Origin: Sulfurimonadaceae bacterium
GTDB taxonomy: Bacteria; Campylobacterota; Campylobacteria; Campylobacterales; Sulfurimonadaceae
Reading direction: 5' to 3'
Assembly (NCBI GenBank): GCA_028683835.1
Contig: JAQUHB010000004.1
Span: 1 to 64,000 of the forward strand
Length of the DNA stretch: 64,000 bases
A program made the translations under genes and the position numbers. The number at the start of each line of letters is the position of its first letter. The first letter of the stretch is position 1. Under the pieces are notes generated by a model. It made no database searches. It saw only the letters and a program-made list of their open reading frames with translations, and was not told the DNA's origin. Of the stretch, positions 1-64,000 are shown piece by piece.

Positions 1-307
1 ATATGATAATATCAGATAAGGGGATATATTTTTGATTGATTCTATCATATATAGAACTATAATCTAAAAATCTCTTTTGATCTTTTAGTTTTTTTTCTAC
101 TTCATCTAAATTTGATTTGCTCAAACCGTAGTGAATGTTTCTGTGGCGTTCTTTTATGACGGCTGTCATATCAATGTCCACAACTTCTTTATAAATAGTC
201 AAGGAGCCTACGGCATTGGTGCTGGAACTATCGAATTCAAGTGGCAAAGCCACAGAACCTCGATATCCAAGCACATTTTCATTTAGATGATTTATTGTAT
301 AATACAT
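1..307 (-). CDS. Hypothetical protein, truncated by the window edge
   Basis: The minus strand is open from an ATG at 307-305 to the left edge, giving 102 codons of an N-terminus. A good AAGGAA ribosome binding site lies about 5 bases upstream. The protein starts MYYTINHLNENV and has a lysine-rich stretch near residues 70-80. I do not recognise the family. It follows a small OB-fold-like gene and a ribbon-helix-helix-like gene in the same direction, so it may belong to the same accessory or phage-like module. A replication or morphogenesis function is only a guess. Confidence 0.55.
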   Translation of the reverse strand, partial: MYYTINHLNENVLGYRGSVALPLEFDSSSTNAVGSLTIYKEVVDIDMTAVIKERHRNIHYGLSKSNLDEVEKKLKDQKRFLDYSSIYDRINQKYIPLSDIII

Positions 308-333
308 AAGTATTTCCTTCGAGGGATTTACAG

Positions 334-368
334 TCAGGGAAGCCGTCCGCCAAGATGGGCTTCTCTGA
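334..368. other. Strong intergenic hairpin
   Basis: An 11-bp stem with one G-U pair (334-344 with 358-368, core GAAGCC/GGCTTC) encloses a 13-base loop. It lies between two minus-strand genes of the accessory module. No T-run follows on either strand, so it is not a classical terminator. It could be a processing or attenuation structure, a replication or nicking hairpin of a phage-like element, or the end hairpin of an insertion element. Confidence 0.45.
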
Positions 369-386
369 TGCTTATTGTTTAAATAA

Positions 387-665
387 TTACTTAGCTTTAC
401 CTATTTTTAGCTGTGCAAAGTTTTCACCATATACATTACATAATACTGTTACAGTATCACCAACTTTTTTATCAGCATATAGATTTTCTAGTGATCTATC
501 AATAGGGATATCAAAGTATTCCATTTGTAAAGCACCGTTAGTAAGCTCTTTTTTCTGCTGTATCTGCACTACGAAATCACCTTGGTAGACTTCACCCGTC
601 TGTTTGTCTTTATACTCTGGTTTGGCATATCCATTAAGGTATATACCTTCTATTTTTACATTCAT
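387..665 (-). CDS. Small OB-fold-like protein, possible ssDNA-binding protein
   Basis: This 92-residue protein is made of alternating beta-like segments and ends in a basic tail (LKIGKAK). Its size and pattern resemble small single-stranded-DNA-binding proteins of filamentous phages and plasmids, such as phage f1 gene V protein (87 residues). This is a resemblance by eye, not a proven match. Its start overlaps the end of the upstream regulator gene by 32 bases, which suggests translational coupling. If the assignment holds, it would coat single-stranded DNA of a mobile element. Otherwise it is an unknown accessory protein. Confidence 0.5.
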   Translation of the reverse strand: MNVKIEGIYLNGYAKPEYKDKQTGEVYQGDFVVQIQQKKELTNGALQMEYFDIPIDRSLENLYADKKVGDTVTVLCNVYGENFAQLKIGKAK

Positions 666-1119
666 TTTTTACCCCTGTTTTCTTTTGAAGTGTATATTCT
701 ACATCTTCTGATTCTCTAAATGTACCCGAAACTGAAAAGCCATATTCAAAACTTAATTTCATCTCTTCTAATATTGCTTCATCAAACGCTTCATCATTAC
801 AAAAATCTTCAATTTTAAGCCGTATAGGCAACTCAGGTGCTATAGTCTCAACAATATCTTTATAAAAACGAATATTGCTTTGTTCTCCGTTTAATGGATT
901 TTGAAAAATCAATCCTGCATCCTCAGATAAAATCAAATGTTCTTTTGCTAATTTAATAATACTTTCATCAATCATTTCACGTATAAGAGTTGACATCGAC
1001 AATTCATAATGTTTTGAAAGTATCTCTAAAAGTGTCACTTTGTTTTGAGGCATTCGTAATGTAATTACTTTATCCTCACCTTTGTCTTTAGACTTATTCA
1101 AGCGTTTATTTAAACTCAC
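634..1119 (-). CDS. Ribbon-helix-helix-like regulator with unknown C-terminal region
   Basis: This 161-residue protein starts at a GTG, preceded by AAGGAG at 5-base spacing. Residues about 18-50 (strand VITLRMP, then two helices ending in STLIREMIDESI) fit a ribbon-helix-helix DNA-binding unit. The acidic C-terminal two thirds is not recognised. Upstream lie a consensus promoter and a palindrome overlapping its -35 box, as expected for a self-repressing regulator. It leads a short minus-strand operon with the OB-fold-like gene. A plasmid or phage copy-control role is plausible but inferred. Confidence 0.55.
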   Translation of the reverse strand: MSLNKRLNKSKDKGEDKVITLRMPQNKVTLLEILSKHYELSMSTLIREMIDESIIKLAKEHLILSEDAGLIFQNPLNGEQSNIRFYKDIVETIAPELPIRLKIEDFCNDEAFDEAILEEMKLSFEYGFSVSGTFRESEDVEYTLQKKTGVKNECKNRRYIP

Positions 1120-1161
1120 AATAGCTCCTTAATTTCATTTTCTACAAATGCAGATGTCAAA

Positions 1162-1190
1162 ATTATACTGTAATACAAATTGTATGTCAA
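1162..1190 (-). promoter_or_regulatory. Consensus sigma-70 promoter of the RHH operon
   Basis: On the minus strand, TTGACA (1190-1185) and TATAAT (1167-1162) are separated by exactly 17 bases. Both boxes match consensus perfectly. A conserved -35 box is uncommon in Campylobacterota. The -10 box lies about 43 bases before the GTG start at 1119. Confidence 0.75.
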
Positions 1191-1210
1191 TACATATTTA
1201 TATTTGTATT
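1172..1210. promoter_or_regulatory. Palindromic operator candidate
   Basis: AATACAAAT (1172-1180) and ATTTGTATT (1202-1210) form a perfect 9-bp inverted repeat. One arm lies in the promoter spacer and the other just upstream of the -35 box. A protein bound to both arms would block RNA polymerase. The RHH-like product of the downstream gene is the obvious candidate ligand, by inference from position. Confidence 0.5.
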
Positions 1211-1310
1211 TTTAATAAATAGAATAAATTGATTGTTTTTGTAGTACAATTACTAAATATCACATTATTCAATAATGAAGATTATTTCAAAATTTAAAGG
1301 TTAAGATTAT

Positions 1311-2093
1311 ATGGGAATCGCTGACAGAGACTATAATAAAAATAACTTCAAATTAAAATTCAATGAATCTAAAGGTGAAATTGAGCTAGATAATAAAGTT
1401 GATAGTAAAACAAGTTTAAATAGAAAAAGTGACACTCACAATATTGGCTTACATAAAAATATTGATGATGGTATAAAACAATACAATGAGGCATCTAGAA
1501 CTAGAAGAAAAATTAGAGCTACGGAAGACATATTGAAACCACATAAAAAGTTCTCTTTTCTTCCTTGGATTACGGCTCTTGTTGTTATCCTTGTAATAGC
1601 AAATATAATTAGTAAATCTTCAGCTGATAATACAAATACTAACTCTTCAACTGCTCCAGTGGCTACTTCAAATACACCAACTCCAATAAAAGTAAATATT
1701 CGGATACCTTTAACATCAATTTTATCAACTTTTTATGATAGTTCTTCTGCAAATTGTCCGCTGACATTAATTGCAAACGATAAAAATTATTATATAAAAC
1801 TAATCGATACAATGCGCGGAGATAAAACAGTTGCTAAGTTTTTTATAAGAGCAAAAGAAGAACTGACATTGAAAATACCCGCTGGAAATTATAAAATCAA
1901 ATATGGTTCTGGTGGTGAGTGGTATGGAGAAAAAGAATTATTTGGAATCAATAGTCAATACGGAGAATCTGAAGTTTTAAGTTTTTCATTTGATGGTTAT
2001 TCGTTCCTAGGGCATACGATTTCTTTTTATGATACGGTTGCCGGAAATCTAAAGAAAAGCAATGTGACTCGTAATTATGTAGCTCAAGATTAA
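1311..2093 (+). CDS. Membrane-anchored hypothetical protein
   Basis: This 260-residue protein has a charged N-terminal region (about 1-80), one transmembrane helix (about 82-101), a Ser/Thr/Asn-rich linker (about 102-128) and a C-terminal domain that should be periplasmic. The C-terminal domain contains a PAGNYKIKYG segment followed by WYGEKELFG. I have seen this pattern in uncharacterised phage and accessory membrane proteins, but no function is established. It is transcribed divergently from the RHH operon, across an AT-rich gap of about 190 bases. A weak AAGG ribosome binding site precedes the ATG. Confidence 0.6.
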   Translation: MGIADRDYNKNNFKLKFNESKGEIELDNKVDSKTSLNRKSDTHNIGLHKNIDDGIKQYNEASRTRRKIRATEDILKPHKKFSFLPWITALVVILVIANIISKSSADNTNTNSSTAPVATSNTPTPIKVNIRIPLTSILSTFYDSSSANCPLTLIANDKNYYIKLIDTMRGDKTVAKFFIRAKEELTLKIPAGNYKIKYGSGGEWYGEKELFGINSQYGESEVLSFSFDGYSFLGHTISFYDTVAGNLKKSNVTRNYVAQD

Positions 2094-2311
2094 TTTTACG
2101 CAGAAATAAAATAAAAGATTAGATAATTTAAAAATTTTAATGAATATATTTTGTGTCATTTTTGTGCCAAAATATACATAAAAGTACCAAATATTTGAGA
2201 AGTTTTATTTTCTTAAAGTCCGTATTATTGGTATATTCTTGTATAGAGTAGGTGCTTTTTTGCAATCCGAGATTGGCCACCATCAAACTTATATGAATTA
2301 CCCTTATCAAT

Positions 2312-3676
2312 TTAGTGGATATAGACAGAGACATTTGTATTTTTCATACGCAGTTTGAGCCACTCTTCAATTTGCTTTTGCTCTTTTAAGTTAAGACGTT
2401 TTTTAGCTTCACCATTGAGGATAAGTTTCGTTTCGCTTCGGTTATTTTCTTTTGCTTCTAAATCATAGCCTTGAGATAAGAAAACATTATTAATATTTGG
2501 AAAAAGTGTTTCGAGTTCTTGCGGAACTTCTTTAAAGTTTTCACGACTTGTAGAAAGCTTTTGAATTTGTGTTTTGAGGCTTAAGATTTGCTTGTCTTTA
2601 TTGTCAATTGCGACTTGCGAATTTTTATAAAGTTCTGTCACGATATCTGCTTTGAGCGTTGAAACATTGAGTGTTTCTTGTTCACCATTTTGGTAGACTT
2701 TTAAAATGGTATTTTTGAGACCGGCATCATTAAGCCGAGCACTAATATTGTTAAGTTCATTTTTTGGAATATGGTCTCCAATAAGAAATACTTTAAGTAC
2801 CCGTGTTGTTGTATCAATTTTTACTTGAGCAACATTAGTATTTTTAAAGTTCATTTGTGCATTGATAAAAGATGTTGCTTGTGCTTTAAAGACTTCTTCA
2901 CCGACAAGTAGATACGCCAAATAAGAACTTGGTAAGATGGTAGCGATAACGATAATCATGATATAGCGTTGAGCTCTTTTGGCAATATCTGGATCGACAT
3001 ATTTTTTCTTTGCGACACTAAATGCGCGTACTACTAAAAAAGCTGAAAGAGCGATAAAAACAAAGTTAATCGTATAAAGATAAAAAGCTCCAAAAAAATA
3101 GCTCCAGTGACCAGTAGCCAGTCCAAATCCAGCAGTGCAAAGTGGTGGCATCAAAGCAGTCGCGATAGCAACTCCGGGAATGACATTACTTATCTCTTTT
3201 CTCGTTACACCGACGATGCCGGCAAGTCCACCGAAAAAGCCTATAAGTACGTCCCATGCAGTTGGTGTTGTACGTGCTAAAAGTTCAGACTGGACTGTAT
3301 CAAGAGGGGAAATTAAAAAATAGAGTGTTGAGGTTAAAAGGGCGATAAGCGTTGCAATAGCGAGGTTTTTAAATGAGGTACGAATCAAAACAAAGTCATT
3401 GATCCCAGCTCCATAACCGATCCCCATAATTGGTCCCATTAGCGGAGAGATTAACATGGCACCTATGATAACAGCCGTTGAGTTGACATTAAGTCCCACA
3501 GAGGCAACAAAAATAGCAAACATCAAGATCCAGAGATTGCTCCCGTGCATACCTATATTGCCACGTATACGGTCATCTATGACGCTGTCTTCAGCTTTGT
3601 CTTCAGTGAGGCTAAGTCTTGCATGTAGTATCTCTCTGGCATTAAGCAAAAAACGATGCTCTTGTAGGTTACTCAT
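2312..3676 (-). CDS. DUF389 / TIGR00341 family membrane protein
   Basis: This 454-residue protein has a short soluble N-terminus, a hydrophobic core of about six helices (roughly residues 45-245) and a soluble C-terminal half. The core carries the family's conserved glycine- and proline-rich motifs GAMLISPLMGPIMG and IATALMPPLC. The function of the family is not established; transport has been suggested. The C-terminal part is predicted to be helical, with a possible coiled coil around residues 350-375. It lies 13 bases downstream of an MscS-related channel gene on the same strand, so the two are probably one transcript. Confidence 0.85.
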   Translation of the reverse strand: MSNLQEHRFLLNAREILHARLSLTEDKAEDSVIDDRIRGNIGMHGSNLWILMFAIFVASVGLNVNSTAVIIGAMLISPLMGPIMGIGYGAGINDFVLIRTSFKNLAIATLIALLTSTLYFLISPLDTVQSELLARTTPTAWDVLIGFFGGLAGIVGVTRKEISNVIPGVAIATALMPPLCTAGFGLATGHWSYFFGAFYLYTINFVFIALSAFLVVRAFSVAKKKYVDPDIAKRAQRYIMIIVIATILPSSYLAYLLVGEEVFKAQATSFINAQMNFKNTNVAQVKIDTTTRVLKVFLIGDHIPKNELNNISARLNDAGLKNTILKVYQNGEQETLNVSTLKADIVTELYKNSQVAIDNKDKQILSLKTQIQKLSTSRENFKEVPQELETLFPNINNVFLSQGYDLEAKENNRSETKLILNGEAKKRLNLKEQKQIEEWLKLRMKNTNVSVYIH

Positions 3677-3689
3677 AGATTGACATCCA

Positions 3690-4517
3690 TCAACCTTTGA
3701 TGACTTTAGCTTTTAGAAGTCGTTCATTTGAGATAGAGATTTCTTGCCCCTCATCTGTACCGATAATTGTTTTTACACTTCCTATATACAAAACTGTTCC
3801 GATAATACCATCAACTTCAACTCTGTCTTCGGGTTCGTACAGATCACGAACATACGCTCCAGCAATAAACTGTGCAGAAACTCCTCTTGTTCCAAGTCCA
3901 AGTGAAAGAGCCAAAGATGCAGCGATGGCAACAAGAAAGATTTCAGCGGCAATATTTAAAAGTTCTGTGTCGATGCCAAGCTGTCCGATACCAAGAGAGA
4001 TGGAGATAATTGCAATGACGCCATAGGCTGTTTTTCCAAGAGGTACAGCATAATCAATATTCATCCCTTTTGCGCCATTGATAATCACATTTTTTGCAAT
4101 ATTGGCAATATAAAAACCAAAAAGAAGTACAAGAAGTGAAGCAAATACATTTGGAAGATAAAGCAAGATTACTTTTAACGAGTCTGCCATAACATTGAGA
4201 TGAAGCATTTCTGCCGCTGACATAACAAAAGTTATCATCAAAATATAAAATGAAAGTTTAGAGAAGAACAACGCAAAACTGAGCTTTTCTGTGATATTGA
4301 AAAACTTGAGAAATCCGCTTTGTGCTACAAGCTGTTCAAGATGTGTTTTTTCAATAAAACGCAGGACAAGATAAGCAGTAATCTTTGCTATAAAATAGCC
4401 TATGATTAATGTGACGAGTGCAGCTGCGATGTTTGGTAGTTCTGAAGTGAGTTTGTTACTCAATACCGTCAGTGGATCCATAAGTGCTATAGAAAAAGCT
4501 TGTGTGAGTTCATCCAT
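3690..4517 (-). CDS. Mechanosensitive ion channel (MscS/CmpX-like) protein
   Basis: This 275-residue protein has about five hydrophobic helices, including GLGTRGVSAQFIAG, which resembles the pore helix and linker of small MscS-TM-helix proteins. The end is a short beta-type domain (EPEDRVEVDGIIGTV) like the MscS soluble beta domain. It is expected to be an inner-membrane protein involved in osmotic or membrane-tension responses. It is shorter than E. coli MscS and lacks the long cytoplasmic cage, so a CmpX-like role is more likely than a full safety valve. It precedes the DUF389 gene. Confidence 0.75.
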   Translation of the reverse strand: MDELTQAFSIALMDPLTVLSNKLTSELPNIAAALVTLIIGYFIAKITAYLVLRFIEKTHLEQLVAQSGFLKFFNITEKLSFALFFSKLSFYILMITFVMSAAEMLHLNVMADSLKVILLYLPNVFASLLVLLFGFYIANIAKNVIINGAKGMNIDYAVPLGKTAYGVIAIISISLGIGQLGIDTELLNIAAEIFLVAIAASLALSLGLGTRGVSAQFIAGAYVRDLYEPEDRVEVDGIIGTVLYIGSVKTIIGTDEGQEISISNERLLKAKVIKG

Positions 4518-4674
4518 GAGTAATCCTTTTTATTATGGCGCGAACCTGCCATTATCTTTTTGATAGTATACATATTTATTTGAGTATGTGCAGTAATTAT
4601 AGCTAATTTAATGTTATCAAAGAGTATCCCATTTGTGTTAGACTAGTGAAGATTTGCCTATTATGGAGGGGATG

Positions 4675-6516
4675 ATGTTGGATAGAGAGTTGATGGGATC
4701 AGTATATGATGAGTTACAAAAACTACGTGCAAGTCTGTTTGAGGTACGTAATGAGACAGATACAAACGAACTGCGATATAAGAGCCTTTTAAATTTAAAC
4801 CAATATATCAAACTCAGAAGTGATGACTACACAAAATTGCAAGAAAAGCTTTCTTTACTTTCTCTTTCATCCCTTGGCCGCTCTTATTCTCATGTTGCAG
4901 CTAGCGTCGATACGTTACATGATCAGTTGTGTTGTTCGTTAGGTCATGAAGAGATCTCAAAAGAGTTGATGGAAGATTTTCATCATCTTTTTATTCAAGA
5001 TGCTATCAATATTGCATCAGACAATGCAAAAGCACTTTTTGGAGGAAAATCAAGTTCGAAAATGAGTCGTCAAAAAACCGCTTTGATGATAACACTTCCA
5101 TCGAATGCGGCAGATGATGAGGGCAAATTGATTCGGAAACTTGCAACTTCGCATGTCGATATATTTCGTATCAATACCGCTCATGATACGCCGCAGATCT
5201 GGAAAGAGATGGCAGACATTATCGCATCTGAAAATGAATATAAAGAAAAGCACGAAAAGATGAAGATCTTTGTCGATCTTGCCGGTCCAAAGATCCGTAC
5301 GGGAAAGATCAGGAAGATAGATCTTTCTTTGGAAGTGGGGAGTAATAAAACCGAAAAAGAGATTTGGCTATATCATAGAGATGAAGAGAGCAAACCTGAA
5401 GAAACGGATCCAAAAACACTTCAAAAATTTCCTGCACAGATAGTAGTTGAGAAAGATTTCTTCAAATCATTGAAAAAAGGTTCTACCATTCAAGCACATG
5501 ATATGAATACTAAAATTGCAGAGATTCGAGTTTTGGAGATAGACAAAAATGTGGCCAAATGCGTCATTAATAAAAAACTATTTTTAGACAAACAAAGTGT
5601 TTTGATCCATAAAAAGAAAGAGAGTTTTATTAAAAATATTCAAACGCAGAGTGAGCTTATCCGAGTTTTTATTGATGATAAGGTGAGAATTACACAAAAA
5701 GATCTTTTCGGAAGAGCTAGTAGAAAAGATGACAATGGCAAAATTATTGAACCTGCATTGATAGGCTGTGGAGGCAATAGAATACTTGAATATGTCAAAT
5801 TGGGTGAGAAAGTATTTATCGATGATGGAAAATTGGGATTGGAAGTTGTTGAAATGGGCGAGGATGAGATTACATGTAAGGTTATTTTAGCCAAAGAAAA
5901 CGGCGTAGTTATCAAAGAAGAAAAAGGGATCAATTTTCCAAACAGCTATATTAGAACTTCGGCACTTACTGAACTTGATAAAGAAAATTTACTTGAAGTG
6001 ATCGGCTTTGCAGATAGTCTGAGTATCTCATTTTGTCAAAGTGCTGATGATGTTAAAAAACTTCAAGATCTACTTTCAAGTTATGGCCGAGAAGATATAG
6101 GAATTATCGCAAAGATAGAGACAAAACAGGCAGTTTCAAACATGCCAAGTATCTTAAAACAGCTTCTGAAATCTAAAAACAGCGGTGTGATGATAGCGCG
6201 TGGCGATTTGGCCATAGAAGTAGGATTTGAAAATCTTCCACACATACAAGAGGCACTTTTAGATATCTGTGACGCAGCACATATGCCTGTGATTTGGGCT
6301 ACTCAAGTGCTTGAAAGTAAAATGAAAAACAATCTTCCAAGCCGTGCTGAGGTCACAGATGCTGCAATGTCCAGCCGTGCAGAATGTGTAATGCTTAACA
6401 AAGGTCCTTTTACTTTTGATACTATCGATGTATTGATATCTATCTTGCATGATATGCACTCTATTTTCAAAAAGAATAAACAGCTATTAAAAAAAGAAAC
6501 GATGTGGAATAGCTAG
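4675..6516 (+). CDS. Atypical pyruvate kinase
   Basis: Pyruvate kinase motifs are clear: DLAGPKIRTG, KIETKQA, MIARGDLAIEVG and an ATQVLES...SRAEVTDAA block. About 135 residues precede the barrel, and the region between DLAGPKIR and the active-site strand is expanded to about 250 residues. The protein ends soon after the barrel, so the usual C-terminal allosteric domain is missing. GGAGGGG at 4665-4671 favours a start at the ATG at 4675 or the TTG at 4678; an upstream in-frame TTG at 4654 is less likely. It probably converts PEP and ADP to pyruvate and ATP, but regulation must differ. It is separate from the pckA locus. Confidence 0.75.
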   Translation: MLDRELMGSVYDELQKLRASLFEVRNETDTNELRYKSLLNLNQYIKLRSDDYTKLQEKLSLLSLSSLGRSYSHVAASVDTLHDQLCCSLGHEEISKELMEDFHHLFIQDAINIASDNAKALFGGKSSSKMSRQKTALMITLPSNAADDEGKLIRKLATSHVDIFRINTAHDTPQIWKEMADIIASENEYKEKHEKMKIFVDLAGPKIRTGKIRKIDLSLEVGSNKTEKEIWLYHRDEESKPEETDPKTLQKFPAQIVVEKDFFKSLKKGSTIQAHDMNTKIAEIRVLEIDKNVAKCVINKKLFLDKQSVLIHKKKESFIKNIQTQSELIRVFIDDKVRITQKDLFGRASRKDDNGKIIEPALIGCGGNRILEYVKLGEKVFIDDGKLGLEVVEMGEDEITCKVILAKENGVVIKEEKGINFPNSYIRTSALTELDKENLLEVIGFADSLSISFCQSADDVKKLQDLLSSYGREDIGIIAKIETKQAVSNMPSILKQLLKSKNSGVMIARGDLAIEVGFENLPHIQEALLDICDAAHMPVIWATQVLESKMKNNLPSRAEVTDAAMSSRAECVMLNKGPFTFDTIDVLISILHDMHSIFKKNKQLLKKETMWNS

Positions 6517-6572
6517 GACGATGATAATCTTAAGGAAGAAATAAAGTTTTATTTTAGGTACTTCTTTTATAC

Positions 6573-6602
6573 AACTAAGTTAAAAAATTGTTATACTTAG
6601 TT
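6573..6602. repeat. Inverted repeat upstream of the cyclase gene
   Basis: AACTAAGT (6573-6580) and ACTTAGTT (6595-6602) form a perfect 8-bp inverted repeat with a 14-base spacer. The right arm overlaps a possible -10 box (TATACT, 6593-6598) for the diguanylate cyclase gene. It may be an operator or the end of the upstream transcript. Confidence 0.35.
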
Positions 6603-6636
6603 TGAGTTTCTGAAATGAAGTTGGGTAGAGGAGCAG

Positions 6637-8565
6637 ATGAAAAATTTAAATAATGATGTTAATTATAAGAAATTACTACGTGCTCCTTACCAGCTCATAT
6701 CGATCATGGTTTTGGTAGCTCTCATAGTGACTAATGCTTCTATTTACGGTTTATACAAGATAGGATTTGAACAGCAAAAAAAACGTTTGATTGAGATTGT
6801 CAACAATGAAGCTGTGATGATAAATATGATGATAAACTATCAACTTAAAATGGATCATATCAATTCTCCTACAGATGCAATATCACAAGCCAAAATAGAG
6901 ATTTTAGACAAGCTTATGTATGCACATAAAAAATTTGTAGGTTTTGGAACAAGTGGCGAATATACTTTAGGAACACTTCATAATAACAAAATAGTGTTTC
7001 TCCTGAGTCATCGTCATAATGAAACAGGTAAGGTAAATTTTGTGCCGATTGATTCTCAATTGGCTGCGCCGATGCGTATGGCACTCAAAGGAAAAACGGG
7101 GACTATTGTCGGACTAGATTATCGTGCTACGGAAGTCCTTGCAGCGTATGAACCAATCGAGCATTTTAAATGGGGAATCGTTGCTAAAATAGATACAGCA
7201 GAAATTCAGGCTCCATATATTCAAGCTGCAATCTTCGGATTCTTTATGAGTATTATAGTTATGACTATAGGCGGTTTTGTTGTTATATTTTTTACTCAGC
7301 CTCTTCTTAGTGCGATTGAAAAGAGTAGACTTTACAATCGTACACTATTCAATGAATCACCTATTAGTCTTGTCCTGACAGACATGAAAGGTAATGTATT
7401 AGATGTCAACCCCGCATTTTTAAAGTTGATCGGTTATGAACTTGATGAGATTTTTAAAATATCATATTGGGATATTACACCTATAAAATATGCAGATCAA
7501 GAGCAACAACAATTAATGTCACTTGCGCAGGAAAATCGCTATGGACCATATGAAAAAGAGTATATACATAAAGATGGGCACATAGTCAATGTTAGACTTT
7601 CCGGATGTTTATTGAGACACGATGGAAAAAAATATATTTGGTCAAGTATAGAAGATATTACAGAAAAAAAACATTTTGAAATTGCACTGCAAGAAGCATC
7701 TCTTGTCTTTGAACATACTCATGAAGGCATTGTGATAGCAGATGCAAAAAATAATATCATAAGAGTTAACAGTACATTCACAAAAGTCACGGGTTTTACT
7801 TCTCAAGAAGTTCTTGGAAAAAATCCCCGTTTTTTACAATCAGGTATTCATGATAAAAATTTTTATAAAGAGATGTGGAATATTATTGATACTAAGGGTA
7901 CATGGTATGGGGAAATTACAAATAAACGTAAAAACGGTGAGTATTTTACAACATTGCAAAGTATAACCGCTGTAAAAAATGATGAGGGGTTAGTAACTGG
8001 CTATGTGTCTGTGTTTTCAGATATCAATGATCGCAAGAAGTATGAACTTCAACTGGCTCATCTTGCAGCTCATGACAATTTGACATCACTCGCAAACAGA
8101 ATGAATTTTTATGATAATCTTGATAAAGCGATTCAGATGGCAAAAAGACGTCAAAATAAAATAGGAGTACTTTTTATAGACCTAAATCATTTTAAAGAAG
8201 TCAATGATACCTTGGGGCATGAGATAGGCGATCAACTTTTAAAAGAGATTTCGCTGCGCTTTGTATCAAGTGTGAGAGAAGAAGATACTGTTGCAAGGCT
8301 TGGTGGTGATGAATTTGCAATAATATTAACGGAATTGAAAGAGTCTCAAGACTCTATAAAAATAATACATAAGATAATTCAAATCGTAGAAAAACCATTT
8401 CATATTAATGAGCATTGTTTAATACCATCACTTAGTATAGGGATAAGTATCTATCCAGACGATGGGGAAAATCGGGATGTTTTACTCAATAATGCAGATC
8501 AGGCGATGTATAGTATCAAAAAGCATAGAGAAAAGAAATATGAGTTTTATAAAGAGCTAATTTAA
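6637..8565 (+). CDS. Membrane diguanylate cyclase with Cache-like sensor and two PAS domains
   Basis: This 642-residue protein has a transmembrane helix at about 20-41, a periplasmic sensor of Cache type (about 42-195), a second helix (about 196-221), PAS domains at about 234-345 and 352-468, and a GGDEF domain at about 475-640. The active site GGDEF is intact at 556-560. The product-inhibition site RxxD (REED, 547-550) lies exactly five residues before it. No EAL domain follows, so it should make cyclic di-GMP and sense its own product. It appears to be a single-gene transcript. Confidence 0.9.
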   Translation: MKNLNNDVNYKKLLRAPYQLISIMVLVALIVTNASIYGLYKIGFEQQKKRLIEIVNNEAVMINMMINYQLKMDHINSPTDAISQAKIEILDKLMYAHKKFVGFGTSGEYTLGTLHNNKIVFLLSHRHNETGKVNFVPIDSQLAAPMRMALKGKTGTIVGLDYRATEVLAAYEPIEHFKWGIVAKIDTAEIQAPYIQAAIFGFFMSIIVMTIGGFVVIFFTQPLLSAIEKSRLYNRTLFNESPISLVLTDMKGNVLDVNPAFLKLIGYELDEIFKISYWDITPIKYADQEQQQLMSLAQENRYGPYEKEYIHKDGHIVNVRLSGCLLRHDGKKYIWSSIEDITEKKHFEIALQEASLVFEHTHEGIVIADAKNNIIRVNSTFTKVTGFTSQEVLGKNPRFLQSGIHDKNFYKEMWNIIDTKGTWYGEITNKRKNGEYFTTLQSITAVKNDEGLVTGYVSVFSDINDRKKYELQLAHLAAHDNLTSLANRMNFYDNLDKAIQMAKRRQNKIGVLFIDLNHFKEVNDTLGHEIGDQLLKEISLRFVSSVREEDTVARLGGDEFAIILTELKESQDSIKIIHKIIQIVEKPFHINEHCLIPSLSIGISIYPDDGENRDVLLNNADQAMYSIKKHREKKYEFYKELI

Positions 8566-8583
8566 CGCCTTTGATAGCTTTTT

Positions 8584-8589
8584 TATAAT
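8584..8589 (+). promoter_or_regulatory. -10 box upstream of aguB
   Basis: A perfect TATAAT lies in a T-rich context about 50 bases before the aguB start. No clear -35 box is visible, which is normal for Campylobacterota promoters. Confidence 0.45.
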
Positions 8590-8640
8590 ATTATTTTACC
8601 TATACTCTTAAGGGGTACTTACGCATGAAAGGAGATTTTG

Positions 8641-9489
8641 ATGGTAAAAGTAGCTGCCCTTCAGATGAGCATGAGCGAAGATAAAAGTAAGAATGTAGAA
8701 AAAGCTGTTCGATTAACAAGAGAAGCCGCTAAAAATGGCGCAAATATTATTTTACTTCCGGAGCTTTTTGAAGGCTTGTATTTTTGTAAAGATATGGATG
8801 AAAAATATTTTTCTTGGGCGCAAGAAAGAGCAGGTCATCCACTTTTAAAAACATTTTCCGCTTTGGCAAAAGAGCTTGAAGCGGTTCTTTTAGTGAGTTA
8901 CTTTGAAAAGAGCGGCGAGGAGTATTTTAATTCGCTTGTCGTTATGGACAGTGATGGTCGTGAGCTTGAAAATTACCGTAAGACACATATTCCAGATGGT
9001 CCAGGATATGAAGAGAAGTTTTACTTCAAACCAGGAGATAGTGGTTTTAAAGTATGGGATACAGCATTTGGACGCATTGGTGCAGGCATCTGCTGGGATC
9101 AGTGGTTTTGTGAGACGGCTCGTGCTTTGACACTCAAAGGTGCGGAGCTTATTTTTTATCCTACAGCTATCGGGAGTGAACCTGAGATACATGTAGACTC
9201 AAAAGATCATTGGCAAAGAGTTCAGATGGGTCATGCAAGTACAAACATCGTGCCTGTCATTGCGGCAAACAGATATGGGCAAGAGGATGGTGAAAGCTGT
9301 AGTCTCAACTTCTTTGGAAGCTCTTTTATGACAGACGCTTCGGGTGCGAAGATAGCGGAAGCTAGTCGTGACAAAGAAGAGATACTTTACGCCGAATATG
9401 ATTTGGAAAAAAATAGAGAGTTTCAGCACTACTGGGGACTTATCCGAGACAGACGTCCAGAGTGTTATGGAGATTTGGTAAAGTCATAA
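8641..9489 (+). CDS. aguB: N-carbamoylputrescine amidase
   Basis: A carbon-nitrogen hydrolase of 282 residues with the full catalytic triad: Glu41 (PELFEG), Lys114 (YRKTHIPDGPGY) and Cys151 (GICWDQW). The DGPGYEEKFYF and CWDQWFPE-like motifs are typical of AguB, which hydrolyses N-carbamoylputrescine to putrescine, CO2 and ammonia in the agmatine route to polyamines. AAAGGAGA lies just before the ATG at 8641, so an alternative TTG one codon upstream is unlikely. The agmatine deiminase partner is not in the window. A hairpin terminator follows. Confidence 0.88.
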   Translation: MVKVAALQMSMSEDKSKNVEKAVRLTREAAKNGANIILLPELFEGLYFCKDMDEKYFSWAQERAGHPLLKTFSALAKELEAVLLVSYFEKSGEEYFNSLVVMDSDGRELENYRKTHIPDGPGYEEKFYFKPGDSGFKVWDTAFGRIGAGICWDQWFCETARALTLKGAELIFYPTAIGSEPEIHVDSKDHWQRVQMGHASTNIVPVIAANRYGQEDGESCSLNFFGSSFMTDASGAKIAEASRDKEEILYAEYDLEKNREFQHYWGLIRDRRPECYGDLVKS

Positions 9490-9492
9490 CGT

Positions 9493-9510
9493 CTCCCGCA
9501 TAAGCGGGAG
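9493..9510. terminator. Hairpin between convergent aguB and the DUF799 gene
   Basis: CTCCCGC (9493-9499) and GCGGGAG (9504-9510) form a perfect GC-rich stem with a 4-base loop. It lies just past the aguB stop and before the convergent lipoprotein operon, so it may stop transcription both ways. T-runs are weak on both sides. Confidence 0.6.
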
Positions 9511-9517
9511 GAAGAGT

Positions 9518-10201
9518 TTATCTATTTTGTATCAGCTGTGCATCTTGATCTTGAAGATAAAGTGCGTGATACGGCCCAACAGGAAGCGTTGAAACGAGTT
9601 TTACATTTGCAACTCTTGCATATTTTACATAGTCAGCCGCCGCTGTGCTTACAGCAGTCGCAACTACTTGTATCAATAAGCCGGCGATACCGCCACCATT
9701 GTTATTTCCGCCACTCAAATCTACTACGACAGTTCCACTGTGCTGCCATAGTACTTCTGATGTTTTAGTTGAGACTATTTTTGATTCTATAGAAACAGTA
9801 AGATTAGATGCTAGAACCATATAGGAGACATTCCACTTTTTGATCTTTGTAAATAAAACAGCATCTGCTCCAAAATACTCTTGAAACTTGTTCATCGGTA
9901 GATTGTAAAGAAGTTCCGTGTCATAGACCCCTTCTTGCTTCATGACGTCGCTGACCATTTCAACAGGGAAAGTGTAATACCCCATTTGTGCAAAAGGTAC
10001 TTCAACTGTTGTCATATAGTATTCTTTTGCCTCGGCATCGGTACTTTCATTCATCGGAGGAAGGATCAAAAGAGATCTTGGTTTTTGGTCATACATCTTA
10101 GGATAAGCCGCACCCTTTGAGATGGTTGCAGGTCCGCAACCAGTAAAGAAAAAAAGCGTAAGAAGCAGTGCGCTAAAGGCAGTTAAATTTTGAAATTTCA
10201 T
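9518..10201 (-). CDS. DUF799 (GNA1162-like) lipoprotein
   Basis: The 227-residue precursor has a signal peptide with a lipobox (FFFTGC, Cys near residue 22). The body matches the DUF799/GNA1162 family (LLILPPMNES; VPFAQMGYYTFPVE; YFGADAVLF), whose fold is related to the TolB N-terminal domain. Known family members are periplasmic-facing outer-membrane lipoproteins of unclear function. It is the last gene of a four-gene operon and overlaps the DUF4810 gene by 4 bases. Near the C-terminus is a Gly/Asn-rich stretch (GGNNNGGG) and a hydrophobic Ala/Val segment. Confidence 0.82.
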   Translation of the reverse strand: MKFQNLTAFSALLLTLFFFTGCGPATISKGAAYPKMYDQKPRSLLILPPMNESTDAEAKEYYMTTVEVPFAQMGYYTFPVEMVSDVMKQEGVYDTELLYNLPMNKFQEYFGADAVLFTKIKKWNVSYMVLASNLTVSIESKIVSTKTSEVLWQHSGTVVVDLSGGNNNGGGIAGLLIQVVATAVSTAAADYVKYARVANVKLVSTLPVGPYHALYLQDQDAQLIQNR

Positions 10202-10581
10202 TTTTTATCTCCCTCTTGTGCATGGATTTTGTGAATCATGCGATCCATAAAATGTGCAGACTCCGGATAGATTGTTTTTTCTTTCGTGAAATATTCTATA
10301 GCCTTTTGGTTATTACCACTTTTGAGGTAGATATAGCCAAGATCAGCGTACAACCCTGGAGCCACTCGTCCGGAACTGCTATCTCCTGCATTTTCTATTG
10401 CTTTTTCTAAATTTTGTTTATATTCTAAAGCAGATTGTTCACCCGCATTTTTTTTGTAATGATAATAACTATCGCTATAATCTTCATAGTTATACAGTGG
10501 TTTTGGCTGGCTTGAACACCCAGAGATCAGTACCATCGCAACTGCAGAAGTGATAAGAGTCAGCTTATTTGATAGTTTCAT
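10198..10581 (-). CDS. DUF4810 lipoprotein with TPR-like repeat
   Basis: A 127-residue precursor with signal peptide and lipobox (MVLISGC). The mature part begins SSQPKPLYNYEDYSDSYYHYKK, a Tyr-rich start typical of DUF4810, followed by one TPR-like helix pair (about residues 70-120, containing LGYIYLKSGNNQKAIEYF). In other proteobacteria DUF4810 genes lie between a CsgG-like and a DUF799 gene, as here. Start and stop overlap the neighbours by 1 to 4 bases. It probably forms part of a shared outer-membrane lipoprotein complex; this is inferred from gene order. Confidence 0.82.
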   Translation of the reverse strand: MKLSNKLTLITSAVAMVLISGCSSQPKPLYNYEDYSDSYYHYKKNAGEQSALEYKQNLEKAIENAGDSSSGRVAPGLYADLGYIYLKSGNNQKAIEYFTKEKTIYPESAHFMDRMIHKIHAQEGDKK

Positions 10582-10880
10582 TATTTCACTTCCATCTCTT
10601 TAGCGATTCCATCACCTAAAAATATTTCTCTATTGACGATGATTTCATTGTTTCTATATACTGTAACTGTATGTTTTCCGGGTTTGACCTCGTACTGATT
10701 GTCGCGTCCAGATTTGACTTCAAACTGCGCCCCGCCATCGACGGATACTTTGACATCACTCACATTCCCGTTAAAGTAAAGATAAGATTTTTTATCTCCC
10801 GTTGCGACACCTTCTTTATATCCACATCCGCTAAGACCGATTAGAAGTAGCAAAGCTACTATTGATGATATAACTCTCAT
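10581..10880 (-). CDS. Small lipoprotein, PEGA-like
   Basis: A 99-residue precursor with a lipobox (LIGLSGC). The mature part has a beta-rich pattern ending in YEVKPGKHTVTVYRN, like a single PEGA-type repeat, a surface-exposed beta domain. It is the second gene of the lipoprotein operon, between the CsgG-like and DUF4810 genes. It overlaps the upstream gene by 4 bases and shares one base with the downstream gene. This extra gene is not part of the usual CsgG-DUF4810-DUF799 trio I know, so it may be a lineage-specific partner. Confidence 0.7.
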   Translation of the reverse strand: MRVISSIVALLLLIGLSGCGYKEGVATGDKKSYLYFNGNVSDVKVSVDGGAQFEVKSGRDNQYEVKPGKHTVTVYRNNEIIVNREIFLGDGIAKEMEVK

Positions 10881-11857
10881 TTTTTATCTCCTATTTGTAT
10901 ATAAAGTCCAGAGAAATCTTTTGAAGAAAGGTACGAGCTTAGGTTTCCGTTAGTGATTTTAGCCGTAGAAACTTCACTTTCAGGTGTATCTCCCATGGTC
11001 GCGGTGATCTCTATAGAGCCCAGTTTTTTTCCAGGAAGTCTCATCATCATATTGGTTTGCGGATTTTTGACCTCTTTGCCTTTTTGATACACATCAAATC
11101 TGTCACCGATTTTGATATTTTGGCTTTTTCCGCCAGATGTGATGAGTTGCCCATCTTCATAGCCTAAGATATATCCACGCCATGGCTTGTCAAGCATATT
11201 TTCTATGATGTTTGATGTCAGATCTGAGATAGCCGCATCAATAGCCTTATCGTTAAGCTGTGCGTCATATGCACTTTTTGCACCTACACCCATAACTGTT
11301 CCGGCTTCACTGTAAGCCGTTCCTTTTCCCTCTTCAGAATAGATGATTTGCCCTGTAGAAACATCGACGATACGAATATGGACTTTTGCAAAAGTCTCTT
11401 GCTTTTTCACACGACTGAAGATCCCAACATCGCTTGTCTCTTTGCGTCCAAACTCTGTGATCGATCCAAGGATGAGATAATCAGCTGAGTTGTCAAGTTG
11501 TGCAGAATGGTTCATCTTGAGTTCTTGTTCGATTTGTGGCAAATCTGCACGTTCGAGCATTATAAATCTACCAGACTGAAAAAGCTTAGCTGAGAGGATA
11601 TCCATAGCCTGCTTACCAATCTTGTCATTGTTTTTATCGATAAAAAAGCTTTGTCCATATCTTGTCTCATCAGAAAAACGTCCGATGGCTACTTTTCTTT
11701 TGAGTCCTGTGGGATCTTCATTCTTTATCTGTATTGATTTGCTGACTTGGGGAGCTGAAACAGTCGGTACTTCATGCACTTCAGTTTTTTGCATTGTAGC
11801 ACAGCCACTAAAAAGTAACACGGTACATGTAACGATACTTAAGAATTTAAATGACAT
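10877..11857 (-). CDS. CsgG/HfaB-family outer-membrane lipoprotein
   Basis: The 326-residue precursor has a lipobox (LLFSGC). Residues about 50-215 match the CsgG family (RKVAIGRFSDETRYG; DYLILGSITEFGR; VHIRIVDVSTGQIIYSEEGKG). A C-terminal domain (about 225-326) is extra compared with curli CsgG (277 residues). CsgG proteins form secretion pores in the outer membrane, but no curli subunit gene lies nearby. The distant CsgG members found with DUF4810 and DUF799 are of unknown role. It is the first gene of the operon, 152 bases from the porin gene stop. Confidence 0.82.
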   Translation of the reverse strand: MSFKFLSIVTCTVLLFSGCATMQKTEVHEVPTVSAPQVSKSIQIKNEDPTGLKRKVAIGRFSDETRYGQSFFIDKNNDKIGKQAMDILSAKLFQSGRFIMLERADLPQIEQELKMNHSAQLDNSADYLILGSITEFGRKETSDVGIFSRVKKQETFAKVHIRIVDVSTGQIIYSEEGKGTAYSEAGTVMGVGAKSAYDAQLNDKAIDAAISDLTSNIIENMLDKPWRGYILGYEDGQLITSGGKSQNIKIGDRFDVYQKGKEVKNPQTNMMMRLPGKKLGSIEITATMGDTPESEVSTAKITNGNLSSYLSSKDFSGLYIQIGDKK

Positions 11858-11936
11858 AGCAAAACCTCTTATTATTGAATTTCACAATTTATCTTCGTGA
11901 ATAACCAGAATATCAAAGGAAGGTTTAAAAGATGCT

Positions 11937-11946
11937 TTACATGTAA
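11937..11946. repeat. TTACATGTAA palindromic word
   Basis: A copy of the recurrent palindrome, extended to TTTACATGTAAGG, in the gap between the porin terminator and the CsgG operon. See the finding on this word. Confidence 0.6.
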
Positions 11947-11958
11947 GGAAATTTTTTT

Positions 11959-11997
11959 AAAAAAAGAGGGTTCAAATGTGACGGATGCCACATTTGA
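11959..11997 (-). terminator. Rho-independent terminator of the porin gene
   Basis: A perfect 9-bp stem (11972-11980 with 11989-11997, TCAAATGTG/CACATTTGA) is followed on the minus strand by ACCCTC and then seven T (11965-11959). It starts 13 bases after the porin stop. Confidence 0.8.
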
Positions 11998-12009
11998 GAA
12001 AGAGAATTA

Positions 12010-13188
12010 TTAGAAAGAAACTTGTGCAGTTATCATATACTCGTTGCCGTTTGGATTAACTGTTCCATTAACGTTTGTTGCATCGTGTTGGTTGTCTGTT
12101 GTGATAACGTTTGCTATCCATTGTACATTCTTATTCATGTCCCAAGCTGCACCTAAGATATATGTACGATCGTCATTTTTAGTTGCACCAGCAACAACTT
12201 CTGGAGTCCATGAGTCATAACGAGCGAATGCATGGTATTGGTCTTTTTCGCCAAGACGTCCCTCTACGTTTACACTGTAACCTTTACCTGAATGACCTGA
12301 AACTGCAGCACTCTTATCAGTATCCGGAGCTGAAATATATTGACCAGCGATTAGGAAGTTTTTCATATTAAATACAGAGTGTACACCGATGTATTGGATA
12401 TCAGTTCCGTTTGCATTTCCTTTAGTATTGTCTTTACCTAAAAGTGAAACATCAAAGTATGTATGTTTTTGGTTATAATCAGTACCTGTACCTAATAAGT
12501 GAGCAGTTAGTCTTCCTTCATAATCCATACCCATACTATTTACAGCAGTATGTGTTTGATCAGCATGGTAACCTTCACCATTGTAAATACCGATTTCGCT
12601 CGAAAAGTATTTAGTATTTGTTTTAAGGTCAATACCTCTATCGCCAGAAGCATTTAATTTACCAGCATTATTTTGCTCAGTAAATACATTGTCGATTGAA
12701 CGGTAAGCCCAAGAGTGACTCTCTTCATAATCTAGTAAAGTTGTATGTGCTTGACCGATTTCAACATCTGTAAATGGTAAGATATTATTTAAGAAAAGAT
12801 AAGCATATTTGATGTTCATATCATAGTAACCAGCGTTATTATTTTCATCTAGTGTGATACGGAAATAACTTTTTGGATCTTCAAGTAGGTGAGCTTTTAC
12901 TTGGAAATACATACGTCTTAGTTCAAATTGACTGTTGTCTACAGGCTTAATTGCCCCATTATTTCTATAGTCAAAGTTATCATAACCGATGTATGCCAAC
13001 ATGCTAAAGTCTAGTTTATCAGTTAAAGAAGATACTGAAGTACCTTGATGTGTAGAAATTTCTGTACGACCATCAGCCGCTTGAGTAAATACTTGACCAT
13101 TTGCGTCTTGGTATAATTTAACATCTGAAGCAGATGCAACTGTAGCGATTGATAATGCAACTAATGTTGATAATACGATTTTTTTCAT
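12010..13188 (-). CDS. Outer-membrane beta-barrel porin
   Basis: 392 residues with a standard signal peptide (MKKIVLSTLVALSIATVASA) and a C-terminal phenylalanine (AQVSF), the outer-membrane assembly signal. Alternating aromatic strands run through the body, and LRRMYFQVKAHLLEDPKSYF resembles phosphate-selective or oligo-type porins of Campylobacterota. The start at 13188 has GGAG at good spacing; an upstream in-frame start would put 11 extra residues before the signal peptide. Substrate cannot be told. It has its own terminator and an upstream repeat that may bind a regulator. Confidence 0.85.
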   Translation of the reverse strand: MKKIVLSTLVALSIATVASASDVKLYQDANGQVFTQAADGRTEISTHQGTSVSSLTDKLDFSMLAYIGYDNFDYRNNGAIKPVDNSQFELRRMYFQVKAHLLEDPKSYFRITLDENNNAGYYDMNIKYAYLFLNNILPFTDVEIGQAHTTLLDYEESHSWAYRSIDNVFTEQNNAGKLNASGDRGIDLKTNTKYFSSEIGIYNGEGYHADQTHTAVNSMGMDYEGRLTAHLLGTGTDYNQKHTYFDVSLLGKDNTKGNANGTDIQYIGVHSVFNMKNFLIAGQYISAPDTDKSAAVSGHSGKGYSVNVEGRLGEKDQYHAFARYDSWTPEVVAGATKNDDRTYILGAAWDMNKNVQWIANVITTDNQHDATNVNGTVNPNGNEYMITAQVSF

Positions 13189-13242
13189 GTTGGTGTTTTC
13201 TCCTGTTTTTGTTGCCGACATTTTAAAGTGTGATGATTACAC

Positions 13243-13268
13243 AACGGTTACGGTTAACTAACGGTTTA
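13243..13268 (-). promoter_or_regulatory. Triple CGGTT repeat upstream of the porin gene
   Basis: Three copies of an AACGGTTA-like word (starting 13243, 13250 and 13260) lie about 60 bases before the porin start. They sit upstream of a likely -10 box, where an activator would bind. The binding protein is unknown. Confidence 0.4.
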
Positions 13269-13410
13269 CTCTCTATTTGGAAATTGTTTTCTTTGGAAGA
13301 GTAGGCATTAAATAACTTTACATGCGAAGTGCTCTACGGGTGTAAGCATTTTATTAAAGGCTGGAACTCTTTTTGCTAGATTTGCTCAATAAATCTAAAT
13401 GGAGAGAATG

Positions 13411-14211
13411 ATGGAAGTTGTACTGCAGAACAACCTTATCTTGATTCGTACCAATTTTAGAACACTCAATCAAAGCTGGATGCGGGAGTTTTTGACCTTA
13501 CATTCAAAAAATATGCTTTTTTTACCGAAAGCTGTTTTGATATTTAAAGATCAGTCTCTCTTTGATAGCAGAAAACAGTTCTTAGATACACTCAGCCATT
13601 TTTACGCCGAAATAAATGATTTTTGCCAAGTTTTCTATAAAAAGTCACTCCAAAAACTTTCAAATATTCCTATCAAAATCGAGCTAGTCAGTATGCAAGA
13701 GATCCAACATGTAAGCGTTGAGCTTTATGCAAGAGACAGATATACGGTAGATATCTCACTTTTTTATCCAAACTCTTGGGTGATGAGTTATCTCAAAAGC
13801 CAGCTTGGGATGCATATAAAAGCTTCTACTGAAAGTTCACTAGAGGTAGATGTGAGTCATCCAAAAGCAAAAAAAAGGCTCGAACGCGCATTAAGTAGGC
13901 GCCATGTCTTACATTATGAGATTCAGTATAGATATGATGCTAACTTCATGCAGCGTCTTTATGGTGGTTTTTCGATCTTTGACTATGGAGATAACGAAGA
14001 TGAGAGTATTGAAAAGATGATAGGTTTTTATAATGTGCTTGGATGCCCAGTCGGTGCATCCAAAGATCTTATCAAGAAAAACTATAAAAAGCTCGCTCGT
14101 GTATATCATCCGGATCGTATTTATTGTGATAGTCCAAATATGGTTGGGCATTATACGCAGAAATTTCAGATGATCCAAGAAGCGTATAGTGCGCTCAGAA
14201 TCGTTAGTTAG
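13411..14211 (+). CDS. J-domain protein
   Basis: About 266 residues. The last 65 residues or so form a DnaJ domain: helix II LIKKNYKKLARVYHPDR with the HPD motif, then helix III ending in AYSALRIVS. The N-terminal 200 residues are unlike DnaJ or CbpA and are not recognised. It should stimulate a DnaK-type ATPase with its own client range. GGAGAG at 13401-13406 favours the ATG at 13411 over 13399 or 13408. The gene overlaps the convergent DUF234 gene by 8 bases. Proteins of this layout occur in other Campylobacterota. Confidence 0.75.
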   Translation: MEVVLQNNLILIRTNFRTLNQSWMREFLTLHSKNMLFLPKAVLIFKDQSLFDSRKQFLDTLSHFYAEINDFCQVFYKKSLQKLSNIPIKIELVSMQEIQHVSVELYARDRYTVDISLFYPNSWVMSYLKSQLGMHIKASTESSLEVDVSHPKAKKRLERALSRRHVLHYEIQYRYDANFMQRLYGGFSIFDYGDNEDESIEKMIGFYNVLGCPVGASKDLIKKNYKKLARVYHPDRIYCDSPNMVGHYTQKFQMIQEAYSALRIVS

Positions 14212-15139
14212 GAATAAAAAAACCTTGACGGATATCAGCTGAAGAGATGTTTTTTAAAAGAATAGAAAATTCTTCTGCACTGTAAAGTGCGAGTGTCGGG
14301 CTTTGCATCTGTAAAAGCTCTTTAGAAAATCCACGTTTTGCAAAAAGTAAAATTTTCGCCGGTGAGATTCCAAGTCGTACACACTTGTCAAGAAGTTTAT
14401 GTAACTCTTTTTTGTTTATTTTATGATTTGTCCATTTACATTCGCCGACATAGATCTTTTGACTTTTGGTGATAGCAAGTAGGTCGATCTCTATATTGGC
14501 ATCCCAATAGCTTCCACTTGTGAGTATCTGATCATCTCGCGTGTAATAATCCAAAAGCAGTTCTGAAAGTTCCTCAAATACCAAACTCGTATAGCTATAC
14601 TGATGTATTTGGAATCTTTTGAGCATATTTTCATAGATACCCTTTTGGATCTCTCGAGAGTGCGGATAGATAAAGTAAAACCAAAACCTGATGAAAGGTT
14701 TTGTGAAACGCATCTTATGAGAGATACGGTGGCGAGCATCTTCACGTTTGAGTTTTTGATTTGGATGAAGCTCTCTTGGATCTCTTTCTCGTGAACGCTG
14801 CATCTCTAAAATATGATTATTTTGTAAGTAATCTACCGCCGCACCGCCGTTTTTATTGTTGAGTCCGGCTCTGTTGAAAGCTTTAAATAAGCGTCTATCA
14901 CCAGTTGCCAACGCATGAAGAAGACGCGCGTATTCAGGCTCATCAAGTGAAAGAGATGAAAGTTCATTGTGAAGATGTCCATAATTATCGAGGATCTCCG
15001 AGATGATAAGTTCTTCGGGAGACTTATCTATATCGACACGCCATCCAAGACCTCCAAAGATGGAAAAGTACTCTATCTGCTTCTCCATATCATCTGGATA
15101 GTGTCTAGCATAAAATGATCTGAATTGTTCTAAGAGCAT
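14204..15139 (-). CDS. DUF234 protein with PD-(D/E)XK nuclease-like domain
   Basis: 311 residues. The C-terminal part (about 195-290) has NIEIDLLAI followed by YVGECKW, the Asp and Glu-x-Lys pattern of restriction-endonuclease-like folds in DUF234. The N-terminal half is helical, with a possible winged-helix region. DUF234 is usually the C-terminal part of AAA ATPases of the archaeal ATPase (PF01637) type; here it stands alone. Nuclease activity is inferred, not shown. It converges with the J-domain gene, and no toxin or restriction partner is adjacent. Confidence 0.75.
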   Translation of the reverse strand: MLLEQFRSFYARHYPDDMEKQIEYFSIFGGLGWRVDIDKSPEELIISEILDNYGHLHNELSSLSLDEPEYARLLHALATGDRRLFKAFNRAGLNNKNGGAAVDYLQNNHILEMQRSRERDPRELHPNQKLKREDARHRISHKMRFTKPFIRFWFYFIYPHSREIQKGIYENMLKRFQIHQYSYTSLVFEELSELLLDYYTRDDQILTSGSYWDANIEIDLLAITKSQKIYVGECKWTNHKINKKELHKLLDKCVRLGISPAKILLFAKRGFSKELLQMQSPTLALYSAEEFSILLKNISSADIRQGFFIPN

Positions 15140-15185
15140 CGCACCTCAATCTGGATTTTTCTAAATTTTATTGTAACGAATATAG

Positions 15186-15191
15186 TATAAT
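15186..15191 (+). promoter_or_regulatory. -10 box of the ABC permease gene
   Basis: TATAAT ends only 6 bases before the first in-frame ATG (15198). A transcript starting about 7 bases downstream would be leaderless or nearly so, or translation starts at 15207 or 15210. Confidence 0.5.
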
Positions 15192-15197
15192 ATTTTT

Positions 15198-16157
15198 ATG
15201 ATTTTTATGATGAAAAAAATGGCATATCTAGTTTTGATGCTTCTTCTTATCTCTATTGTTTCATTTTTGGCTATTCATATCGCGCCAAACAGTTTTTTGG
15301 GTGCGGGAGAACTCAATCCCAACATGACAGATGCAGCTATTGCCAAACTTAAAGCTGTTTATGGTTTAGATAAACCACTTTTTTTTCAGTATATAGAGTG
15401 GATGAAAAGTATGCTCACGCTTCATTTTGGTGTCTCTTTTGTGAGTGGAGAAGATGTGAGCAGTGAGATTGCTAAACGCATTCCAGTGACACTGTTCATG
15501 AACCTCGTTTCTTTGGTTGCAGTGTTTACTTTATCGATCTATTTTGGCGTAAAGGCAGCTCTTTTTAATGGGCAAAAAAGCGATCATCTTATTCGCCAGT
15601 TTTCTTTATTTTCTTTTTCTATGCCCTCTTTTTATCTTGCACTTTTGTTTATTATCTTATTTAGTGTCAATCTTGGCTGGTTTCCCTTTTCAGGATTGCA
15701 CTCCATAGAACCAAAAGAGGGGATAGCAAATTATCTTGATATGGCTTGGCACCTAGTTTTACCAATCGGGGTCATGATATTTGTAGGGGTCGGGAATATG
15801 GTTATTTATATCCGTTCTTTGACTTTAGAGATACTCAAAAGTGACTATTATTTCTTTGCAAAAGCGAGAGGTTTGAGTGAAAAAATCATACTTAAACGTT
15901 ACATATTGCCAAATCTTTTGCCTCCCGTTGTTACGTTGTTGGGACTTTCTTTTCCTGGACTTATAGGAGGAAGTGTGATTTTAGAGTCAATATTTGGAAT
16001 TGATGGGATGGGAAGATTTTTTTATCTCAGTGCTATGAGTCGGGATTATCCCGTTATTATGGGAATTCTCATGATTACCGCATTTTTAACACTCTTTGGA
16101 AATATGATCGCAGATATGATCTTACTCAAACTTAATCCATATGCTAAACGAGGTTAA
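15198..16157 (+). CDS. ABC transporter permease, DppB/OppB family
   Basis: 319 residues with about six transmembrane helices. The DppB-type N-terminus (helix followed by FLAIHIAPN), the loop AVYGLDKPLFFQYIEWM, and the EAA loop (YYFFAKARGLSEKIILKRYILPN) are typical of peptide/nickel permeases. It would be half of an inner-membrane channel for a substrate brought by a binding protein. No second permease, ATPase or binding protein lies nearby, so its partners must be elsewhere. ATGs at 15198, 15207 and 15210 are all possible. It overlaps the convergent flavoprotein gene by 4 bases. Confidence 0.88.
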   Translation: MIFMMKKMAYLVLMLLLISIVSFLAIHIAPNSFLGAGELNPNMTDAAIAKLKAVYGLDKPLFFQYIEWMKSMLTLHFGVSFVSGEDVSSEIAKRIPVTLFMNLVSLVAVFTLSIYFGVKAALFNGQKSDHLIRQFSLFSFSMPSFYLALLFIILFSVNLGWFPFSGLHSIEPKEGIANYLDMAWHLVLPIGVMIFVGVGNMVIYIRSLTLEILKSDYYFFAKARGLSEKIILKRYILPNLLPPVVTLLGLSFPGLIGGSVILESIFGIDGMGRFFYLSAMSRDYPVIMGILMITAFLTLFGNMIADMILLKLNPYAKRG

Positions 16158-17362
16158 GACTCTTTTATCTTTTTAAGTCCTTGTTTACATCTTCTTTGCA
16201 GGGGTTTTCTATAGAAAATTTCTATCATTTTCTTGAAGAGATAGGCTTTGAACCCTTGAATTTTTACAAAATCCAAAAGTTCTCCGCATCCATATTTCCC
16301 GCCAAGAGATGCAAAAAATCCTCGAAGCCTGATACTTTTTATTTTTGGTTCATGATTTGAGAGAATTCTTTTGATATTGTATGTAACATAATCAGCACTA
16401 AGTTCTGCAGTCTGTGCAGTCGGCGGTAGAGGTTTTTTGCTTAAGGGATCAAATAAAGCCGCATTGTCGCCGATAGCAAAAACATTTTTGTGTTCTGTAA
16501 GTCTGAAAAACTGATCAACTTGAAGTTGTTCTTTTTTATTTTTTGCCACTTGCATCTTTAAGATCAGATCGCTTGGAGTGATTCCAGCTGTCCAGATAAG
16601 AAAATTCATCGCGAGTTTTTCTCCATTGTTTAGCCAAACGGCATTCTCACTTACTTTCACTATACGAGCTTTTTTGATGATCTTAATTTCGAGTTGCTTT
16701 AATCTTGCCTCAGCATTTTCTTGCATAAAAGAGGAGTTGGATGCAAGGAGTGTTTCTGTTGAACTCACAAGCGTAAGATTGATACCAGAACACAAATAGC
16801 CTGTATCTTTATAAAACTTTCTTGCGTAGTTTGCCATCTCAGCTGCTATTTCAACACCGCTGAGACCGCTGCCGGCTATGACAATGTTGAAGTTTAATTC
16901 CAGCGAGCATTGACCTTCGCTTTCAATTTTTTTATAGATGAAATATTCAAATCTTTGTTTAAAAAGAAGAGCATTTTCAAGTGATTTGATACCGTGAAAA
17001 TTTTCTCTCAAACCCTCGATAGAGCTTGGCATCAATGTCTGTCCTCCACTTGCAAGGATGAGATGATCGTAGATGTAACGGTTGGAATTTGTTACGACTT
17101 TATTGTTTGAAAAATCAACGCGTAACACCTCTTCATGGATAAAAGTTACATTAGAAAAACTAGAACAAAAAGTGTAAAGATCGATGGCGATATCTGAGAG
17201 AGTAATTTGGCTGGCGATGTAATCATACACATCTGTTTGAAGATAATGATAAGAGTTTTTATCAATAAGCAAGAGTTCAATATTTTCGCATGAAGAGAGT
17301 TCCACAAGGGCTTTGATACCGCCATATCCCGCACCTACAATAATGATTCTTTGCTTATTCAT
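16154..17362 (-). CDS. NDH-2-like FAD-dependent oxidoreductase
   Basis: 402 residues with two Rossmann motifs: FAD-binding VGAGYGGIKAL at the N-terminus and NAD(P)H-binding IAGSGLSGVEIAAEMA near residue 160. FAIGDNAA near residue 295 is the second FAD motif. This is the layout of type II NADH dehydrogenases and sulfide:quinone reductases. The two Cys of sulfide:quinone reductases are not evident, so an NADH:quinone role is favoured. The C-terminus (KPLQRRCKQGLKKIKES) is basic and may sit on the membrane. Confidence 0.8.
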   Translation of the reverse strand: MNKQRIIIVGAGYGGIKALVELSSCENIELLLIDKNSYHYLQTDVYDYIASQITLSDIAIDLYTFCSSFSNVTFIHEEVLRVDFSNNKVVTNSNRYIYDHLILASGGQTLMPSSIEGLRENFHGIKSLENALLFKQRFEYFIYKKIESEGQCSLELNFNIVIAGSGLSGVEIAAEMANYARKFYKDTGYLCSGINLTLVSSTETLLASNSSFMQENAEARLKQLEIKIIKKARIVKVSENAVWLNNGEKLAMNFLIWTAGITPSDLILKMQVAKNKKEQLQVDQFFRLTEHKNVFAIGDNAALFDPLSKKPLPPTAQTAELSADYVTYNIKRILSNHEPKIKSIRLRGFFASLGGKYGCGELLDFVKIQGFKAYLFKKMIEIFYRKPLQRRCKQGLKKIKES

Positions 17363-17452
17363 AATCTCACCTCGTGGATATGATTATACATCAAAACTAT
17401 TTCAAGATAAAAAATATGCAGCCAGAAAAAGAGATTTTACAGAGAAGAAGCT

Positions 17453-17478
17453 CTTACATGTAAAAACTTACATGTAAG
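17453..17478. repeat. Tandem pair of CTTACATGTAAG words downstream of nusA
   Basis: CTTACATGTAA (17453-17463) and CTTACATGTAAG (17467-17478) lie 3 bases apart, 31 bases after the nusA stop. The two palindromes can pair with each other to form a 9-bp stem, so the pair may act as the nusA terminator, although the T-run is short. Confidence 0.65.
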
Positions 17479-17508
17479 AAATTAATTACATTTATATTTG
17501 TTGATGAT

Positions 17509-18642
17509 TTAGCTAAAGAGTGCTTGAAGTGCGTCAACACCATCTTTTTGTTCGGTTTCTATCCCCTCAGTAGTAGCTGATGTTCCGCTTTCAACAAGCT
17601 CTATAGCCATACCTGTAAGCATAGAAGCAAGACGGATATTAATACCGCTTTTTCCGATTGCTTTGCTTTTCTGGTCAGCTGGAAGAGTGATGATAGCTTT
17701 CTGAGCTTCACCTTTTTCATTTCTCTGTATCTCAATATGGGAGATGATAGCCGGACTCATAACACGTGCGACGAAAAGTTCAGGAATAGTCGTATACTCA
17801 ATACAGTCAATATTTTCACCCATAAGTTCTTCACTTACAGCATTGATACGTACACCTCTCACTCCGACAGTCGCTCCTACAGCATCAACTTGTGGATGTG
17901 TGCTTATAAGTGCGATTTTTGCTCTGTCACCGGGGATACGAGCTGATTTTTCTACAATAACGATTCCATCAGCGATTTCAGGAACTTCCATTGCCAAAAG
18001 CTGCTCTAGAAATTTTGGAGATGTACGTGAAAGCTCTATTTGGATTCCGTTTGATTTATCGATATTTACACGACGGACAAGCGCTTTAAGGAGGTCTCCA
18101 ACTTTAAACTTTTCACCTTTGATACGACTCTTCATAGGTAAAATAGCACGTACTTCATCTACTTCGATGTAAGTGTTTTGGTCAGCATCGACAAGGGTAA
18201 CGCGGCCTGTGACGATAGTACCGATTTTAGAGTTGTATTTACTATAAAGTTCATTTTCTACAAGTCTTTGGATATGGTATTCAATCTCATTATGAAGTTT
18301 TCCCGCCGCAGTTCTGCCATAATCTTCAAGAGAGTGATCGATTTGAAGTTGATCTTCAAGTTCAGCATCTTCATCAAGTTTAAGCGCATCACTTAAGGAG
18401 ATAAATCCACCGCTAAGTTCTTCATCTTCTAATCTTTTATCTTCATCTGCAACAACGATGATTGTTTGGTACAGGTGCATTTTTTTTGTTTTACTGTCAA
18501 TATCTGCTTCAAAAGTAAATTTGTGATTTATAACACGTTTAGCAGTTTGTACAAAAGCTGTTTTGAGTGCTTCAAGTACATTTGTAGGTTGAAGACCTTT
18601 TTCGTGAGCAATAGCGTCTACGATATCTAAAATTTTTTCCAT
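17509..18642 (-). CDS. nusA: Transcription termination/antitermination factor NusA
   Basis: 377 residues with the NusA N-terminal RNA-polymerase-binding domain (1-130), an S1 domain (about 135-200, GTIVTGRVTLVDADQNTYIEV) and two KH domains (about 205-345, VGVRGVRINAV and AIGKSGINIRLASML). The C-terminal acidic repeats of E. coli NusA are absent, as usual for this phylum. It acts on paused RNA polymerase in termination and antitermination. No rimP or infB is adjacent, so the classical nusA operon is broken up here. Confidence 0.93.
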   Translation of the reverse strand: MEKILDIVDAIAHEKGLQPTNVLEALKTAFVQTAKRVINHKFTFEADIDSKTKKMHLYQTIIVVADEDKRLEDEELSGGFISLSDALKLDEDAELEDQLQIDHSLEDYGRTAAGKLHNEIEYHIQRLVENELYSKYNSKIGTIVTGRVTLVDADQNTYIEVDEVRAILPMKSRIKGEKFKVGDLLKALVRRVNIDKSNGIQIELSRTSPKFLEQLLAMEVPEIADGIVIVEKSARIPGDRAKIALISTHPQVDAVGATVGVRGVRINAVSEELMGENIDCIEYTTIPELFVARVMSPAIISHIEIQRNEKGEAQKAIITLPADQKSKAIGKSGINIRLASMLTGMAIELVESGTSATTEGIETEQKDGVDALQALFS

Positions 18643-18790
18643 AAGTATCCCTTGTTTAGGTGGCTTTCATAAAAAATGTTAAGTTAAAAATGGGGGTGCT
18701 TTTTATGAAGAGTATAATTATAGCAAAAACAAATTTAAAAAATGTTTTAACTTGCTCTTGTGCTTAATCGAATATTTATTGAACTTTTAA

Positions 18791-18796
18791 TATAAT
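18791..18796 (+). promoter_or_regulatory. -10 box upstream of the HP0268-family gene
   Basis: TATAAT in an AT-rich context, 32 bases before the start codon, with GAGG next to the ATG. It probably drives the HP0268-miaB-acyltransferase transcript. Confidence 0.5.
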
Positions 18797-18827
18797 GCAC
18801 GCAATTATATATAGATGAGGATAAATC

Positions 18828-19073
18828 ATGGAATTAAAACTAGCTCGTGTTGAGATCGACCAAAAACCAAAAAAAATAGATTTGAAAAAGATCGAAGAGA
18901 GTGCAGCCAAAGAAGGATCAGTAATATTTTACTTTGATCGTGAAAATTCACATAAAGATCTTTTGGCTTTGCAAGATCACATTGAAGCAAGTGGAAAAAG
19001 TTTTTATATGCGTGAAGTAAAATACGGTCTTGCTGATAACGAGTACATGTACGAAGTTCATATATTGGCATAA
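18828..19073 (+). CDS. HP0268-family nuclease
   Basis: An 81-residue protein matching the Campylobacterota-specific HP0268 family. The H. pylori member has a reported fold related to MutS2 Smr domains and nicking nuclease activity. The acidic and basic residues in the central part ([15 protein letters not shown]) are typical. It is followed after 11 bases by miaB, an order I have seen in other genomes of the phylum, so a link to tRNA or nucleic-acid processing is possible but unproven. Confidence 0.8.
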
Positions 19074-19084
19074 GGGTAAAAATT

Positions 19085-20383
19085 TTGAGTAAAAAACTTT
19101 ATATTGAAACTCTTGGTTGTGCGATGAATGTTCGTGATTCTGAGCATATGATCGCAGAGTTAAATGAAAAAGATGATTATGTCTTAACAACTGATTCAAA
19201 AGAGGCAGATCTTATTCTTATTAACACTTGTTCTGTGCGTGAAAAGCCTGTTCAAAAGCTTTTTTCAGAACTTGGTGTTTTCAATAAAAGTAAAAAAGAG
19301 GGTGCAAAAATAGGTGTATGCGGATGTACTGCGTCACATTTGGGTAAAGAAATTATCAAGCGTGCACCTTATGTTAACTTTGTTTTGGGTGCGAGAAATG
19401 TCTCAAAGATAAGTGAAGTTTTGCATAAAGATAAAGCTGTTGAGATTGACATTAATTATGATGAATCTGATTTCGCTTTTAAAGATTTTCGCTCATCTAC
19501 CTACAAAGCGTATATCAATATCTCTATCGGTTGTGACAAATCTTGTACTTTTTGTATTGTTCCAAAAACTAGAGGCGATGAGATTTCTATCCCTGCAGAT
19601 TTGATCCTCAAAGAGTGTGAAAAAGCTGTAAAAAGTGGAGCCAAAGAGCTATTTTTACTTGGTCAAAATGTCAACAACTATGGTCGCCGTTTTAGTGGTG
19701 AACATGAAAAAGTCAACTTTACAGAACTCCTCCGCCGTATTTCGAAGATCGAAGATTTAAAACGAATCCGTTTTACTTCTCCGCATCCTTTTCATATGGA
19801 TGATGAGTTTTTAGAAGAGTTCGCGAGTAATCCAAAAATATGTAAATCGATGCATATGCCTCTTCAGAGCGGTTCTACAAAAGTACTCAAAGATATGAAA
19901 CGCGGCTACTCACAAGAGTGGTTTTTAAACCGTGTGGAAAAACTTAAATCAATGGTTCCTGATGTCGGTCTTAGTACGGATATCATCGTTGCCTTTCCTG
20001 GAGAGAGCGATGAAGAGTTTGAAGAAACGATGGATGTTGTGCGTAAAGTAGGCTTCGAGCAGATCTTTAGTTTTAAATACTCTCCTCGTCCACTCACCGA
20101 AGCCGCAGAATTTACAAATGTCGTAGAGGAAGAGCTTGGTTCTGAGCGTCTTTATGCCTTGCAGGAACTTCAACAAGAGATTTTGGATAAAAAAATTGAA
20201 GCACAGCTCGGATGTATTTATGAAGTTTACTTTGAAGAATTGCGTCCTGATAGTTATGTGTCTGGAAGAAGTGACAATAATTATCTTGTGAAAGTTAAAG
20301 GAAGCGAAGAACTTTTGGGCACTTTTGCAAATGTAAAAATCACCAAGGTTGGCAGAGCCTCTTTAATCGGCGAGATCGTTTGA
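19085..20383 (+). CDS. miaB: tRNA-2-methylthio-N6-dimethylallyladenosine synthase
   Basis: 432 residues with a TTG start. MiaB layout: N-terminal UPF0004 domain (about 3-120) with three iron-sulfur Cys (GCAMN, NTCSV, GCTAS), radical SAM domain with CDKSCTFC (near 150), and a TRAM domain at the end. It adds a methylthio group to isopentenyl-adenosine at position 37 of tRNAs reading UNN codons. It lies 11 bases after the HP0268 gene and is followed by an acyltransferase gene after 7 bases. Confidence 0.95.
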
Positions 20384-20390
20384 GAGTGTT

Positions 20391-21014
20391 ATGAAAAAGC
20401 GGATTTTAAGAGCATTGGCTTTGGTTGTTGTGCCATTCGTCGGAATGCTCTTAATGCACTTTTTATATCTTACGAATAAAAAAATTTTTCATCTTCCGCA
20501 AAATATCCCCACAGAACCTGTCGTTTTTGCTTTTTGGCATGGAGATCTGCTCATGCAACCTTATCTTTATTATCAGTTTCGTAAAACTCCTAAAGCCAAT
20601 GTACTTATCAGTGATCATTTTGATGGATCTTTGATATCAAGAATTATGGAATACTTTAGTCTTGGTACGATAGCAGGTTCTACTAATCGCAATGCCGCAA
20701 AAGTACTTATACAGGCGATAAAAAGTTTAAAAGATGGTTACGATATCGGTATCACGCCAGATGGCCCAAAGGGTCCGCGTTACAGCGTGGGCGATGGAAT
20801 CGTCGTAATGGCTCAAAAGACTGGAGCTAAAGTGATTATTTACAACTGCAAGCCATCTTCTTATTGGCAATTAGGAAGCTGGGATAAATTTGTAATCCCA
20901 AAACCTTTTGGGACTTTAGAGTTTTTTGCTAGTGAGCCTATCGACTTGACAGGCTTAAAAATAGAAGAAGCTAAAAAATTGATTCAAGAGAGAATGATGA
21001 TTCATGCCGTATAA
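20391..21014 (+). CDS. DUF374 lysophospholipid acyltransferase-like protein
   Basis: 207 residues with an N-terminal membrane anchor (about 8-30). The acyltransferase core is visible: FWHGDLLM, SDHFDGSLISRIMEYF, GSTNRNAAKVL and TPDGPKGPRYSVGDG. DUF374 proteins are related to lipid A and phospholipid acyltransferases and are thought to act on the cytoplasmic face of the inner membrane. The exact acceptor is unknown. It is probably co-transcribed with miaB. Confidence 0.8.
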   Translation: MKKRILRALALVVVPFVGMLLMHFLYLTNKKIFHLPQNIPTEPVVFAFWHGDLLMQPYLYYQFRKTPKANVLISDHFDGSLISRIMEYFSLGTIAGSTNRNAAKVLIQAIKSLKDGYDIGITPDGPKGPRYSVGDGIVVMAQKTGAKVIIYNCKPSSYWQLGSWDKFVIPKPFGTLEFFASEPIDLTGLKIEEAKKLIQERMMIHAV

Positions 21015-21050
21015 ACTTTTTTGCTTGCTTACTATCGAGACGAGTTTATA
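21010..21050. repeat. Inverted repeat upstream of xerH
   Basis: TATAAACT (21010-21017) and AGTTTATA (21043-21050) form a perfect 8-bp inverted repeat spaced by 25 bases. It fills the gap before xerH. dif sites of single-Xer systems often lie near the recombinase gene, so it was considered as a dif candidate, but arm sequence and spacing do not clearly fit. Confidence 0.25.
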
Positions 21051-21057
21051 AAAATTC

Positions 21058-21903
21058 ATGAAAGAATCTCTCCTTCAATATAAGAAAGATTTTTTAATCT
21101 ATCTCGAAAAAGTACGAGGTTACTCAGACCTAACCCTTAAAACATATGATGAAGTTTTAAAAGAGGCATTGTTATTCATAGAGATAGAAAAAAAAACTTC
21201 TACAACTGTTTTTAATCTTATGCCTTACCGCATTATTATCGCTTCTTTAAAACAAAAAACGATAGCTAAAAAACTAAGTGCTATTCGCTCATTTTCGGAG
21301 TTTTTGATCACTCAAGGCGAGCATATTACTCTCAAAGCAGATGATAGTATCAAAGTACCAAAAACGCTTCCTAAACCGATCCCTCATGAGTATATTATGG
21401 AAGCCCTCAGTCACGCAGATAAAGAAGAATGTTTAGTTGTTATTATGCTTTATACACTTGGTCTTCGCATATCAGAACTGAGTGGTTTGAGACTTGATGA
21501 TATTAGTTTAGAGTGGATTCGTGTTCTTGGAAAAGGAAATAAGCAAAGAGATATTCCGCTGTTATCATCTACGGCCAAACTTTTAAAGACGTATAGAGAC
21601 GAGAGAACTCCTAAAACGTACCTTTTTGAAAAAAATAGCCAAAAATTAAGCGAAAATAGTTTAAGATATACGATTACTAAGGTGTTTGAGCGGGTTTCTT
21701 TAAAAGTTACTCCGCACCAGTTACGTCATTCTTATGCGACGGCACTTTTAAATAACAATGCGAGAATTGTCGATGTTAGCGAACTTTTAGGTCACTCGTC
21801 TATGGCAACTACGCAGATATATACAAAACTTGGAAGTGCGCTAAAGATGCAAAATTACAACAAGGCTCACCCGTTGTGCAAGGAGATGAATGATACTTTC
21901 TAA
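21058..21903 (+). CDS. xerH: Tyrosine recombinase, XerH-like
   Basis: 281 residues with an N-terminal SAM-like DNA-binding domain (about 1-90) and a C-terminal catalytic domain. All catalytic residues are present: Arg in LGLRISELSG, Lys in GKGNKQRDI, HxxR in HQLRHSYATAL, His in LGHSSMATTQ and Tyr in QIYTKL. A single Xer protein of this kind resolves chromosome dimers in Campylobacterota, as XerH with difH, without XerC/D. The gene heads a run of three pilus-assembly-like genes and overlaps the first by 14 bases. Confidence 0.85.
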   Translation: MKESLLQYKKDFLIYLEKVRGYSDLTLKTYDEVLKEALLFIEIEKKTSTTVFNLMPYRIIIASLKQKTIAKKLSAIRSFSEFLITQGEHITLKADDSIKVPKTLPKPIPHEYIMEALSHADKEECLVVIMLYTLGLRISELSGLRLDDISLEWIRVLGKGNKQRDIPLLSSTAKLLKTYRDERTPKTYLFEKNSQKLSENSLRYTITKVFERVSLKVTPHQLRHSYATALLNNNARIVDVSELLGHSSMATTQIYTKLGSALKMQNYNKAHPLCKEMNDTF

Positions 21904-22909
21904 GATAATGCATGGCTTGTATTTGAAGATATATATTAGTATTGTTGCATCAAGCACGAAGACTCATGTGAGCGTTCATACTTTAAAGGGAAACAAAATT
22001 AAAGATACTCGCGTGAAGATCTTTGAAGATGAAGAACTATCGCACAATATGCTTTCTTTTATCCACTCTTTTACGTCTGAATCACCTTTTTCATATATCT
22101 CTTTTCTCGATTATTCTTCGAATCAGGGTGCAGTTCCTACATGTAAAGTAGATGATTTTTTAAAATCAAGCCATAAAGATACATATACAACACTTTGTTA
22201 TGATGGTTGGAGCAGTTATACATCTAAAACTGATCTGGGTATGTTAGAGAAAAAGTATAGTTCTTTAGGTTTGGATTTTGTATTTTCACCTTTTTGTATA
22301 ATAGAAAATTTTTTCAAAGATAAGATTACGATGGAAGCAGCGCTTTATGTGTTGACCCAAGATGAGAGTATGAGTATTGCAGTGTTTGAAAATTCGAAGC
22401 TGAAATATGCAGAGTTTGTAAATATTAAAACTGAAAAACTTGAGAGCGAACTGATGTTAGGTGATGAAAAAGTCGAACTCAATTTTGATGATGATCAAAT
22501 ATCAGTGAATCTTGAAGATATTGATGTTGATGATACTTTTAGCGATCTTGATGATTTGACAAATATACAAGATCTTGACTCTATGGATGAGTTTGAGGAT
22601 TTTACAGAGGTAAAAGTTGGAAATAAAGAGACAAAACAAGATCTTTTGAACACAAAAGATGAAGAGCATAGTGCAAGATTTAACGAAGAATACAAGCGTT
22701 TTAATGCAATAAAAAATGCACTCAAAACCTACTATACAGATGAAAAATATGAAAATAACTTTATAGAATCGATTTATATCGCTGCTGCATGTGATGTAAA
22801 CAATAGTCTGAAAAATTATCTTGAAGAGGAACTCTTTTTAAAAGTATATGTGCGTCAAGTAGATATATCCACTGAAGTATTTGACTTGGCAAAGAGAGAA
22901 AAAATATGA
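21890..22909 (+). CDS. PilM-like cytoplasmic protein (divergent), candidate transformation/pilus gene
   Basis: 339 residues with no transmembrane helix. A central acidic region (about 200-245) carries many Asp and Glu. I do not see a clear ATP-binding motif. The case for a PilM-like role is context: it is followed, with 4-base overlaps, by two single-helix proteins of PilN and PilO shape. AAGGAG before the ATG at 21890 supports the start within xerH. It contains one variant of the TTACATGTAA word. It could instead be a lineage-specific protein of unknown role. Confidence 0.5.
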   Translation: MILSKIMHGLYLKIYISIVASSTKTHVSVHTLKGNKIKDTRVKIFEDEELSHNMLSFIHSFTSESPFSYISFLDYSSNQGAVPTCKVDDFLKSSHKDTYTTLCYDGWSSYTSKTDLGMLEKKYSSLGLDFVFSPFCIIENFFKDKITMEAALYVLTQDESMSIAVFENSKLKYAEFVNIKTEKLESELMLGDEKVELNFDDDQISVNLEDIDVDDTFSDLDDLTNIQDLDSMDEFEDFTEVKVGNKETKQDLLNTKDEEHSARFNEEYKRFNAIKNALKTYYTDEKYENNFIESIYIAAACDVNNSLKNYLEEELFLKVYVRQVDISTEVFDLAKREKI

Positions 22910-23424
22910 CCAGAAGTTATATAAATCCTAGATCTAAGCAAGTGATTTCAGATGAGATGCAACTTGTTCTGCTCTTTTTTACCATATCAATTGTGATGCT
23001 TTTTTTAACGTATGGCTTTTTAAAGCTAAAAATTTACACATTTGAAGAGAGTGTTGTACACATTGAAACAAAAAAAGTTGAGTTGAAAAATTCAACGCTT
23101 AAAATGCAGCACCAAATACATATCATAGAGCAAGAAAGTGATAGAGCTGAGAAGGTTGTAACTGAAAATAGTGTTTTAAAAGAGAGTGTCAAAAATCTTT
23201 TTGATCTTGTGCCTGATCGTATTACACTCTCAGAAGTAGAACTCAATAAAAATTCTTTAGTTATGAAAGGTACAACACCAAGTAAAGAGGTGTACGAATT
23301 TTTGCTTCAAGCTCCCCTACGCTCGATATTTAACAATACTTATACAAGCTTTTATCAAGCAGAAAATGGTTGGCTTAATTTTGTTTCGACAAACACACTT
23401 GATGATGAAGAGTTACTAAAATGA
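22906..23424 (+). CDS. PilN-like inner-membrane protein
   Basis: 172 residues. A short cytoplasmic N-terminus (1-20), one transmembrane helix (about 22-44), a coiled coil (about 47-95) and a small domain at the end (about 100-172, LVPDRITLSEVELNKNSLVM...). This is the layout of PilN of the type IV pilus alignment complex and of GspL-type C-terminal domains. LVPDRITLSEVEL matches the usual PilN ferredoxin-like fold start. It overlaps both neighbours by 4 bases. Confidence 0.6.
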   Translation: MTRSYINPRSKQVISDEMQLVLLFFTISIVMLFLTYGFLKLKIYTFEESVVHIETKKVELKNSTLKMQHQIHIIEQESDRAEKVVTENSVLKESVKNLFDLVPDRITLSEVELNKNSLVMKGTTPSKEVYEFLLQAPLRSIFNNTYTSFYQAENGWLNFVSTNTLDDEELLK

Positions 23425-24032
23425 AATCAATGAAAATGTCCCGTCAAAGTGTTTATCTGCTGTCTATTACAATATTTTTACTTATTTTTGTATTTCTATT
23501 TGCATTTTTTGTTTTGATTCCTTCAGGTCAGGAATACAGAATCGCACGAAATGAGACTAGTAAACATGCGGCTGAACTTAGTCAGTTTGAACAGCTCAAT
23601 GATGATACTCATAATCAGTTAAAATCTCTTCAGGAAAAGCATAGAAGTGTCGTAAATGCTTTTGCAAACACTTTTGACCAAGCTAAGTTTATAGCAGAAA
23701 ATAAAAAATATTTCCAGAATCTAACAATTTCGAAACTTACAAAAGTTGATAGAGAAACTCCATTTGATCTTTATGAAGTGAATGCGACGTCTAAGATAGA
23801 TTCTCCTGTCGTTTTTTATAATTTTTTGGATAGTTTAAATAAGGCAAAATGGATAATAGGAGTCAACTTTCCTATCCATTTTCAAAAAGAGGGAGAATTT
23901 ATCGTTTCATCTTTTACGATGCGTGTTTATAACCTTAATGATGATATCAATGAAAGTAAGACGACGGTAAAAAAAGAGAACTCGACTGCACCAGCACCTT
24001 TAAAAGTAGACGTAAATCTTATAAAAAATTGA
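23421..24032 (+). CDS. PilO-like inner-membrane protein
   Basis: 203 residues with a transmembrane helix (about 12-34), a coiled coil (about 40-80) and a ferredoxin-like domain (about 90-175), ending in a low-complexity tail (STAPAPLKV). This is the shape of PilO. It pairs with the PilN-like protein to form the periplasmic frame of a pilus or transformation machine. No PilP or PilQ follows; the next gene, tilS, converges and overlaps the end by 14 bases. Confidence 0.58.
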   Translation: MKSMKMSRQSVYLLSITIFLLIFVFLFAFFVLIPSGQEYRIARNETSKHAAELSQFEQLNDDTHNQLKSLQEKHRSVVNAFANTFDQAKFIAENKKYFQNLTISKLTKVDRETPFDLYEVNATSKIDSPVVFYNFLDSLNKAKWIIGVNFPIHFQKEGEFIVSSFTMRVYNLNDDINESKTTVKKENSTAPAPLKVDVNLIKN

Positions 24033-25005
24033 TCTCTTCTAAGAGTTCTTGATTTAAAAAAAGATAAGGGCGCAGTTTTACGGGAATCTTCAAAATTCTG
24101 CATCTCTCTTTGAACTCTTTATCCATCTTTTTATGGCAAATATAGGGGGTAATGAAAATCTGAGTTTGTGATTTTGCGACAATATATTTTCTTGACACGA
24201 CGCTTGTATCGTTCTCTTTTATTTCATCTCTGACTTTAGCACTTATCATAACTCCTAAGCGTTTTAATATTTTATCAATGTGGTAAAGATCACTGTTAGT
24301 ATTTTTTGTTTTTGTAAAACTATAAAATTCTTTTACATGAAAGAGTTTTATATCTTCGATAAGTGTCCTATTATCTTCATCCATATACTCAAAACTTTTT
24401 TTGATTCCCTCCGAATATTTCTCCAAAAGAGGGCTTACATGTAAATGGCGAAACTCATTTCTTTTAATATGAGTATCTTCATTTGTCTCATCTTCAAACC
24501 ATCTTTTATTATTCATTTTTAGATAATCAATAAGCTCAGATTTGCTTACATGTAAGAGTGGACGTAAGAGTTTATAGCTATCTTTTTGCGTTGAATGAGA
24601 GAGGGAATTTAGCTCTGCACAACCCGCGCCTTTACATAACTGCATAAAAAACCACTCAAGTCTATCGCCTAGATGATGAGCAGTTAACAAGTGTTCATAT
24701 CTATAACTAAGGATTAATTCTTCAAAAAAATCGTAGCGAATTTTTCTAGCGTTCGCTTCAAAGTTTGTGCTTATCTCATCGGCTTCAAAAAGGTGGCAGT
24801 TTTTTTTGTATGTAAGAGCGAGTTCTTGTGCATAAGAGACCTCTTCTTTACTTTGCGCGCGAATCGCATAATCGACAATGGCAATATCAAAAGGGATTTG
24901 ATTTTCTAAAAGTAAAAAAAATAGAGCCGTAGAATCCGCTCCGCCCGAGAAGGCGAGAAGGTTTTTGCTAGCTTTTAAAGATGCGATATCTTCGCTCTTA
25001 AGCAT
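24019..25005 (-). CDS. tilS: tRNA(Ile)-lysidine synthase
   Basis: 328 residues with the PP-loop ATP-binding motif SGGADST near residue 20, and family motifs LLTAHHLGDRLEWFF and RPLLHVSKSEL. It converts cytidine 34 of the tRNA reading AUA to lysidine. It has the short form lacking the long C-terminal domain of E. coli TilS. Two exact copies of the TTACATGTAA word lie inside it, encoding LHVS in two frequent spots. The stop overlaps the PilO-like gene, and the start overlaps the rimO end by 8 bases. Confidence 0.9.
   Translation of the reverse strand: MLKSEDIASLKASKNLLAFSGGADSTALFFLLLENQIPFDIAIVDYAIRAQSKEEVSYAQELALTYKKNCHLFEADEISTNFEANARKIRYDFFEELILSYRYEHLLTAHHLGDRLEWFFMQLCKGAGCAELNSLSHSTQKDSYKLLRPLLHVSKSELIDYLKMNNKRWFEDETNEDTHIKRNEFRHLHVSPLLEKYSEGIKKSFEYMDEDNRTLIEDIKLFHVKEFYSFTKTKNTNSDLYHIDKILKRLGVMISAKVRDEIKENDTSVVSRKYIVAKSQTQIFITPYICHKKMDKEFKERCRILKIPVKLRPYLFLNQELLEEINFL
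24434..24444. repeat. CTTACATGTAA palindromic word inside tilS
   Basis: An exact copy of the recurrent palindrome in the tilS reading frame (encoding LHVS on the minus strand). Confidence 0.6.
24545..24556. repeat. CTTACATGTAAG palindromic word inside tilS
   Basis: A full 12-base copy of the recurrent palindrome, encoding LHVS in RPLLHVSKSEL of TilS. Confidence 0.6.
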
Positions 25006-26311
25006 TATTCACAGTACATAAAAGTTTTGTGCCCGCAAGGGAAGTGATAGTAGCCTGATAGATCTTTCCAAACTCTAAATCTTCGTCAAATTCTCTATCA
25101 GTCACATAAAGTTCGCCGTCGATCTCAGGAGCCCATGCAAGCTCTTTTGCGCTGAGAATATATTCGCTCTCTTCGCTTTCACCGTCAATCACGATAGAAA
25201 CAGTTTTACCGATCTCTTTTTCAAGACTTTTTAGCTCACATGCAGAAGCGATTTTTCCAAGGATTTTCGCACGTTTTTCGATCGTTTTTTTATCTATCTT
25301 GTCACTCATCTCATAAGCCGGAGTCGTCTCTTCGTCCGAATAGCTAAACACATTGATACGGTCAAAACCAAAAGATGCCGCAAAATCGCACATCTCATCA
25401 AACATTTCTTGAGTCTCGTTTGGATGTCCGACGATGAAGCTTGTTCTTAAAAATGAGTTTGGAAGCGCCTTCATCGCATCTAAAAGCTCGATAGTCTTCT
25501 CTTTGCCAAAACCGCGTTTCATCATACGAAGCATCTCGTCGTTGATATGTTGGATCGGCATATCGAAATAGTTCTGGAAAATTTTAGATTTTCCAATGTT
25601 TTGGATCAGTTTTAGAGAGGTCGTCGATGGGTAGAGATACAAAATTCTTGCACTTTTTACACCCTCGATAAGCTCGATACGGCTGATCAGAAGGGAAAGT
25701 CCATCGATCGTTTTTTTGTCTCTTAGGTATGAAGAACTATCCTGAGAAACAAAGCTGAAATCGTAATACCCTTTTTTCACAAGTCCTTCTACTTCTCTTG
25801 CCACAGAGTCAAGTGAACGGGAATTGAGCTTACCTTTGAAAGAGGGGATCGCACAAAAACTACATGTCTGGTTACAACCCTCTGAGAGTTTGATGTATGC
25901 GTGATAAGTAGAACCCGTGACCACGCGTTCAGCGCCATCTATGAGGTATACTTCTTCAGAAAACTGAGATTTTTTACTTGCCAAAAGCTCATCGATACGT
26001 TCATAATCGCCCACACCCGTAAAGAGATCGACTTCTGGCATATCTTGGACGAGTTCAGCTTGATAGCGTTCACTTAGGCATCCAGCCATGACAAGTAATG
26101 AATCCTCTTTTCTTGCATCATGAAGATTTAAAATCGTATTGATTGATTCCTCTTTTGCCGCGTCGATAAATCCGCAGGTATTGACGATGATGACATCGGC
26201 GTCACTTTGATCTTGGGTAAGTTCATAGTTTTGTAATCGTCCCATCATCACTTCGGTATCGACAAGGTTTTTCGTACATCCCAAAGAAACGATGTGTAGT
26301 TTTTTGCTCAT
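24998..26311 (-). CDS. rimO: Ribosomal protein uS12 methylthiotransferase RimO
   Basis: 437 residues with the same three-domain layout as MiaB, but the N-terminus (IVSLGCTKNLVDTEVMMG) and the radical SAM motif CNQTCSFCAIP are those of RimO. It adds a methylthio group to an aspartate of ribosomal protein uS12. A C-terminal TRAM domain (about 370-437) is present. It is co-transcribed with tilS downstream. RimO and MiaB therefore flank the pilus-like genes in this region. Confidence 0.93.
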   Translation of the reverse strand: MSKKLHIVSLGCTKNLVDTEVMMGRLQNYELTQDQSDADVIIVNTCGFIDAAKEESINTILNLHDARKEDSLLVMAGCLSERYQAELVQDMPEVDLFTGVGDYERIDELLASKKSQFSEEVYLIDGAERVVTGSTYHAYIKLSEGCNQTCSFCAIPSFKGKLNSRSLDSVAREVEGLVKKGYYDFSFVSQDSSSYLRDKKTIDGLSLLISRIELIEGVKSARILYLYPSTTSLKLIQNIGKSKIFQNYFDMPIQHINDEMLRMMKRGFGKEKTIELLDAMKALPNSFLRTSFIVGHPNETQEMFDEMCDFAASFGFDRINVFSYSDEETTPAYEMSDKIDKKTIEKRAKILGKIASACELKSLEKEIGKTVSIVIDGESEESEYILSAKELAWAPEIDGELYVTDREFDEDLEFGKIYQATITSLAGTKLLCTVNNA

Positions 26312-26458
26312 ATTTTTTCACTTTTTAAAAAATTTTACCATCATCTGCATGGATGGTTTCATTAGGCGAAATTATATCCAATTCGTGAAGATGTTGTCTG
26401 ATGATTGTTTTACTTCTTCTAGAATAAATAAATTATAAAGAGAAAAGGAATAGTATAT

Positions 26459-27238
26459 ATGACAAAAAATATGATAGATACAAGAGTTCCACGGATTATT
26501 GTGTTATATTGGATCATCAAGATCGCTTCTACGACGCTGGGTGAAACGGGTGCGGATATGTTTTCTATGACTTTTGATCTTGGATATGCGACGACTATTT
26601 TTATCTTCATGATCACTTTTTTAGTATTTTTAGGGATTAAACTTTCTCTTAAACGCTATGAACCGCTTACATATTGGCTGACCTTTACTGCTACGGCGAT
26701 TGTAGGTACTGCGATATCGGATTTCATCGACCGCACGCTTGGACTTGGATATGCTGTGGGTTCACTTGTTCTGGTTTCTCTACTTGGCATCGTCTTGTAT
26801 CTGTGGCATCGCATTGATGGAACTCTCTCTGTTGAAAAGATATATAAAACCTCTTCGGAACTCTACTACTGGATCGCATTTTTGATCGCAAATACTCTTG
26901 GTACGGCGGCGGGAGATTTCTTGGCGGATGATCTTGGCATCGGTTTTGTGCAGAGTGCGACGCTTATCTCCATAATGCTTGTGAGTCTGGTCGTGCTTAA
27001 TTACTACACAAAGATATCCAAGATATTTCTCTTTTGGCTGGCTTTTGTCCTCACGCGTCCCTTTGGCGCGACCTTTGGAGACTTGCTTACAAAACCTCTT
27101 GATCACGGCGGACTTGATCTTGGAACAGTGGGTTCATCGGCATTTTTTATGGCGGTCTTAGTCTTGGCGCTGATCTTTGAGATCAATTATGAGAAGATAC
27201 ACCACTATAGAAAAAGAGTGTTTTTCAAGAGAGATTAA
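26459..27238 (+). CDS. COG4705 multi-repeat membrane protein
   Basis: 259 residues with about eight hydrophobic helices in four related repeats. Each repeat has a Gly-x-x-x-Asp signature: TTLGETGAD, VGTAISDF, LGTAAGDFLADDLG and FGATFGDLL. This is the pattern of COG4705 membrane proteins, function unknown. An AAGGA ribosome binding site lies 9 bases before the ATG. It is followed, 36 bases on, by an MsrQ-like gene. Confidence 0.8.
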   Translation: MTKNMIDTRVPRIIVLYWIIKIASTTLGETGADMFSMTFDLGYATTIFIFMITFLVFLGIKLSLKRYEPLTYWLTFTATAIVGTAISDFIDRTLGLGYAVGSLVLVSLLGIVLYLWHRIDGTLSVEKIYKTSSELYYWIAFLIANTLGTAAGDFLADDLGIGFVQSATLISIMLVSLVVLNYYTKISKIFLFWLAFVLTRPFGATFGDLLTKPLDHGGLDLGTVGSSAFFMAVLVLALIFEINYEKIHHYRKRVFFKRD

Positions 27239-27262
27239 AAGCTACTTTGAGAAATAATACTC

Positions 27263-27268
27263 TATAAT
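27263..27268 (+). promoter_or_regulatory. -10 box of the MsrQ-like gene
   Basis: TATAAT ends 6 bases before the ATG at 27275, so the transcript would start at or close to the A of the start codon. No ribosome binding site is visible. A leaderless mRNA is likely if this box is used. Confidence 0.5.
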
Positions 27269-27274
27269 TGCGCC

Positions 27275-27877
27275 ATGAGAACACTAATCACACTTTTGGC
27301 TTTAATGCCTCTTTTTTATATGTCATTTCGTTACTCCTTTTCGCTTGGCTGGCATTGGCCAAGCAGTGTGGCTGATCTTTTTAGCAAATATCTGCATATC
27401 ACTATCGGCGGATATCCTACCGATTTTTGGAAGTTTGTCCAAGATGTGAGTGCAAAAACCGCGCTGAATCTTTTCATCATCACACTTGCTATCAAACCTC
27501 TACGTAATATTCTAACAATCGATTTTTTAAAGTATAGAAAAGAGCTGGGGCTTTTTGGATTCTTTTATGTGCTCTTTCATGTAAGTGTTTTTATCGGTAT
27601 AAAACATCATTTCGACTATCATGAAATATATGGTGCGATGCAAGAGCACCTGTTTTTATGGTTTGGATTTGCGGCATTTTTGATCTTTCTTATGATGGCA
27701 ATTACTTCAATACCGTTTCTGTTTAAACGTCTCTCCTCTTGGCATAAGCTTTTTTATTTTGGGATGGTACTTGTGATGATCCATTTTCTCCTCGCGCAAA
27801 AAGAGGTTTCAATGGATGAGATCATATATGTTGCGGTGATATCGGGACTTTTATCTCTTCGACTTTTAAAGCGTTAA
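27275..27877 (+). CDS. MsrQ-like heme-binding membrane protein
   Basis: 200 residues with about six transmembrane helices of the ferric reductase-like family. Conserved His residues lie in LFHVSVF, HEIYGAMQEH, SSWHKLFY and MIHFLL. MsrQ passes electrons to MsrP, a periplasmic methionine sulfoxide reductase. No msrP is adjacent, so the partner may be remote or this may be another ferric reductase-like subunit. The gene is followed, after one base, by a flavoprotein gene. Confidence 0.7.
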   Translation: MRTLITLLALMPLFYMSFRYSFSLGWHWPSSVADLFSKYLHITIGGYPTDFWKFVQDVSAKTALNLFIITLAIKPLRNILTIDFLKYRKELGLFGFFYVLFHVSVFIGIKHHFDYHEIYGAMQEHLFLWFGFAAFLIFLMMAITSIPFLFKRLSSWHKLFYFGMVLVMIHFLLAQKEVSMDEIIYVAVISGLLSLRLLKR

Positions 27878-27878
27878 A

Positions 27879-29036
27879 ATGTATGATGTTTTGATCCTCG
27901 GCGCGGGAGCGAGCGGGCTGATGTGCGCGGCTGAACTTTCCACTTGCAAGGGTATAAAAGTCGGTGTGATCGATGCAAATGCAAATGTCGGCGCGAAGAT
28001 AAAGATATCGGGTGGCGGAAAATGCAATATCACAAATACACAGGTAAGTGAAAAAAACTATCTCGGCGATGAGAGTTTTGTCGCTTCTGTACTTTCACGT
28101 TTTACAAAAGAGGATCTTTTAGGGTTCTTACATGCCAATGGCTTAAAACCAGTGATTCGTAAAAATAGATATTACTTTTGCCAAATAAGCAGTGACGAGA
28201 TCATCTCTATTTTCCGTCGTTTGACGAAAAATACAAAATATCATTTAGGTGAAACTCTCTTAGATGTAAGTCAAAATATAGAGTGTTTTACAGTCAAAAC
28301 CTCAAGAGCCGAGTACAGAGCTAAAAATCTTGTCATAGCAACGGGCGGAGTAAGCTACAAAACTCTTAACGCTACGGATATAGGGATCCAGATAGCCAAG
28401 CAGTTCGGACACGAAGTCACCGAGTTTACACCGGCACTTGTGGGTTTAACACTTCAAAAAGATCAGTTTTGGATGAAAGAGCTCAGCGGGATAAGTGCCG
28501 AGGTAGAGATAGAAGTGGAGGGCAAAAAATTGCGAGAAGAGATGCTTTTCGCGCATCGCGGTATCAGCGGACCTGCGATTCTGAGTGCTTCGCTTTACTG
28601 GAAAAAGGGAAATATGTTTATCAACTTTTTGCCGGATCATGACATTAATATACTAATAAAAAACTCCAAAAAAAATATCTCTTCGGTTTTAAATCTTTCC
28701 AAACGCCTCTCGAAAGCTTTGCTTGAAGCCTTACATGTAGAGGATAAGCCCTGCAATAAACTTACACGTGAAGAGTTGCAAAATCTTCAAGTTATCCAAA
28801 AATATCCTTTCGCACCGGCAGGAAATTTTGGTTTTACAAAAGCCGAGGTCAGCCGCGGCGGGGTAAAAACAGAAGGCTTACATGGTAAGAGTATGATGAG
28901 TAAAAAAGTGGACGGACTCTATTTTATAGGCGAGGTCACCAATGTCACGGGAGAGCTTGGCGGATACAATTTTCAGTGGGCATTTAGCAGCGGAGTCGTT
29001 TGCGCAAGGGAGATAAAATCGCGTTATAATTGTTGA
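27879..29036 (+). CDS. BaiN/RdsA (HI0933)-family FAD flavoprotein
   Basis: 385 residues with an N-terminal dinucleotide-binding motif LGAGASGLMCAAEL and the family signature SGGGKCNITNTQ. Near the C-terminus is GGYNFQWAFSSG. HI0933-family enzymes are uncharacterised flavoproteins or reductases; the role here is unknown. It begins 1 base after the MsrQ-like gene and is probably co-transcribed. Two or three near-copies of the TTACATGTAA word lie in it (around 28137, 28730 and 28877). Confidence 0.85.
   Translation: MYDVLILGAGASGLMCAAELSTCKGIKVGVIDANANVGAKIKISGGGKCNITNTQVSEKNYLGDESFVASVLSRFTKEDLLGFLHANGLKPVIRKNRYYFCQISSDEIISIFRRLTKNTKYHLGETLLDVSQNIECFTVKTSRAEYRAKNLVIATGGVSYKTLNATDIGIQIAKQFGHEVTEFTPALVGLTLQKDQFWMKELSGISAEVEIEVEGKKLREEMLFAHRGISGPAILSASLYWKKGNMFINFLPDHDINILIKNSKKNISSVLNLSKRLSKALLEALHVEDKPCNKLTREELQNLQVIQKYPFAPAGNFGFTKAEVSRGGVKTEGLHGKSMMSKKVDGLYFIGEVTNVTGELGGYNFQWAFSSGVVCAREIKSRYNC
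29025..29030 (+). promoter_or_regulatory. -10 box of the P-type ATPase gene
   Basis: TATAAT lies inside the last codons of the BaiN-like gene, 26 bases before the ATPase start, with AAGGAG next to the ATG. Confidence 0.45.
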
Positions 29037-29055
29037 AATCTCTTAAGGAGTTTTC

Positions 29056-31617
29056 ATGGCAGAAAAGTTGACAGGTCTTAGTGCCAAAGAGGTAGAAGAA
29101 CGAATAAAAGAGTATGGTTTCAATGAGCTTGAGGAAAAAACCCAGAGCTGGGCTTTACGCTTGTTTAGAAGATTTTGGGGACCTATCCCGTGGATGATAG
29201 AAATTGCTGTCATTCTTTCAGCCATTGCAAAAAAATGGGAAGATCTCATTATCATCCTTGTACTGCTTTTTGTCAATGCAATAGTCGATTTTTATCAGGA
29301 ATCCAAAGCGCTAAGTGCCATAGCTGTTTTAAAAAATAGGTTGGCAAGAGGGGCCCTTGTTTTTCGTGATGATATTTGGCAGGAGATCGATGCCAAAATG
29401 GTTGTTCCTGATGATATTATCAAGATAAAGATAGGTGATATCGTAGCTGCGGATGTAAAACTTCTAGAGGGTGATGAAGCGCTTTTGGTCGACCAGTCTG
29501 CACTCACGGGTGAGTCACTTCCTGTATATAAAAATATTGGAGACGAGTTATATGCAAATGCTATTATAAAGCAAGGCGAGATGATAGCACGTGTGACAAA
29601 GACCGCCAAAGAGACCTATTTTGGAAAGACTGTCGGACTTGTCGCAAAAGCACAGCAGGAAGAACATAGCCATTTTCAAAAAATGGTGATCAAAGTGGGC
29701 AATTTTCTAATAGCATTGACATTGTTAATGATAGTCATCATCATCTATCATGGCATCAAAACTGGTCAGCCAACTATGGAACTCCTTATCTTCGCCCTTG
29801 TCCTCACTATCTCTGCTATTCCTGTTGCAATGCCAGCTGTTTTAACCGTTACTATGGCAATAGGTGCGCGCGCTCTCTCAGCAAAAGATGCAATCGTCAG
29901 TCGCCTTTCTGCCATAGAAGAGCTCGCGGGAATGGATATTTTATGTTCAGATAAAACAGGGACACTGACACAAAACTCTATGAGTTTGGCAGAGCCATAT
30001 ATGACTGGCAACTATACTACAGATGAGTTGATATTGTATGCGATGTTGGCTAGTAAAGAGGAAAATAATGATCCCATAGAAAAGCCCATTTTCGAGTATA
30101 TGCGTAAAAATTCTATAGAAGATAAAAGAGTATATTATAAACTGCAAAAGTTTCTTCCTTTTGATCCTGTACATAAACGGACTCAAGGTTTTTATAAGAG
30201 TGACAAAAATGAGATTATCGTGACAAAAGGTGCTCCGCAAATCATCATCGCACAGTGTGATGATAAAGAGTTTGATGTTAAAGAGGCATTGGTTCAAGTG
30301 GAGCTTTTTGCATCTCGCGGGTTTAGAACACTTGGAGTAGGATACAAAAGTCCAGAAGAGGAAAACTATCATTTTGTCGGATTGATTCCTCTTTTTGATC
30401 CGCCTCGTGAAGATTCAAAAGAAGCCATAGAAGCTGCACGTGCCAAAGGTGTGTCCGTTAAAATGATCACTGGCGATAATATCGCAGTCGCGAAATATAT
30501 ATCAAACCTGCTTAGCATCGGTGAAAATATCGAAGATATCCATATCCTAAAAGGGGAGTCTTTAGAAGAATATATCTACCTGTCAAAAGTTTTATCCGGA
30601 GCAATCGTAAAGAATTTGAATCCCGATGAAGCTAAAGATGAGGTGGATCAAAGAGTTGCCGATATTTTAAAAAATGTGCAAAAAGAGCTTTATAATATGC
30701 CGCTTCCAAAAGGAGGCGTTGCCAAACATGAATCGGAGATCATTGCTATTATCGAAGAAGCAGACGGCTTTGCGCAGGTATTTCCAGAAGATAAATATTT
30801 TATCGTAGAAAAACTTCAAAAGGCGGATCATATCGTAGGCATGACGGGTGATGGCGTCAATGACGCTCCTGCACTTAAAAAAGCGGATTGCGGTATCGCG
30901 GTGAGCGGTGCAACCGATGCTGCGCGCGCGGCGGCTGATATCGTACTTATGGCTCCCGGTTTAGGGGTGATCACGGATGCTATAGACGAAGCGCGACGTA
31001 TTTTTGAGAGGATGAAAAGTTACACAACTTTTCGTATTGCAGAGACGATACGCATCGTTGTATTTATGAGTCTTGCTATTGTGTTTTATGATTTTTATCC
31101 GGTCACTGCGTTGATGATCATTATTTTGGCACTTTTAAACGACATTCCTATTATGACGATAGCCTATGACAATACAAAAGTAAGAGTAAAACCTGTCAGA
31201 TGGGATATGAAAGAGATTTTTGTACTTGCAATTTGGCTTGGACTTGCCGGAGTCATCTCCTCATTCTTACTTTTTTGGTATCTCATGTCGGTTCTTGATT
31301 TTAAGCTTGCGTTTATTCAAACGCTCTTTTTTGCAAAACTTGTTATCGCAGGGCATGGAACTATCTACAATACAAGGGTGGATGACTGGTTTTTTAAACG
31401 TCCATATCCATCTTTAAAACTTTTTGCAGCTACTTTTGCAAGTCGAATTATTGGAACTGTGATCGCTATTTATGGCTTTGGTTTTATGGAACCTATCGGT
31501 TGGAGATGGGCCGCAGCGATGTGGGGATATGCGCTTGTGTGGTTAGTATTTAATGATATTGTTAAAATGGGAGTATTAAAATACTATAGGAGGTTGTATC
31601 ATAAAGAGGTGATTTAA
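29056..31617 (+). CDS. P-type proton-translocating ATPase (type IIIA-like)
   Basis: 853 residues. Motifs: N-terminal cation-ATPase domain, actuator TGES (ALTGESLPV), phosphorylation site DKTGT with Asp299, nucleotide-binding KGAPQ, and GDGVNDAPALK. Transmembrane helices are grouped as in plasma-membrane proton ATPases, with no N-terminal metal-binding domain. The region before VFPEDKYFIV contains an insertion of about 60 residues (LNPDEAKDEVDQ...). It should pump protons out at the expense of ATP. Such pumps occur in several acid-facing or marine chemolithotrophs. It has its own -10 box and terminator. Confidence 0.9.
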   Translation: MAEKLTGLSAKEVEERIKEYGFNELEEKTQSWALRLFRRFWGPIPWMIEIAVILSAIAKKWEDLIIILVLLFVNAIVDFYQESKALSAIAVLKNRLARGALVFRDDIWQEIDAKMVVPDDIIKIKIGDIVAADVKLLEGDEALLVDQSALTGESLPVYKNIGDELYANAIIKQGEMIARVTKTAKETYFGKTVGLVAKAQQEEHSHFQKMVIKVGNFLIALTLLMIVIIIYHGIKTGQPTMELLIFALVLTISAIPVAMPAVLTVTMAIGARALSAKDAIVSRLSAIEELAGMDILCSDKTGTLTQNSMSLAEPYMTGNYTTDELILYAMLASKEENNDPIEKPIFEYMRKNSIEDKRVYYKLQKFLPFDPVHKRTQGFYKSDKNEIIVTKGAPQIIIAQCDDKEFDVKEALVQVELFASRGFRTLGVGYKSPEEENYHFVGLIPLFDPPREDSKEAIEAARAKGVSVKMITGDNIAVAKYISNLLSIGENIEDIHILKGESLEEYIYLSKVLSGAIVKNLNPDEAKDEVDQRVADILKNVQKELYNMPLPKGGVAKHESEIIAIIEEADGFAQVFPEDKYFIVEKLQKADHIVGMTGDGVNDAPALKKADCGIAVSGATDAARAAADIVLMAPGLGVITDAIDEARRIFERMKSYTTFRIAETIRIVVFMSLAIVFYDFYPVTALMIIILALLNDIPIMTIAYDNTKVRVKPVRWDMKEIFVLAIWLGLAGVISSFLLFWYLMSVLDFKLAFIQTLFFAKLVIAGHGTIYNTRVDDWFFKRPYPSLKLFAATFASRIIGTVIAIYGFGFMEPIGWRWAAAMWGYALVWLVFNDIVKMGVLKYYRRLYHKEVI

Positions 31618-31670
31618 AATAACTTATCATACTTGAAGGTGAGCTTCTTTTGCATTATTACCTAAAGTTC

Positions 31671-31700
31671 AGCTCTATTAAGAGCTTCTCTTTTCTTCTC
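31671..31700 (+). terminator. Terminator of the P-type ATPase gene
   Basis: AGCTCT (31671-31676) and AGAGCT (31681-31686) form a short stem with a 4-base loop, followed by a T-rich run (TCTCTTTTCTTCTC). The stem is short, so confidence is moderate. Confidence 0.5.
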
Positions 31701-31754
31701 TTGTAAATATTTATAAAATTTATTCTTTTACTTTTAATTTAGGTATGGAAAGTG

Positions 31755-31760
31755 TATAAT
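31755..31760 (+). promoter_or_regulatory. -10 box of pckA
   Basis: TATAAT, preceded by G at the extended -10 position, 52 bases before the pckA ATG. No clear -35 box. Confidence 0.55.
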
Positions 31761-31811
31761 TTCAAACTTAAAATGTTTTTATAGACATTGCAAAACCAAT
31801 GAAGGCAAAAT

Positions 31812-33395
31812 ATGATTGATTCTACACATTTAGAGCAACTTGGACTACAAAATATAAATAAAATATACCATAACCTTAGTTATGACGAGTTGATTCAACA
31901 TGAACTTGATAATGGCGAATGTAGTATGACAAGCAGTGGTGCTACTACCGTAGATACAGGTGTTTTTACAGGCCGCAGTCCTAAAGATAAATATTTTGTC
32001 AATCAGGAACCGTCAAATAAATATATTGCTTGGGGAGATGTCAATCAAAAGATCGATAAAGCTATTTTTGATGAACTCTTCGAACTTTCCAAATCTCAAC
32101 TTTCACACAAAGATCTTTATGTAACTGACGTATTTACAGGTGCAAGTCCTGCAAGTAAGCGTTCTATCCGTTTTATTACTGAGATTGCGTGGCAGTCTCA
32201 TTTTGTGACAAATATGTTTATCCGTCCTACAAAAGAAGATCTTAAAACTTTTAAAGCTGACTTTACAGTTTTTAATGCTTGTAAAGCGGTCAATGAAAAG
32301 TGGCAAGAGCATGGTCTTAACTCTGAAGTATTTGTTCTTTTTAATATTGAAGAAAATATGGCGATTATCGGCGGTACTTGGTATGGTGGTGAACTCAAAA
32401 AAGGGATTTTCTCTATGATGAATTATTGGTTACCATTAGAAGGAAAACTCTCAATGCATTGTTCTGCAAATATAGGAAAAGATGGCGATACAGCACTTTT
32501 CTTTGGTTTGAGCGGAACAGGTAAAACAACCCTTTCTACAGATCCGCAACGCCGTCTTATTGGTGATGATGAACATGGCTGGGATGACGAAGGTGTATTT
32601 AATTTCGAGGGTGGATGTTACGCTAAAGTGATCAATCTTGACCCATCAAGTGAACCTGAAATCTTTGGTGCGATCAAAAGAGGGGCACTTTTGGAAAATG
32701 TCATGTTTGACTGTGAAGGTGCTGTTGATTATGCTAGTTGTGTAAAAACTGAAAATACCCGTGTTTCTTACCCAATCGAACATATAGAAAACCATGAACC
32801 GTCTTTAATGGGTGGACATGCTCAAAATATTATTTTCTTAACAGCGGATGCTTTTGGTGTTCTTCCTCCAGTGAGTAAACTTTCTAAAGAACAGGCAATG
32901 TACTACTTTTTAAGCGGCTACACAGCAAAAGTTGCTGGAACTGAACGCGGGATTACTGAGCCGGTTGCTACTTTTAGCGCTTGTTTTGGAGAAGCATTTT
33001 TACCGCTACATCCAACAGTATACGCAAAACTTCTTGGTGAAAAGATCGATAAACATGGCGTGCATGTGTATCTTGTAAACACTGGCTGGAGTGGTGGAGG
33101 ATATGGTGTTGGTAAGCGTATGAGCATCAAAGATACTCGTGCTTGTATCAATTCGATCTTAGATAGTAGTATCAATGACTGCGAGTTTGACAGAACAGAT
33201 ATCTTTGGTTTGGAGGTTCCAAAAACTCTTGGAGATATCAATCCAAGTGTTTTAAATCCTCGTAATGCATGGGAAGATAAAGTGGCTTATGATGCTACAA
33301 CAAAGAGGCTTGCGGCTATGTTTATCAAAAACTTTCAAAAATATCAAACTGAAGACAGTGCTTTTGATTTCTCAGAAGCTGGTCCAAAAGGTTGA
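31812..33395 (+). CDS. pckA: Phosphoenolpyruvate carboxykinase (ATP)
   Basis: 527 residues. Family motifs: ATP-binding P-loop [29 protein letters not shown] and [16 protein letters not shown]. It converts oxaloacetate and ATP to PEP, CO2 and ADP in gluconeogenesis; in chemolithoautotrophs it feeds sugar synthesis. Arg-rich FTGRSPKDK near the N-terminus binds the substrate. The gene is followed by the convergent proC, with a hairpin between. Confidence 0.95.
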
Positions 33396-33401
33396 TCTTC
33401 T

Positions 33402-33444
33402 AAAAAAAACTTTTACATGTAAGCCATTTTGCTTACATGCGAAG
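33402..33444 (-). terminator. proC terminator built from an inverted pair of TTACATG words
   Basis: CATGTAAGC (33416-33424) and GCTTACATG (33431-33439) form a perfect 9-bp stem with a 6-base loop. On the minus strand it is followed by TAAAAG and eight T (33409-33402), about 26 bases after the proC stop. The arms are the exact TTACATGTAA copy (33413-33422) and the variant CTTACATGCGAAG (33432-33444). This resembles the way uptake-sequence pairs form terminators in Neisseria and Haemophilus. Confidence 0.75.
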
Positions 33445-33469
33445 TACCCCGTAAATGTAGAGCTATATT

Positions 33470-34231
33470 TTATAATTCTGTCGCTTTTTTATATGCAGCT
33501 TCTATTGCTTTTATACAACCGTTTCTTACACCGTTTTCTTCTAAGGCGCTATATCCAGCAGCCGTTGTCCCCCCTGGACTCATAACAGCATCTTTTAAAA
33601 GAGCAGGGTGAATATCTTGAATTATTGCACTAAAACCTAAGAAAAGTCCGCGCATCAAACTCATTGCATCATCACGTTTAAGCCCTTGCTTAACTGCACC
33701 ATCTGCCAATGCCTCTGCCATGAGCGCTAGGAAGGCAGGTCCACTTCCTGCAAGCGCTGTAGCGATATCAAGCTCTTTTTGTGAAGATACCCACAGAGTT
33801 AGTCCAATAGCACTAAATATCGTGATAGCTTCATTCATGCAAGTAGTTTCACCAGTCAATGTAGTCATAGACTTTCCAATATTTGCTGCAAGATTTGGCA
33901 TCGCTCTTACATAATTTTTAGCTTGAATATTGAGCTTTAGTTTTTCTATGGTTGTGCCGGCAAGAACAGAATAAAGAGTCTTGGCTTCACCTAAGATAAG
34001 TGTTTTCATAGCTGTGATATTTGCAGGTTTGACACACAGAATAAGCGTTTTATCGGTTGCATCGAAGTTTGCAAAAAGGGTTTTTGTGATACTTTTTTGT
34101 AGCTTTTCCTCAAAGCTGATGAGCTTTTGCATATCTCTTCCGACAAGTTCTATGTCATATTCTGAAATAAGACCAGCAGCAATGGCATATGCCATATTTC
34201 CATTACCAATAAGGGTGATTTTTTCTTTCAT
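33470..34231 (-). CDS. proC: Pyrroline-5-carboxylate reductase
   Basis: 253 residues with an N-terminal Rossmann NADP-binding motif (IGNGNMAYAIAAGL) and the family signature near the C-terminus (DAVMSPGGTTAAGYSALEENGVR). It makes proline from pyrroline-5-carboxylate. It lies 3 bases downstream of fliW on the same strand, so the two may be one transcript. An uptake-like word hairpin follows. Confidence 0.92.
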   Translation of the reverse strand: MKEKITLIGNGNMAYAIAAGLISEYDIELVGRDMQKLISFEEKLQKSITKTLFANFDATDKTLILCVKPANITAMKTLILGEAKTLYSVLAGTTIEKLKLNIQAKNYVRAMPNLAANIGKSMTTLTGETTCMNEAITIFSAIGLTLWVSSQKELDIATALAGSGPAFLALMAEALADGAVKQGLKRDDAMSLMRGLFLGFSAIIQDIHPALLKDAVMSPGGTTAAGYSALEENGVRNGCIKAIEAAYKKATEL

Positions 34232-34234
34232 GAT

Positions 34235-34618
34235 TTAATCTTTTTGTAAAAAATTTGATAGTTTTTCGGAGACTCCGTAAGGGGAATTGTCAGCTAGGAT
34301 CACTTGCAACATAGTACCGTTGTCTGTATTGAAAACAAGTGGACCTACAAAATTTATATATGAATCTTCAATCGGAGTTGCGACGATAAGCATATTGTAT
34401 ACGAGAAAATTTGTAGTTTCACTAATCTCAAGGAGTTCCTGAACAGCCGAGGAAATATCAATATTATATTCACGCAGAACAAAGGGATTTATTAGGGTAA
34501 AAGATGGTTCATTAGCATCTAAAACTTGAAGTCTTGCAAAAACATCATCTATCGTTTTTAGCTCCATCTTTGTGATGTTTTCAAAACCTAACAACGGACT
34601 TTTTAACTCAAATATCAT
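34235..34618 (-). CDS. fliW: Flagellar assembly factor FliW
   Basis: 127 residues starting MIFELKSPLLGFE, the typical FliW start; an in-frame start 21 codons upstream reads through non-family sequence. FliW binds the translational repressor CsrA and is released by flagellin, tying flagellin synthesis to secretion. A TACAAT -10 box lies upstream. The downstream partner is proC, an unusual pairing; csrA is not in the window. Confidence 0.88.
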   Translation of the reverse strand: MIFELKSPLLGFENITKMELKTIDDVFARLQVLDANEPSFTLINPFVLREYNIDISSAVQELLEISETTNFLVYNMLIVATPIEDSYINFVGPLVFNTDNGTMLQVILADNSPYGVSEKLSNFLQKD

Positions 34619-34648
34619 AAGTAAACCTTTAAAATGAACAGTAATATT

Positions 34649-34654
34649 ATTGTA
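34649..34654 (-). promoter_or_regulatory. -10 box of fliW
   Basis: TACAAT on the minus strand, 30 bases before the fliW ATG at 34618. No clear -35 box. Confidence 0.4.
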
Positions 34655-34743
34655 GCACATTTGCAGTAATTTAGTTGTCACTTAATGTAGGGTAACAATT
34701 ATTTTCGATAAAATAACACTCTTAACAAAAAGAAGGATTTATT

Positions 34744-35499
34744 TTGATACTAACAAAAACATTATTCCCATTGCTTGTGATTTTTGTTATCTTTACTGGA
34801 TGTAGCAGTAAGGATGATGATGAATATAACAAACCAGCGACGTACTGGTATTCTAAAATCGTTGAAAGTGTCTCGATAGGCAACCTCGACAAGGCAGATA
34901 ACTACTACAGTTCTCTTCAAGGTGAGCATATAGGATCACCTCTGCTTCGTGAAGCAACACTTATTTTGGCAGTCGCACACATGCAAAATGATGAGTATAT
35001 TTTAGCTGATCACTTTTTAGATGAATATATCAAAAGATATGCAAATCCAAATGAAAAAGAGTATTCAGAGTATATGTCTGTAAAAGCAAAATATCTCGCT
35101 CTTCCACATCCTCGTCGTGATCAAGCAGGGATAGATGATGCAATACAAGCTTCGAAGAACTTTAAAATTAAATATCCGAATTCTATATATTATCCACTTG
35201 TAGACATGATGCTCACAAAACAGTATCTAGCGCAAGCGGCACTAAACGAGAGTATAGCATCGCTTTATGATAGGGTCGACAAGCCAAAAAGTTCAAAGTA
35301 TTACAGAGGTCTAGAAAAAGAAGAATGGATAAAATGGGATGAGATCAATCGTGAAAAAAGTGCTTGGTATAGAGAGTGGTTTGAGGGTGATGGAACTTCG
35401 AGTTGGTATGATTTTATGATACCAAAAACACAAAGTGTTGTTTCAAGAAATCGTCTTCAAGGCGACGATAATGTTACAGATGAAGGAGCAAAAAAATAA
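34744..35499 (+). CDS. bamD: Outer-membrane assembly lipoprotein BamD
   Basis: The 251-residue precursor has a lipobox (VIFTGC). Four to five TPR-like helix pairs follow, including FLDEYIKRYANPNEKEYSEYMSVKA and SKNFKIKYPNSIYYPLV, as in BamD/ComL. BamD links BamA to the other Bam lipoproteins in outer-membrane protein folding. Its stop overlaps the lon start by one base. The bamD-lon order is common in Campylobacterota. Confidence 0.88.
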   Translation: MILTKTLFPLLVIFVIFTGCSSKDDDEYNKPATYWYSKIVESVSIGNLDKADNYYSSLQGEHIGSPLLREATLILAVAHMQNDEYILADHFLDEYIKRYANPNEKEYSEYMSVKAKYLALPHPRRDQAGIDDAIQASKNFKIKYPNSIYYPLVDMMLTKQYLAQAALNESIASLYDRVDKPKSSKYYRGLEKEEWIKWDEINREKSAWYREWFEGDGTSSWYDFMIPKTQSVVSRNRLQGDDNVTDEGAKK

Positions 35500-37916
35500 T
35501 GCAATTAAGTAACTTTAGCGAGTTTCCTGCGAATATTCCCGTTATTGCTGAAGATGAAATATTTTTATATCCGTTTATGATTTCTCCACTTTTTTTAAGT
35601 GATGAGAAAAATATCGCCGCTGCAAATAAAGCTATGGATGAAAATACTTTAGTAATTGTATGTTCGACAAAGCCTGAACATGAGGGAAAAAGAGATTATG
35701 ATTCACTTTATAAAGTGGGTGTTATAGGTTCGATTATGAGAAAAGTAGCTCTTCCCGATGGAAGAGTAAAAGTACTTTTTCAAGGTCTTGCACGAGGAGA
35801 ATTACTTTCTCATGTGAGTGATGCACCTATGATTGCAAGTATAAATGTATTGCAATCGAGCGTGGCAAATGAACTTAGACTTGATGCTGTTTTAGAAGTT
35901 GTCAGAGAAAAAGTGCGTGCGCTTTCTCAGGTCAGCGGTTATTTCCCGCCTGATTTATTACGGACTATAGAAGACAATCATGAATACAATCGTATTGTAG
36001 ATCTTATATGTAGCAGTATTAAACTCAAAAAAGAGCAGGCCTATAAACTTTTTTCTGAAACAAATATAGAAGAGCGTTTTTTAATCTTAATAGACTATCT
36101 CATTGAAGAGATAGAAGCAAATAAACTTCAAAAAGAGATAAGAAGTAAAGTTCATTCTAAAATAGAAAAAGTGAATAAAGAGTACTTTTTAAAAGAGCAG
36201 TTAAAACAGATTCAAAGAGAACTTGGCGTTGATTCTCAGCGAGATGAAGAGATAGAAGAGTATCGCAAAAAGCTTATTGCTAAAAAACCTAAAATGGGTG
36301 AGGATGCTTATAAAGAGATCAATAAGCAAATAGAGCGTTATGCAAGAATGCATCCAGATTCTGCAGATGCTGGGATGATACAGAGTTACTTGGAATGGAC
36401 ACTTGATGTCCCATTTGGCGAAATGGCAAAAAAAGCGTTAAAAATAGAAAATGTTGAAAAACAGCTTGATGAAGATCACTTTTCACTGAAAAAACCAAAA
36501 GAGCGAATAGTAGAGTATTTTGCAGTGAAAGAGCTTCTTGAACTCAGAGGAAAAAAAGATGAAAATTCAGCTGGGGCGATCCTTTGTTTTAATGGACCTC
36601 CAGGTGTTGGTAAAACGTCTCTTGCAAACTCAATTGCAAAAGCGCTTCATCGTCCACTCGTGCGTATTGCGCTTGGCGGGTTAGAGGATGTTAATGAGCT
36701 TCGTGGACACAGACGTACTTATATAGGTGCGATGCCTGGACGTATCGTTCAAGGGATTATCGATGCTAAGAAGATGAATCCTGTCATCGTTCTTGATGAG
36801 ATAGATAAAGTTGCACGCTCTCACAGAGGCGATCCGACAGCTGTTTTACTAGAGATACTCGACCCTGAGCAAAATAAAGAGTTTAGGGATTATTATCTTA
36901 ACTTTAATATTGATCTTCGAGATATCATCTTCATTGCAACTGCAAATGATGTTGGAAGTATTCCAGCACCGCTTCGAGATAGAATGGAGTTTATTACGGT
37001 AAGCAGTTATACACCTCAAGAAAAATTTGAGATTGCAAAACGATACTTACTGCCTCAAGAGATCAAAAAGCATGGATTGAAAAACTCAGAACTCTCTGTT
37101 TCAAAACCAGCTTTGCAAGAGCTTATTCATAAGTTTACGCGTGAAGCTGGGGTAAGAAATCTTCGCCGTCGCATTGCAGACCTGACTCGTAAGGCCGCAA
37201 AGATACTGCTCCAAAATAAAGAGCTTACGAAAGTTTCTATTTCTGTAAAAAACTTAAAAGAATTCTTTGATAAGAGCGTTTTTGAGATTGAAAAAACTGA
37301 TAAAATCCCCGTCATTGGAATTGTGAATGGTCTTGCATGGACAAGTGTCGGTGGTGATGTACTTAAAATTGAGACTATACGTATTAAAGGCAAAGGAAAT
37401 ATGCAAATTACTGGAAGTCTTGGAGAGGTGATGAAAGAGTCTGCAAGAATCGCTTTAAGTGTTGTCAAAACACTTATTGATGAGGGAAAACTTGAAATTT
37501 CTGCTGAAAACATTCCTATGACATTTGAAGAAAAAGAGAAAAATATTAAGCTCGATGCCAGTGAAGTCTATAAAAGATACGACTTACATGTGCACGTTCC
37601 AGATGGTGCGACTCCAAAAGATGGACCGAGTGCTGGGATTGCTATGACAACGGTTATGGCGTCGATACTCAGTTCTAAAAAAGTTCGCTCAGACCTTGCT
37701 ATGACAGGTGAAGTTTCTCTTCGCGGAGATGTCCTGCCAATCGGAGGGTTGAAAGAAAAACTGATAGCTGCACATAAAGCAGGGATGACAAAAGCTGTGA
37801 TTCCTCAAAAGAATTATGAAAGAGACCTTGTAGATATTCCAAAAGAGGTTCAGGACGACATCGAGATTATCGGAGTTAAGAGAATAGAAGAGGTTTTAAA
37901 ATTAGCACTTATCTAA
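35499..37916 (+). CDS. lon: ATP-dependent protease Lon
   Basis: 805 residues in the LonA layout: N-terminal domain (about 1-200, LSNFSEFPANIPVIAEDEIFLYPFMI), long coiled coil, AAA domain with Walker A GPPGVGKTSLAN, and a protease domain whose serine-lysine pair lies in DGPSAGIAM and GLKEKLIAAHKAG. It degrades damaged and regulatory proteins in the cytoplasm. The N-terminal domain is a little shorter than in E. coli. Confidence 0.95.
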   Translation: MQLSNFSEFPANIPVIAEDEIFLYPFMISPLFLSDEKNIAAANKAMDENTLVIVCSTKPEHEGKRDYDSLYKVGVIGSIMRKVALPDGRVKVLFQGLARGELLSHVSDAPMIASINVLQSSVANELRLDAVLEVVREKVRALSQVSGYFPPDLLRTIEDNHEYNRIVDLICSSIKLKKEQAYKLFSETNIEERFLILIDYLIEEIEANKLQKEIRSKVHSKIEKVNKEYFLKEQLKQIQRELGVDSQRDEEIEEYRKKLIAKKPKMGEDAYKEINKQIERYARMHPDSADAGMIQSYLEWTLDVPFGEMAKKALKIENVEKQLDEDHFSLKKPKERIVEYFAVKELLELRGKKDENSAGAILCFNGPPGVGKTSLANSIAKALHRPLVRIALGGLEDVNELRGHRRTYIGAMPGRIVQGIIDAKKMNPVIVLDEIDKVARSHRGDPTAVLLEILDPEQNKEFRDYYLNFNIDLRDIIFIATANDVGSIPAPLRDRMEFITVSSYTPQEKFEIAKRYLLPQEIKKHGLKNSELSVSKPALQELIHKFTREAGVRNLRRRIADLTRKAAKILLQNKELTKVSISVKNLKEFFDKSVFEIEKTDKIPVIGIVNGLAWTSVGGDVLKIETIRIKGKGNMQITGSLGEVMKESARIALSVVKTLIDEGKLEISAENIPMTFEEKEKNIKLDASEVYKRYDLHVHVPDGATPKDGPSAGIAMTTVMASILSSKKVRSDLAMTGEVSLRGDVLPIGGLKEKLIAAHKAGMTKAVIPQKNYERDLVDIPKEVQDDIEIIGVKRIEEVLKLALI

Positions 37917-37929
37917 TAGCCTAGAGCTA

Positions 37930-38307
37930 TTAGAAAGAGAGTCTGCTTATTTGTTCTATGAGATCATGGGCACGAACAGGCTTCATTAAAAAACCATTTG
38001 CCCCACTTTCAAGAGCTTCACTCTTTTTTGTTTCATCTGTTGTTAGCATAATAATAGGTAATTGCTTTAGATTGTCATCAGCACGAACTATCTTTAGCAT
38101 CTCTATACCACCCATTACCGGCATAATTATGTCTAATAAGATAATATCTATATCACTTACAGACTTGAGTATTTCGATAGCATCGGTGCCATTCCTTGCT
38201 TCTAAAACTTCAGCTATATTATCCTGTTTTGTGAGCATAGACTTGAGCAGTTTGAGGTTGATCATATCATCATCAACTGCTAAAATTTTTAATTTTTTAT
38301 CTAACAT
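37930..38307 (-). CDS. CheY-like response regulator
   Basis: 125 residues, a single receiver domain: acidic pair in ILAVDDD, phospho-acceptor Asp in DIILLDIIMPVMGG, conserved Thr in MLTTD and Lys in FLMKPV. There is no output domain. It is the last gene of a run with a hybrid kinase and an Hpt protein, so it may be the end of a phosphorelay or act on the flagellar motor. Confidence 0.88.
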   Translation of the reverse strand: MLDKKLKILAVDDDMINLKLLKSMLTKQDNIAEVLEARNGTDAIEILKSVSDIDIILLDIIMPVMGGIEMLKIVRADDNLKQLPIIMLTTDETKKSEALESGANGFLMKPVRAHDLIEQISRLSF

Positions 38308-38321
38308 TTTTTAATCCTTGG

Positions 38322-41300
38322 TTAAACAAATTTTTCAAACACTAAACGCAATAAATCTTTATTTACGATATTTTTAATTATTTCATGCACATACAAAGCA
38401 TCAGTTTCTTCCGCTTCACTAGCAGGATCTACCATCATAACAAGGTAGATCTCTGAATCGAACTCTTTAATACTGCTTGCAAAATCAGCAAGATCAAGTC
38501 CGCTTAATTCTTTATCAAAGAGTGCTAGTTTATACCTATTGTGTTTGAGTTTCTCTTCCATATCAGCTACATTCTCCGCAATCTCATAAGTGTATCTTAG
38601 TTCTTCAAGCACACGTGCAAAGAGTTTTGTTTCAATCTTATTTTTCTTGGTTAACAAGATATCTGCTTTATATGCTTTTGGAACCATTTCTACTTTTTCT
38701 TCTAAAATTGCACTCTCTTGCGTTTCATTTTGAATTTCTTTCTCTTCTTTATCAGAGCTATCTTCAACTATCTCAGAAACTATTAACACTTCCTCTGAGA
38801 TTTTTTCAATCTCTGTATCTGCAATTATTTTCTCACTATCATTACTTGTATCGACAATTAAATCGCTTAGAAATTGATTTAAGATAGATACAATTTCAGA
38901 ACGTACTAAAGGTTTTGTGGTGTATTCATCTAACCCATGACTCAAAAAGCGTTCTCTGTCTCCTTTAAGAGCATTGGCTGTAAGGGCAATAATTGGAATA
39001 TGTGGAACATCGAAATCTTCTTCATAATCAAGGATTTCTTGAGTAGCTTCAACACCATCTAGAACAGGCATTTGAATATCCATAAATACAATATCAAATT
39101 TTCCACTTTTACGTTTTTGAAATGCTTCAAGTCCATTGTTGGCTAAAGTGACAGTTAAGCCTAAGTCTTCCAAAGTTCTTTTTATAAGTTTTTGGTTGAT
39201 GACATTGTCTTCTGCAACAAGAGCAGATGCCGCAAATTTTGAACTTTTTTCATCAAAGAGTTTTCGATGAGCTTTTTTATTTTTTTGTTCATTAAATGAT
39301 GATGCGTCATAATTTTCAAGAACTGATTTTAGCTTTGTTGAATTTAAAGGCTCATACAATGTTTTAAAAATATTAAGACCCAGTGTTTCAATCTTTTTCA
39401 TATAGTATGATTTTGTAATCAAAATCATAGCTTCTGGAGATTTACTAAAGTTTAATAAATCACTTTCATTAGAGAAATCGTAATCAATAAACAAGAGGTC
39501 ATAATTTATTTGTTGCTCAAGTTTATTTAACTCCGCAAGATCTTTGAATGAAGTATAGCTTACACCATAAAAATCTAAATACTCACGTAAATATTTACTC
39601 TGAGCTTTTGTTTTAACTGAAGAGTCAAGGATAAGGGCATTGATATTTGAAAATGAACCTTTATTGCTCTCATTAAGAGTTTCAATCTCTTCAAATTCAA
39701 GAGTAAAGAAGAAAGTCGTTCCATGACCGACTTCACTTTCTAGATCAAGGATACCGCCCATAAGTTCAACAAATCTACTCGAAATAGTAAGACCAAGACC
39801 TGTCCCGCCATATTTACGAGTAATTGATGTATCTGCTTGACTAAACGCTTCGAAGATACGTGATTTTTGTTCACTGGTAACACCAATACCACTATCTTGG
39901 ACTTCAAATTTTATTTTAATTTTACCGCTATTCTCAGATGCTATACGGCGGATATTCACATTAATGCTACCACCACTATTTGTAAATTTAACCGCATTTG
40001 AAAGAAGGTTGATAACAACCTCTTTGATCTTCGTTGGATCACCTTTAACAGGACGTTCTAAGTTTGGATCGATGTAACAGCCAAGGTCGATATGTTTTTC
40101 TGATGCGCGAACAGAATAAACTTCAACAGCACTTTCAAACTCTCTGATTGGATTAAATACGATCTCTTCAATTTCAAGCTTGTTGCTTTCAATTTTAGAG
40201 AGGTCTAAAATATTATTAATAATCTCAAGAAGATTTTCTGATGATTTTTCAATAATATCAATAAACTCTCTTTGCTCTGAAGAAAGATCCGTATCTTTTA
40301 AGAGTTCTGTAAAACCGACGATGCCGTTTAACGGTGTACGTATCTCATGCGACATATTTGCAAGAAACATAGATTTTGCTTCACTGGCTTCCATCGCATA
40401 CTCTTTATCATTACGAGTCTGTTCAATAATATCTTCTAGAAGTTGATAAGCTTGCGCTGTTCCTGAAGCTGTATCAAGGTTAATATTTCTATTTTCTTCA
40501 CCCTCTCCCGTATCTTTTGCAACACGTTTTAATACGGATTCGAGGTTTTTGATATTTCTAGCGATATCATTTGAAAGTAAAAATCCAAGAAGACCGATAA
40601 TTATCGAAATAAACCAGATAGAAATAGCAATTGCAAGTATTTGGATTGCATTTGTTTGAACGATTTTCGCTCTGCTATCCATCTCCTGTAAGATAACTTT
40701 TTTACCCTCTGTAATAACATTTTCTTTTTCAGAGAGCATAGTAAACCAGATACCTGATTCTGTATCATATTTCCCACTTTTTGCTACCTCTAGGATATTT
40801 GAACGCTCTTCTGTAATATCGCTACCGAGTTCAGCACTGTCATCACTTTTAAACAGAAGATCAAGCTTATTAGAAGTCGTTTTGTCAAGTTCTGAGTAGT
40901 TTATGGCGTCGGCTTTACCTATAAATAAGAGCCATTTGTTAATTTGTTCTGCTTCAAGCGGAGTTGAGCGAGCAAGGGTATAAGAGATATAATCACGCTC
41001 CGCTGCTGTATATTCTTGTGCGCGCACAAGTGAAAGATATGCTGTCGCAAGTGAAGAAATTTTTTCATCTACATGTATAAGAGCAATATTTTCAATTCTT
41101 GCTAAAATTGTCTCTTGTGCTTTACCATAAGTTTTATAGAAAATGGTATCAAAATCCACTTTTTGAGTATCTACTGCTCTTCTAACTTGGCTGATCTCTT
41201 GAAGAATAGATTTTATAGTAACACTGTTTTGACATGCTTGACAGTTTGCTGTTCCATGAGAATGATCGTGTAAATCAGTTAAAGTTCCAATGTTTGAGAG

Positions 41301-41582
41301 GTATTCTTTGGCACTTTTGTTTACTAACTCGCGTTGAGCCATAAGTGAGTTATGTGTTGTTTCAGACGCATTTCCAAGATACATAATAGTCATACCGCGT
41401 TCACGTGATATATTGTCAAGCAAGTGTGTTAAATATCTGTTTTCTTGTAACTTTGCTTGTAGTTTAGTCCCACCTTGATAGCTTATATATGCATTATAAA
41501 CATAATACGAAGCCAATGAAAAAAGAATAATAATTGGGAATAAACTTATTAGTCTTAGTCTGTTTTTGAGTCCTATTTGCAT
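38322..41582 (-). CDS. Hybrid histidine kinase with NIT-type sensor and receiver domains
   Basis: 1086 residues. Helix (about 10-30); periplasmic NIT-like sensor (about 35-305) with an unusual His- and Cys-rich insert ([13 protein letters not shown], near residue 105); helix (about 310-335); HisKA with [11 protein letters not shown], phospho-acceptor His412; ATPase domain; then three receiver-like domains. Only the middle one ([15 protein letters not shown]) is complete; the first and third lack the full acidic pair. NIT sensors respond to nitrate or nitrite in known cases; the ligand here is unknown. The double-Hpt gene follows upstream in the same operon. Confidence 0.85.
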
Positions 41583-41594
41583 TGTCCTAATTCC

Positions 41595-43286
41595 TTATAA
41601 TTGATTTATGAAGTTTTTCAAACGAATCAGTAATTGTTTCATCTCTTGTTTATCAGTTACAAATAAGAGATCTTTTAAAACTTGAGAGATTTTAGTTACT
41701 CTAAGATTATCCGCAGTTCCTTTTATATTCATGACAGTATCATATAAGGCAGTCTTATCGTTAGTTTCTACAGCTGTTTCAAGTACCTTTAGACGGGATT
41801 GAGCTTGTTCTTTAAAGTCTCCTAAAAGTTCTTCAATAAGATCTGAAGGTAAACCGAGCTCGTTGACAGCTGCTGATTTATCATAATCAAGTGTTTCAAG
41901 ATCTTCGGCTGGTGAGTTTATCTCTTCTGGAATCTTATAAAACTCTTCTTTGGAACCGACAAAATTATCTAAGTCATCTATGTCCAATATTTCAAGAGGA
42001 GACTCTTGTAGATTAGCAGGTTGCTCTTCATCAAGCATAAGGCTGATATCATAGATATCATCACCATCTGCCTGATGTGCTGGTGCTTGAACAGTTTCTT
42101 CCTCTTTATCAAAATCTTTTAATAAGAAGAGATCATCTTCTTCTTCGTTGGAAGTTTTAACTGCAGTAGAAATCTTTTCATCAGATATCTTTTCTGTATC
42201 TGGTTCTATTGGAAGCTCTTTGCCTTCAAGTTTAGAGATTATTTTATAGAAGTGGTCAAGTGTGGCTCTGATCTCATCCATGTTAGAGGAGGTGTTAATT
42301 ATACTCAATACTTCAAAAGCATCTTCAATTCTTAAGTTAGCCGCAACACCTTTAAGTTTATGAGATAAAAGTTTCAAATCACTTAATTCGTCATTTGCAA
42401 GACGAGTATAGAGTTCTTCTTTAAAGTCATATGATTGCTGGATAAAGTCACCAATGAATTCTTCAATAAGATCAACTGGTAAACCTAATTCATCAGATGC
42501 AACTTGTGGATTATAAACATAATCTTTACTCACATGCAGATTATTGATGTATTCAGCGTGTGTACTATCTGAAGAGATTGTATAATCTCCAAGCATCGGT
42601 TTTGTTTTTACTTTTTCATCTGAAATGTTTTGGACTTTTGGTTCTTCAAAAAGGGTTGGGGTATCTTTTGTTTGTTCATCAAACTCAGCAAATGCAAAGT
42701 CATTACCAATATCAAATTGTTCTTCATGAGTCTCGCTTGGGACATAGAGATCTTCTACCTCAAGTGGAGCATTGAAATCAAAATCATAAGGATCATTGAT
42801 GATATTGCGTACTGGAGGTGTTTCAAAAGGATCCGGTTCGCTAAGGACGACACCTTTTTCATTTTCAAAACCCGGCATGTATTCATGTTCAGACTCAAAA
42901 TCAATGTTTCCAGTAGGTGTCTCTGCCCGTGCTAGTTTACTTTCTTCTATCTCTCTGCCGTCTAATGCTTTAAGTTTCGCAAGAGTAATAGCATAAGCGA
43001 TCTGGCTTGGAGCATCATTTAAATAAATAGTTTCTATCTCAATTGTTGCGCTGAACTCTCTGTTCTTTGCATTGATGATAACTTTAGCTTCAGGGATATC
43101 TGAGTTTAAGATATAATAGATCCAATTAAAGTTTTTAAAATTATGAATATAAGTGGGTCTTTTAACAAATAAGTCGGCAAAATCTTTGCACTCATTTTGT
43201 AAATCTGCCAAGTTTCTAAATCCTAGACTCTTGAGATCTTTTTCGTTGATCCCTACAAACTCTTGCTGATGATTGTAAATAAGCAT
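41595..43286 (-). CDS. Two-Hpt phosphotransfer protein with PAS-like N-terminus
   Basis: 563 residues. N-terminal PAS-like region (about 1-115), a long acidic linker, then two Hpt domains sharing the LGLPxDLIEExxGDF lead: about 265-345 and 475-555. The first has the phospho-His (LLSHKLKG, His309). In the second the matching position is Met519 (TVMNIKG), so it probably cannot accept phosphate. The gene lies between the hybrid kinase and the PAS protein, so it likely passes phosphate to the CheY-like regulator. Confidence 0.8.
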   Translation of the reverse strand: MLIYNHQQEFVGINEKDLKSLGFRNLADLQNECKDFADLFVKRPTYIHNFKNFNWIYYILNSDIPEAKVIINAKNREFSATIEIETIYLNDAPSQIAYAITLAKLKALDGREIEESKLARAETPTGNIDFESEHEYMPGFENEKGVVLSEPDPFETPPVRNIINDPYDFDFNAPLEVEDLYVPSETHEEQFDIGNDFAFAEFDEQTKDTPTLFEEPKVQNISDEKVKTKPMLGDYTISSDSTHAEYINNLHVSKDYVYNPQVASDELGLPVDLIEEFIGDFIQQSYDFKEELYTRLANDELSDLKLLSHKLKGVAANLRIEDAFEVLSIINTSSNMDEIRATLDHFYKIISKLEGKELPIEPDTEKISDEKISTAVKTSNEEEDDLFLLKDFDKEEETVQAPAHQADGDDIYDISLMLDEEQPANLQESPLEILDIDDLDNFVGSKEEFYKIPEEINSPAEDLETLDYDKSAAVNELGLPSDLIEELLGDFKEQAQSRLKVLETAVETNDKTALYDTVMNIKGTADNLRVTKISQVLKDLLFVTDKQEMKQLLIRLKNFINQL

Positions 43287-43295
43287 GCTGATTCC

Positions 43296-43709
43296 TTATT
43301 TTTCACTTTCTAAGATTTTTTTATACAGAGCTTGAGCTTCTTCTATATTTTTTCTATTAGCTGGTTTTCGTGCGGCAATATAACCTGTGATTGTGCCCTC
43401 GGCATCAAACACCGGAGTAATCTCTGTTTCAACCCAATAATACAAGCCATCTTTTCGTAAATTTTTTACAATGCCATGCCATGTGTTACCTGCTTGAATA
43501 TCATGCCACATTTGAGCAAATGCTATACGTGGCATGTCTGGATGCCTCACAATATTGTGAGGCTTGCCGATTAACTCATCTTTTTCGTATCCAGAAATTT
43601 CACAAAATTTTCTATTTGCAAATGTTATCACACCTTTCGTGTCAGTCTCGCTTACAATAGCTCTTCCCTCAAAGTGATATTCTTCATCTATTACATCCCG
43701 CGTATGCAT
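43296..43709 (-). CDS. Aer-type PAS domain protein
   Basis: 137 residues forming one PAS domain (about 15-125). NIVRHPDMPRIAFAQMW is the FAD-binding signature of Aer and the Campylobacter energy-taxis protein CetB. It would report redox state. It is the first gene of the phosphorelay operon, 9 bases upstream of the Hpt gene; in Campylobacter such proteins work with a separate membrane signalling partner. Confidence 0.82.
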   Translation of the reverse strand: MHTRDVIDEEYHFEGRAIVSETDTKGVITFANRKFCEISGYEKDELIGKPHNIVRHPDMPRIAFAQMWHDIQAGNTWHGIVKNLRKDGLYYWVETEITPVFDAEGTITGYIAARKPANRKNIEEAQALYKKILESEK

Positions 43710-43769
43710 ATAAAAAAACCTTAAATTCTAAGTTGGGGGTAATATAGCATATTCTCAACTAAAAATCAC

Positions 43770-45566
43770 TTATTTATAACTATCTTTGATATTTTTTGCA
43801 TCTTTTTGATTCAATAAAGATGCAATATCAGCTTCACTCGCATGTTTTATCATTTCAAATGTTCCAAAATAGTTTAAAAGTTTTTGTATTTTTACTTTTG
43901 AAATTCCATGAAGTGACAATAGTTGAGTCTCTTGATCGAGTTTGAGTTTTGTTTTTTTATGAAAAGTAATTGCCAGTCTATGCGCTTCATCTCGGAGTCT
44001 TTGCACAAATTGGAGTCTTTTATCTGTAGTTTTGAGATTGAAACTTTTCTCTTTTGTGTGGACGATATCTTTTGCTTTCCCTTTTGCTCTGTGGCTTTTT
44101 GCATCGATTTTCTCTTTTGAGATAGCTATAACATCTAAGAAAACGCCATTAGAGGCTAAAAGATCGATGGCCAGACTTAGCAACGTTGTCCCACCATCGA
44201 GAACCCAAAGGTCAGGAGGCGTGTTTTTTTCAAAACTTTCTATCCTTTTTATAAGCATCTCTCGCATCTGAGAATATTCATCACGTGCATCAAGATGATA
44301 GTTGCGATAAGATTTTTTATCAAATGCTCCATTATCATATACGGCCATAGCTCCAACGGTGGCTTGTCCGCTCATGTGAGAGTTATCGAATACTTCGATT
44401 CTTAAAGGTAATCTTTTGAGTTGATAAAGCTCTTGTATAGAGAGTAGAAGTTCATAAGAATCATCGACTTTTGTTCTATTTAGAAGTTCATTAGCATTTA
44501 AAAGAGCTAGTTCGATAAGTCGTTTTTTATCCCCGATTTTTGGGATGCTTATATCCGCTTTTTTTTCAAATAAAACAGAGAGATATTCTTTTAAAAGCTT
44601 TTCTGATTCAAAACTCTCTGCGACTAAGATCGGAGCAATGATAGGCGGAATCTCTTTGGTGTAAAACTCCAGAAGGGCGCGATAATAAAGCTCATCTTTA
44701 TCAAAGCCCTCATTGAGGTAAATAAAATCATGCGATGATGAGATGATCTTGCCATTTCGCATAAAAATTCTTACAACAACGGCGCGGTTTTCTTTATGTG
44801 AGACAACGAAGATATCGTAATTATCGTTTGTTGCGAGATCGATTGGCGAAGAGATATTGGATTTTTCTATTTTTTGTATTCTTGTTTTTATCTCATTTGC
44901 TTCCTCAAAACGAAGCTCATCAGCATAGAAAAACATCTTTTCTTTAAGTTGTTTGAGAAGTTCTTTTTTATTTTCTAGGAAGCCTATCGCTTTATTTATC
45001 TCTTTTTGGTAGAGCGTTTCTTGTACATTAAATTCACAAGGTGCAAGACATTTTTTAATTTGATAGTATAAACAAGCCTTTTTTCCGCCAAGACAACTTT
45101 TTTTCTGCACAAGTTTAGTAAGTTCATAAATAGAGTCAAGAAGCTCTTTCGCACCCACAGAGTAAGGACCAAAATATTTGACATTTTTGGAATCTATCAC
45201 TTTCCTTGTAATTTCAAAGCGTGGATATTTCTGAGTTTGATCTATATAAATATAAGGATAGGTTTTGTCATCTCGGAGCAAGATATTGTATTTTGGTTTG
45301 AGCTGTTTGATAAGCGAGTTTTCTAAAATTAGCGCATCATGTTCAGAATTTACAACAATATAATGCATCGATATTGTCTCATGCAGCATCTTTAAAATTC
45401 GAGGATTGAGTGATGGATTTGGACGAAGAGAGGGTGTGAAAATCCAGTAGCTTTTAACGCGATTTTTAAGATTTTTGGCTTTTCCTACATAAAGAAGCTG
45501 CCCCTTGGCATCAAAATATTGGTAGATTCCTGCAGTCTGGGGAAGCTTTTTAATCGTGTCTATCAT
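43770..45566 (-). CDS. uvrC: Excinuclease ABC subunit C
   Basis: 598 residues: N-terminal GIY-YIG nuclease domain ([29 protein letters not shown]), a Cys-containing linker ([22 protein letters not shown]), UVR motif, RNase H-like nuclease domain ([19 protein letters not shown]) and helix-hairpin-helix end. It makes both cuts in nucleotide excision repair with UvrA and UvrB. Its start overlaps the end of the DciA-like gene by 17 bases. Confidence 0.94.
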
Positions 45567-45996
45567 GAATAATCTTTCTGATATCTTCTATTACATTGTG
45601 TAGTTTTGGATCTTGTGCATTATTTATAAACTCTGCATTTGCTCTTTCTTTATAGAGTTCATTTGTACTGCAACCATCATGAAAGTCCTCTTCTTTGTGC
45701 GGTTTAAAAGAAACGTAAGCTCTTATATCTGAGATACTGGCTTCACAGCACTCTTGAGGGGGCATTTGCCTTAAAGGTGTTTTAATAGATTGTATTATAA
45801 TATCAAACTCTTGTTTAGCCCACGGGTGGCTGAGGACGAAATTCAAGACATTGTTTTTAAAGTATCCATACACGATCATCTTTTGAAGATGTAGTGGAAA
45901 GAGTTCTTGAATTTTTTTGATACAACGAAATTTAGATAATTTTGAAAACTGAGGTTTATTTTGCAAAGAAGAAAGAATCTGATTGGCATTTTTCAT
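45550..45996 (-). CDS. DUF721/DciA-like protein
   Basis: 148 residues. The first 75 residues ([33 protein letters not shown]) follow the DUF721 pattern of DciA, a loader of the replicative helicase. The rest has a conserved set of Cys ([17 protein letters not shown]) that I do not recognise. The assignment is by pattern only. Its head overlaps the LptM-like gene on the opposite strand by 36 bases. Confidence 0.5.
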
Positions 45997-46107
45997 GTCG
46001 TGATTATAACACTCCTATCATTAAATTTATTTGGATGTGGCTATAAAGCGGCTCCATATTATATTGGCGAGAAAGATACGAACCAAACAAGTGTAGATAG
46101 CCAATGA
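45961..46107 (+). CDS. lptM: LptM-like small lipoprotein
   Basis: A 48-residue lipoprotein too short for most gene callers. TTG start at 45961 with GAGG upstream; basic n-region (QRRKN), hydrophobic helix and lipobox LFGC, with Cys26 followed by GYKAAPYYI. This matches LptM (YifL), whose mature part begins CGxKGPLYLP, and which helps oxidative maturation of the LPS translocon LptD/E. The stop overlaps the nadB start as ATGA, so the two are coupled. Divergent overlap with the DciA-like gene is unusual. Confidence 0.78.
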   Translation: MQRRKNLIGIFHVVIITLLSLNLFGCGYKAAPYYIGEKDTNQTSVDSQ

Positions 46108-47549
46108 TAAAATATGATGTAATCATAGTTGGGGCTGGAATAGCTGGGCTTTATGCTGCTATGAATCTTCCAAAAGAGAAGAAAGTGCTTATTATTAATA
46201 AGCGAGAGACTTTTAAATGCAACAGTTTTTATGCACAAGGCGGTATTGCGCTTGCTGTAGATAAAGAGGATATTCCCTTACACATAGAGGATACTTTAAA
46301 CGCTGGAGATGGTCTTTGCGATAAAGATGCTGTGGATGTTTTAAGTCAAAATTCCCGTATAGTTATAGATAATCTCATTAACATGGGATTTGAATTTGAC
46401 AAGGACAGTGAGGGAAATCTTTTGTATACAAAAGAGGCTGCTCACTCGCGTGAGCGAATCTTACATTCTGGCGGAGATGCAACTGGAAGGTATGTGCATC
46501 TTTTTCTTTTAGAACATAACCCTCATCCAATGCTTTGTGATTCAAGAGTTGTAGACCTTCTTATTAAAGACAATGAATGTTATGGTGTAACAGTGTTAGA
46601 CCATAGGGAACTTAGAAACCTCTATGCAGACAAGGTCATTATCGCAAGTGGAGGAGTGGGTTCATTATATGAATTTCATACGAATGCTCCGACCATCAGC
46701 GGTGACATGCAGGGGTTATGTGTTTTAAAAGGGTTGAAGTTAGAGATGATGGAGATGATGCAGTTTCATCCGACCGTCTATGTGGGTAATGATGGAGCGC
46801 AAAAGCTTTTACTCACAGAAGCGCTGAGAGGTGAAGGTGCTACAATTGAAGATAAAGATGGAAGAAGATTTCTTTTTGATTACGATCCTAGAGGTGAACT
46901 TGCTTCTCGTGATATCGTCAGCAAGGCAATCTATGATTATAAACAAAAAACTGGTTCTGAAATCTATCTTTGTATGAAAAATTTCAGTTACGAGTATTTT
47001 GTAAAAAGATTTCCGAATATCTACACTAGTATGAAAGATTTTGGTTATAACTTACCTCAAGATAGAGTACCTATTTCTCCTGCTTTTCATTATGCAATTG
47101 GCGGGATTAAAACAGATTTGAGTGCTAGAGTTGAAGGTGTGCATTCACTTTATGCTATCGGTGAGGTGGCATCAACTGGTGTACACGGAGCCAATAGACT
47201 TGCTTCAAACTCACTTCTAGAAGGGCTTGTTTTTGCAAAGCGTGCTGTCGATGATATCCTCACAGATCATACAAAAAAAGAGTTTGTAGAGTTTAAGGTT
47301 GTAGATGAGGTTATGAGTTACAAAGAGGATAAAGAGAAAAAAAATCTGCTTCGTAAGATCATGTGGGACAAAGTCTCAATTGTGAGAACAAAACAAGGGC
47401 TGAGTGACGCTTTAGGGCAGATTGACGCTCTTTTGAATGAAAAAATTGGTAAACTGCTTAAGTTTCGTTTATTAACGGCAAGGGCGATAGTTACGAGCGC
47501 TTTAAAGAGGGAAAAATCTATCGGTGTCCATACCATTGAAGAAAATTAG
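46104..47549 (+). CDS. nadB: L-aspartate oxidase
   Basis: 481 residues with an FAD-binding N-terminus (VGAGIAGLYAAMNL), the active-site motif HSRERILHSGGDATGR and GVHGANRLASNSLLEGLVF. It oxidises aspartate to iminoaspartate, the first step of NAD synthesis. It is shorter than the E. coli enzyme (540 residues), missing part of the C-terminal helical region. It is translationally coupled to the LptM-like gene and followed by nhaD after 9 bases. Confidence 0.93.
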   Translation: MIKYDVIIVGAGIAGLYAAMNLPKEKKVLIINKRETFKCNSFYAQGGIALAVDKEDIPLHIEDTLNAGDGLCDKDAVDVLSQNSRIVIDNLINMGFEFDKDSEGNLLYTKEAAHSRERILHSGGDATGRYVHLFLLEHNPHPMLCDSRVVDLLIKDNECYGVTVLDHRELRNLYADKVIIASGGVGSLYEFHTNAPTISGDMQGLCVLKGLKLEMMEMMQFHPTVYVGNDGAQKLLLTEALRGEGATIEDKDGRRFLFDYDPRGELASRDIVSKAIYDYKQKTGSEIYLCMKNFSYEYFVKRFPNIYTSMKDFGYNLPQDRVPISPAFHYAIGGIKTDLSARVEGVHSLYAIGEVASTGVHGANRLASNSLLEGLVFAKRAVDDILTDHTKKEFVEFKVVDEVMSYKEDKEKKNLLRKIMWDKVSIVRTKQGLSDALGQIDALLNEKIGKLLKFRLLTARAIVTSALKREKSIGVHTIEEN

Positions 47550-47558
47550 GAGAGTGTA

Positions 47559-48860
47559 ATGCATGAAGTCGATTTAACGACCACATGGGTAGGTATAGTT
47601 AGTTTTGCTGTTTTTTTGATAGCGTATTATTTTGTAGCAACAGAGGAAAAATACGAGCTAAATAAAGCAAAACCAGCACTCTTTGCAGGTACGTTTATGT
47701 TTATGCTTATCGGGATCTATTATGCAATTCATGGGCTTGATGTGAATGCCTTGCATGATGAACTTGAGAAGATGATATTGGAGATCTCAGAAATATTCTT
47801 CTTCCTTTTTGTTGCGATGACATATATCGAAACACTCATAGAACGTGGTGTTTTTGAGCTTATGAAGTATAAACTTGTTTCAAAAGGCTATACATATAAA
47901 AAACTGTTTTGGTTTACAGGCCTTCTTGCATTTTTTATCTCTCCTGTTGCTGATAACCTTACAACGGCACTTATCCTATCGACTGTTTTATTTACAATAG
48001 ACAAAGAGAAAACTCTTTTTCTTGTTCCAGGAGCGATAAACATCGTTGTAGCAGCAAATGCCGGAGGTGCTTGGTCTCCATTTGGTGATATTACGACATT
48101 AATGGCTTGGACTGCAGGAAAAGCAAATTTTGTAGATTTCTTGTATCTCTTTCCCGCATCTGTAGTGGGATGGTTAGTAACTGCTTTCTTGCTTTCTCTT
48201 TCAGTGCCCCAAGGCAAACCGGCGTTTGATCCACAAACTGAACAAAAACCACGCTTAAGAAAAGGGGGGATGGTTGTAGTTTATCTTGGAGCATTGACAA
48301 TTGTTATTGCCGTTTTAGGTCATCAGTTTTTTAATTTTCCAGCGATGTGGGGCATGATGTTTGGTCTTTCAATTTTAAAAGTTTATGCATTTACATTAAA
48401 TCAAAAAAGCACAGAAGGGTTTAATATCTATATCAACATGCAAAAAATTGAGAATGATACCCTTCTTTTCTTTTTTGGTATCCTTTCTGCTGTTGGTGCT
48501 CTACATTTTTTAGGTTTCCTCCACTATATCCACAACCTTTATGGAGCGATAGGAAGTATGGCATCAAACATCGGCGTCGGATTCCTCTCAGCAATCGTAG
48601 ATAATGTTCCAGTTATGAGTGCCATATTGAAATCTTCACCAGAGATGGGAATGGATCAGTGGTTGCTTGTAACTATGACAGCAGGGATTGGCGGAAGTCT
48701 TATCAGTTTTGGTAGTGCTGCGGGTGTCGGTGTTATGGGAAGAATGAAAGGGATTTATACTTTTTCTGCTCATATGAAACATTCATGGACTATTCTTATC
48801 GGATATGGCGTTTCTATTGCTATCTGGTATGTTCAGTTTGAGATTTTAGGTCTTTACTAA
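47559..48860 (+). CDS. nhaD: NhaD-type sodium:proton antiporter
   Basis: 433 residues with about 11-12 transmembrane helices in an ion-transporter (arsenite/NhaD) fold. NLTTALILSTVLF and GGAWSPFGDITTLMAW match the two hairpin motifs of NhaD, with the second Asn/Asp pair in IVDNVPVMSAIL. It exchanges Na+ for H+ and is common in marine Campylobacterota. It is downstream of nadB in one run. Confidence 0.88.
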   Translation: MHEVDLTTTWVGIVSFAVFLIAYYFVATEEKYELNKAKPALFAGTFMFMLIGIYYAIHGLDVNALHDELEKMILEISEIFFFLFVAMTYIETLIERGVFELMKYKLVSKGYTYKKLFWFTGLLAFFISPVADNLTTALILSTVLFTIDKEKTLFLVPGAINIVVAANAGGAWSPFGDITTLMAWTAGKANFVDFLYLFPASVVGWLVTAFLLSLSVPQGKPAFDPQTEQKPRLRKGGMVVVYLGALTIVIAVLGHQFFNFPAMWGMMFGLSILKVYAFTLNQKSTEGFNIYINMQKIENDTLLFFFGILSAVGALHFLGFLHYIHNLYGAIGSMASNIGVGFLSAIVDNVPVMSAILKSSPEMGMDQWLLVTMTAGIGGSLISFGSAAGVGVMGRMKGIYTFSAHMKHSWTILIGYGVSIAIWYVQFEILGLY

Positions 48861-48881
48861 AATTAATCTATTTTATTGTAT

Positions 48882-48912
48882 CCTTTCACATAATTTGAAA
48901 GGGTATATACCC
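48882..48912. other. Hairpin and 12-base palindrome before guaA
   Basis: CCTTTCA (48882-48888) pairs with TGAAAGG (48896-48902); it is followed at 48901-48912 by the perfect palindrome GGGTATATACCC. They lie in the nhaD-guaA gap and may end the upstream transcript or control guaA. No purine-riboswitch consensus was seen. Confidence 0.45.
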
Positions 48913-48965
48913 TCTTAATAAGCCATTTGGCACTCATAATTACTCCATATTAAAAGGCATTTATC

Positions 48966-50516
48966 ATGACAAATGTAAGCATTATCGTTTTAGATTTTGG
49001 TTCCCAGTACACTCAGCTTATCGCTCGCCGTCTTCGTGAAGAGAAGGTTTACTGTGAAATTCTTCCATATTACACGAAAGTTGATGAGATCAAATCCAAA
49101 AATCCAAAAGGGATCATTCTTAGTGGTGGACCATCCTCTGTATATAATGAAAATGCATATACAGTGGATCAGGGAGTATACAGCATGGGCATTCCGGTTC
49201 TTGGGATCTGTTATGGTATGCAAAGAATCGCTGTAGATTTTGGCGGTTCTGTTGTAAGAAGTTCTCATCATGAATATGGAAAAGCAGAACTTACAATTTT
49301 AGAAAACAACGGCAAAATCTCTCCGCTTCTTGATAACTGTGACAGCGACCGTGTCGTTTGGATGAGCCACAGCGATAAAGTAGATGTTCTTCCAGAAGGG
49401 TTTGAACCTATCGCAGTCTCTGCAAACTCTCCTTACGCGGCTATCGCAAATGAAGAAAGACGTGTGTATGCGATGCAGTTTCACCCAGAAGTGCAACACT
49501 CAGAAGAGGGTTATTTGATGCTTCGCAACTTCGCACGTAAAATATGTGGCGTTGAAGAAAAATGGAAGATGGAACACTTCTTAAAAGAACAGATCAAACT
49601 TATCCGTGAGAAAGTAGGAACTGGAAAAGTTCTTTGTGGTCTTTCTGGGGGTGTTGACAGTTCTGTTGTTGCGGCAATGCTGTATGAAGCGATCGGCGAT
49701 CAGCTAATTCCGGTATTTGTTGATAACGGACTTTTACGTAAAGGCGAACGTCAGCAAGTAGAAGAGATTTTTAAAATTAACCTTAAAGCTCCTTTGGTTG
49801 TTGCAGATGCAAGTGAGCTCTTTTTAGGTCGTCTTGCAGGTATCAGTGATCCTGAGCAAAAACGTAAAATCATCGGTCATACCTTCATCGAAGTTTTTGA
49901 AGCGGAAGCAAAAAAACATGATGGCATTAAATTTTTGGCACAAGGTACGCTGTATCCAGACGTTATCGAGTCTATCTCTGTAAACGGACCTTCAGAAGTT
50001 ATCAAATCTCACCATAATGTCGGCGGATTACCTGACTGGATGGATTTTGAACTTATCGAACCGTTACGTGAACTTTTCAAAGATGAGGTACGTAAAATCG
50101 GGCTTGAACTCGGATTGCCGGAGGGGATGATCAACCGTCATCCATTCCCTGGACCAGGACTTGCGATTCGTATTATGGGCGATGTAAATAAGCCGGACTT
50201 GGAGCTTTTACGCGAAGCTGACGTTATCTTGCTGGATGAGTTAAAAGCGAGTGGATACTACGCAAAAACATGGCAGGCATTTGCAGTTTTACTGAATGTA
50301 AAATCTGTAGGCGTTATGGGTGATAACCGTACGTATGACAACACTGTGTGTGTGCGTGTCGTTGAAGCAGTCGATGGAATGACAGCAACATTCGCTCATC
50401 TTCCTCATGATCTTTTAGAGAGAATCTCTCGCCGTATCATCAATGAAGTTGATGGAATCAACCGTGTAGTTTATGATATATCATCAAAACCACCAGCAAC
50501 AATTGAATGGGAATAA
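48966..50516 (+). CDS. guaA: GMP synthase (glutamine-hydrolysing)
   Basis: 516 residues: glutamine amidotransferase domain with nucleophile Cys in GICYGMQ and [13 protein letters not shown]-loop synthetase domain with [10 protein letters not shown]-terminal dimerisation domain ([18 protein letters not shown]). It makes GMP from XMP. It heads a run that continues with hemD after 19 bases. Confidence 0.96.
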
Positions 50517-50535
50517 GCCAAAGGCTTTTCCCAAG

Positions 50536-51165
50536 ATGCAAAAAAATATCTATCTTTTTTCTTTAACACCATATGAAGGTGTTACGCATATAAACTCCTT
50601 ACATGTAAGCCTTTTTACTCCAGAAATTGATTTTAAAAATTATGATTATTTGATTATCACTTCCAAGCAGATTTTACAAGCTTTGAAAAATTATCATGAG
50701 AGTTGGAAAAATTTGCCGGTTTTGGCAGTTGCAAAACCCACAGCCGAAGCGGTGGTAAAAGCAGGTGGAAAGATTTTGGAGTATGGAAGCGGATATGGGG
50801 ATAATCTGGCTGAGATTATTTTCTCTTACCCTAAAGAAAAAAGATGGCTCTATCTTCGAGCCAAAGAAGTTGCTTCAGATTTTGCCCTTACATGTAAGCA
50901 AAATGGATGCAACATCGACGAAGTGATTATGTATGAGACTACATGCTCTCATGAACTTAAATCTGTAGAGATAGAAGATAATGCGACGCTTATCTTTACC
51001 TCGCCTTCAAGCGTGGAGTGTTTTTTAAAACATCATGATTTTAAAGAGACGCAAAATATCATCGTTATCGGCACGACGACGGCAAGGGCGATTCCCTTAG
51101 GTGTAAATTATAAAATAGCTTCACAACCAACAATGCAAAGCTGCATACAAAAGGCACAAGAATGA
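50536..51165 (+). CDS. hemD: Uroporphyrinogen-III synthase
   Basis: 209 residues in two alpha/beta lobes. The N-terminus starts IYLFSLTPYEGVTHI; ILASFTSPSSVECF-like motif LIFTSPSSVECFLKH and the end VIGTTTARAI are typical of HemD. The start at the ATG 50536 is favoured; longer in-frame starts lie inside guaA. It contains two full copies of CTTACATGTAAG. It is followed by the TrmH-family gene with a 4-base overlap. Confidence 0.82.
   Translation: MQKNIYLFSLTPYEGVTHINSLHVSLFTPEIDFKNYDYLIITSKQILQALKNYHESWKNLPVLAVAKPTAEAVVKAGGKILEYGSGYGDNLAEIIFSYPKEKRWLYLRAKEVASDFALTCKQNGCNIDEVIMYETTCSHELKSVEIEDNATLIFTSPSSVECFLKHHDFKETQNIIVIGTTTARAIPLGVNYKIASQPTMQSCIQKAQE
50598..50609. repeat. CTTACATGTAAG palindromic word inside hemD
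   Basis: A full 12-base copy, encoding LHVS in HemD. Confidence 0.6.
50887..50898. repeat. Second CTTACATGTAAG word inside hemD
   Basis: A full 12-base copy read in a different frame from the first (encoding LTCK), so the word, not a peptide, is conserved. Confidence 0.6.
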
Positions 51166-51917
51166 ATGATTCAAAAGAGTATCTCGATAAAAAAGCGTTT
51201 TTCGAGCGAGTGATAACAGTCTATGGACGCAATGTCGTCGTGGAAGTTTTAGAAGATGAAAATGTAACGATCCACAAACTGCATTTGGCAGACTCAAATA
51301 AGCAAGACGGCGTTATAAGTACAATCCTAACACTGGCAAAAAAAAGAGGTGTAGAGATAGCGTATCATGATAAAAATGCGCTCTCACGCATCTCAAAAAA
51401 CGCGAAGCAAGATCAAGGCGTGTGCGCGGATATTATCGCTGAGACATACAAAAATGCGAATGAGATAGAGGGCTTAAAAGAGTATAGACTTCTAGCTCTT
51501 GATGGTGTTCAAAACCCGCAAAATTTAGGGATGATCATCCGCAGTGCAGCGGCTGGAAATATCGACGGTATTATCTTGCCGAAAAAAAATAGCGCAAAGA
51601 TCTCTCCGCTTGTCATCAAAGCAAGTGCGGGAACGCTTTTTAAAATTCCCATATATTATTGCAATGCTTTGGAAGATGTTTTAAAAAAGATTAAAAATGA
51701 ATGTGATATATTTGCTTTGAGTTCTTATGCAAAAGAGGATCTAAATAGCTTGCATGTAAGCAAAAGAGCTGTCTTTGTTTTAGGAAATGAGAGTGAGGGA
51801 ATCAGTAAAGAGGTGCAAAATCTTTGTAACGCTTCTGTGAAGATTCCAATGAACAGAGGCGTAGAATCACTCAATGTAGCCGTTACAGCGGCATTAATAA
51901 GTTTTTTACCAAGATAA
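51162..51917 (+). CDS. TrmH/SpoU-family RNA 2'-O-methyltransferase
   Basis: 251 residues. An N-terminal RNA-binding domain (1-85) and a SPOUT knot with motifs LDGVQNPQNLGMIIRSAAA, FVLGNESEGISKE and VESLNVAVTAALISF. This is like RlmB, which methylates G2251 of 23S rRNA, but other TrmH members look alike. It overlaps hemD by 4 bases. Confidence 0.88.
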   Translation: MNDSKEYLDKKAFFERVITVYGRNVVVEVLEDENVTIHKLHLADSNKQDGVISTILTLAKKRGVEIAYHDKNALSRISKNAKQDQGVCADIIAETYKNANEIEGLKEYRLLALDGVQNPQNLGMIIRSAAAGNIDGIILPKKNSAKISPLVIKASAGTLFKIPIYYCNALEDVLKKIKNECDIFALSSYAKEDLNSLHVSKRAVFVLGNESEGISKEVQNLCNASVKIPMNRGVESLNVAVTAALISFLPR

Positions 51918-51930
51918 AAAAGGAGATGTT

Positions 51931-52353
51931 ATGAGAATTGTCTGTCCACACTGTTTTTCAGTCAATAATGTTCCTCTAAAAGAGTCCTATACAAAAGCAA
52001 ATTGCGGAAAATGTAAAAACTCTTTACTCGATACAAAACCCATCAGTTTAGGGGCGCAACATTTTGATGAACTCGTCGTAAATAGCGATATTCCAGTAAT
52101 TGTGGATTTTTGGGCTCCTTGGTGTGGGCCGTGCAAGATGATGGCTCCGACTTTTGAAAAGGTTGCTACAAAATATCCTTTGAAGATGCAGTTTGTCAAA
52201 GTCAATACCGAAGAGGAACAGCATTTAGGCTCGCGTTTTGGTATCCGAAGTATTCCTACTCTCATCATATTCAAGGGTGGAAAAGAGGTTCATAGAGTCT
52301 CAGGTGCGCTTGATGAGAGAAGCCTCGTCTCTTTAGCTTCACAGTTTATCTAA
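51931..52353 (+). CDS. trxC: Thioredoxin with N-terminal zinc ribbon (thioredoxin 2-like)
   Basis: 140 residues. The start (CPHC... CGKC) has the two CxxC pairs of the TrxC zinc ribbon; the thioredoxin domain (about 38-140) has the active site WCGPC and cis-Pro in RSIPTLIIF. It reduces disulfides in the cytoplasm. The stop TAA is directly followed, in the same frame, by recQ coding sequence. Confidence 0.9.
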   Translation: MRIVCPHCFSVNNVPLKESYTKANCGKCKNSLLDTKPISLGAQHFDELVVNSDIPVIVDFWAPWCGPCKMMAPTFEKVATKYPLKMQFVKVNTEEEQHLGSRFGIRSIPTLIIFKGGKEVHRVSGALDERSLVSLASQFI

Positions 52354-52362
52354 AGGCTACGT

Positions 52363-54141
52363 ATCAAACATAAACTCTTAAAATCCTACTTTGGTTATGA
52401 TGAATTCCGTCCTCTTCAAGAGAAGGCGATAGATGCCATCTTAGAACATAAAGATCTGCTCATGATCCTTCCAACGGGCGGGGGAAAGTCTTTATGTTAT
52501 CAGCTTCCATCTTTGTTTATGGAGGGTGTTACCATCGTTGTTTCTCCACTTTTGGCATTGATGGTCGATCAAGTGATGTCGCTCAAAAACAACGGTATCA
52601 AAGCGGAGATGATCTCCTCTATGCAGCGTGAGGATGAGATTTTTGAGATTAAAGAGCGTGCCTTAAATTCTGAGATCAAACTGCTTTATGTCGCACCTGA
52701 ACGCTTTGCCTCGTTTGAATTTATCAATTTCCTAAAATCTCTTAAATTGAACTTTTTTGTGATCGATGAAGCGCATTGTGTGAGTGAATGGGGGCATGAG
52801 TTTCGTGTGGATTATAGAAAACTCCATCTCTTGCGCTCTCATTTTCCCACTATTTCCATCGCCGCTTTTACAGCAACGGCAACACCAAGAGTAGCCGAAG
52901 ATATCATCCATGCGCTCACTCTTGACAATCCAGTCGAAATACGAGGAAAAGTGTTTCGAAAAAATCTACATATCAGTGTGGAGACTCGTGAAAAAGATGG
53001 ACGCGCACAGCTACTTCAATTTTTGAAAAACTTTAAAAATGAGAGCGGCATCGTGTATGCTTTTTCAAGAAAACAGACCGAAGCATTGGCGGTGTTTTTA
53101 CATTCCAACGGCATTAAAGCCAGAGCTTTTCACGCAGGATTACCCGTACATGTAAAGGAAAACACCTTTAAGGCTTTTGTGCGAGATGAGATCCAAGTGG
53201 TTGTGGCGACCATCGCTTTTGGGATGGGCATCGATAAAAGCAATATCCGTTTTGTGGTGCATATGAATCTTCCAAAGACAATAGAGAACTATTATCAAGA
53301 GATCGGCCGAGCGGGGCGTGATGGACTCGAATCTGATGTACTTCTTTTGTACAGCGGAGCGGATGTTGTGATGCAGCGGGAGTTTATAGAGCAGCTTGAA
53401 GAGTCGCCATATAAACAAAACGCTTTCAATAAGATAGAGCAGATGAGCCGTTATGCGACGATGGAAGAGTGCCGTCATCATTACATCGCTTCCTATTTTG
53501 AAGATGAGATACAGAACTGCGAAACAGCTTGCGATAACTGCACGCAAGTGCAGAGCGAAAAAACAGATATTACAGTGGATGCGCAAAAATTTCTATCAAC
53601 CGTGTATAGAACAAACCAGAGTTTCGGTCAGGCTTATGTCATCGACGTGCTTCGCGGAAGCAGTGTGCAAAAAATTCTTGATAATGCTCATGACAAACTC
53701 TCCGTTTATGCCATCGGTGCACAGAGATCTAAAACTTATTGGGAAAAAGTAAGTGAGCGATTGATGGAGCTGGGTGCTTTAAAAAGAGGAGAGTTCCGAG
53801 CTTTGGTTTTAGATAACGTCGGCATGAGAATTCTCAAAAATGATCTCAAAGTTTCCATAAAAGAGGAACGCTTACATGTAAAAGCGAAAAAAGAGTTTGT
53901 CGTGCACAAAGATGAAGATGTAAACAGCGAGATTTTTGAAAAACTAAGAGTCTTAAGAGCTGAGATAGCAAAAGAGGAAAACAAACCTGCCTACATTATC
54001 TTCGGAGATAAGACACTCAAAGAGATGGCAAAACACTTGCCCAAAAATAAGGAAGAGATGCTACATGTAAGCGGTGTGGGTGAAGTGAAGTTTGAACGCT
54101 ACGGAGAGCAGTTTTTGAAACTTTTACAAAGTATAAACTAA
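52363..54141 (+). CDS. recQ: ATP-dependent DNA helicase RecQ with non-canonical start
   Basis: About 592 residues. Helicase motifs: Q-motif region FGYDEFRPLQ, Walker A TGGGKS, DEAHCVSEWGHEFR, and motif VI IGRAGRDG. A zinc-binding RQC domain with four Cys and an HRDC domain complete the RecQ layout. The first in-frame ATG (52462) lies after the Q motif, next to Walker A, and no GTG or TTG precedes it. The reading frame runs back to the TAA of trxC. ATC at 52363, preceded by AAAGG at 6 bases, is the best start. Readthrough of the TAA or a sequence error is possible. Confidence 0.8.
   Translation: MKHKLLKSYFGYDEFRPLQEKAIDAILEHKDLLMILPTGGGKSLCYQLPSLFMEGVTIVVSPLLALMVDQVMSLKNNGIKAEMISSMQREDEIFEIKERALNSEIKLLYVAPERFASFEFINFLKSLKLNFFVIDEAHCVSEWGHEFRVDYRKLHLLRSHFPTISIAAFTATATPRVAEDIIHALTLDNPVEIRGKVFRKNLHISVETREKDGRAQLLQFLKNFKNESGIVYAFSRKQTEALAVFLHSNGIKARAFHAGLPVHVKENTFKAFVRDEIQVVVATIAFGMGIDKSNIRFVVHMNLPKTIENYYQEIGRAGRDGLESDVLLLYSGADVVMQREFIEQLEESPYKQNAFNKIEQMSRYATMEECRHHYIASYFEDEIQNCETACDNCTQVQSEKTDITVDAQKFLSTVYRTNQSFGQAYVIDVLRGSSVQKILDNAHDKLSVYAIGAQRSKTYWEKVSERLMELGALKRGEFRALVLDNVGMRILKNDLKVSIKEERLHVKAKKEFVVHKDEDVNSEIFEKLRVLRAEIAKEENKPAYIIFGDKTLKEMAKHLPKNKEEMLHVSGVGEVKFERYGEQFLKLLQSIN
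53871..53881. repeat. CTTACATGTAA palindromic word inside recQ
   Basis: An exact core copy, encoding LHVK; a near-copy (CTACATGTAAGC) lies at 54061 in the same gene. Confidence 0.55.
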
Positions 54142-54184
54142 GAGCTAACTTGATCTATTCATATATTAGGATAAAATTATTGAC

Positions 54185-56029
54185 ATGAAAAAGATTATTC
54201 TTGTTTTATCATTATCTATCTCATTATTTGCAACTCAGAAAGTAATATTACAGCTTGATTGGCTGAACCAGTTTCAGTTTGCCGGGTATTACATGGCAAA
54301 AGAGTTGGGATACTATAGGGATGCCGGTCTTGATGTTGAGATAAAAGAATTTACAAAAGATACGGATATCTTCAGTGTCATCCCTGAAAAAAAAGCTGAC
54401 TTCGCTGTGGGACATTCATCGATAATAATCAGTCAGATAAACGGTGCAGATATTGTTGCTTTAGGTGCTATTTATCAGCAATCACCAATGATTTTACTTA
54501 CAAGAGATGACACAAACATCAGTACTGTCGCTGATCTTAAAAATAAAAAAATTATGCTTTCAAATGATGCACAGGACATGGCTTCACTTATGGCAATGCT
54601 TTCCTCTAGAGGGATAGCTTTAAAAGATGTAAAACTCATACCGCACAGCTTTGATCTTGATGATCTTGTAGATCAAAAAACTGATGCTATGGCTTCATAT
54701 ATATCAAATGAACCGATACGCATGGAAGACAAAGGTATTGGTTATAAAATTTTTAATCCTAAAGATTATGGGTTCCATTTTTATGATGATATCCTATTTA
54801 CCTCCTCTGCATATATTAAAAATAATCCGCAAACGACAAAAGATTTTTATGAAGCTACGATGCGGGGCTGGACATATGCCTTTGATAATATTACGCAGAG
54901 CGCTGAGATAATCTACAAATACTACAATACACAACACAAAACTCTGATCCAACTGATAAAAGAGGGGGAAGTTCTCAAGCATTTGGCTTGCAAAAAAGAT
55001 ATTCCTTTGGGTTATTTGAATAAAGATCAATTAAGTGACATTGTAAAAGTTTATAAAGTCTTCGGTATGACTTCAAAAGATCTTGATTATGATTCATTTA
55101 TATATGAATACAATCATCCAAAAGAGCTTGCTTTTAAGCTTTATTATAAAGATATCGTATATATTGTATTTATTTTTATTTTGGCTATTGTCAGCTTTAT
55201 ATTTATTTTGCTTTTTATCAGTCTTAAAAAAAAGTGGATTCACACTAAAAATCAATTAAAACAAATAATTGCTCATCAAAAAGAGGAGATAGATAATCAA
55301 AACAGAGTAATCATGATCCAATCTAAAATAGCTGCACTAGGCGAGATGCTGAGCAATATCGCTCATCAATGGAGACAGCCGCTAAATATTATCTCTCTAT
55401 ACACAGCAAAATTAGAAACATCTCTTCTCTTTGGGGCTTCTATACAAAAAGAGGATATCCTTAAAATCAGCAATGATATCAATATCCAAGCTCAATATCT
55501 TTCACAGACTATAGATGATTTTAAGAATTACTTTAGTTCAGATATGGAAAGTTCAGCACATTTTTACATAGCAGATGCGATCGATAGAGTTCATGAACTT
55601 ATAAAAGAGAGTTTTAAAAGTAATAATATTTCCATAGTTCTATCAACACAGGATTGTAGAGTTTTAAGTAATGAAAATCTTTTGATTCAAGCATTATTAA
55701 ATATTTATAATAATGCCAAAGATGCGATGGTCGAAAAACAAGAAAAAGATCGATATCTCTTTGTAGATATCAAATGCAATGCCAAAGAACTTATGATCAC
55801 TTTGAAAGATTCAGGTGGTGGTATCAAAGAAGAGATTTTAGAAAAAATCTTTGAACCCTATTTTACGACAAAACATAAGTCTAAAGGAACAGGACTTGGA
55901 CTTTATATTACTTATATCATCATTACCCAACATCTTCATGGAACAATATCTGCGCGTACAAGGGAGTATAACTATATGAATATCAGACTCATTGGTGCAG
56001 AATTTGTGATCACTCTTCCCATTTCTTAA
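54185..56029 (+). CDS. Sensor histidine kinase with NMT1/THI5-like periplasmic binding domain
   Basis: 614 residues. Signal peptide (about 1-17), a periplasmic NMT1/THI5-like domain (about 18-310, LDWLNQFQFAGYYMAKELGYY), a transmembrane helix (about 325-350), then a kinase with H-box ALGEMLSNIAHQWRQPLN and a HATPase end (GTGLGLYITYII). NMT1 domains bind thiamine precursors, taurine-like or other small molecules; fused to a kinase it would sense such a ligand. No response regulator gene is adjacent. This combination is seen in related bacteria but not well studied. Confidence 0.85.
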   Translation: MKKIILVLSLSISLFATQKVILQLDWLNQFQFAGYYMAKELGYYRDAGLDVEIKEFTKDTDIFSVIPEKKADFAVGHSSIIISQINGADIVALGAIYQQSPMILLTRDDTNISTVADLKNKKIMLSNDAQDMASLMAMLSSRGIALKDVKLIPHSFDLDDLVDQKTDAMASYISNEPIRMEDKGIGYKIFNPKDYGFHFYDDILFTSSAYIKNNPQTTKDFYEATMRGWTYAFDNITQSAEIIYKYYNTQHKTLIQLIKEGEVLKHLACKKDIPLGYLNKDQLSDIVKVYKVFGMTSKDLDYDSFIYEYNHPKELAFKLYYKDIVYIVFIFILAIVSFIFILLFISLKKKWIHTKNQLKQIIAHQKEEIDNQNRVIMIQSKIAALGEMLSNIAHQWRQPLNIISLYTAKLETSLLFGASIQKEDILKISNDINIQAQYLSQTIDDFKNYFSSDMESSAHFYIADAIDRVHELIKESFKSNNISIVLSTQDCRVLSNENLLIQALLNIYNNAKDAMVEKQEKDRYLFVDIKCNAKELMITLKDSGGGIKEEILEKIFEPYFTTKHKSKGTGLGLYITYIIITQHLHGTISARTREYNYMNIRLIGAEFVITLPIS

Positions 56030-56034
56030 CTGGC

Positions 56035-56355
56035 TTAGCTCATCATGATCTCATAAGGTCTTTTGATCTCGCTTATCACTTCGCCAACACTCATGTGGCG
56101 GCTTTTTCTTAGAAATTCTTTGCTATCTAAAAAGACTAAAACTGTGGGAATGGCAAAGACGCTAAATTCTGCTGCAATATCGGCATCTGTTGAAACATCA
56201 ATACTTATGATTTCAAAGCTTGCAAAGTTCTCATTCAGGGCTTCAAGGAGTTTTGGTTTAAGTGCGTGACAAACGTTACAAGTAGGCGCACTAAAGTAGA
56301 GTATAACCGCTGGATTTTCTTTGATAGTTTGATTGATTGATTCTATATTTTGCAT
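56035..56355 (-). CDS. Thioredoxin-like protein
   Basis: 106 residues with thioredoxin active site CNVC (APTCNVCHAL) and cis-Pro (FAIPTVLVFL). GGAG 7 bases before the ATG at 56355 favours this start. It lacks signal peptide and transmembrane helix, so it should be cytoplasmic. The first active-site Cys is preceded by Thr, not Trp, unlike classic thioredoxin. It begins 1 base after the yaaA stop. Confidence 0.82.
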   Translation of the reverse strand: MQNIESINQTIKENPAVILYFSAPTCNVCHALKPKLLEALNENFASFEIISIDVSTDADIAAEFSVFAIPTVLVFLDSKEFLRKSRHMSVGEVISEIKRPYEIMMS

Positions 56356-56356
56356 T

Positions 56357-57085
56357 TTATTCTCCAATGTCGTAGACTATTTCTGTTTTATTTTTGATAG
56401 TTTTTATCTCTCTTACATATAAACCTTCGATGTGAAGTTTATGAAATTCTTCTATCGAACGTACATTGTGCTTTGCGATTTCACGAAGCACGATTCCACG
56501 ATACGCTTTTGCCCAGTGACTTACCGTTTTACCATCTTTTAAAAATTTTAGAGTTGTGTAAGGTTTGTTTGTTTTATAAAACTTGTCATAATACCCAGCG
56601 CGCAGATCTAAGATCTCTTTATCCGCCAAGTAAAGATCTATTTGATAAGAAAATCTATCTTTATAATATTTATCCGGTGTAATAGAACCGATATTTGTCC
56701 CCTGATGCACTTTATAGTTGGCGATGGTATCAGAACCTAAGATCGGACCATAAAGATTTGAAAAAATAAGGACATTCTTTTTAAGATATTCTTGTGCAGA
56801 TTTGTTCAGAGAACGAATGTCGAGATATTCGTAAGCAACTCCACTATATCTTTGAATGGCACACATTAACGGTGTATTATTTGTTCCGTTTAAGTAAGGC
56901 TCAAAATCTTTACTGTTTTTTATGCCAAAAAGTTTTTCCAGTTCTTTTTCGTCATTATTTAAAACTATTTCATTATATATATTAAGAATATCCACTCTTG
57001 CTTTGTCTGATCCAAAAAGCTCTTCTTTTGGTTCGTTTCCACCTTGATGTTTGCCCTCAGCGGGAGAAAATAGGATTGTAAGCAA
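56357..57085 (-). CDS. yaaA: YaaA peroxide stress-response protein
   Basis: About 242 residues. The N-terminus LTILFSPAEGKH is the YaaA/DUF328 start, and later FSNLYGPILGSDTIANYK, SHWAKAYRG and a C-terminal conserved region match. YaaA lowers intracellular iron during peroxide stress in E. coli. The start is a TTG at 57085 with AAGGT upstream. It is co-transcribed with the thioredoxin gene, which fits an oxidative-stress role. Confidence 0.83.
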   Translation of the reverse strand: MLTILFSPAEGKHQGGNEPKEELFGSDKARVDILNIYNEIVLNNDEKELEKLFGIKNSKDFEPYLNGTNNTPLMCAIQRYSGVAYEYLDIRSLNKSAQEYLKKNVLIFSNLYGPILGSDTIANYKVHQGTNIGSITPDKYYKDRFSYQIDLYLADKEILDLRAGYYDKFYKTNKPYTTLKFLKDGKTVSHWAKAYRGIVLREIAKHNVRSIEEFHKLHIEGLYVREIKTIKNKTEIVYDIGE

Positions 57086-57140
57086 TCTTATACCTTTTAT
57101 TTGTAGTGTCAAATTTATGAAATTATATCGATATTATTGT

Positions 57141-57146
57141 TATAAT
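57141..57146 (+). promoter_or_regulatory. -10 box of the MBL-fold gene
   Basis: TATAAT 20 bases before the ATG at 57167, with a GGGGGAG region between. The leader would be about 14 bases. Confidence 0.55.
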
Positions 57147-57166
57147 CGGGGGAGTGAGGTATCAAG

Positions 57167-57943
57167 ATGAATGAGATAACTATTTTAGGTGCATATGGAA
57201 CTAAGGGTGCGGATGTAGGGACGAGTGCATTTTACATAGATGCAAAGAATGTCATTGATGCCGGTAACTTGCTTGTGCCACTTAAAGAAAAATCAGCGGA
57301 GATAGAATCGATCTGGCTTTCACATTCTCATCTTGACCATATTATAGACATCGCTTATATAATGGACAGTTATTTTGCGAGCAGAAAAAATCCGTTAAAG
57401 ATTTATGGATTGCCTGAAACTATAAAAGCTGTCAAAGAGGATTTTTTAAACAATAGAATATGGCCGGATTTTGGATTAATAAAGCTTTTAGATTCAGATG
57501 AGATGAGTGTTGTTTATCAAGAGATAGAGTATGAGAAAAGTTATCAAATTTCACAAGAGATAAGTTTGCAACCTTATCAAACAGATCATACCGTTGCAAG
57601 TTGCGGATATATTGTGACAAAAAATGGTTCATCGGTGATAATTTCTCTTGATACCTATAGTTTGGACAGTACAATTGAAAAAATAGATACAAGAGATGAT
57701 ATTAAAACTCTTGTCGTAGAGTGTTCTTTTCCATCAAGGATGGAGCAGTTGGCACAAGATTCAAAACATTTAACACCAAAAATACTGTTTGAAAAGTTGA
57801 AAATGATGAAAAAACAAAAAATCAATATCTATATCAATCATATCAAACCACTTTTTTTGGAAGAAATGACAAAAGAGATAGCCCATTTTCAGGGGGCTTT
57901 GGAAGTGAAAATATTAAAAGATGGAGAAAAAATCATCTTTTAA
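57167..57943 (+). CDS. MBL-fold metallohydrolase, class II cyclic-nucleotide phosphodiesterase-like
   Basis: 258 residues. The metal-binding motif HSHLDH is near residue 53, and the later HTVAS (residue 144) and NHIKP (residue 223) provide further ligands. Overall pattern (LGAYGTKGADVGTSAFYI; IWLSHSHLDHIIDIAYI) is like class II cAMP phosphodiesterases and related hydrolases. The substrate is not certain. It precedes the tRNA cluster. Confidence 0.8.
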   Translation: MNEITILGAYGTKGADVGTSAFYIDAKNVIDAGNLLVPLKEKSAEIESIWLSHSHLDHIIDIAYIMDSYFASRKNPLKIYGLPETIKAVKEDFLNNRIWPDFGLIKLLDSDEMSVVYQEIEYEKSYQISQEISLQPYQTDHTVASCGYIVTKNGSSVIISLDTYSLDSTIEKIDTRDDIKTLVVECSFPSRMEQLAQDSKHLTPKILFEKLKMMKKQKINIYINHIKPLFLEEMTKEIAHFQGALEVKILKDGEKIIF

Positions 57944-57953
57944 TAAAAAAAGC

Positions 57954-57982
57954 TTGACATTAGAAATGAATTTGTCTATAAT
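57954..57982 (+). promoter_or_regulatory. Perfect consensus promoter of the tRNA operon
   Basis: TTGACA (57954-57959) and TATAAT (57977-57982) with a 17-base spacer. This is a complete sigma-70 consensus, rare in the phylum, and sits 18 bases before the first tRNA. Confidence 0.8.
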
Positions 57983-57999
57983 TCTGGCTCAAATTCAAA

Positions 58000-58076
58000 G
58001 CCGGCATAGCTCAGTTGGCTAGAGCAGCTGATTTGTAATCAGCAGGCCCGGGGTTCAAATCCTCGTGCCGGCACCA
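58000..58076 (+). tRNA. tRNA-Thr (TGT)
   Basis: A clover-leaf with acceptor GCCGGCA/TGCCGGC, anticodon TGT in loop TTTGTAA, and encoded CCA. It is the first tRNA of a Thr-Tyr-Gly-Thr cluster, the order also known from E. coli before tufB. Confidence 0.95.
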
Positions 58077-58098
58077 TTGAATATTGAATGTTAAACTT

Positions 58099-58183
58099 GG
58101 TGAGATAGTCAAGTGGCCAACGACGGCGGACTGTAAATCCGCTCCCTTCGGGTTCAGAGGTTCGACTCCTCTTCTCACCACCA
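58099..58183 (+). tRNA. tRNA-Tyr (GTA)
   Basis: Anticodon GTA in loop CTGTAAA, long variable arm (CTCCCTTCGGG), acceptor GGTGAGA/TCTCACC and encoded CCA. Long variable arm is normal for bacterial Tyr. Confidence 0.95.
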
Positions 58184-58198
58184 CAAAAAAGCCAGGAT

Positions 58199-58275
58199 GC
58201 GGGCGTAGCTCAGTTGGCTAGAGCGTCAGCCTTCCAAGCTGAGGGTCGAGGGTTCGAGTCCCTTCACCCGCTCCA
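58199..58275 (+). tRNA. tRNA-Gly (TCC)
   Basis: Anticodon TCC in loop CTTCCAA; encoded CCA. The acceptor GCGGGCG faces CACCCGC, with a C-A mismatch at the sixth pair (58204 and 58266). All other pairs are sound, so it is probably functional. Confidence 0.92.
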
Positions 58276-58358
58276 CTTATTACAGAAAAATACCCATAAA
58301 ATTTAAATATAAATATTCAAAAAATATATTAGATGTAAATCTATTATTGAAAAAACTT

Positions 58359-58433
<75 letters not shown>

Positions 58434-58490
58434 GTAGAGAGAAAATTTATATTTTATTTTTATATAAGCAATAATTGAATATTTTTTGGA

Positions 58491-58496
58491 TACAAT
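58491..58496 (+). promoter_or_regulatory. -10 box of tuf
   Basis: TACAAT, preceded by TTTTTTGGA, 37 bases before the tuf ATG. It may give tuf an extra start in addition to the tRNA promoter. Confidence 0.45.
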
Positions 58497-58533
58497 TCCA
58501 TTTCTATTCACAAAAATAAAGTCGGAGGACACA

Positions 58534-59733
58534 ATGGCAAAAGAAAAGTTTGAGCGTAATAAACCTCACTGTAACATTGGTACAATCGGTCACGTCGACC
58601 ATGGTAAAACTACTTTAACTGCAGCAATCACAGCAGTTCTAGCAGTAACAAATGGCGCTAAAATGATGGATTACGATGCAATCGATAACGCTCCAGAAGA
58701 AAGAGAGCGTGGTATTACTATCTCTACTTCACACGTTGAGTATGAAACAGATAATCGTCACTATGCACACGTTGACTGTCCAGGTCACGCTGACTACGTT
58801 AAAAACATGATTACTGGTGCTGCTCAAATGGATGGTGCTATATTAGTTGTTTCAGCAGCAGATGGCCCGATGCCACAAACACGTGAGCACATTCTACTTT
58901 CTAAACAAGTTGGTGTACCATACATCGTTGTCTTCATGAACAAAGAAGATATGGTTGATGATGAAGAACTATTAGAACTAGTAGAAATGGAAATCCGTGA
59001 ATTACTAGACCAATATGAGTTCCCAGGTGATGATACTCCAATCGTTGCAGGTTCAGCTCTTAAAGCACTAGAAGAAGCAAAAACTGGCACATTAGGTGTT
59101 TGGTCAGAAAAAATCAAAAAATTGATGGCTGAGGTTGATGCTTATATCCCACAACCACAACGTGAAACTGATAAAGATTTCTTGATGCCAGTTGAAGACG
59201 TATTTTCAATCTCTGGTCGTGGTACAGTTGTAACTGGTCGTATTGAGCGTGGTACAGTTAAAATTGGTGAAACTATTGAAATCGTTGGTATTAAAGATAC
59301 CCAAACTACTACTGTAACTGGTATTGAAATGTTCCGTAAAGAGATGACTGAAGGTGTTGCTGGCGATAACTGTGGTCTTTTATTACGTGGTATTGCTAAA
59401 GAAGCAGTTGAACGTGGTCAAGTTCTTTGTAAACCAAAATCAATTACTCCACATACAGTATTCGAAGCAGAAATCTATGTACTAAGTAAAGAAGAGGGTG
59501 GTCGTCATACTCCATTTTTCTCTAACTACCGTCCACAGTTCTATGTTCGTACAACAGACGTTACAGGTGCAATCACTTTACCAGAAGGTACTGAAATGGT
59601 TATGCCAGGTGATAACGTTAAAATTACTGCTACACTGATCCACCCAATCGCGATGGAAGAGGGAACTCGTTTCGCTATTCGTGAAGGTGGACGTACAGTT
59701 GGTGCAGGTGTTGTTTCTAAAATCGTCAAGTAA
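58534..59733 (+). CDS. tuf: Elongation factor Tu
   Basis: 399 residues starting [19 protein letters not shown]. GTPase motifs [16 protein letters not shown] and NKED are intact. The start at 58534 has GGAGG and the family start; a longer in-frame start at 58486 is not needed. It carries aminoacyl-tRNA to the ribosome. The only tuf gene of many Campylobacterota lies in this place. Confidence 0.98.
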
Positions 59734-59742
59734 TTGATGTCG

Positions 59743-59760
59743 CTTCTACAAAAGTAGAAG
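59743..59760 (+). terminator. Hairpin between tuf and rpmG
   Basis: CTTCTAC (59743-59749) and GTAGAAG (59754-59760) form a perfect 7-bp stem with a 4-base A loop, just after the tuf stop. The T-run after it is weak, so it is probably an attenuator or processing signal that lets part of the transcript through to rpmG. Confidence 0.5.
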
Positions 59761-59785
59761 TGAACTTTTAAATTAGGTAAACACA

Positions 59786-59938
59786 ATGAGAGAAAATATC
59801 CACTTAGGTTGTGAAAAGTGTACACGTCGTAACTACCACACAACTAAAAATAAGAAAACTCATACTGAAAAATTTTCAGTACGTAAATTTTGTAAATTTT
59901 GTCGTGAGCATACCGTTCATAAAGAGATGAAATTATAA
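59786..59938 (+). CDS. rpmG: Ribosomal protein bL33
   Basis: 50 residues, too short for the usual length cutoff. MRENIHLGCEKCTRRNYHTTKNKK start, with two CxxC pairs (CEKC and CKFC), the zinc-binding form of bL33. It sits between tuf and tRNA-Trp, the order seen across Campylobacterota. Confidence 0.95.
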   Translation: MRENIHLGCEKCTRRNYHTTKNKKTHTEKFSVRKFCKFCREHTVHKEMKL

Positions 59939-59945
59939 TTTAACC

Positions 59946-59970
59946 TATAAGTAGAGATTTTCTACTTATA
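59946..59970 (+). other. Hairpin between rpmG and tRNA-Trp
   Basis: A perfect 10-bp stem (TATAAGTAGA with TCTACTTATA, 5-base loop GATTT) directly before tRNA-Trp. It may be a terminator or an RNase site that frees the tRNA from the mRNA. Confidence 0.55.
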
Positions 59971-59979
59971 AGTTTATAC

Positions 59980-60055
59980 AGGCGAATAGCTCCAATGGTA
60001 GAGCGCCGGATTCCAAATCCGATGGTTGCGGGTTCGAGTCCCCCTTCGCCTGCCA
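59980..60055 (+). tRNA. tRNA-Trp (CCA)
   Basis: Anticodon CCA in loop TTCCAAA, acceptor AGGCGAA/TTCGCCT, encoded CCA. It lies between rpmG and secE, in a conserved order. Confidence 0.95.
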
Positions 60056-60125
60056 TTTTCAATAAATATATCTTTCGAGATCTATTTATTGAAAATGTAA
60101 TATGTAGATATATTTAGGATTATCA

Positions 60126-60308
60126 ATGAAAAATTTAAATAGTTATGTCAGAGATGCAAAGTTAGAACTTAGCAAAGTTATTTTTCCAAATAAAGTGCAG
60201 GTAAAACAAGCTTACATCTCTGTTGTTATTGTTGTAACATTTATATCACTATTTTTAGCGCTAGTTGATTTTATTATGTCTTCAACTGTTTCAGCTTTAC
60301 TAAGTTAA
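60126..60308 (+). CDS. secE: Preprotein translocase subunit SecE
   Basis: 60 residues with one transmembrane helix (about 32-56) after an amphipathic start (VRDAKLELSKVIFPNKVQVKQAY). This is the short single-helix SecE of most bacteria, a part of the SecYEG channel. It precedes nusG by 10 bases. Confidence 0.92.
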   Translation: MKNLNSYVRDAKLELSKVIFPNKVQVKQAYISVVIVVTFISLFLALVDFIMSSTVSALLS

Positions 60309-60318
60309 GGGATATATA

Positions 60319-60849
60319 ATGGCACATCAATGGTATTCAATTCAGACATATTCTGGAAGCGAACGTAGTGTTAAAGCTGCAATAGAAAATATTATTATCG
60401 AGAGAGGATTACAAGAAAATATTAAAGATTTGCTTGTTCCTACAGAAGATGTTATTGAAGTAAAAGAAGGTAAAAAAAAGATTACTGAAAGATCTTTATA
60501 CTCTGGATATGTATTTGTATATATTGATTTAAATAATGAGCTTCAGCACTTAATCCAGTCTTTGCCACGCGTATCTGGTTTTGTCGGTGAAGCGAACCAT
60601 CCTACGCCGCTTAGTGAAAGTGATATTCAAGTTATCTTGGATCGTGCAAATAATCGTGCAGCACCAAAACCAAAAGTGTTTTTTGATTCTGGTGAGATGG
60701 TCCGTATCGTTGATGGTCCGTTTGCGAACTTTACAGGGACTGTAGATGAGTACGATCTTGAGCATGGAACATTGAAACTGAATGTTTCTATCTTTGGACG
60801 TGCGACACCTGTAGATATATCGTATACTCAAGTAGAAAAAATAATTTAA
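60319..60849 (+). CDS. nusG: Transcription antitermination protein NusG
   Basis: 176 residues. NusG N-terminal domain (WYSIQTYSGSERSVKAAIENI; SLYSGYVFVYID) and a C-terminal KOW domain (GEMVRIVDGPFANFTGTVDEYD). It binds RNA polymerase and couples it to Rho or the ribosome. It is followed after 21 bases by rplK. Confidence 0.96.
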   Translation: MAHQWYSIQTYSGSERSVKAAIENIIIERGLQENIKDLLVPTEDVIEVKEGKKKITERSLYSGYVFVYIDLNNELQHLIQSLPRVSGFVGEANHPTPLSESDIQVILDRANNRAAPKPKVFFDSGEMVRIVDGPFANFTGTVDEYDLEHGTLKLNVSIFGRATPVDISYTQVEKII

Positions 60850-60870
60850 ACTCAACAAAAAGGAAGCAAA

Positions 60871-61296
60871 ATGGCAAAAAAAGTCACTGGTTACATCAAA
60901 CTGCAAATTAATGCTGGTGCAGCTAATCCAGCACCTCCAGTAGGTCCGGCATTAGGTCAACGTGGTGTTAATATTATGGAATTCTGTAAAGCATTCAATG
61001 AAAAAACAAAAGATAAAATGGGATTCAAAGTTCCAGTAGTTATCACAGTATATAGCGATAAAAGTTTTTCTTTTATTACTAAACAACCACCAGCATCACA
61101 ATTGATCATGAGAGCAGCTGGACTTAAAAAAGGTACAGATAATGCACTAAAAAATAAGATTGGTAAAATAACAAAAGACCAACTTATGGAAATAGTGAAA
61201 ACAAAAATGGAAGATATGAATACTACTGATATTGAAATGGCTGCAAACACAATTGCTGGTTCAGCTCGTTCAATGGGTGTAGAGATAGTAGACTAA
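60871..61296 (+). CDS. rplK: Ribosomal protein uL11
   Basis: 141 residues. Start [20 protein letters not shown], Pro-rich [18 protein letters not shown] and RSMGVEIVD end are typical. It forms the GTPase-associated centre of the large subunit. AAGGAAG precedes the ATG. Confidence 0.97.
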
Positions 61297-61308
61297 ATTT
61301 TAAGTTAA

Positions 61309-61376
61309 GTGTATCTAAATCAACGACCGCATTGATGGTTAATGATACACATTTAGAAGAATTTTTTTCTTCTAAA
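61309..61376 (+). promoter_or_regulatory. Structured rplK-rplA intergenic region
   Basis: Two hairpins: GTGTATC (61309-61315) with GATACAC (61344-61350), containing an inner ATCAA/TTGAT pair; and a perfect 10-bp stem TTTAGAAGAA/TTCTTCTAAA (61352-61361 with 61367-61376). It may be a site of ribosomal protein feedback control or an RNase cleavage point. Confidence 0.5.
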
Positions 61377-61410
61377 TATATATTGCGGCAGAAATCATAG
61401 GAGATATTCA

Positions 61411-62106
61411 ATGGCGGGTAAACGTTATAAATTATTAAAAGAAAAATTAGATGTTGCACAAAGCTTTTCAGTGGCTGATGCATCTGTAACAATCAAAGAG
61501 TTAAAATCAGCAAAATTTGATGAAACTGTTGAGATAGCATTAAATTTAAATGTTGATCCAAGACATGCAGACCAAATGGTCAGAGGTGCGGTTGTACTTC
61601 CTCATGGAACTGGTAAAACTGTTCGTGTCGCAGTATTTGCAAAAGGTATTAAAGCTGATGAAGCTAAAGCTGCTGGCGCTGATATCGTAGGTACTGACGA
61701 CTTAGTTGAACAGATCCAAGAGGGAGTTTTCAATTTTGATGTAGTTGTTGCTGCACCAGACTGTATGGGTCTTGTTGGTAAAATCGGTCGTATTCTAGGG
61801 CCAAAAGGTATGATGCCTAATCCTAAGACTGGTACTGTAACAGCAGATGTTGCACAAGCAGTTAAGAATGTTAAAGGCGGTCAGGTTACTTTCCGTGTTG
61901 ATAAAAAAGGTAATATCCATGCAGGTATTGGTAAAGTAAGTTTTGATTCACAAAAACTTGCAGAAAATATTTCTGCATTTGTTGGTGCTATTAACAAACA
62001 TAAACCATCAACTGCAAAAGGACGTTACATCAAAAATGCAGCACTCAGTCTTACTATGAGTCCTGCAATTAAACTTGAACTTTTAGAGTTAGCAGAAATC
62101 AGATAA
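61411..62106 (+). CDS. rplA: Ribosomal protein uL1
   Basis: 231 residues. Motifs [14 protein letters not shown] and [15 protein letters not shown] are those of uL1, which moves tRNA out of the E site and represses its own operon. A ribosome binding site AGGAGA lies before the ATG. Confidence 0.97.
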
Positions 62107-62298
62107 GTCTTAGCCAAGAAAACTTGGCTAGCCTTATATAGAAGGTTTTTATTCTGTGATATTGGTATCACAAAATAAAGATTTTCATGATGAAAATCTG
62201 AATTACTTGGACTAAAGATAGTTTGGGGCATCTACATTTGTAGTAGCTTAATAGGCCTTTCCCTCCCATCTTGAAGTTATGTCTGGAAAGGAGATTTT
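62107..62298 (+). promoter_or_regulatory. L10 leader
   Basis: The 192-base gap before rplJ holds a hairpin (TAGCCAAG/CTTGGCTA, 62111-62130), further paired segments (CTGTGATA/TATCACA) and a conserved place before rplJ. This matches the ribosomal L10 leader, to which uL10-bL12 binds to reduce its own synthesis. The exact fold was assigned by eye. Confidence 0.65.
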
Positions 62299-62778
62299 AT
62301 GTTAAAAGCAAAAAAAGCTGAAGTAATTGAAAACTTAGCATCTTCACTAGAGAACGCTACTGCAGTAGTTGTTTGTGATTATAAAGGTTTAACTGTTTCT
62401 AATTTGGAAGAGTTACGTAGATCAGCAAAAGTAAAAGGCACAAGTGTTCAGGTTGTAAAAAATACTTTAGCAACTATCGCTCTTGAAAAAGCTGGAATGA
62501 CAGGTTTAGATCTTAGAGATACAAATATATTTGTATGGTCTGATGATGTTATTGCTGCTTCTAAAGTTGCATCTGATTTTGCAAAGTCAAATGATAAATT
62601 TGTAGTTAAAGCTGGTTACTTAGATAAAGAACTAGCAGATGCTGCGAAAATTGACGCATTCGCTAAACTTCCAGGTCGTGAAGAACTTCTTGGTATGCTT
62701 GCTTCTGTTTGGATGGGTCCAATCAGAAACTTCACAATCGGTTTAGATGCATTAAAAAGACAAAAAGAAGAAGCGTAA
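62299..62778 (+). CDS. rplJ: Ribosomal protein uL10
   Basis: 159 residues. Start MLKAKKAEVIENLASSLENA, then VVCDYKGLTVSNLEELRR and KNTLATIALEK are typical of uL10, the base of the bL12 stalk. AAAGGAGA precedes the ATG. Confidence 0.96.
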   Translation: MLKAKKAEVIENLASSLENATAVVVCDYKGLTVSNLEELRRSAKVKGTSVQVVKNTLATIALEKAGMTGLDLRDTNIFVWSDDVIAASKVASDFAKSNDKFVVKAGYLDKELADAAKIDAFAKLPGREELLGMLASVWMGPIRNFTIGLDALKRQKEEA

Positions 62779-62826
62779 TTTGCCTCTTTTGATAAATAAA
62801 AAATAAAATAAAAAATGGAGAACATT

Positions 62827-63195
62827 ATGGCTGTTACTAAAGAAGACGTATTAGAATTCATATCTGGATTATCTGTACTTGAGTTGTCTGAACTTGTAAA
62901 AGAGTTTGAAGAAAAATTTGGTGTATCTGCACAACCGGTAGCTGTTGCAGGTGGCGCTGTAGCTGCTGAAGCTGCTGAAGAAAAAACTGAATTTGACGTT
63001 GTCATCTTAGATGCTGGCGATAAAAAAATTAACGTAATTAAAGTTGTACGTGCTCTTACTGGTTTAGGCCTTAAAGAAGCAAAAGATGCAACTGAAAACG
63101 TTCCTTCAACAATCAAAGAAGGCGTAGATAAAGCAACTGCAGATGATGCAAAAAAACAACTTGAAGAAGCTGGTGCTAAAGTAGAAGTTAAATAA
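62827..63195 (+). CDS. rplL: Ribosomal protein bL12
   Basis: 122 residues: N-terminal dimer domain, Ala/Gly hinge ([15 protein letters not shown]) and C-terminal domain ([21 protein letters not shown]). GGAG just before the ATG at 62827 supports this start over the ATG four codons upstream. It forms the flexible stalk that recruits factors. Confidence 0.96.
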
Positions 63196-63207
63196 TTATT
63201 TAATTTC

Positions 63208-63340
63208 TTTGAAGGCTCCCAGCCTTCAAAAAAAGAAACAGGCACTTTTGTGGTATGATTTACGTCATACTATAAAAGTGCCTTTCTGTCGTTTATATCC
63301 ATAATTGCTTAATTGTGGTTCAGTTCAAGGACGCTTGAAC
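63208..63340 (+). terminator. Attenuator region between rplL and rpoB
   Basis: Three hairpins: TTTGAAGGCT/AGCCTTCAAA (63208-63230); AGGCACTTTT/AAAAGTGCCT (63240-63283) with inner GTATGA/TCATAC; and GTTCAAG/CTTGAAC (63323-63340). In E. coli this gap holds an attenuator and an RNase III site; the same role is likely. Confidence 0.65.
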
Positions 63341-63394
63341 ACGATAAATGCGATCTATTTTCAATAGATTGTGCACTAACTTACTTAGAGGTAG

Positions 63395-64000
<606 letters not shown>

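Follow-up and report, generated by a model that had tools for sequence, protein, structure and literature searches.

Close pairs of an iterated palindromic word lie at gene ends and are predicted to form hairpins in a Sulfurimonadaceae genome and its relatives

Introduction

Pairs of the uptake words of Neisseria (DUS, GCCGTCTGAA) and of Pasteurellaceae (USS, AAGTGCGGT) act as terminators (Kingsford et al. 2007, PMC1852404; Frye et al. 2013, PMC3630211). In N. meningitidis, 231 hairpins are tabulated among about 1,900 words (PMC1852404), and the stems of Neisseria are reportedly long and carry fewer T in their tails (PMC1852404; PMC3630211). Simonsiella muelleri carries an overlapping dyad DUS (simDUS/kingDUS), and its dyad has been taken as a hint of dimeric recognition (PMC3630211). 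Iterated words of another kind, HIP1 (GCGATCGC) and the other HIPs, have methyltransferases as their known link (PMC4390886).

Here we describe the 10-bp palindrome TTACATGTAA, studied from a 64,000-nt stretch of DNA from a Sulfurimonadaceae bacterium (assembly GCA_028683835.1, contig JAQUHB010000004.1, positions 1 to 64,000; hereafter the window). It shares with DUS and USS the character of an abundant word of roughly 10 bp, mostly single and often in genes, whose close inverted pairs stand after genes, especially convergent ones, and are predicted to fold into stem-loops; the long stems with few T reported for Neisseria are another likeness. In contrast to DUS and USS, the word belongs to a different phylum and has a different sequence, the U-tracts of its pairs are weaker, its pairs per word are fewer (about 4-10%) than in N. 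meningitidis, and its uptake role is putative. Furthermore, TTACATGTAA is itself palindromic, so that any two copies make a hairpin. Dyad symmetry is common to TTACATGTAA and the S. muelleri DUS, but there two non-palindromic dialects overlap, whereas here one word dominates and is perfectly palindromic. As with HIP1, we are dealing with a short palindrome of very high copy number that is lineage-specific and mostly located in genes; the over-represented word, however, is TTACATGTAA and not the HIP1 core GCGATCGC, and gene-end hairpin pairs are prominent. A literature search on the word, on uptake sequences in Campylobacterota, Campylobacterales, and Epsilonproteobacteria, and on transformation, competence, and palindromes in Sulfurospirillum, largely without subscription papers, returned no description of TTACATGTAA, which is weak evidence of novelty.

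Results and Discussion

The hairpin between pckA and proC

The genes pckA (31812-33395, + strand; ATP-dependent phosphoenolpyruvate carboxykinase, PF01293 (PEPCK), E=1e-213) and proC (33470-34231, - strand; pyrroline-5-carboxylate reductase, ProC-like, PF14748, E=1e-33) are convergent, and the 3' end of proC faces a stem-loop at 33416-33439. The original prediction had placed a perfect 9-bp hairpin here, and this was borne out base by base: on the + strand the arms CATGTAAGC (33416-33424) and GCTTACATG (33431-33439) enclose the 6-nt loop CATTTT (33425-33430), giving CATGTAAGC-AAAATG-GCTTACATG when read on the proC strand. The stem lies 30 nt from the proC stop codon and starts 20 nt from the pckA stop. 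The arms had been attributed to two TTACATG words, and both are indeed there, but they are unequal. In the arm that is distal on the proC strand, the palindrome TTACATGTAA is complete (33413-33422); in the proximal arm, TTACATG continues with CG and not with TAA and makes just a half word (33433-33439, + strand; TTACATGCG). The eight T that were said to follow the stem on the proC strand are likewise present (33402-33409, A8 on the + strand), though not directly after the 9-bp stem, from which they are separated by the 6-nt gap TAAAAG.

In the predicted fold of the proC strand, an outer helix ACUU/AAGU closes this gap and extends the stem, such that its outer AAG runs directly into the seven or eight U. 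The fold reads ACUU-CG-CAUGUAAGC-AAAAUG-GCUUACAUG-UAA-AAGU and then the U-run, with an energy of -14.8 kcal/mol and a z of -5.4 for the 41-nt segment, and none of 200 shuffles was as stable. On the pckA strand, CGAAGTACCCCG follows the stem and there is no U-tract. The window has 25 inverted repeats that match perfectly over 9 bp and have a loop length of 3-15, against an average of 6.5 in 40 dinucleotide shuffles, and T7 within 16 nt of a 9-bp repeat was found in two (repeat, side) cases in the window and in none of the 40 shuffles. The pckA-proC hairpin came out on top of a terminator scan covering 25000-44000.

The pair at proC is present in the congeneric genomes G000, G002, and G001 with differing arms, including a long outer stem in G001, whose full-word pair indicates that the outer half of the word at 33433-33439 has been lost. 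The pair is worn in G003, reduced to a single word in G007, and absent from the congeners G004, G005, and G006. The proC hairpin is thus a genuine, if slightly worn, member of the paired-word hairpins described below.

The iterated word in this genome

The original prediction took the 7-mer TTACATG as the repeated unit, and it does occur 36 times in the window against 10.3 expected. This requires correction, as the word is the 10-bp palindrome TTACATGTAA. In 422 kb of this genome no other 10-mer is as over-represented: it is found 124 times on both strands (62 sites) against 1.2 expected, an over-representation of about 100 times. The 2.51 Mb genome holds 321 copies, and a reversed control gave 1. 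The consensus is CTTACATGTAAG, with C/T preceding and A/G after. We also considered extended flanks resembling the AT-rich tracts of Pasteurellaceae USS, but only weak preferences next to the core were seen, and TTACATGCGAAG was rejected as a second repeat with two copies only in 422 kb.

Single words are mostly found in genes (107 of 138 in G000, G007, and G003 together). In the window, those at 5870-5879, 24435-24444, 24546-24555, 50599-50608, 50888-50897, and 53872-53881 are each in a gene, and the one at 11937-11946 is intergenic, on the downstream side of the gene at 12010-13221 (- strand). Per kb, word density is 0.86 and 4.4 in convergent intergenic DNA versus about 0.1 in CDS, and divergent (promoter) regions are nearly word-free. 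Half words in the window are followed by GCGAAGTGC and GCGAAGTAC at 13324 and 33439; these bits are related to a much longer inverted repeat (TATACCCAAAGGGCACTTTACATGTAAGC...GGCTTACATGCAAAGTACCCTTTGGGTGTA) that surrounds a word pair at another locus (L220, around 2986).

Close word pairs at gene ends

Close pairs were sought with the pattern CATGTAA-N2-22-TTACATG, with the reversed pattern as control. This genome contains 19 pairs (reversed control 0), four congeners contain 27-45, and the word-richest genomes of g37 contain 50-65, compared to 0-1 in nearly word-free genomes; the reversed pattern gave no more than 1 in any of the word-rich genomes. The window has one more paired-word hairpin, at 17454-17477, in which AAAC separates two full words (TTACATGTAA-AAAC-TTACATGTAA); it lies 34 nt downstream of nusA (17509-18642, - strand).

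With simple ORF-based gene calls, 55 of the 66 distinct pairs in G000, G007, and G003 begin after a stop codon at a distance of no more than 30 nt, compared to 2.8% of random positions, and 23 of the 66 are this close to a stop on each of the two strands, compared to 0.2%. The nearest stop is mostly 4-22 nt from the pair. A sample of named genomes, which is largely separate from the three-genome set without being wholly independent of it (record JAHJGM matches G003), gave 64 of 78 pairs within 30 nt after a stop versus 3.6% at random, with only one pair inside a gene. The pairs also exceed what regional word density would produce in contiguous DNA, with 4 versus 0.9 expected in G000 and 7 versus 1.6 in G007, and none falls in CDS in the contiguous DNA of these two genomes. 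Inverted pairs are thus enriched at gene ends, as the original prediction had called for, in this genome, in two congeners, in Sulfurospirillum, and in other named relatives. Pairing is no automatic companion of the word, since G005 and G006 have 135 and 194 words yet 0 and 2 pairs. Few pairs are inside genes; in two congeners, a pair is located within the comEC CDS (G007:C1:409577-409607 and G003:C50:30321-30351).

The abundance of the word, the position of its pairs at gene ends, and the covariation and persistence of the stems (see below) are observed; from them we infer a part in termination or 3'-end protection and a primary function of the word, in an explanation that we consider probable. 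The proC hairpin is one of about 19 paired-word hairpins of this genome, almost all of which stand at gene ends and consist of two neighbouring copies of TTACATGTAA, with one copy at proC worn to a half word. When a gene ending 5-30 nt upstream is transcribed, the pair would fold into a 10-15-bp RNA stem. On the proC strand, where the stem is followed by the U-run, it most likely acts as an intrinsic terminator, and it would be among the better ones of the pair set; on the pckA strand, the same stem has no U-run and is more likely to block or protect the 3' end than to terminate strongly. The word itself would serve a genome-wide purpose, most likely DNA recognition in uptake or recombination, and gene ends would have co-opted neighbouring word copies as ready-made stems. 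If so, an iterated word has come to double as a gene-end hairpin once more, in a distant phylum and with a palindromic word.

Distribution among relatives and possible function of the word

We counted the word in 60 relatives and in 298 genomes of the phylum. There are 48-756 copies of TTACATGTAA per genome in the genus of the window, about 300-1,060 in three other genera of its family (g3, g5, and g6), raised numbers in only a few members of g2 (31, 96, and 340), and up to 1,496 in most genomes of family f20; elsewhere in the phylum the 298-genome scan found 0-10 copies, which is background. Named genomes with full pairs are mainly Sulfurospirillum (S. cavolei, S. arcachonense, S. diekertiae, and MAGs), along with MAGs of other Campylobacterales, which together with the copy numbers leads us to infer that f20 is the Sulfurospirillum family. 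Cultivated Sulfurospirillum, with about 1,000 copies, would allow both uses of the word to be tested directly. Two Pseudomonas matches to the pair pattern were AT-rich, isolated, and not near a stop and were treated as chance, and no viral contigs carrying the full pair were found.

The abundance of the word, its coding location, and its gene-end pairs resemble those of DUS and USS, and by this analogy uptake is the most attractive, albeit unproven, idea for its primary function. Paired hairpins alone are not proof of uptake. The symmetry of the word would imply dimeric recognition. ComEC (PF03772) is encoded in all 56 genomes tested, whether rich or poor in the word, and was therefore rejected as a marker of word use. 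A pilin-like protein of ~220 aa encoded beside a sucD-like gene (G007:C1:721153-721812, G004:C1:759823-760488, G055:C1:1900287-1900949, and G186:C1:1869174-1869776) was considered as the receptor and rejected, as the word-rich genomes G009 and G026 have no full-length homolog. This protein, which has a second match in some genomes, differs unusually strongly between word-rich and word-poor congeners, shows 45-55% identity between congeners against 85-97% for its conserved neighbours, and it appears to evolve fast for a reason other than a universal role as word receptor.

Other iterated words exist in the relatives G008, G085, and G025, but they do not vary around one core as the DUS dialects do. 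G008 (at L313-L322) and G085 carry the non-palindromic word CTGCGTGAG, with the core TGCGTGAG present in 962 and 757 copies (reversed controls 33 and 23) and at background level in other members of their genus. In 200 kb of G008, 96% of these words are in genes and none forms a close inverted or gene-end pair, showing that hairpin use is not inevitable for an iterated word. G025 (L363-L364) has a third word, ATGGCGTTT (TGGCGTTTA), with 218 copies versus 6 in the reversed control, and this word is mildly raised in G275 (132 versus 26).

The word could also be a palindrome of the HIP1 kind, kept by a DNA methyltransferase or by mutational bias and unconnected with uptake, in which case its pairs would be by-products that were later used as hairpins. 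This competes with the uptake part of our explanation and not with the hairpin part, and it draws on the likeness to the HIPs (PMC4390886), as the word is a short palindrome that is found mostly in genes, numbers from hundreds up to 1,500 copies, and is patchy by lineage. We nevertheless regard it as rather unlikely, because the iterated words of the relatives (TGCGTGAG and ATGGCGTTT) differ from TTACATGTAA and are non-palindromic, which is a better fit to uptake dialects. That some Campylobacterales use uptake words, namely the palindrome in the genus of the window, some related genera, and Sulfurospirillum and other words in relatives, and that word-pair terminators persist after a lineage abandons the word is a tentative proposal, to which we give somewhat less than even chances. 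Were it true, an uptake-word system would exist outside Neisseriaceae and Pasteurellaceae.

A probable RNA stem at gene ends

Pairing within the hairpins extends to inner stem bases beyond the word. Inner stem position 2 is paired in 30 of 44 hairpins of a first set, compared to 16.0 (sd 2.9) with shuffled partners, and in 54 of 67 of the named-genome set, compared to 37.9 (sd 2.4); position 3 is paired in 45 of 59 of the latter, compared to 33.8 (sd 2.4), and shows no excess in the first set, all of these covariation figures being guides since partner shuffling leaves relatedness in place. Orthologous gene ends, such as those of nusA, prfA, and htpG (assigned per proteins) and of some 40 more groups, keep the pair across species and genera while loops, flanks, and stem bases vary between them, and the stems include two-sided compensatory differences. 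The end of the nusA ortholog in G007 also bears a word pair. We additionally considered that single words at gene ends might form hairpins by themselves through extended palindromy, which was ruled out by the lack of outer pairing.

Word-poor genomes provide a further comparison. G186 has 11 pairs per 49 words versus 4.3% in four sister genomes (p = 8e-6) and G004 has 8 pairs per 48 words versus 6.9% in five congeners (p = 0.018), these being small samples with p values that treat sites as independent. With the same reservation, 5 of 13 in-gene word sites of G007 are identical in the word-rich G000 (control 11.8%, p = 0.013) and 3 of 13 in the word-poor G004, which is background (control 16%), whereas the aligned pair at 12692/12706 is intact in G004. 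Our reading is that the word-poor lineages gave up using the word across the genome and that the hairpins stayed useful. Species almost without the word but with the hairpins would then be a natural experiment separating the two uses.

Together, the covariation, the conservation at orthologous gene ends, and the persistence of pairs where coding words decayed support a separate role at transcript ends, such that a second use of the word in gene-end hairpins, as put forward in the original prediction, is well supported. The pairs could instead be DNA-level features, with side-by-side words better bound by a word-reading protein, be it an uptake receptor or a chromosome protein, and placed where gene-end DNA is free to change. 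The density of words in convergent intergenic DNA, their rarity in promoter regions, and the lack of a U-tract at most pairs would all agree with this. However, inner stem bases beyond the word covary, which a DNA-binding site would not need, most pairs stand just 4-22 nt from the nearest stop, and pairs outlast single words in word-poor genomes, making a purely DNA-level role improbable in our view. A mobile REP-like element inserting after genes would likewise be palindromic, extragenic, and repeated, but the copies share no common sequence beyond the words, their flanks and loops vary both between copies and between orthologous gene ends, and most single words are inside genes, leaving this origin very improbable. 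Finally, ordinary intrinsic terminators that look alike by chance in an AT-rich genome, as the classical stem and U-run anatomy at proC might suggest, are refuted by the counts: 19-65 pairs in most word-rich genomes against 0 or 1 in reversed controls, 0-1 pairs in nearly word-free genomes, and a word about 100 times over-represented.

Possible termination at word pairs

We return to the paired-word hairpin as an RNA element. The 8-nt tails of pairs on the sense strand contain at least 6 T in 27% of cases versus 11% at matched gene ends. In a stricter test on a contiguous sample, however, none of 10 word-pair hairpins at gene ends had at least 6 T in a 9-nt tail, meaning that classical intrinsic termination is not general; the other strong gene-end hairpins of the same sample are also mostly without U-tracts. 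Word-pair hairpins probably end or cap the transcript, and Rho-independent termination at them is likely but not general given that most pairs lack a good U-tract. Many pairs may have other roles, such as Rho-assisted ending, 3'-end protection, or the blocking of antisense read-through. At one locus (L203, 2058-2099), a gene is followed by three tandem words, CTTACATGTAAG-CTTC-CTTACATGTAAG-CTTC-CTTACATGTAAG, which could form two alternative hairpins.
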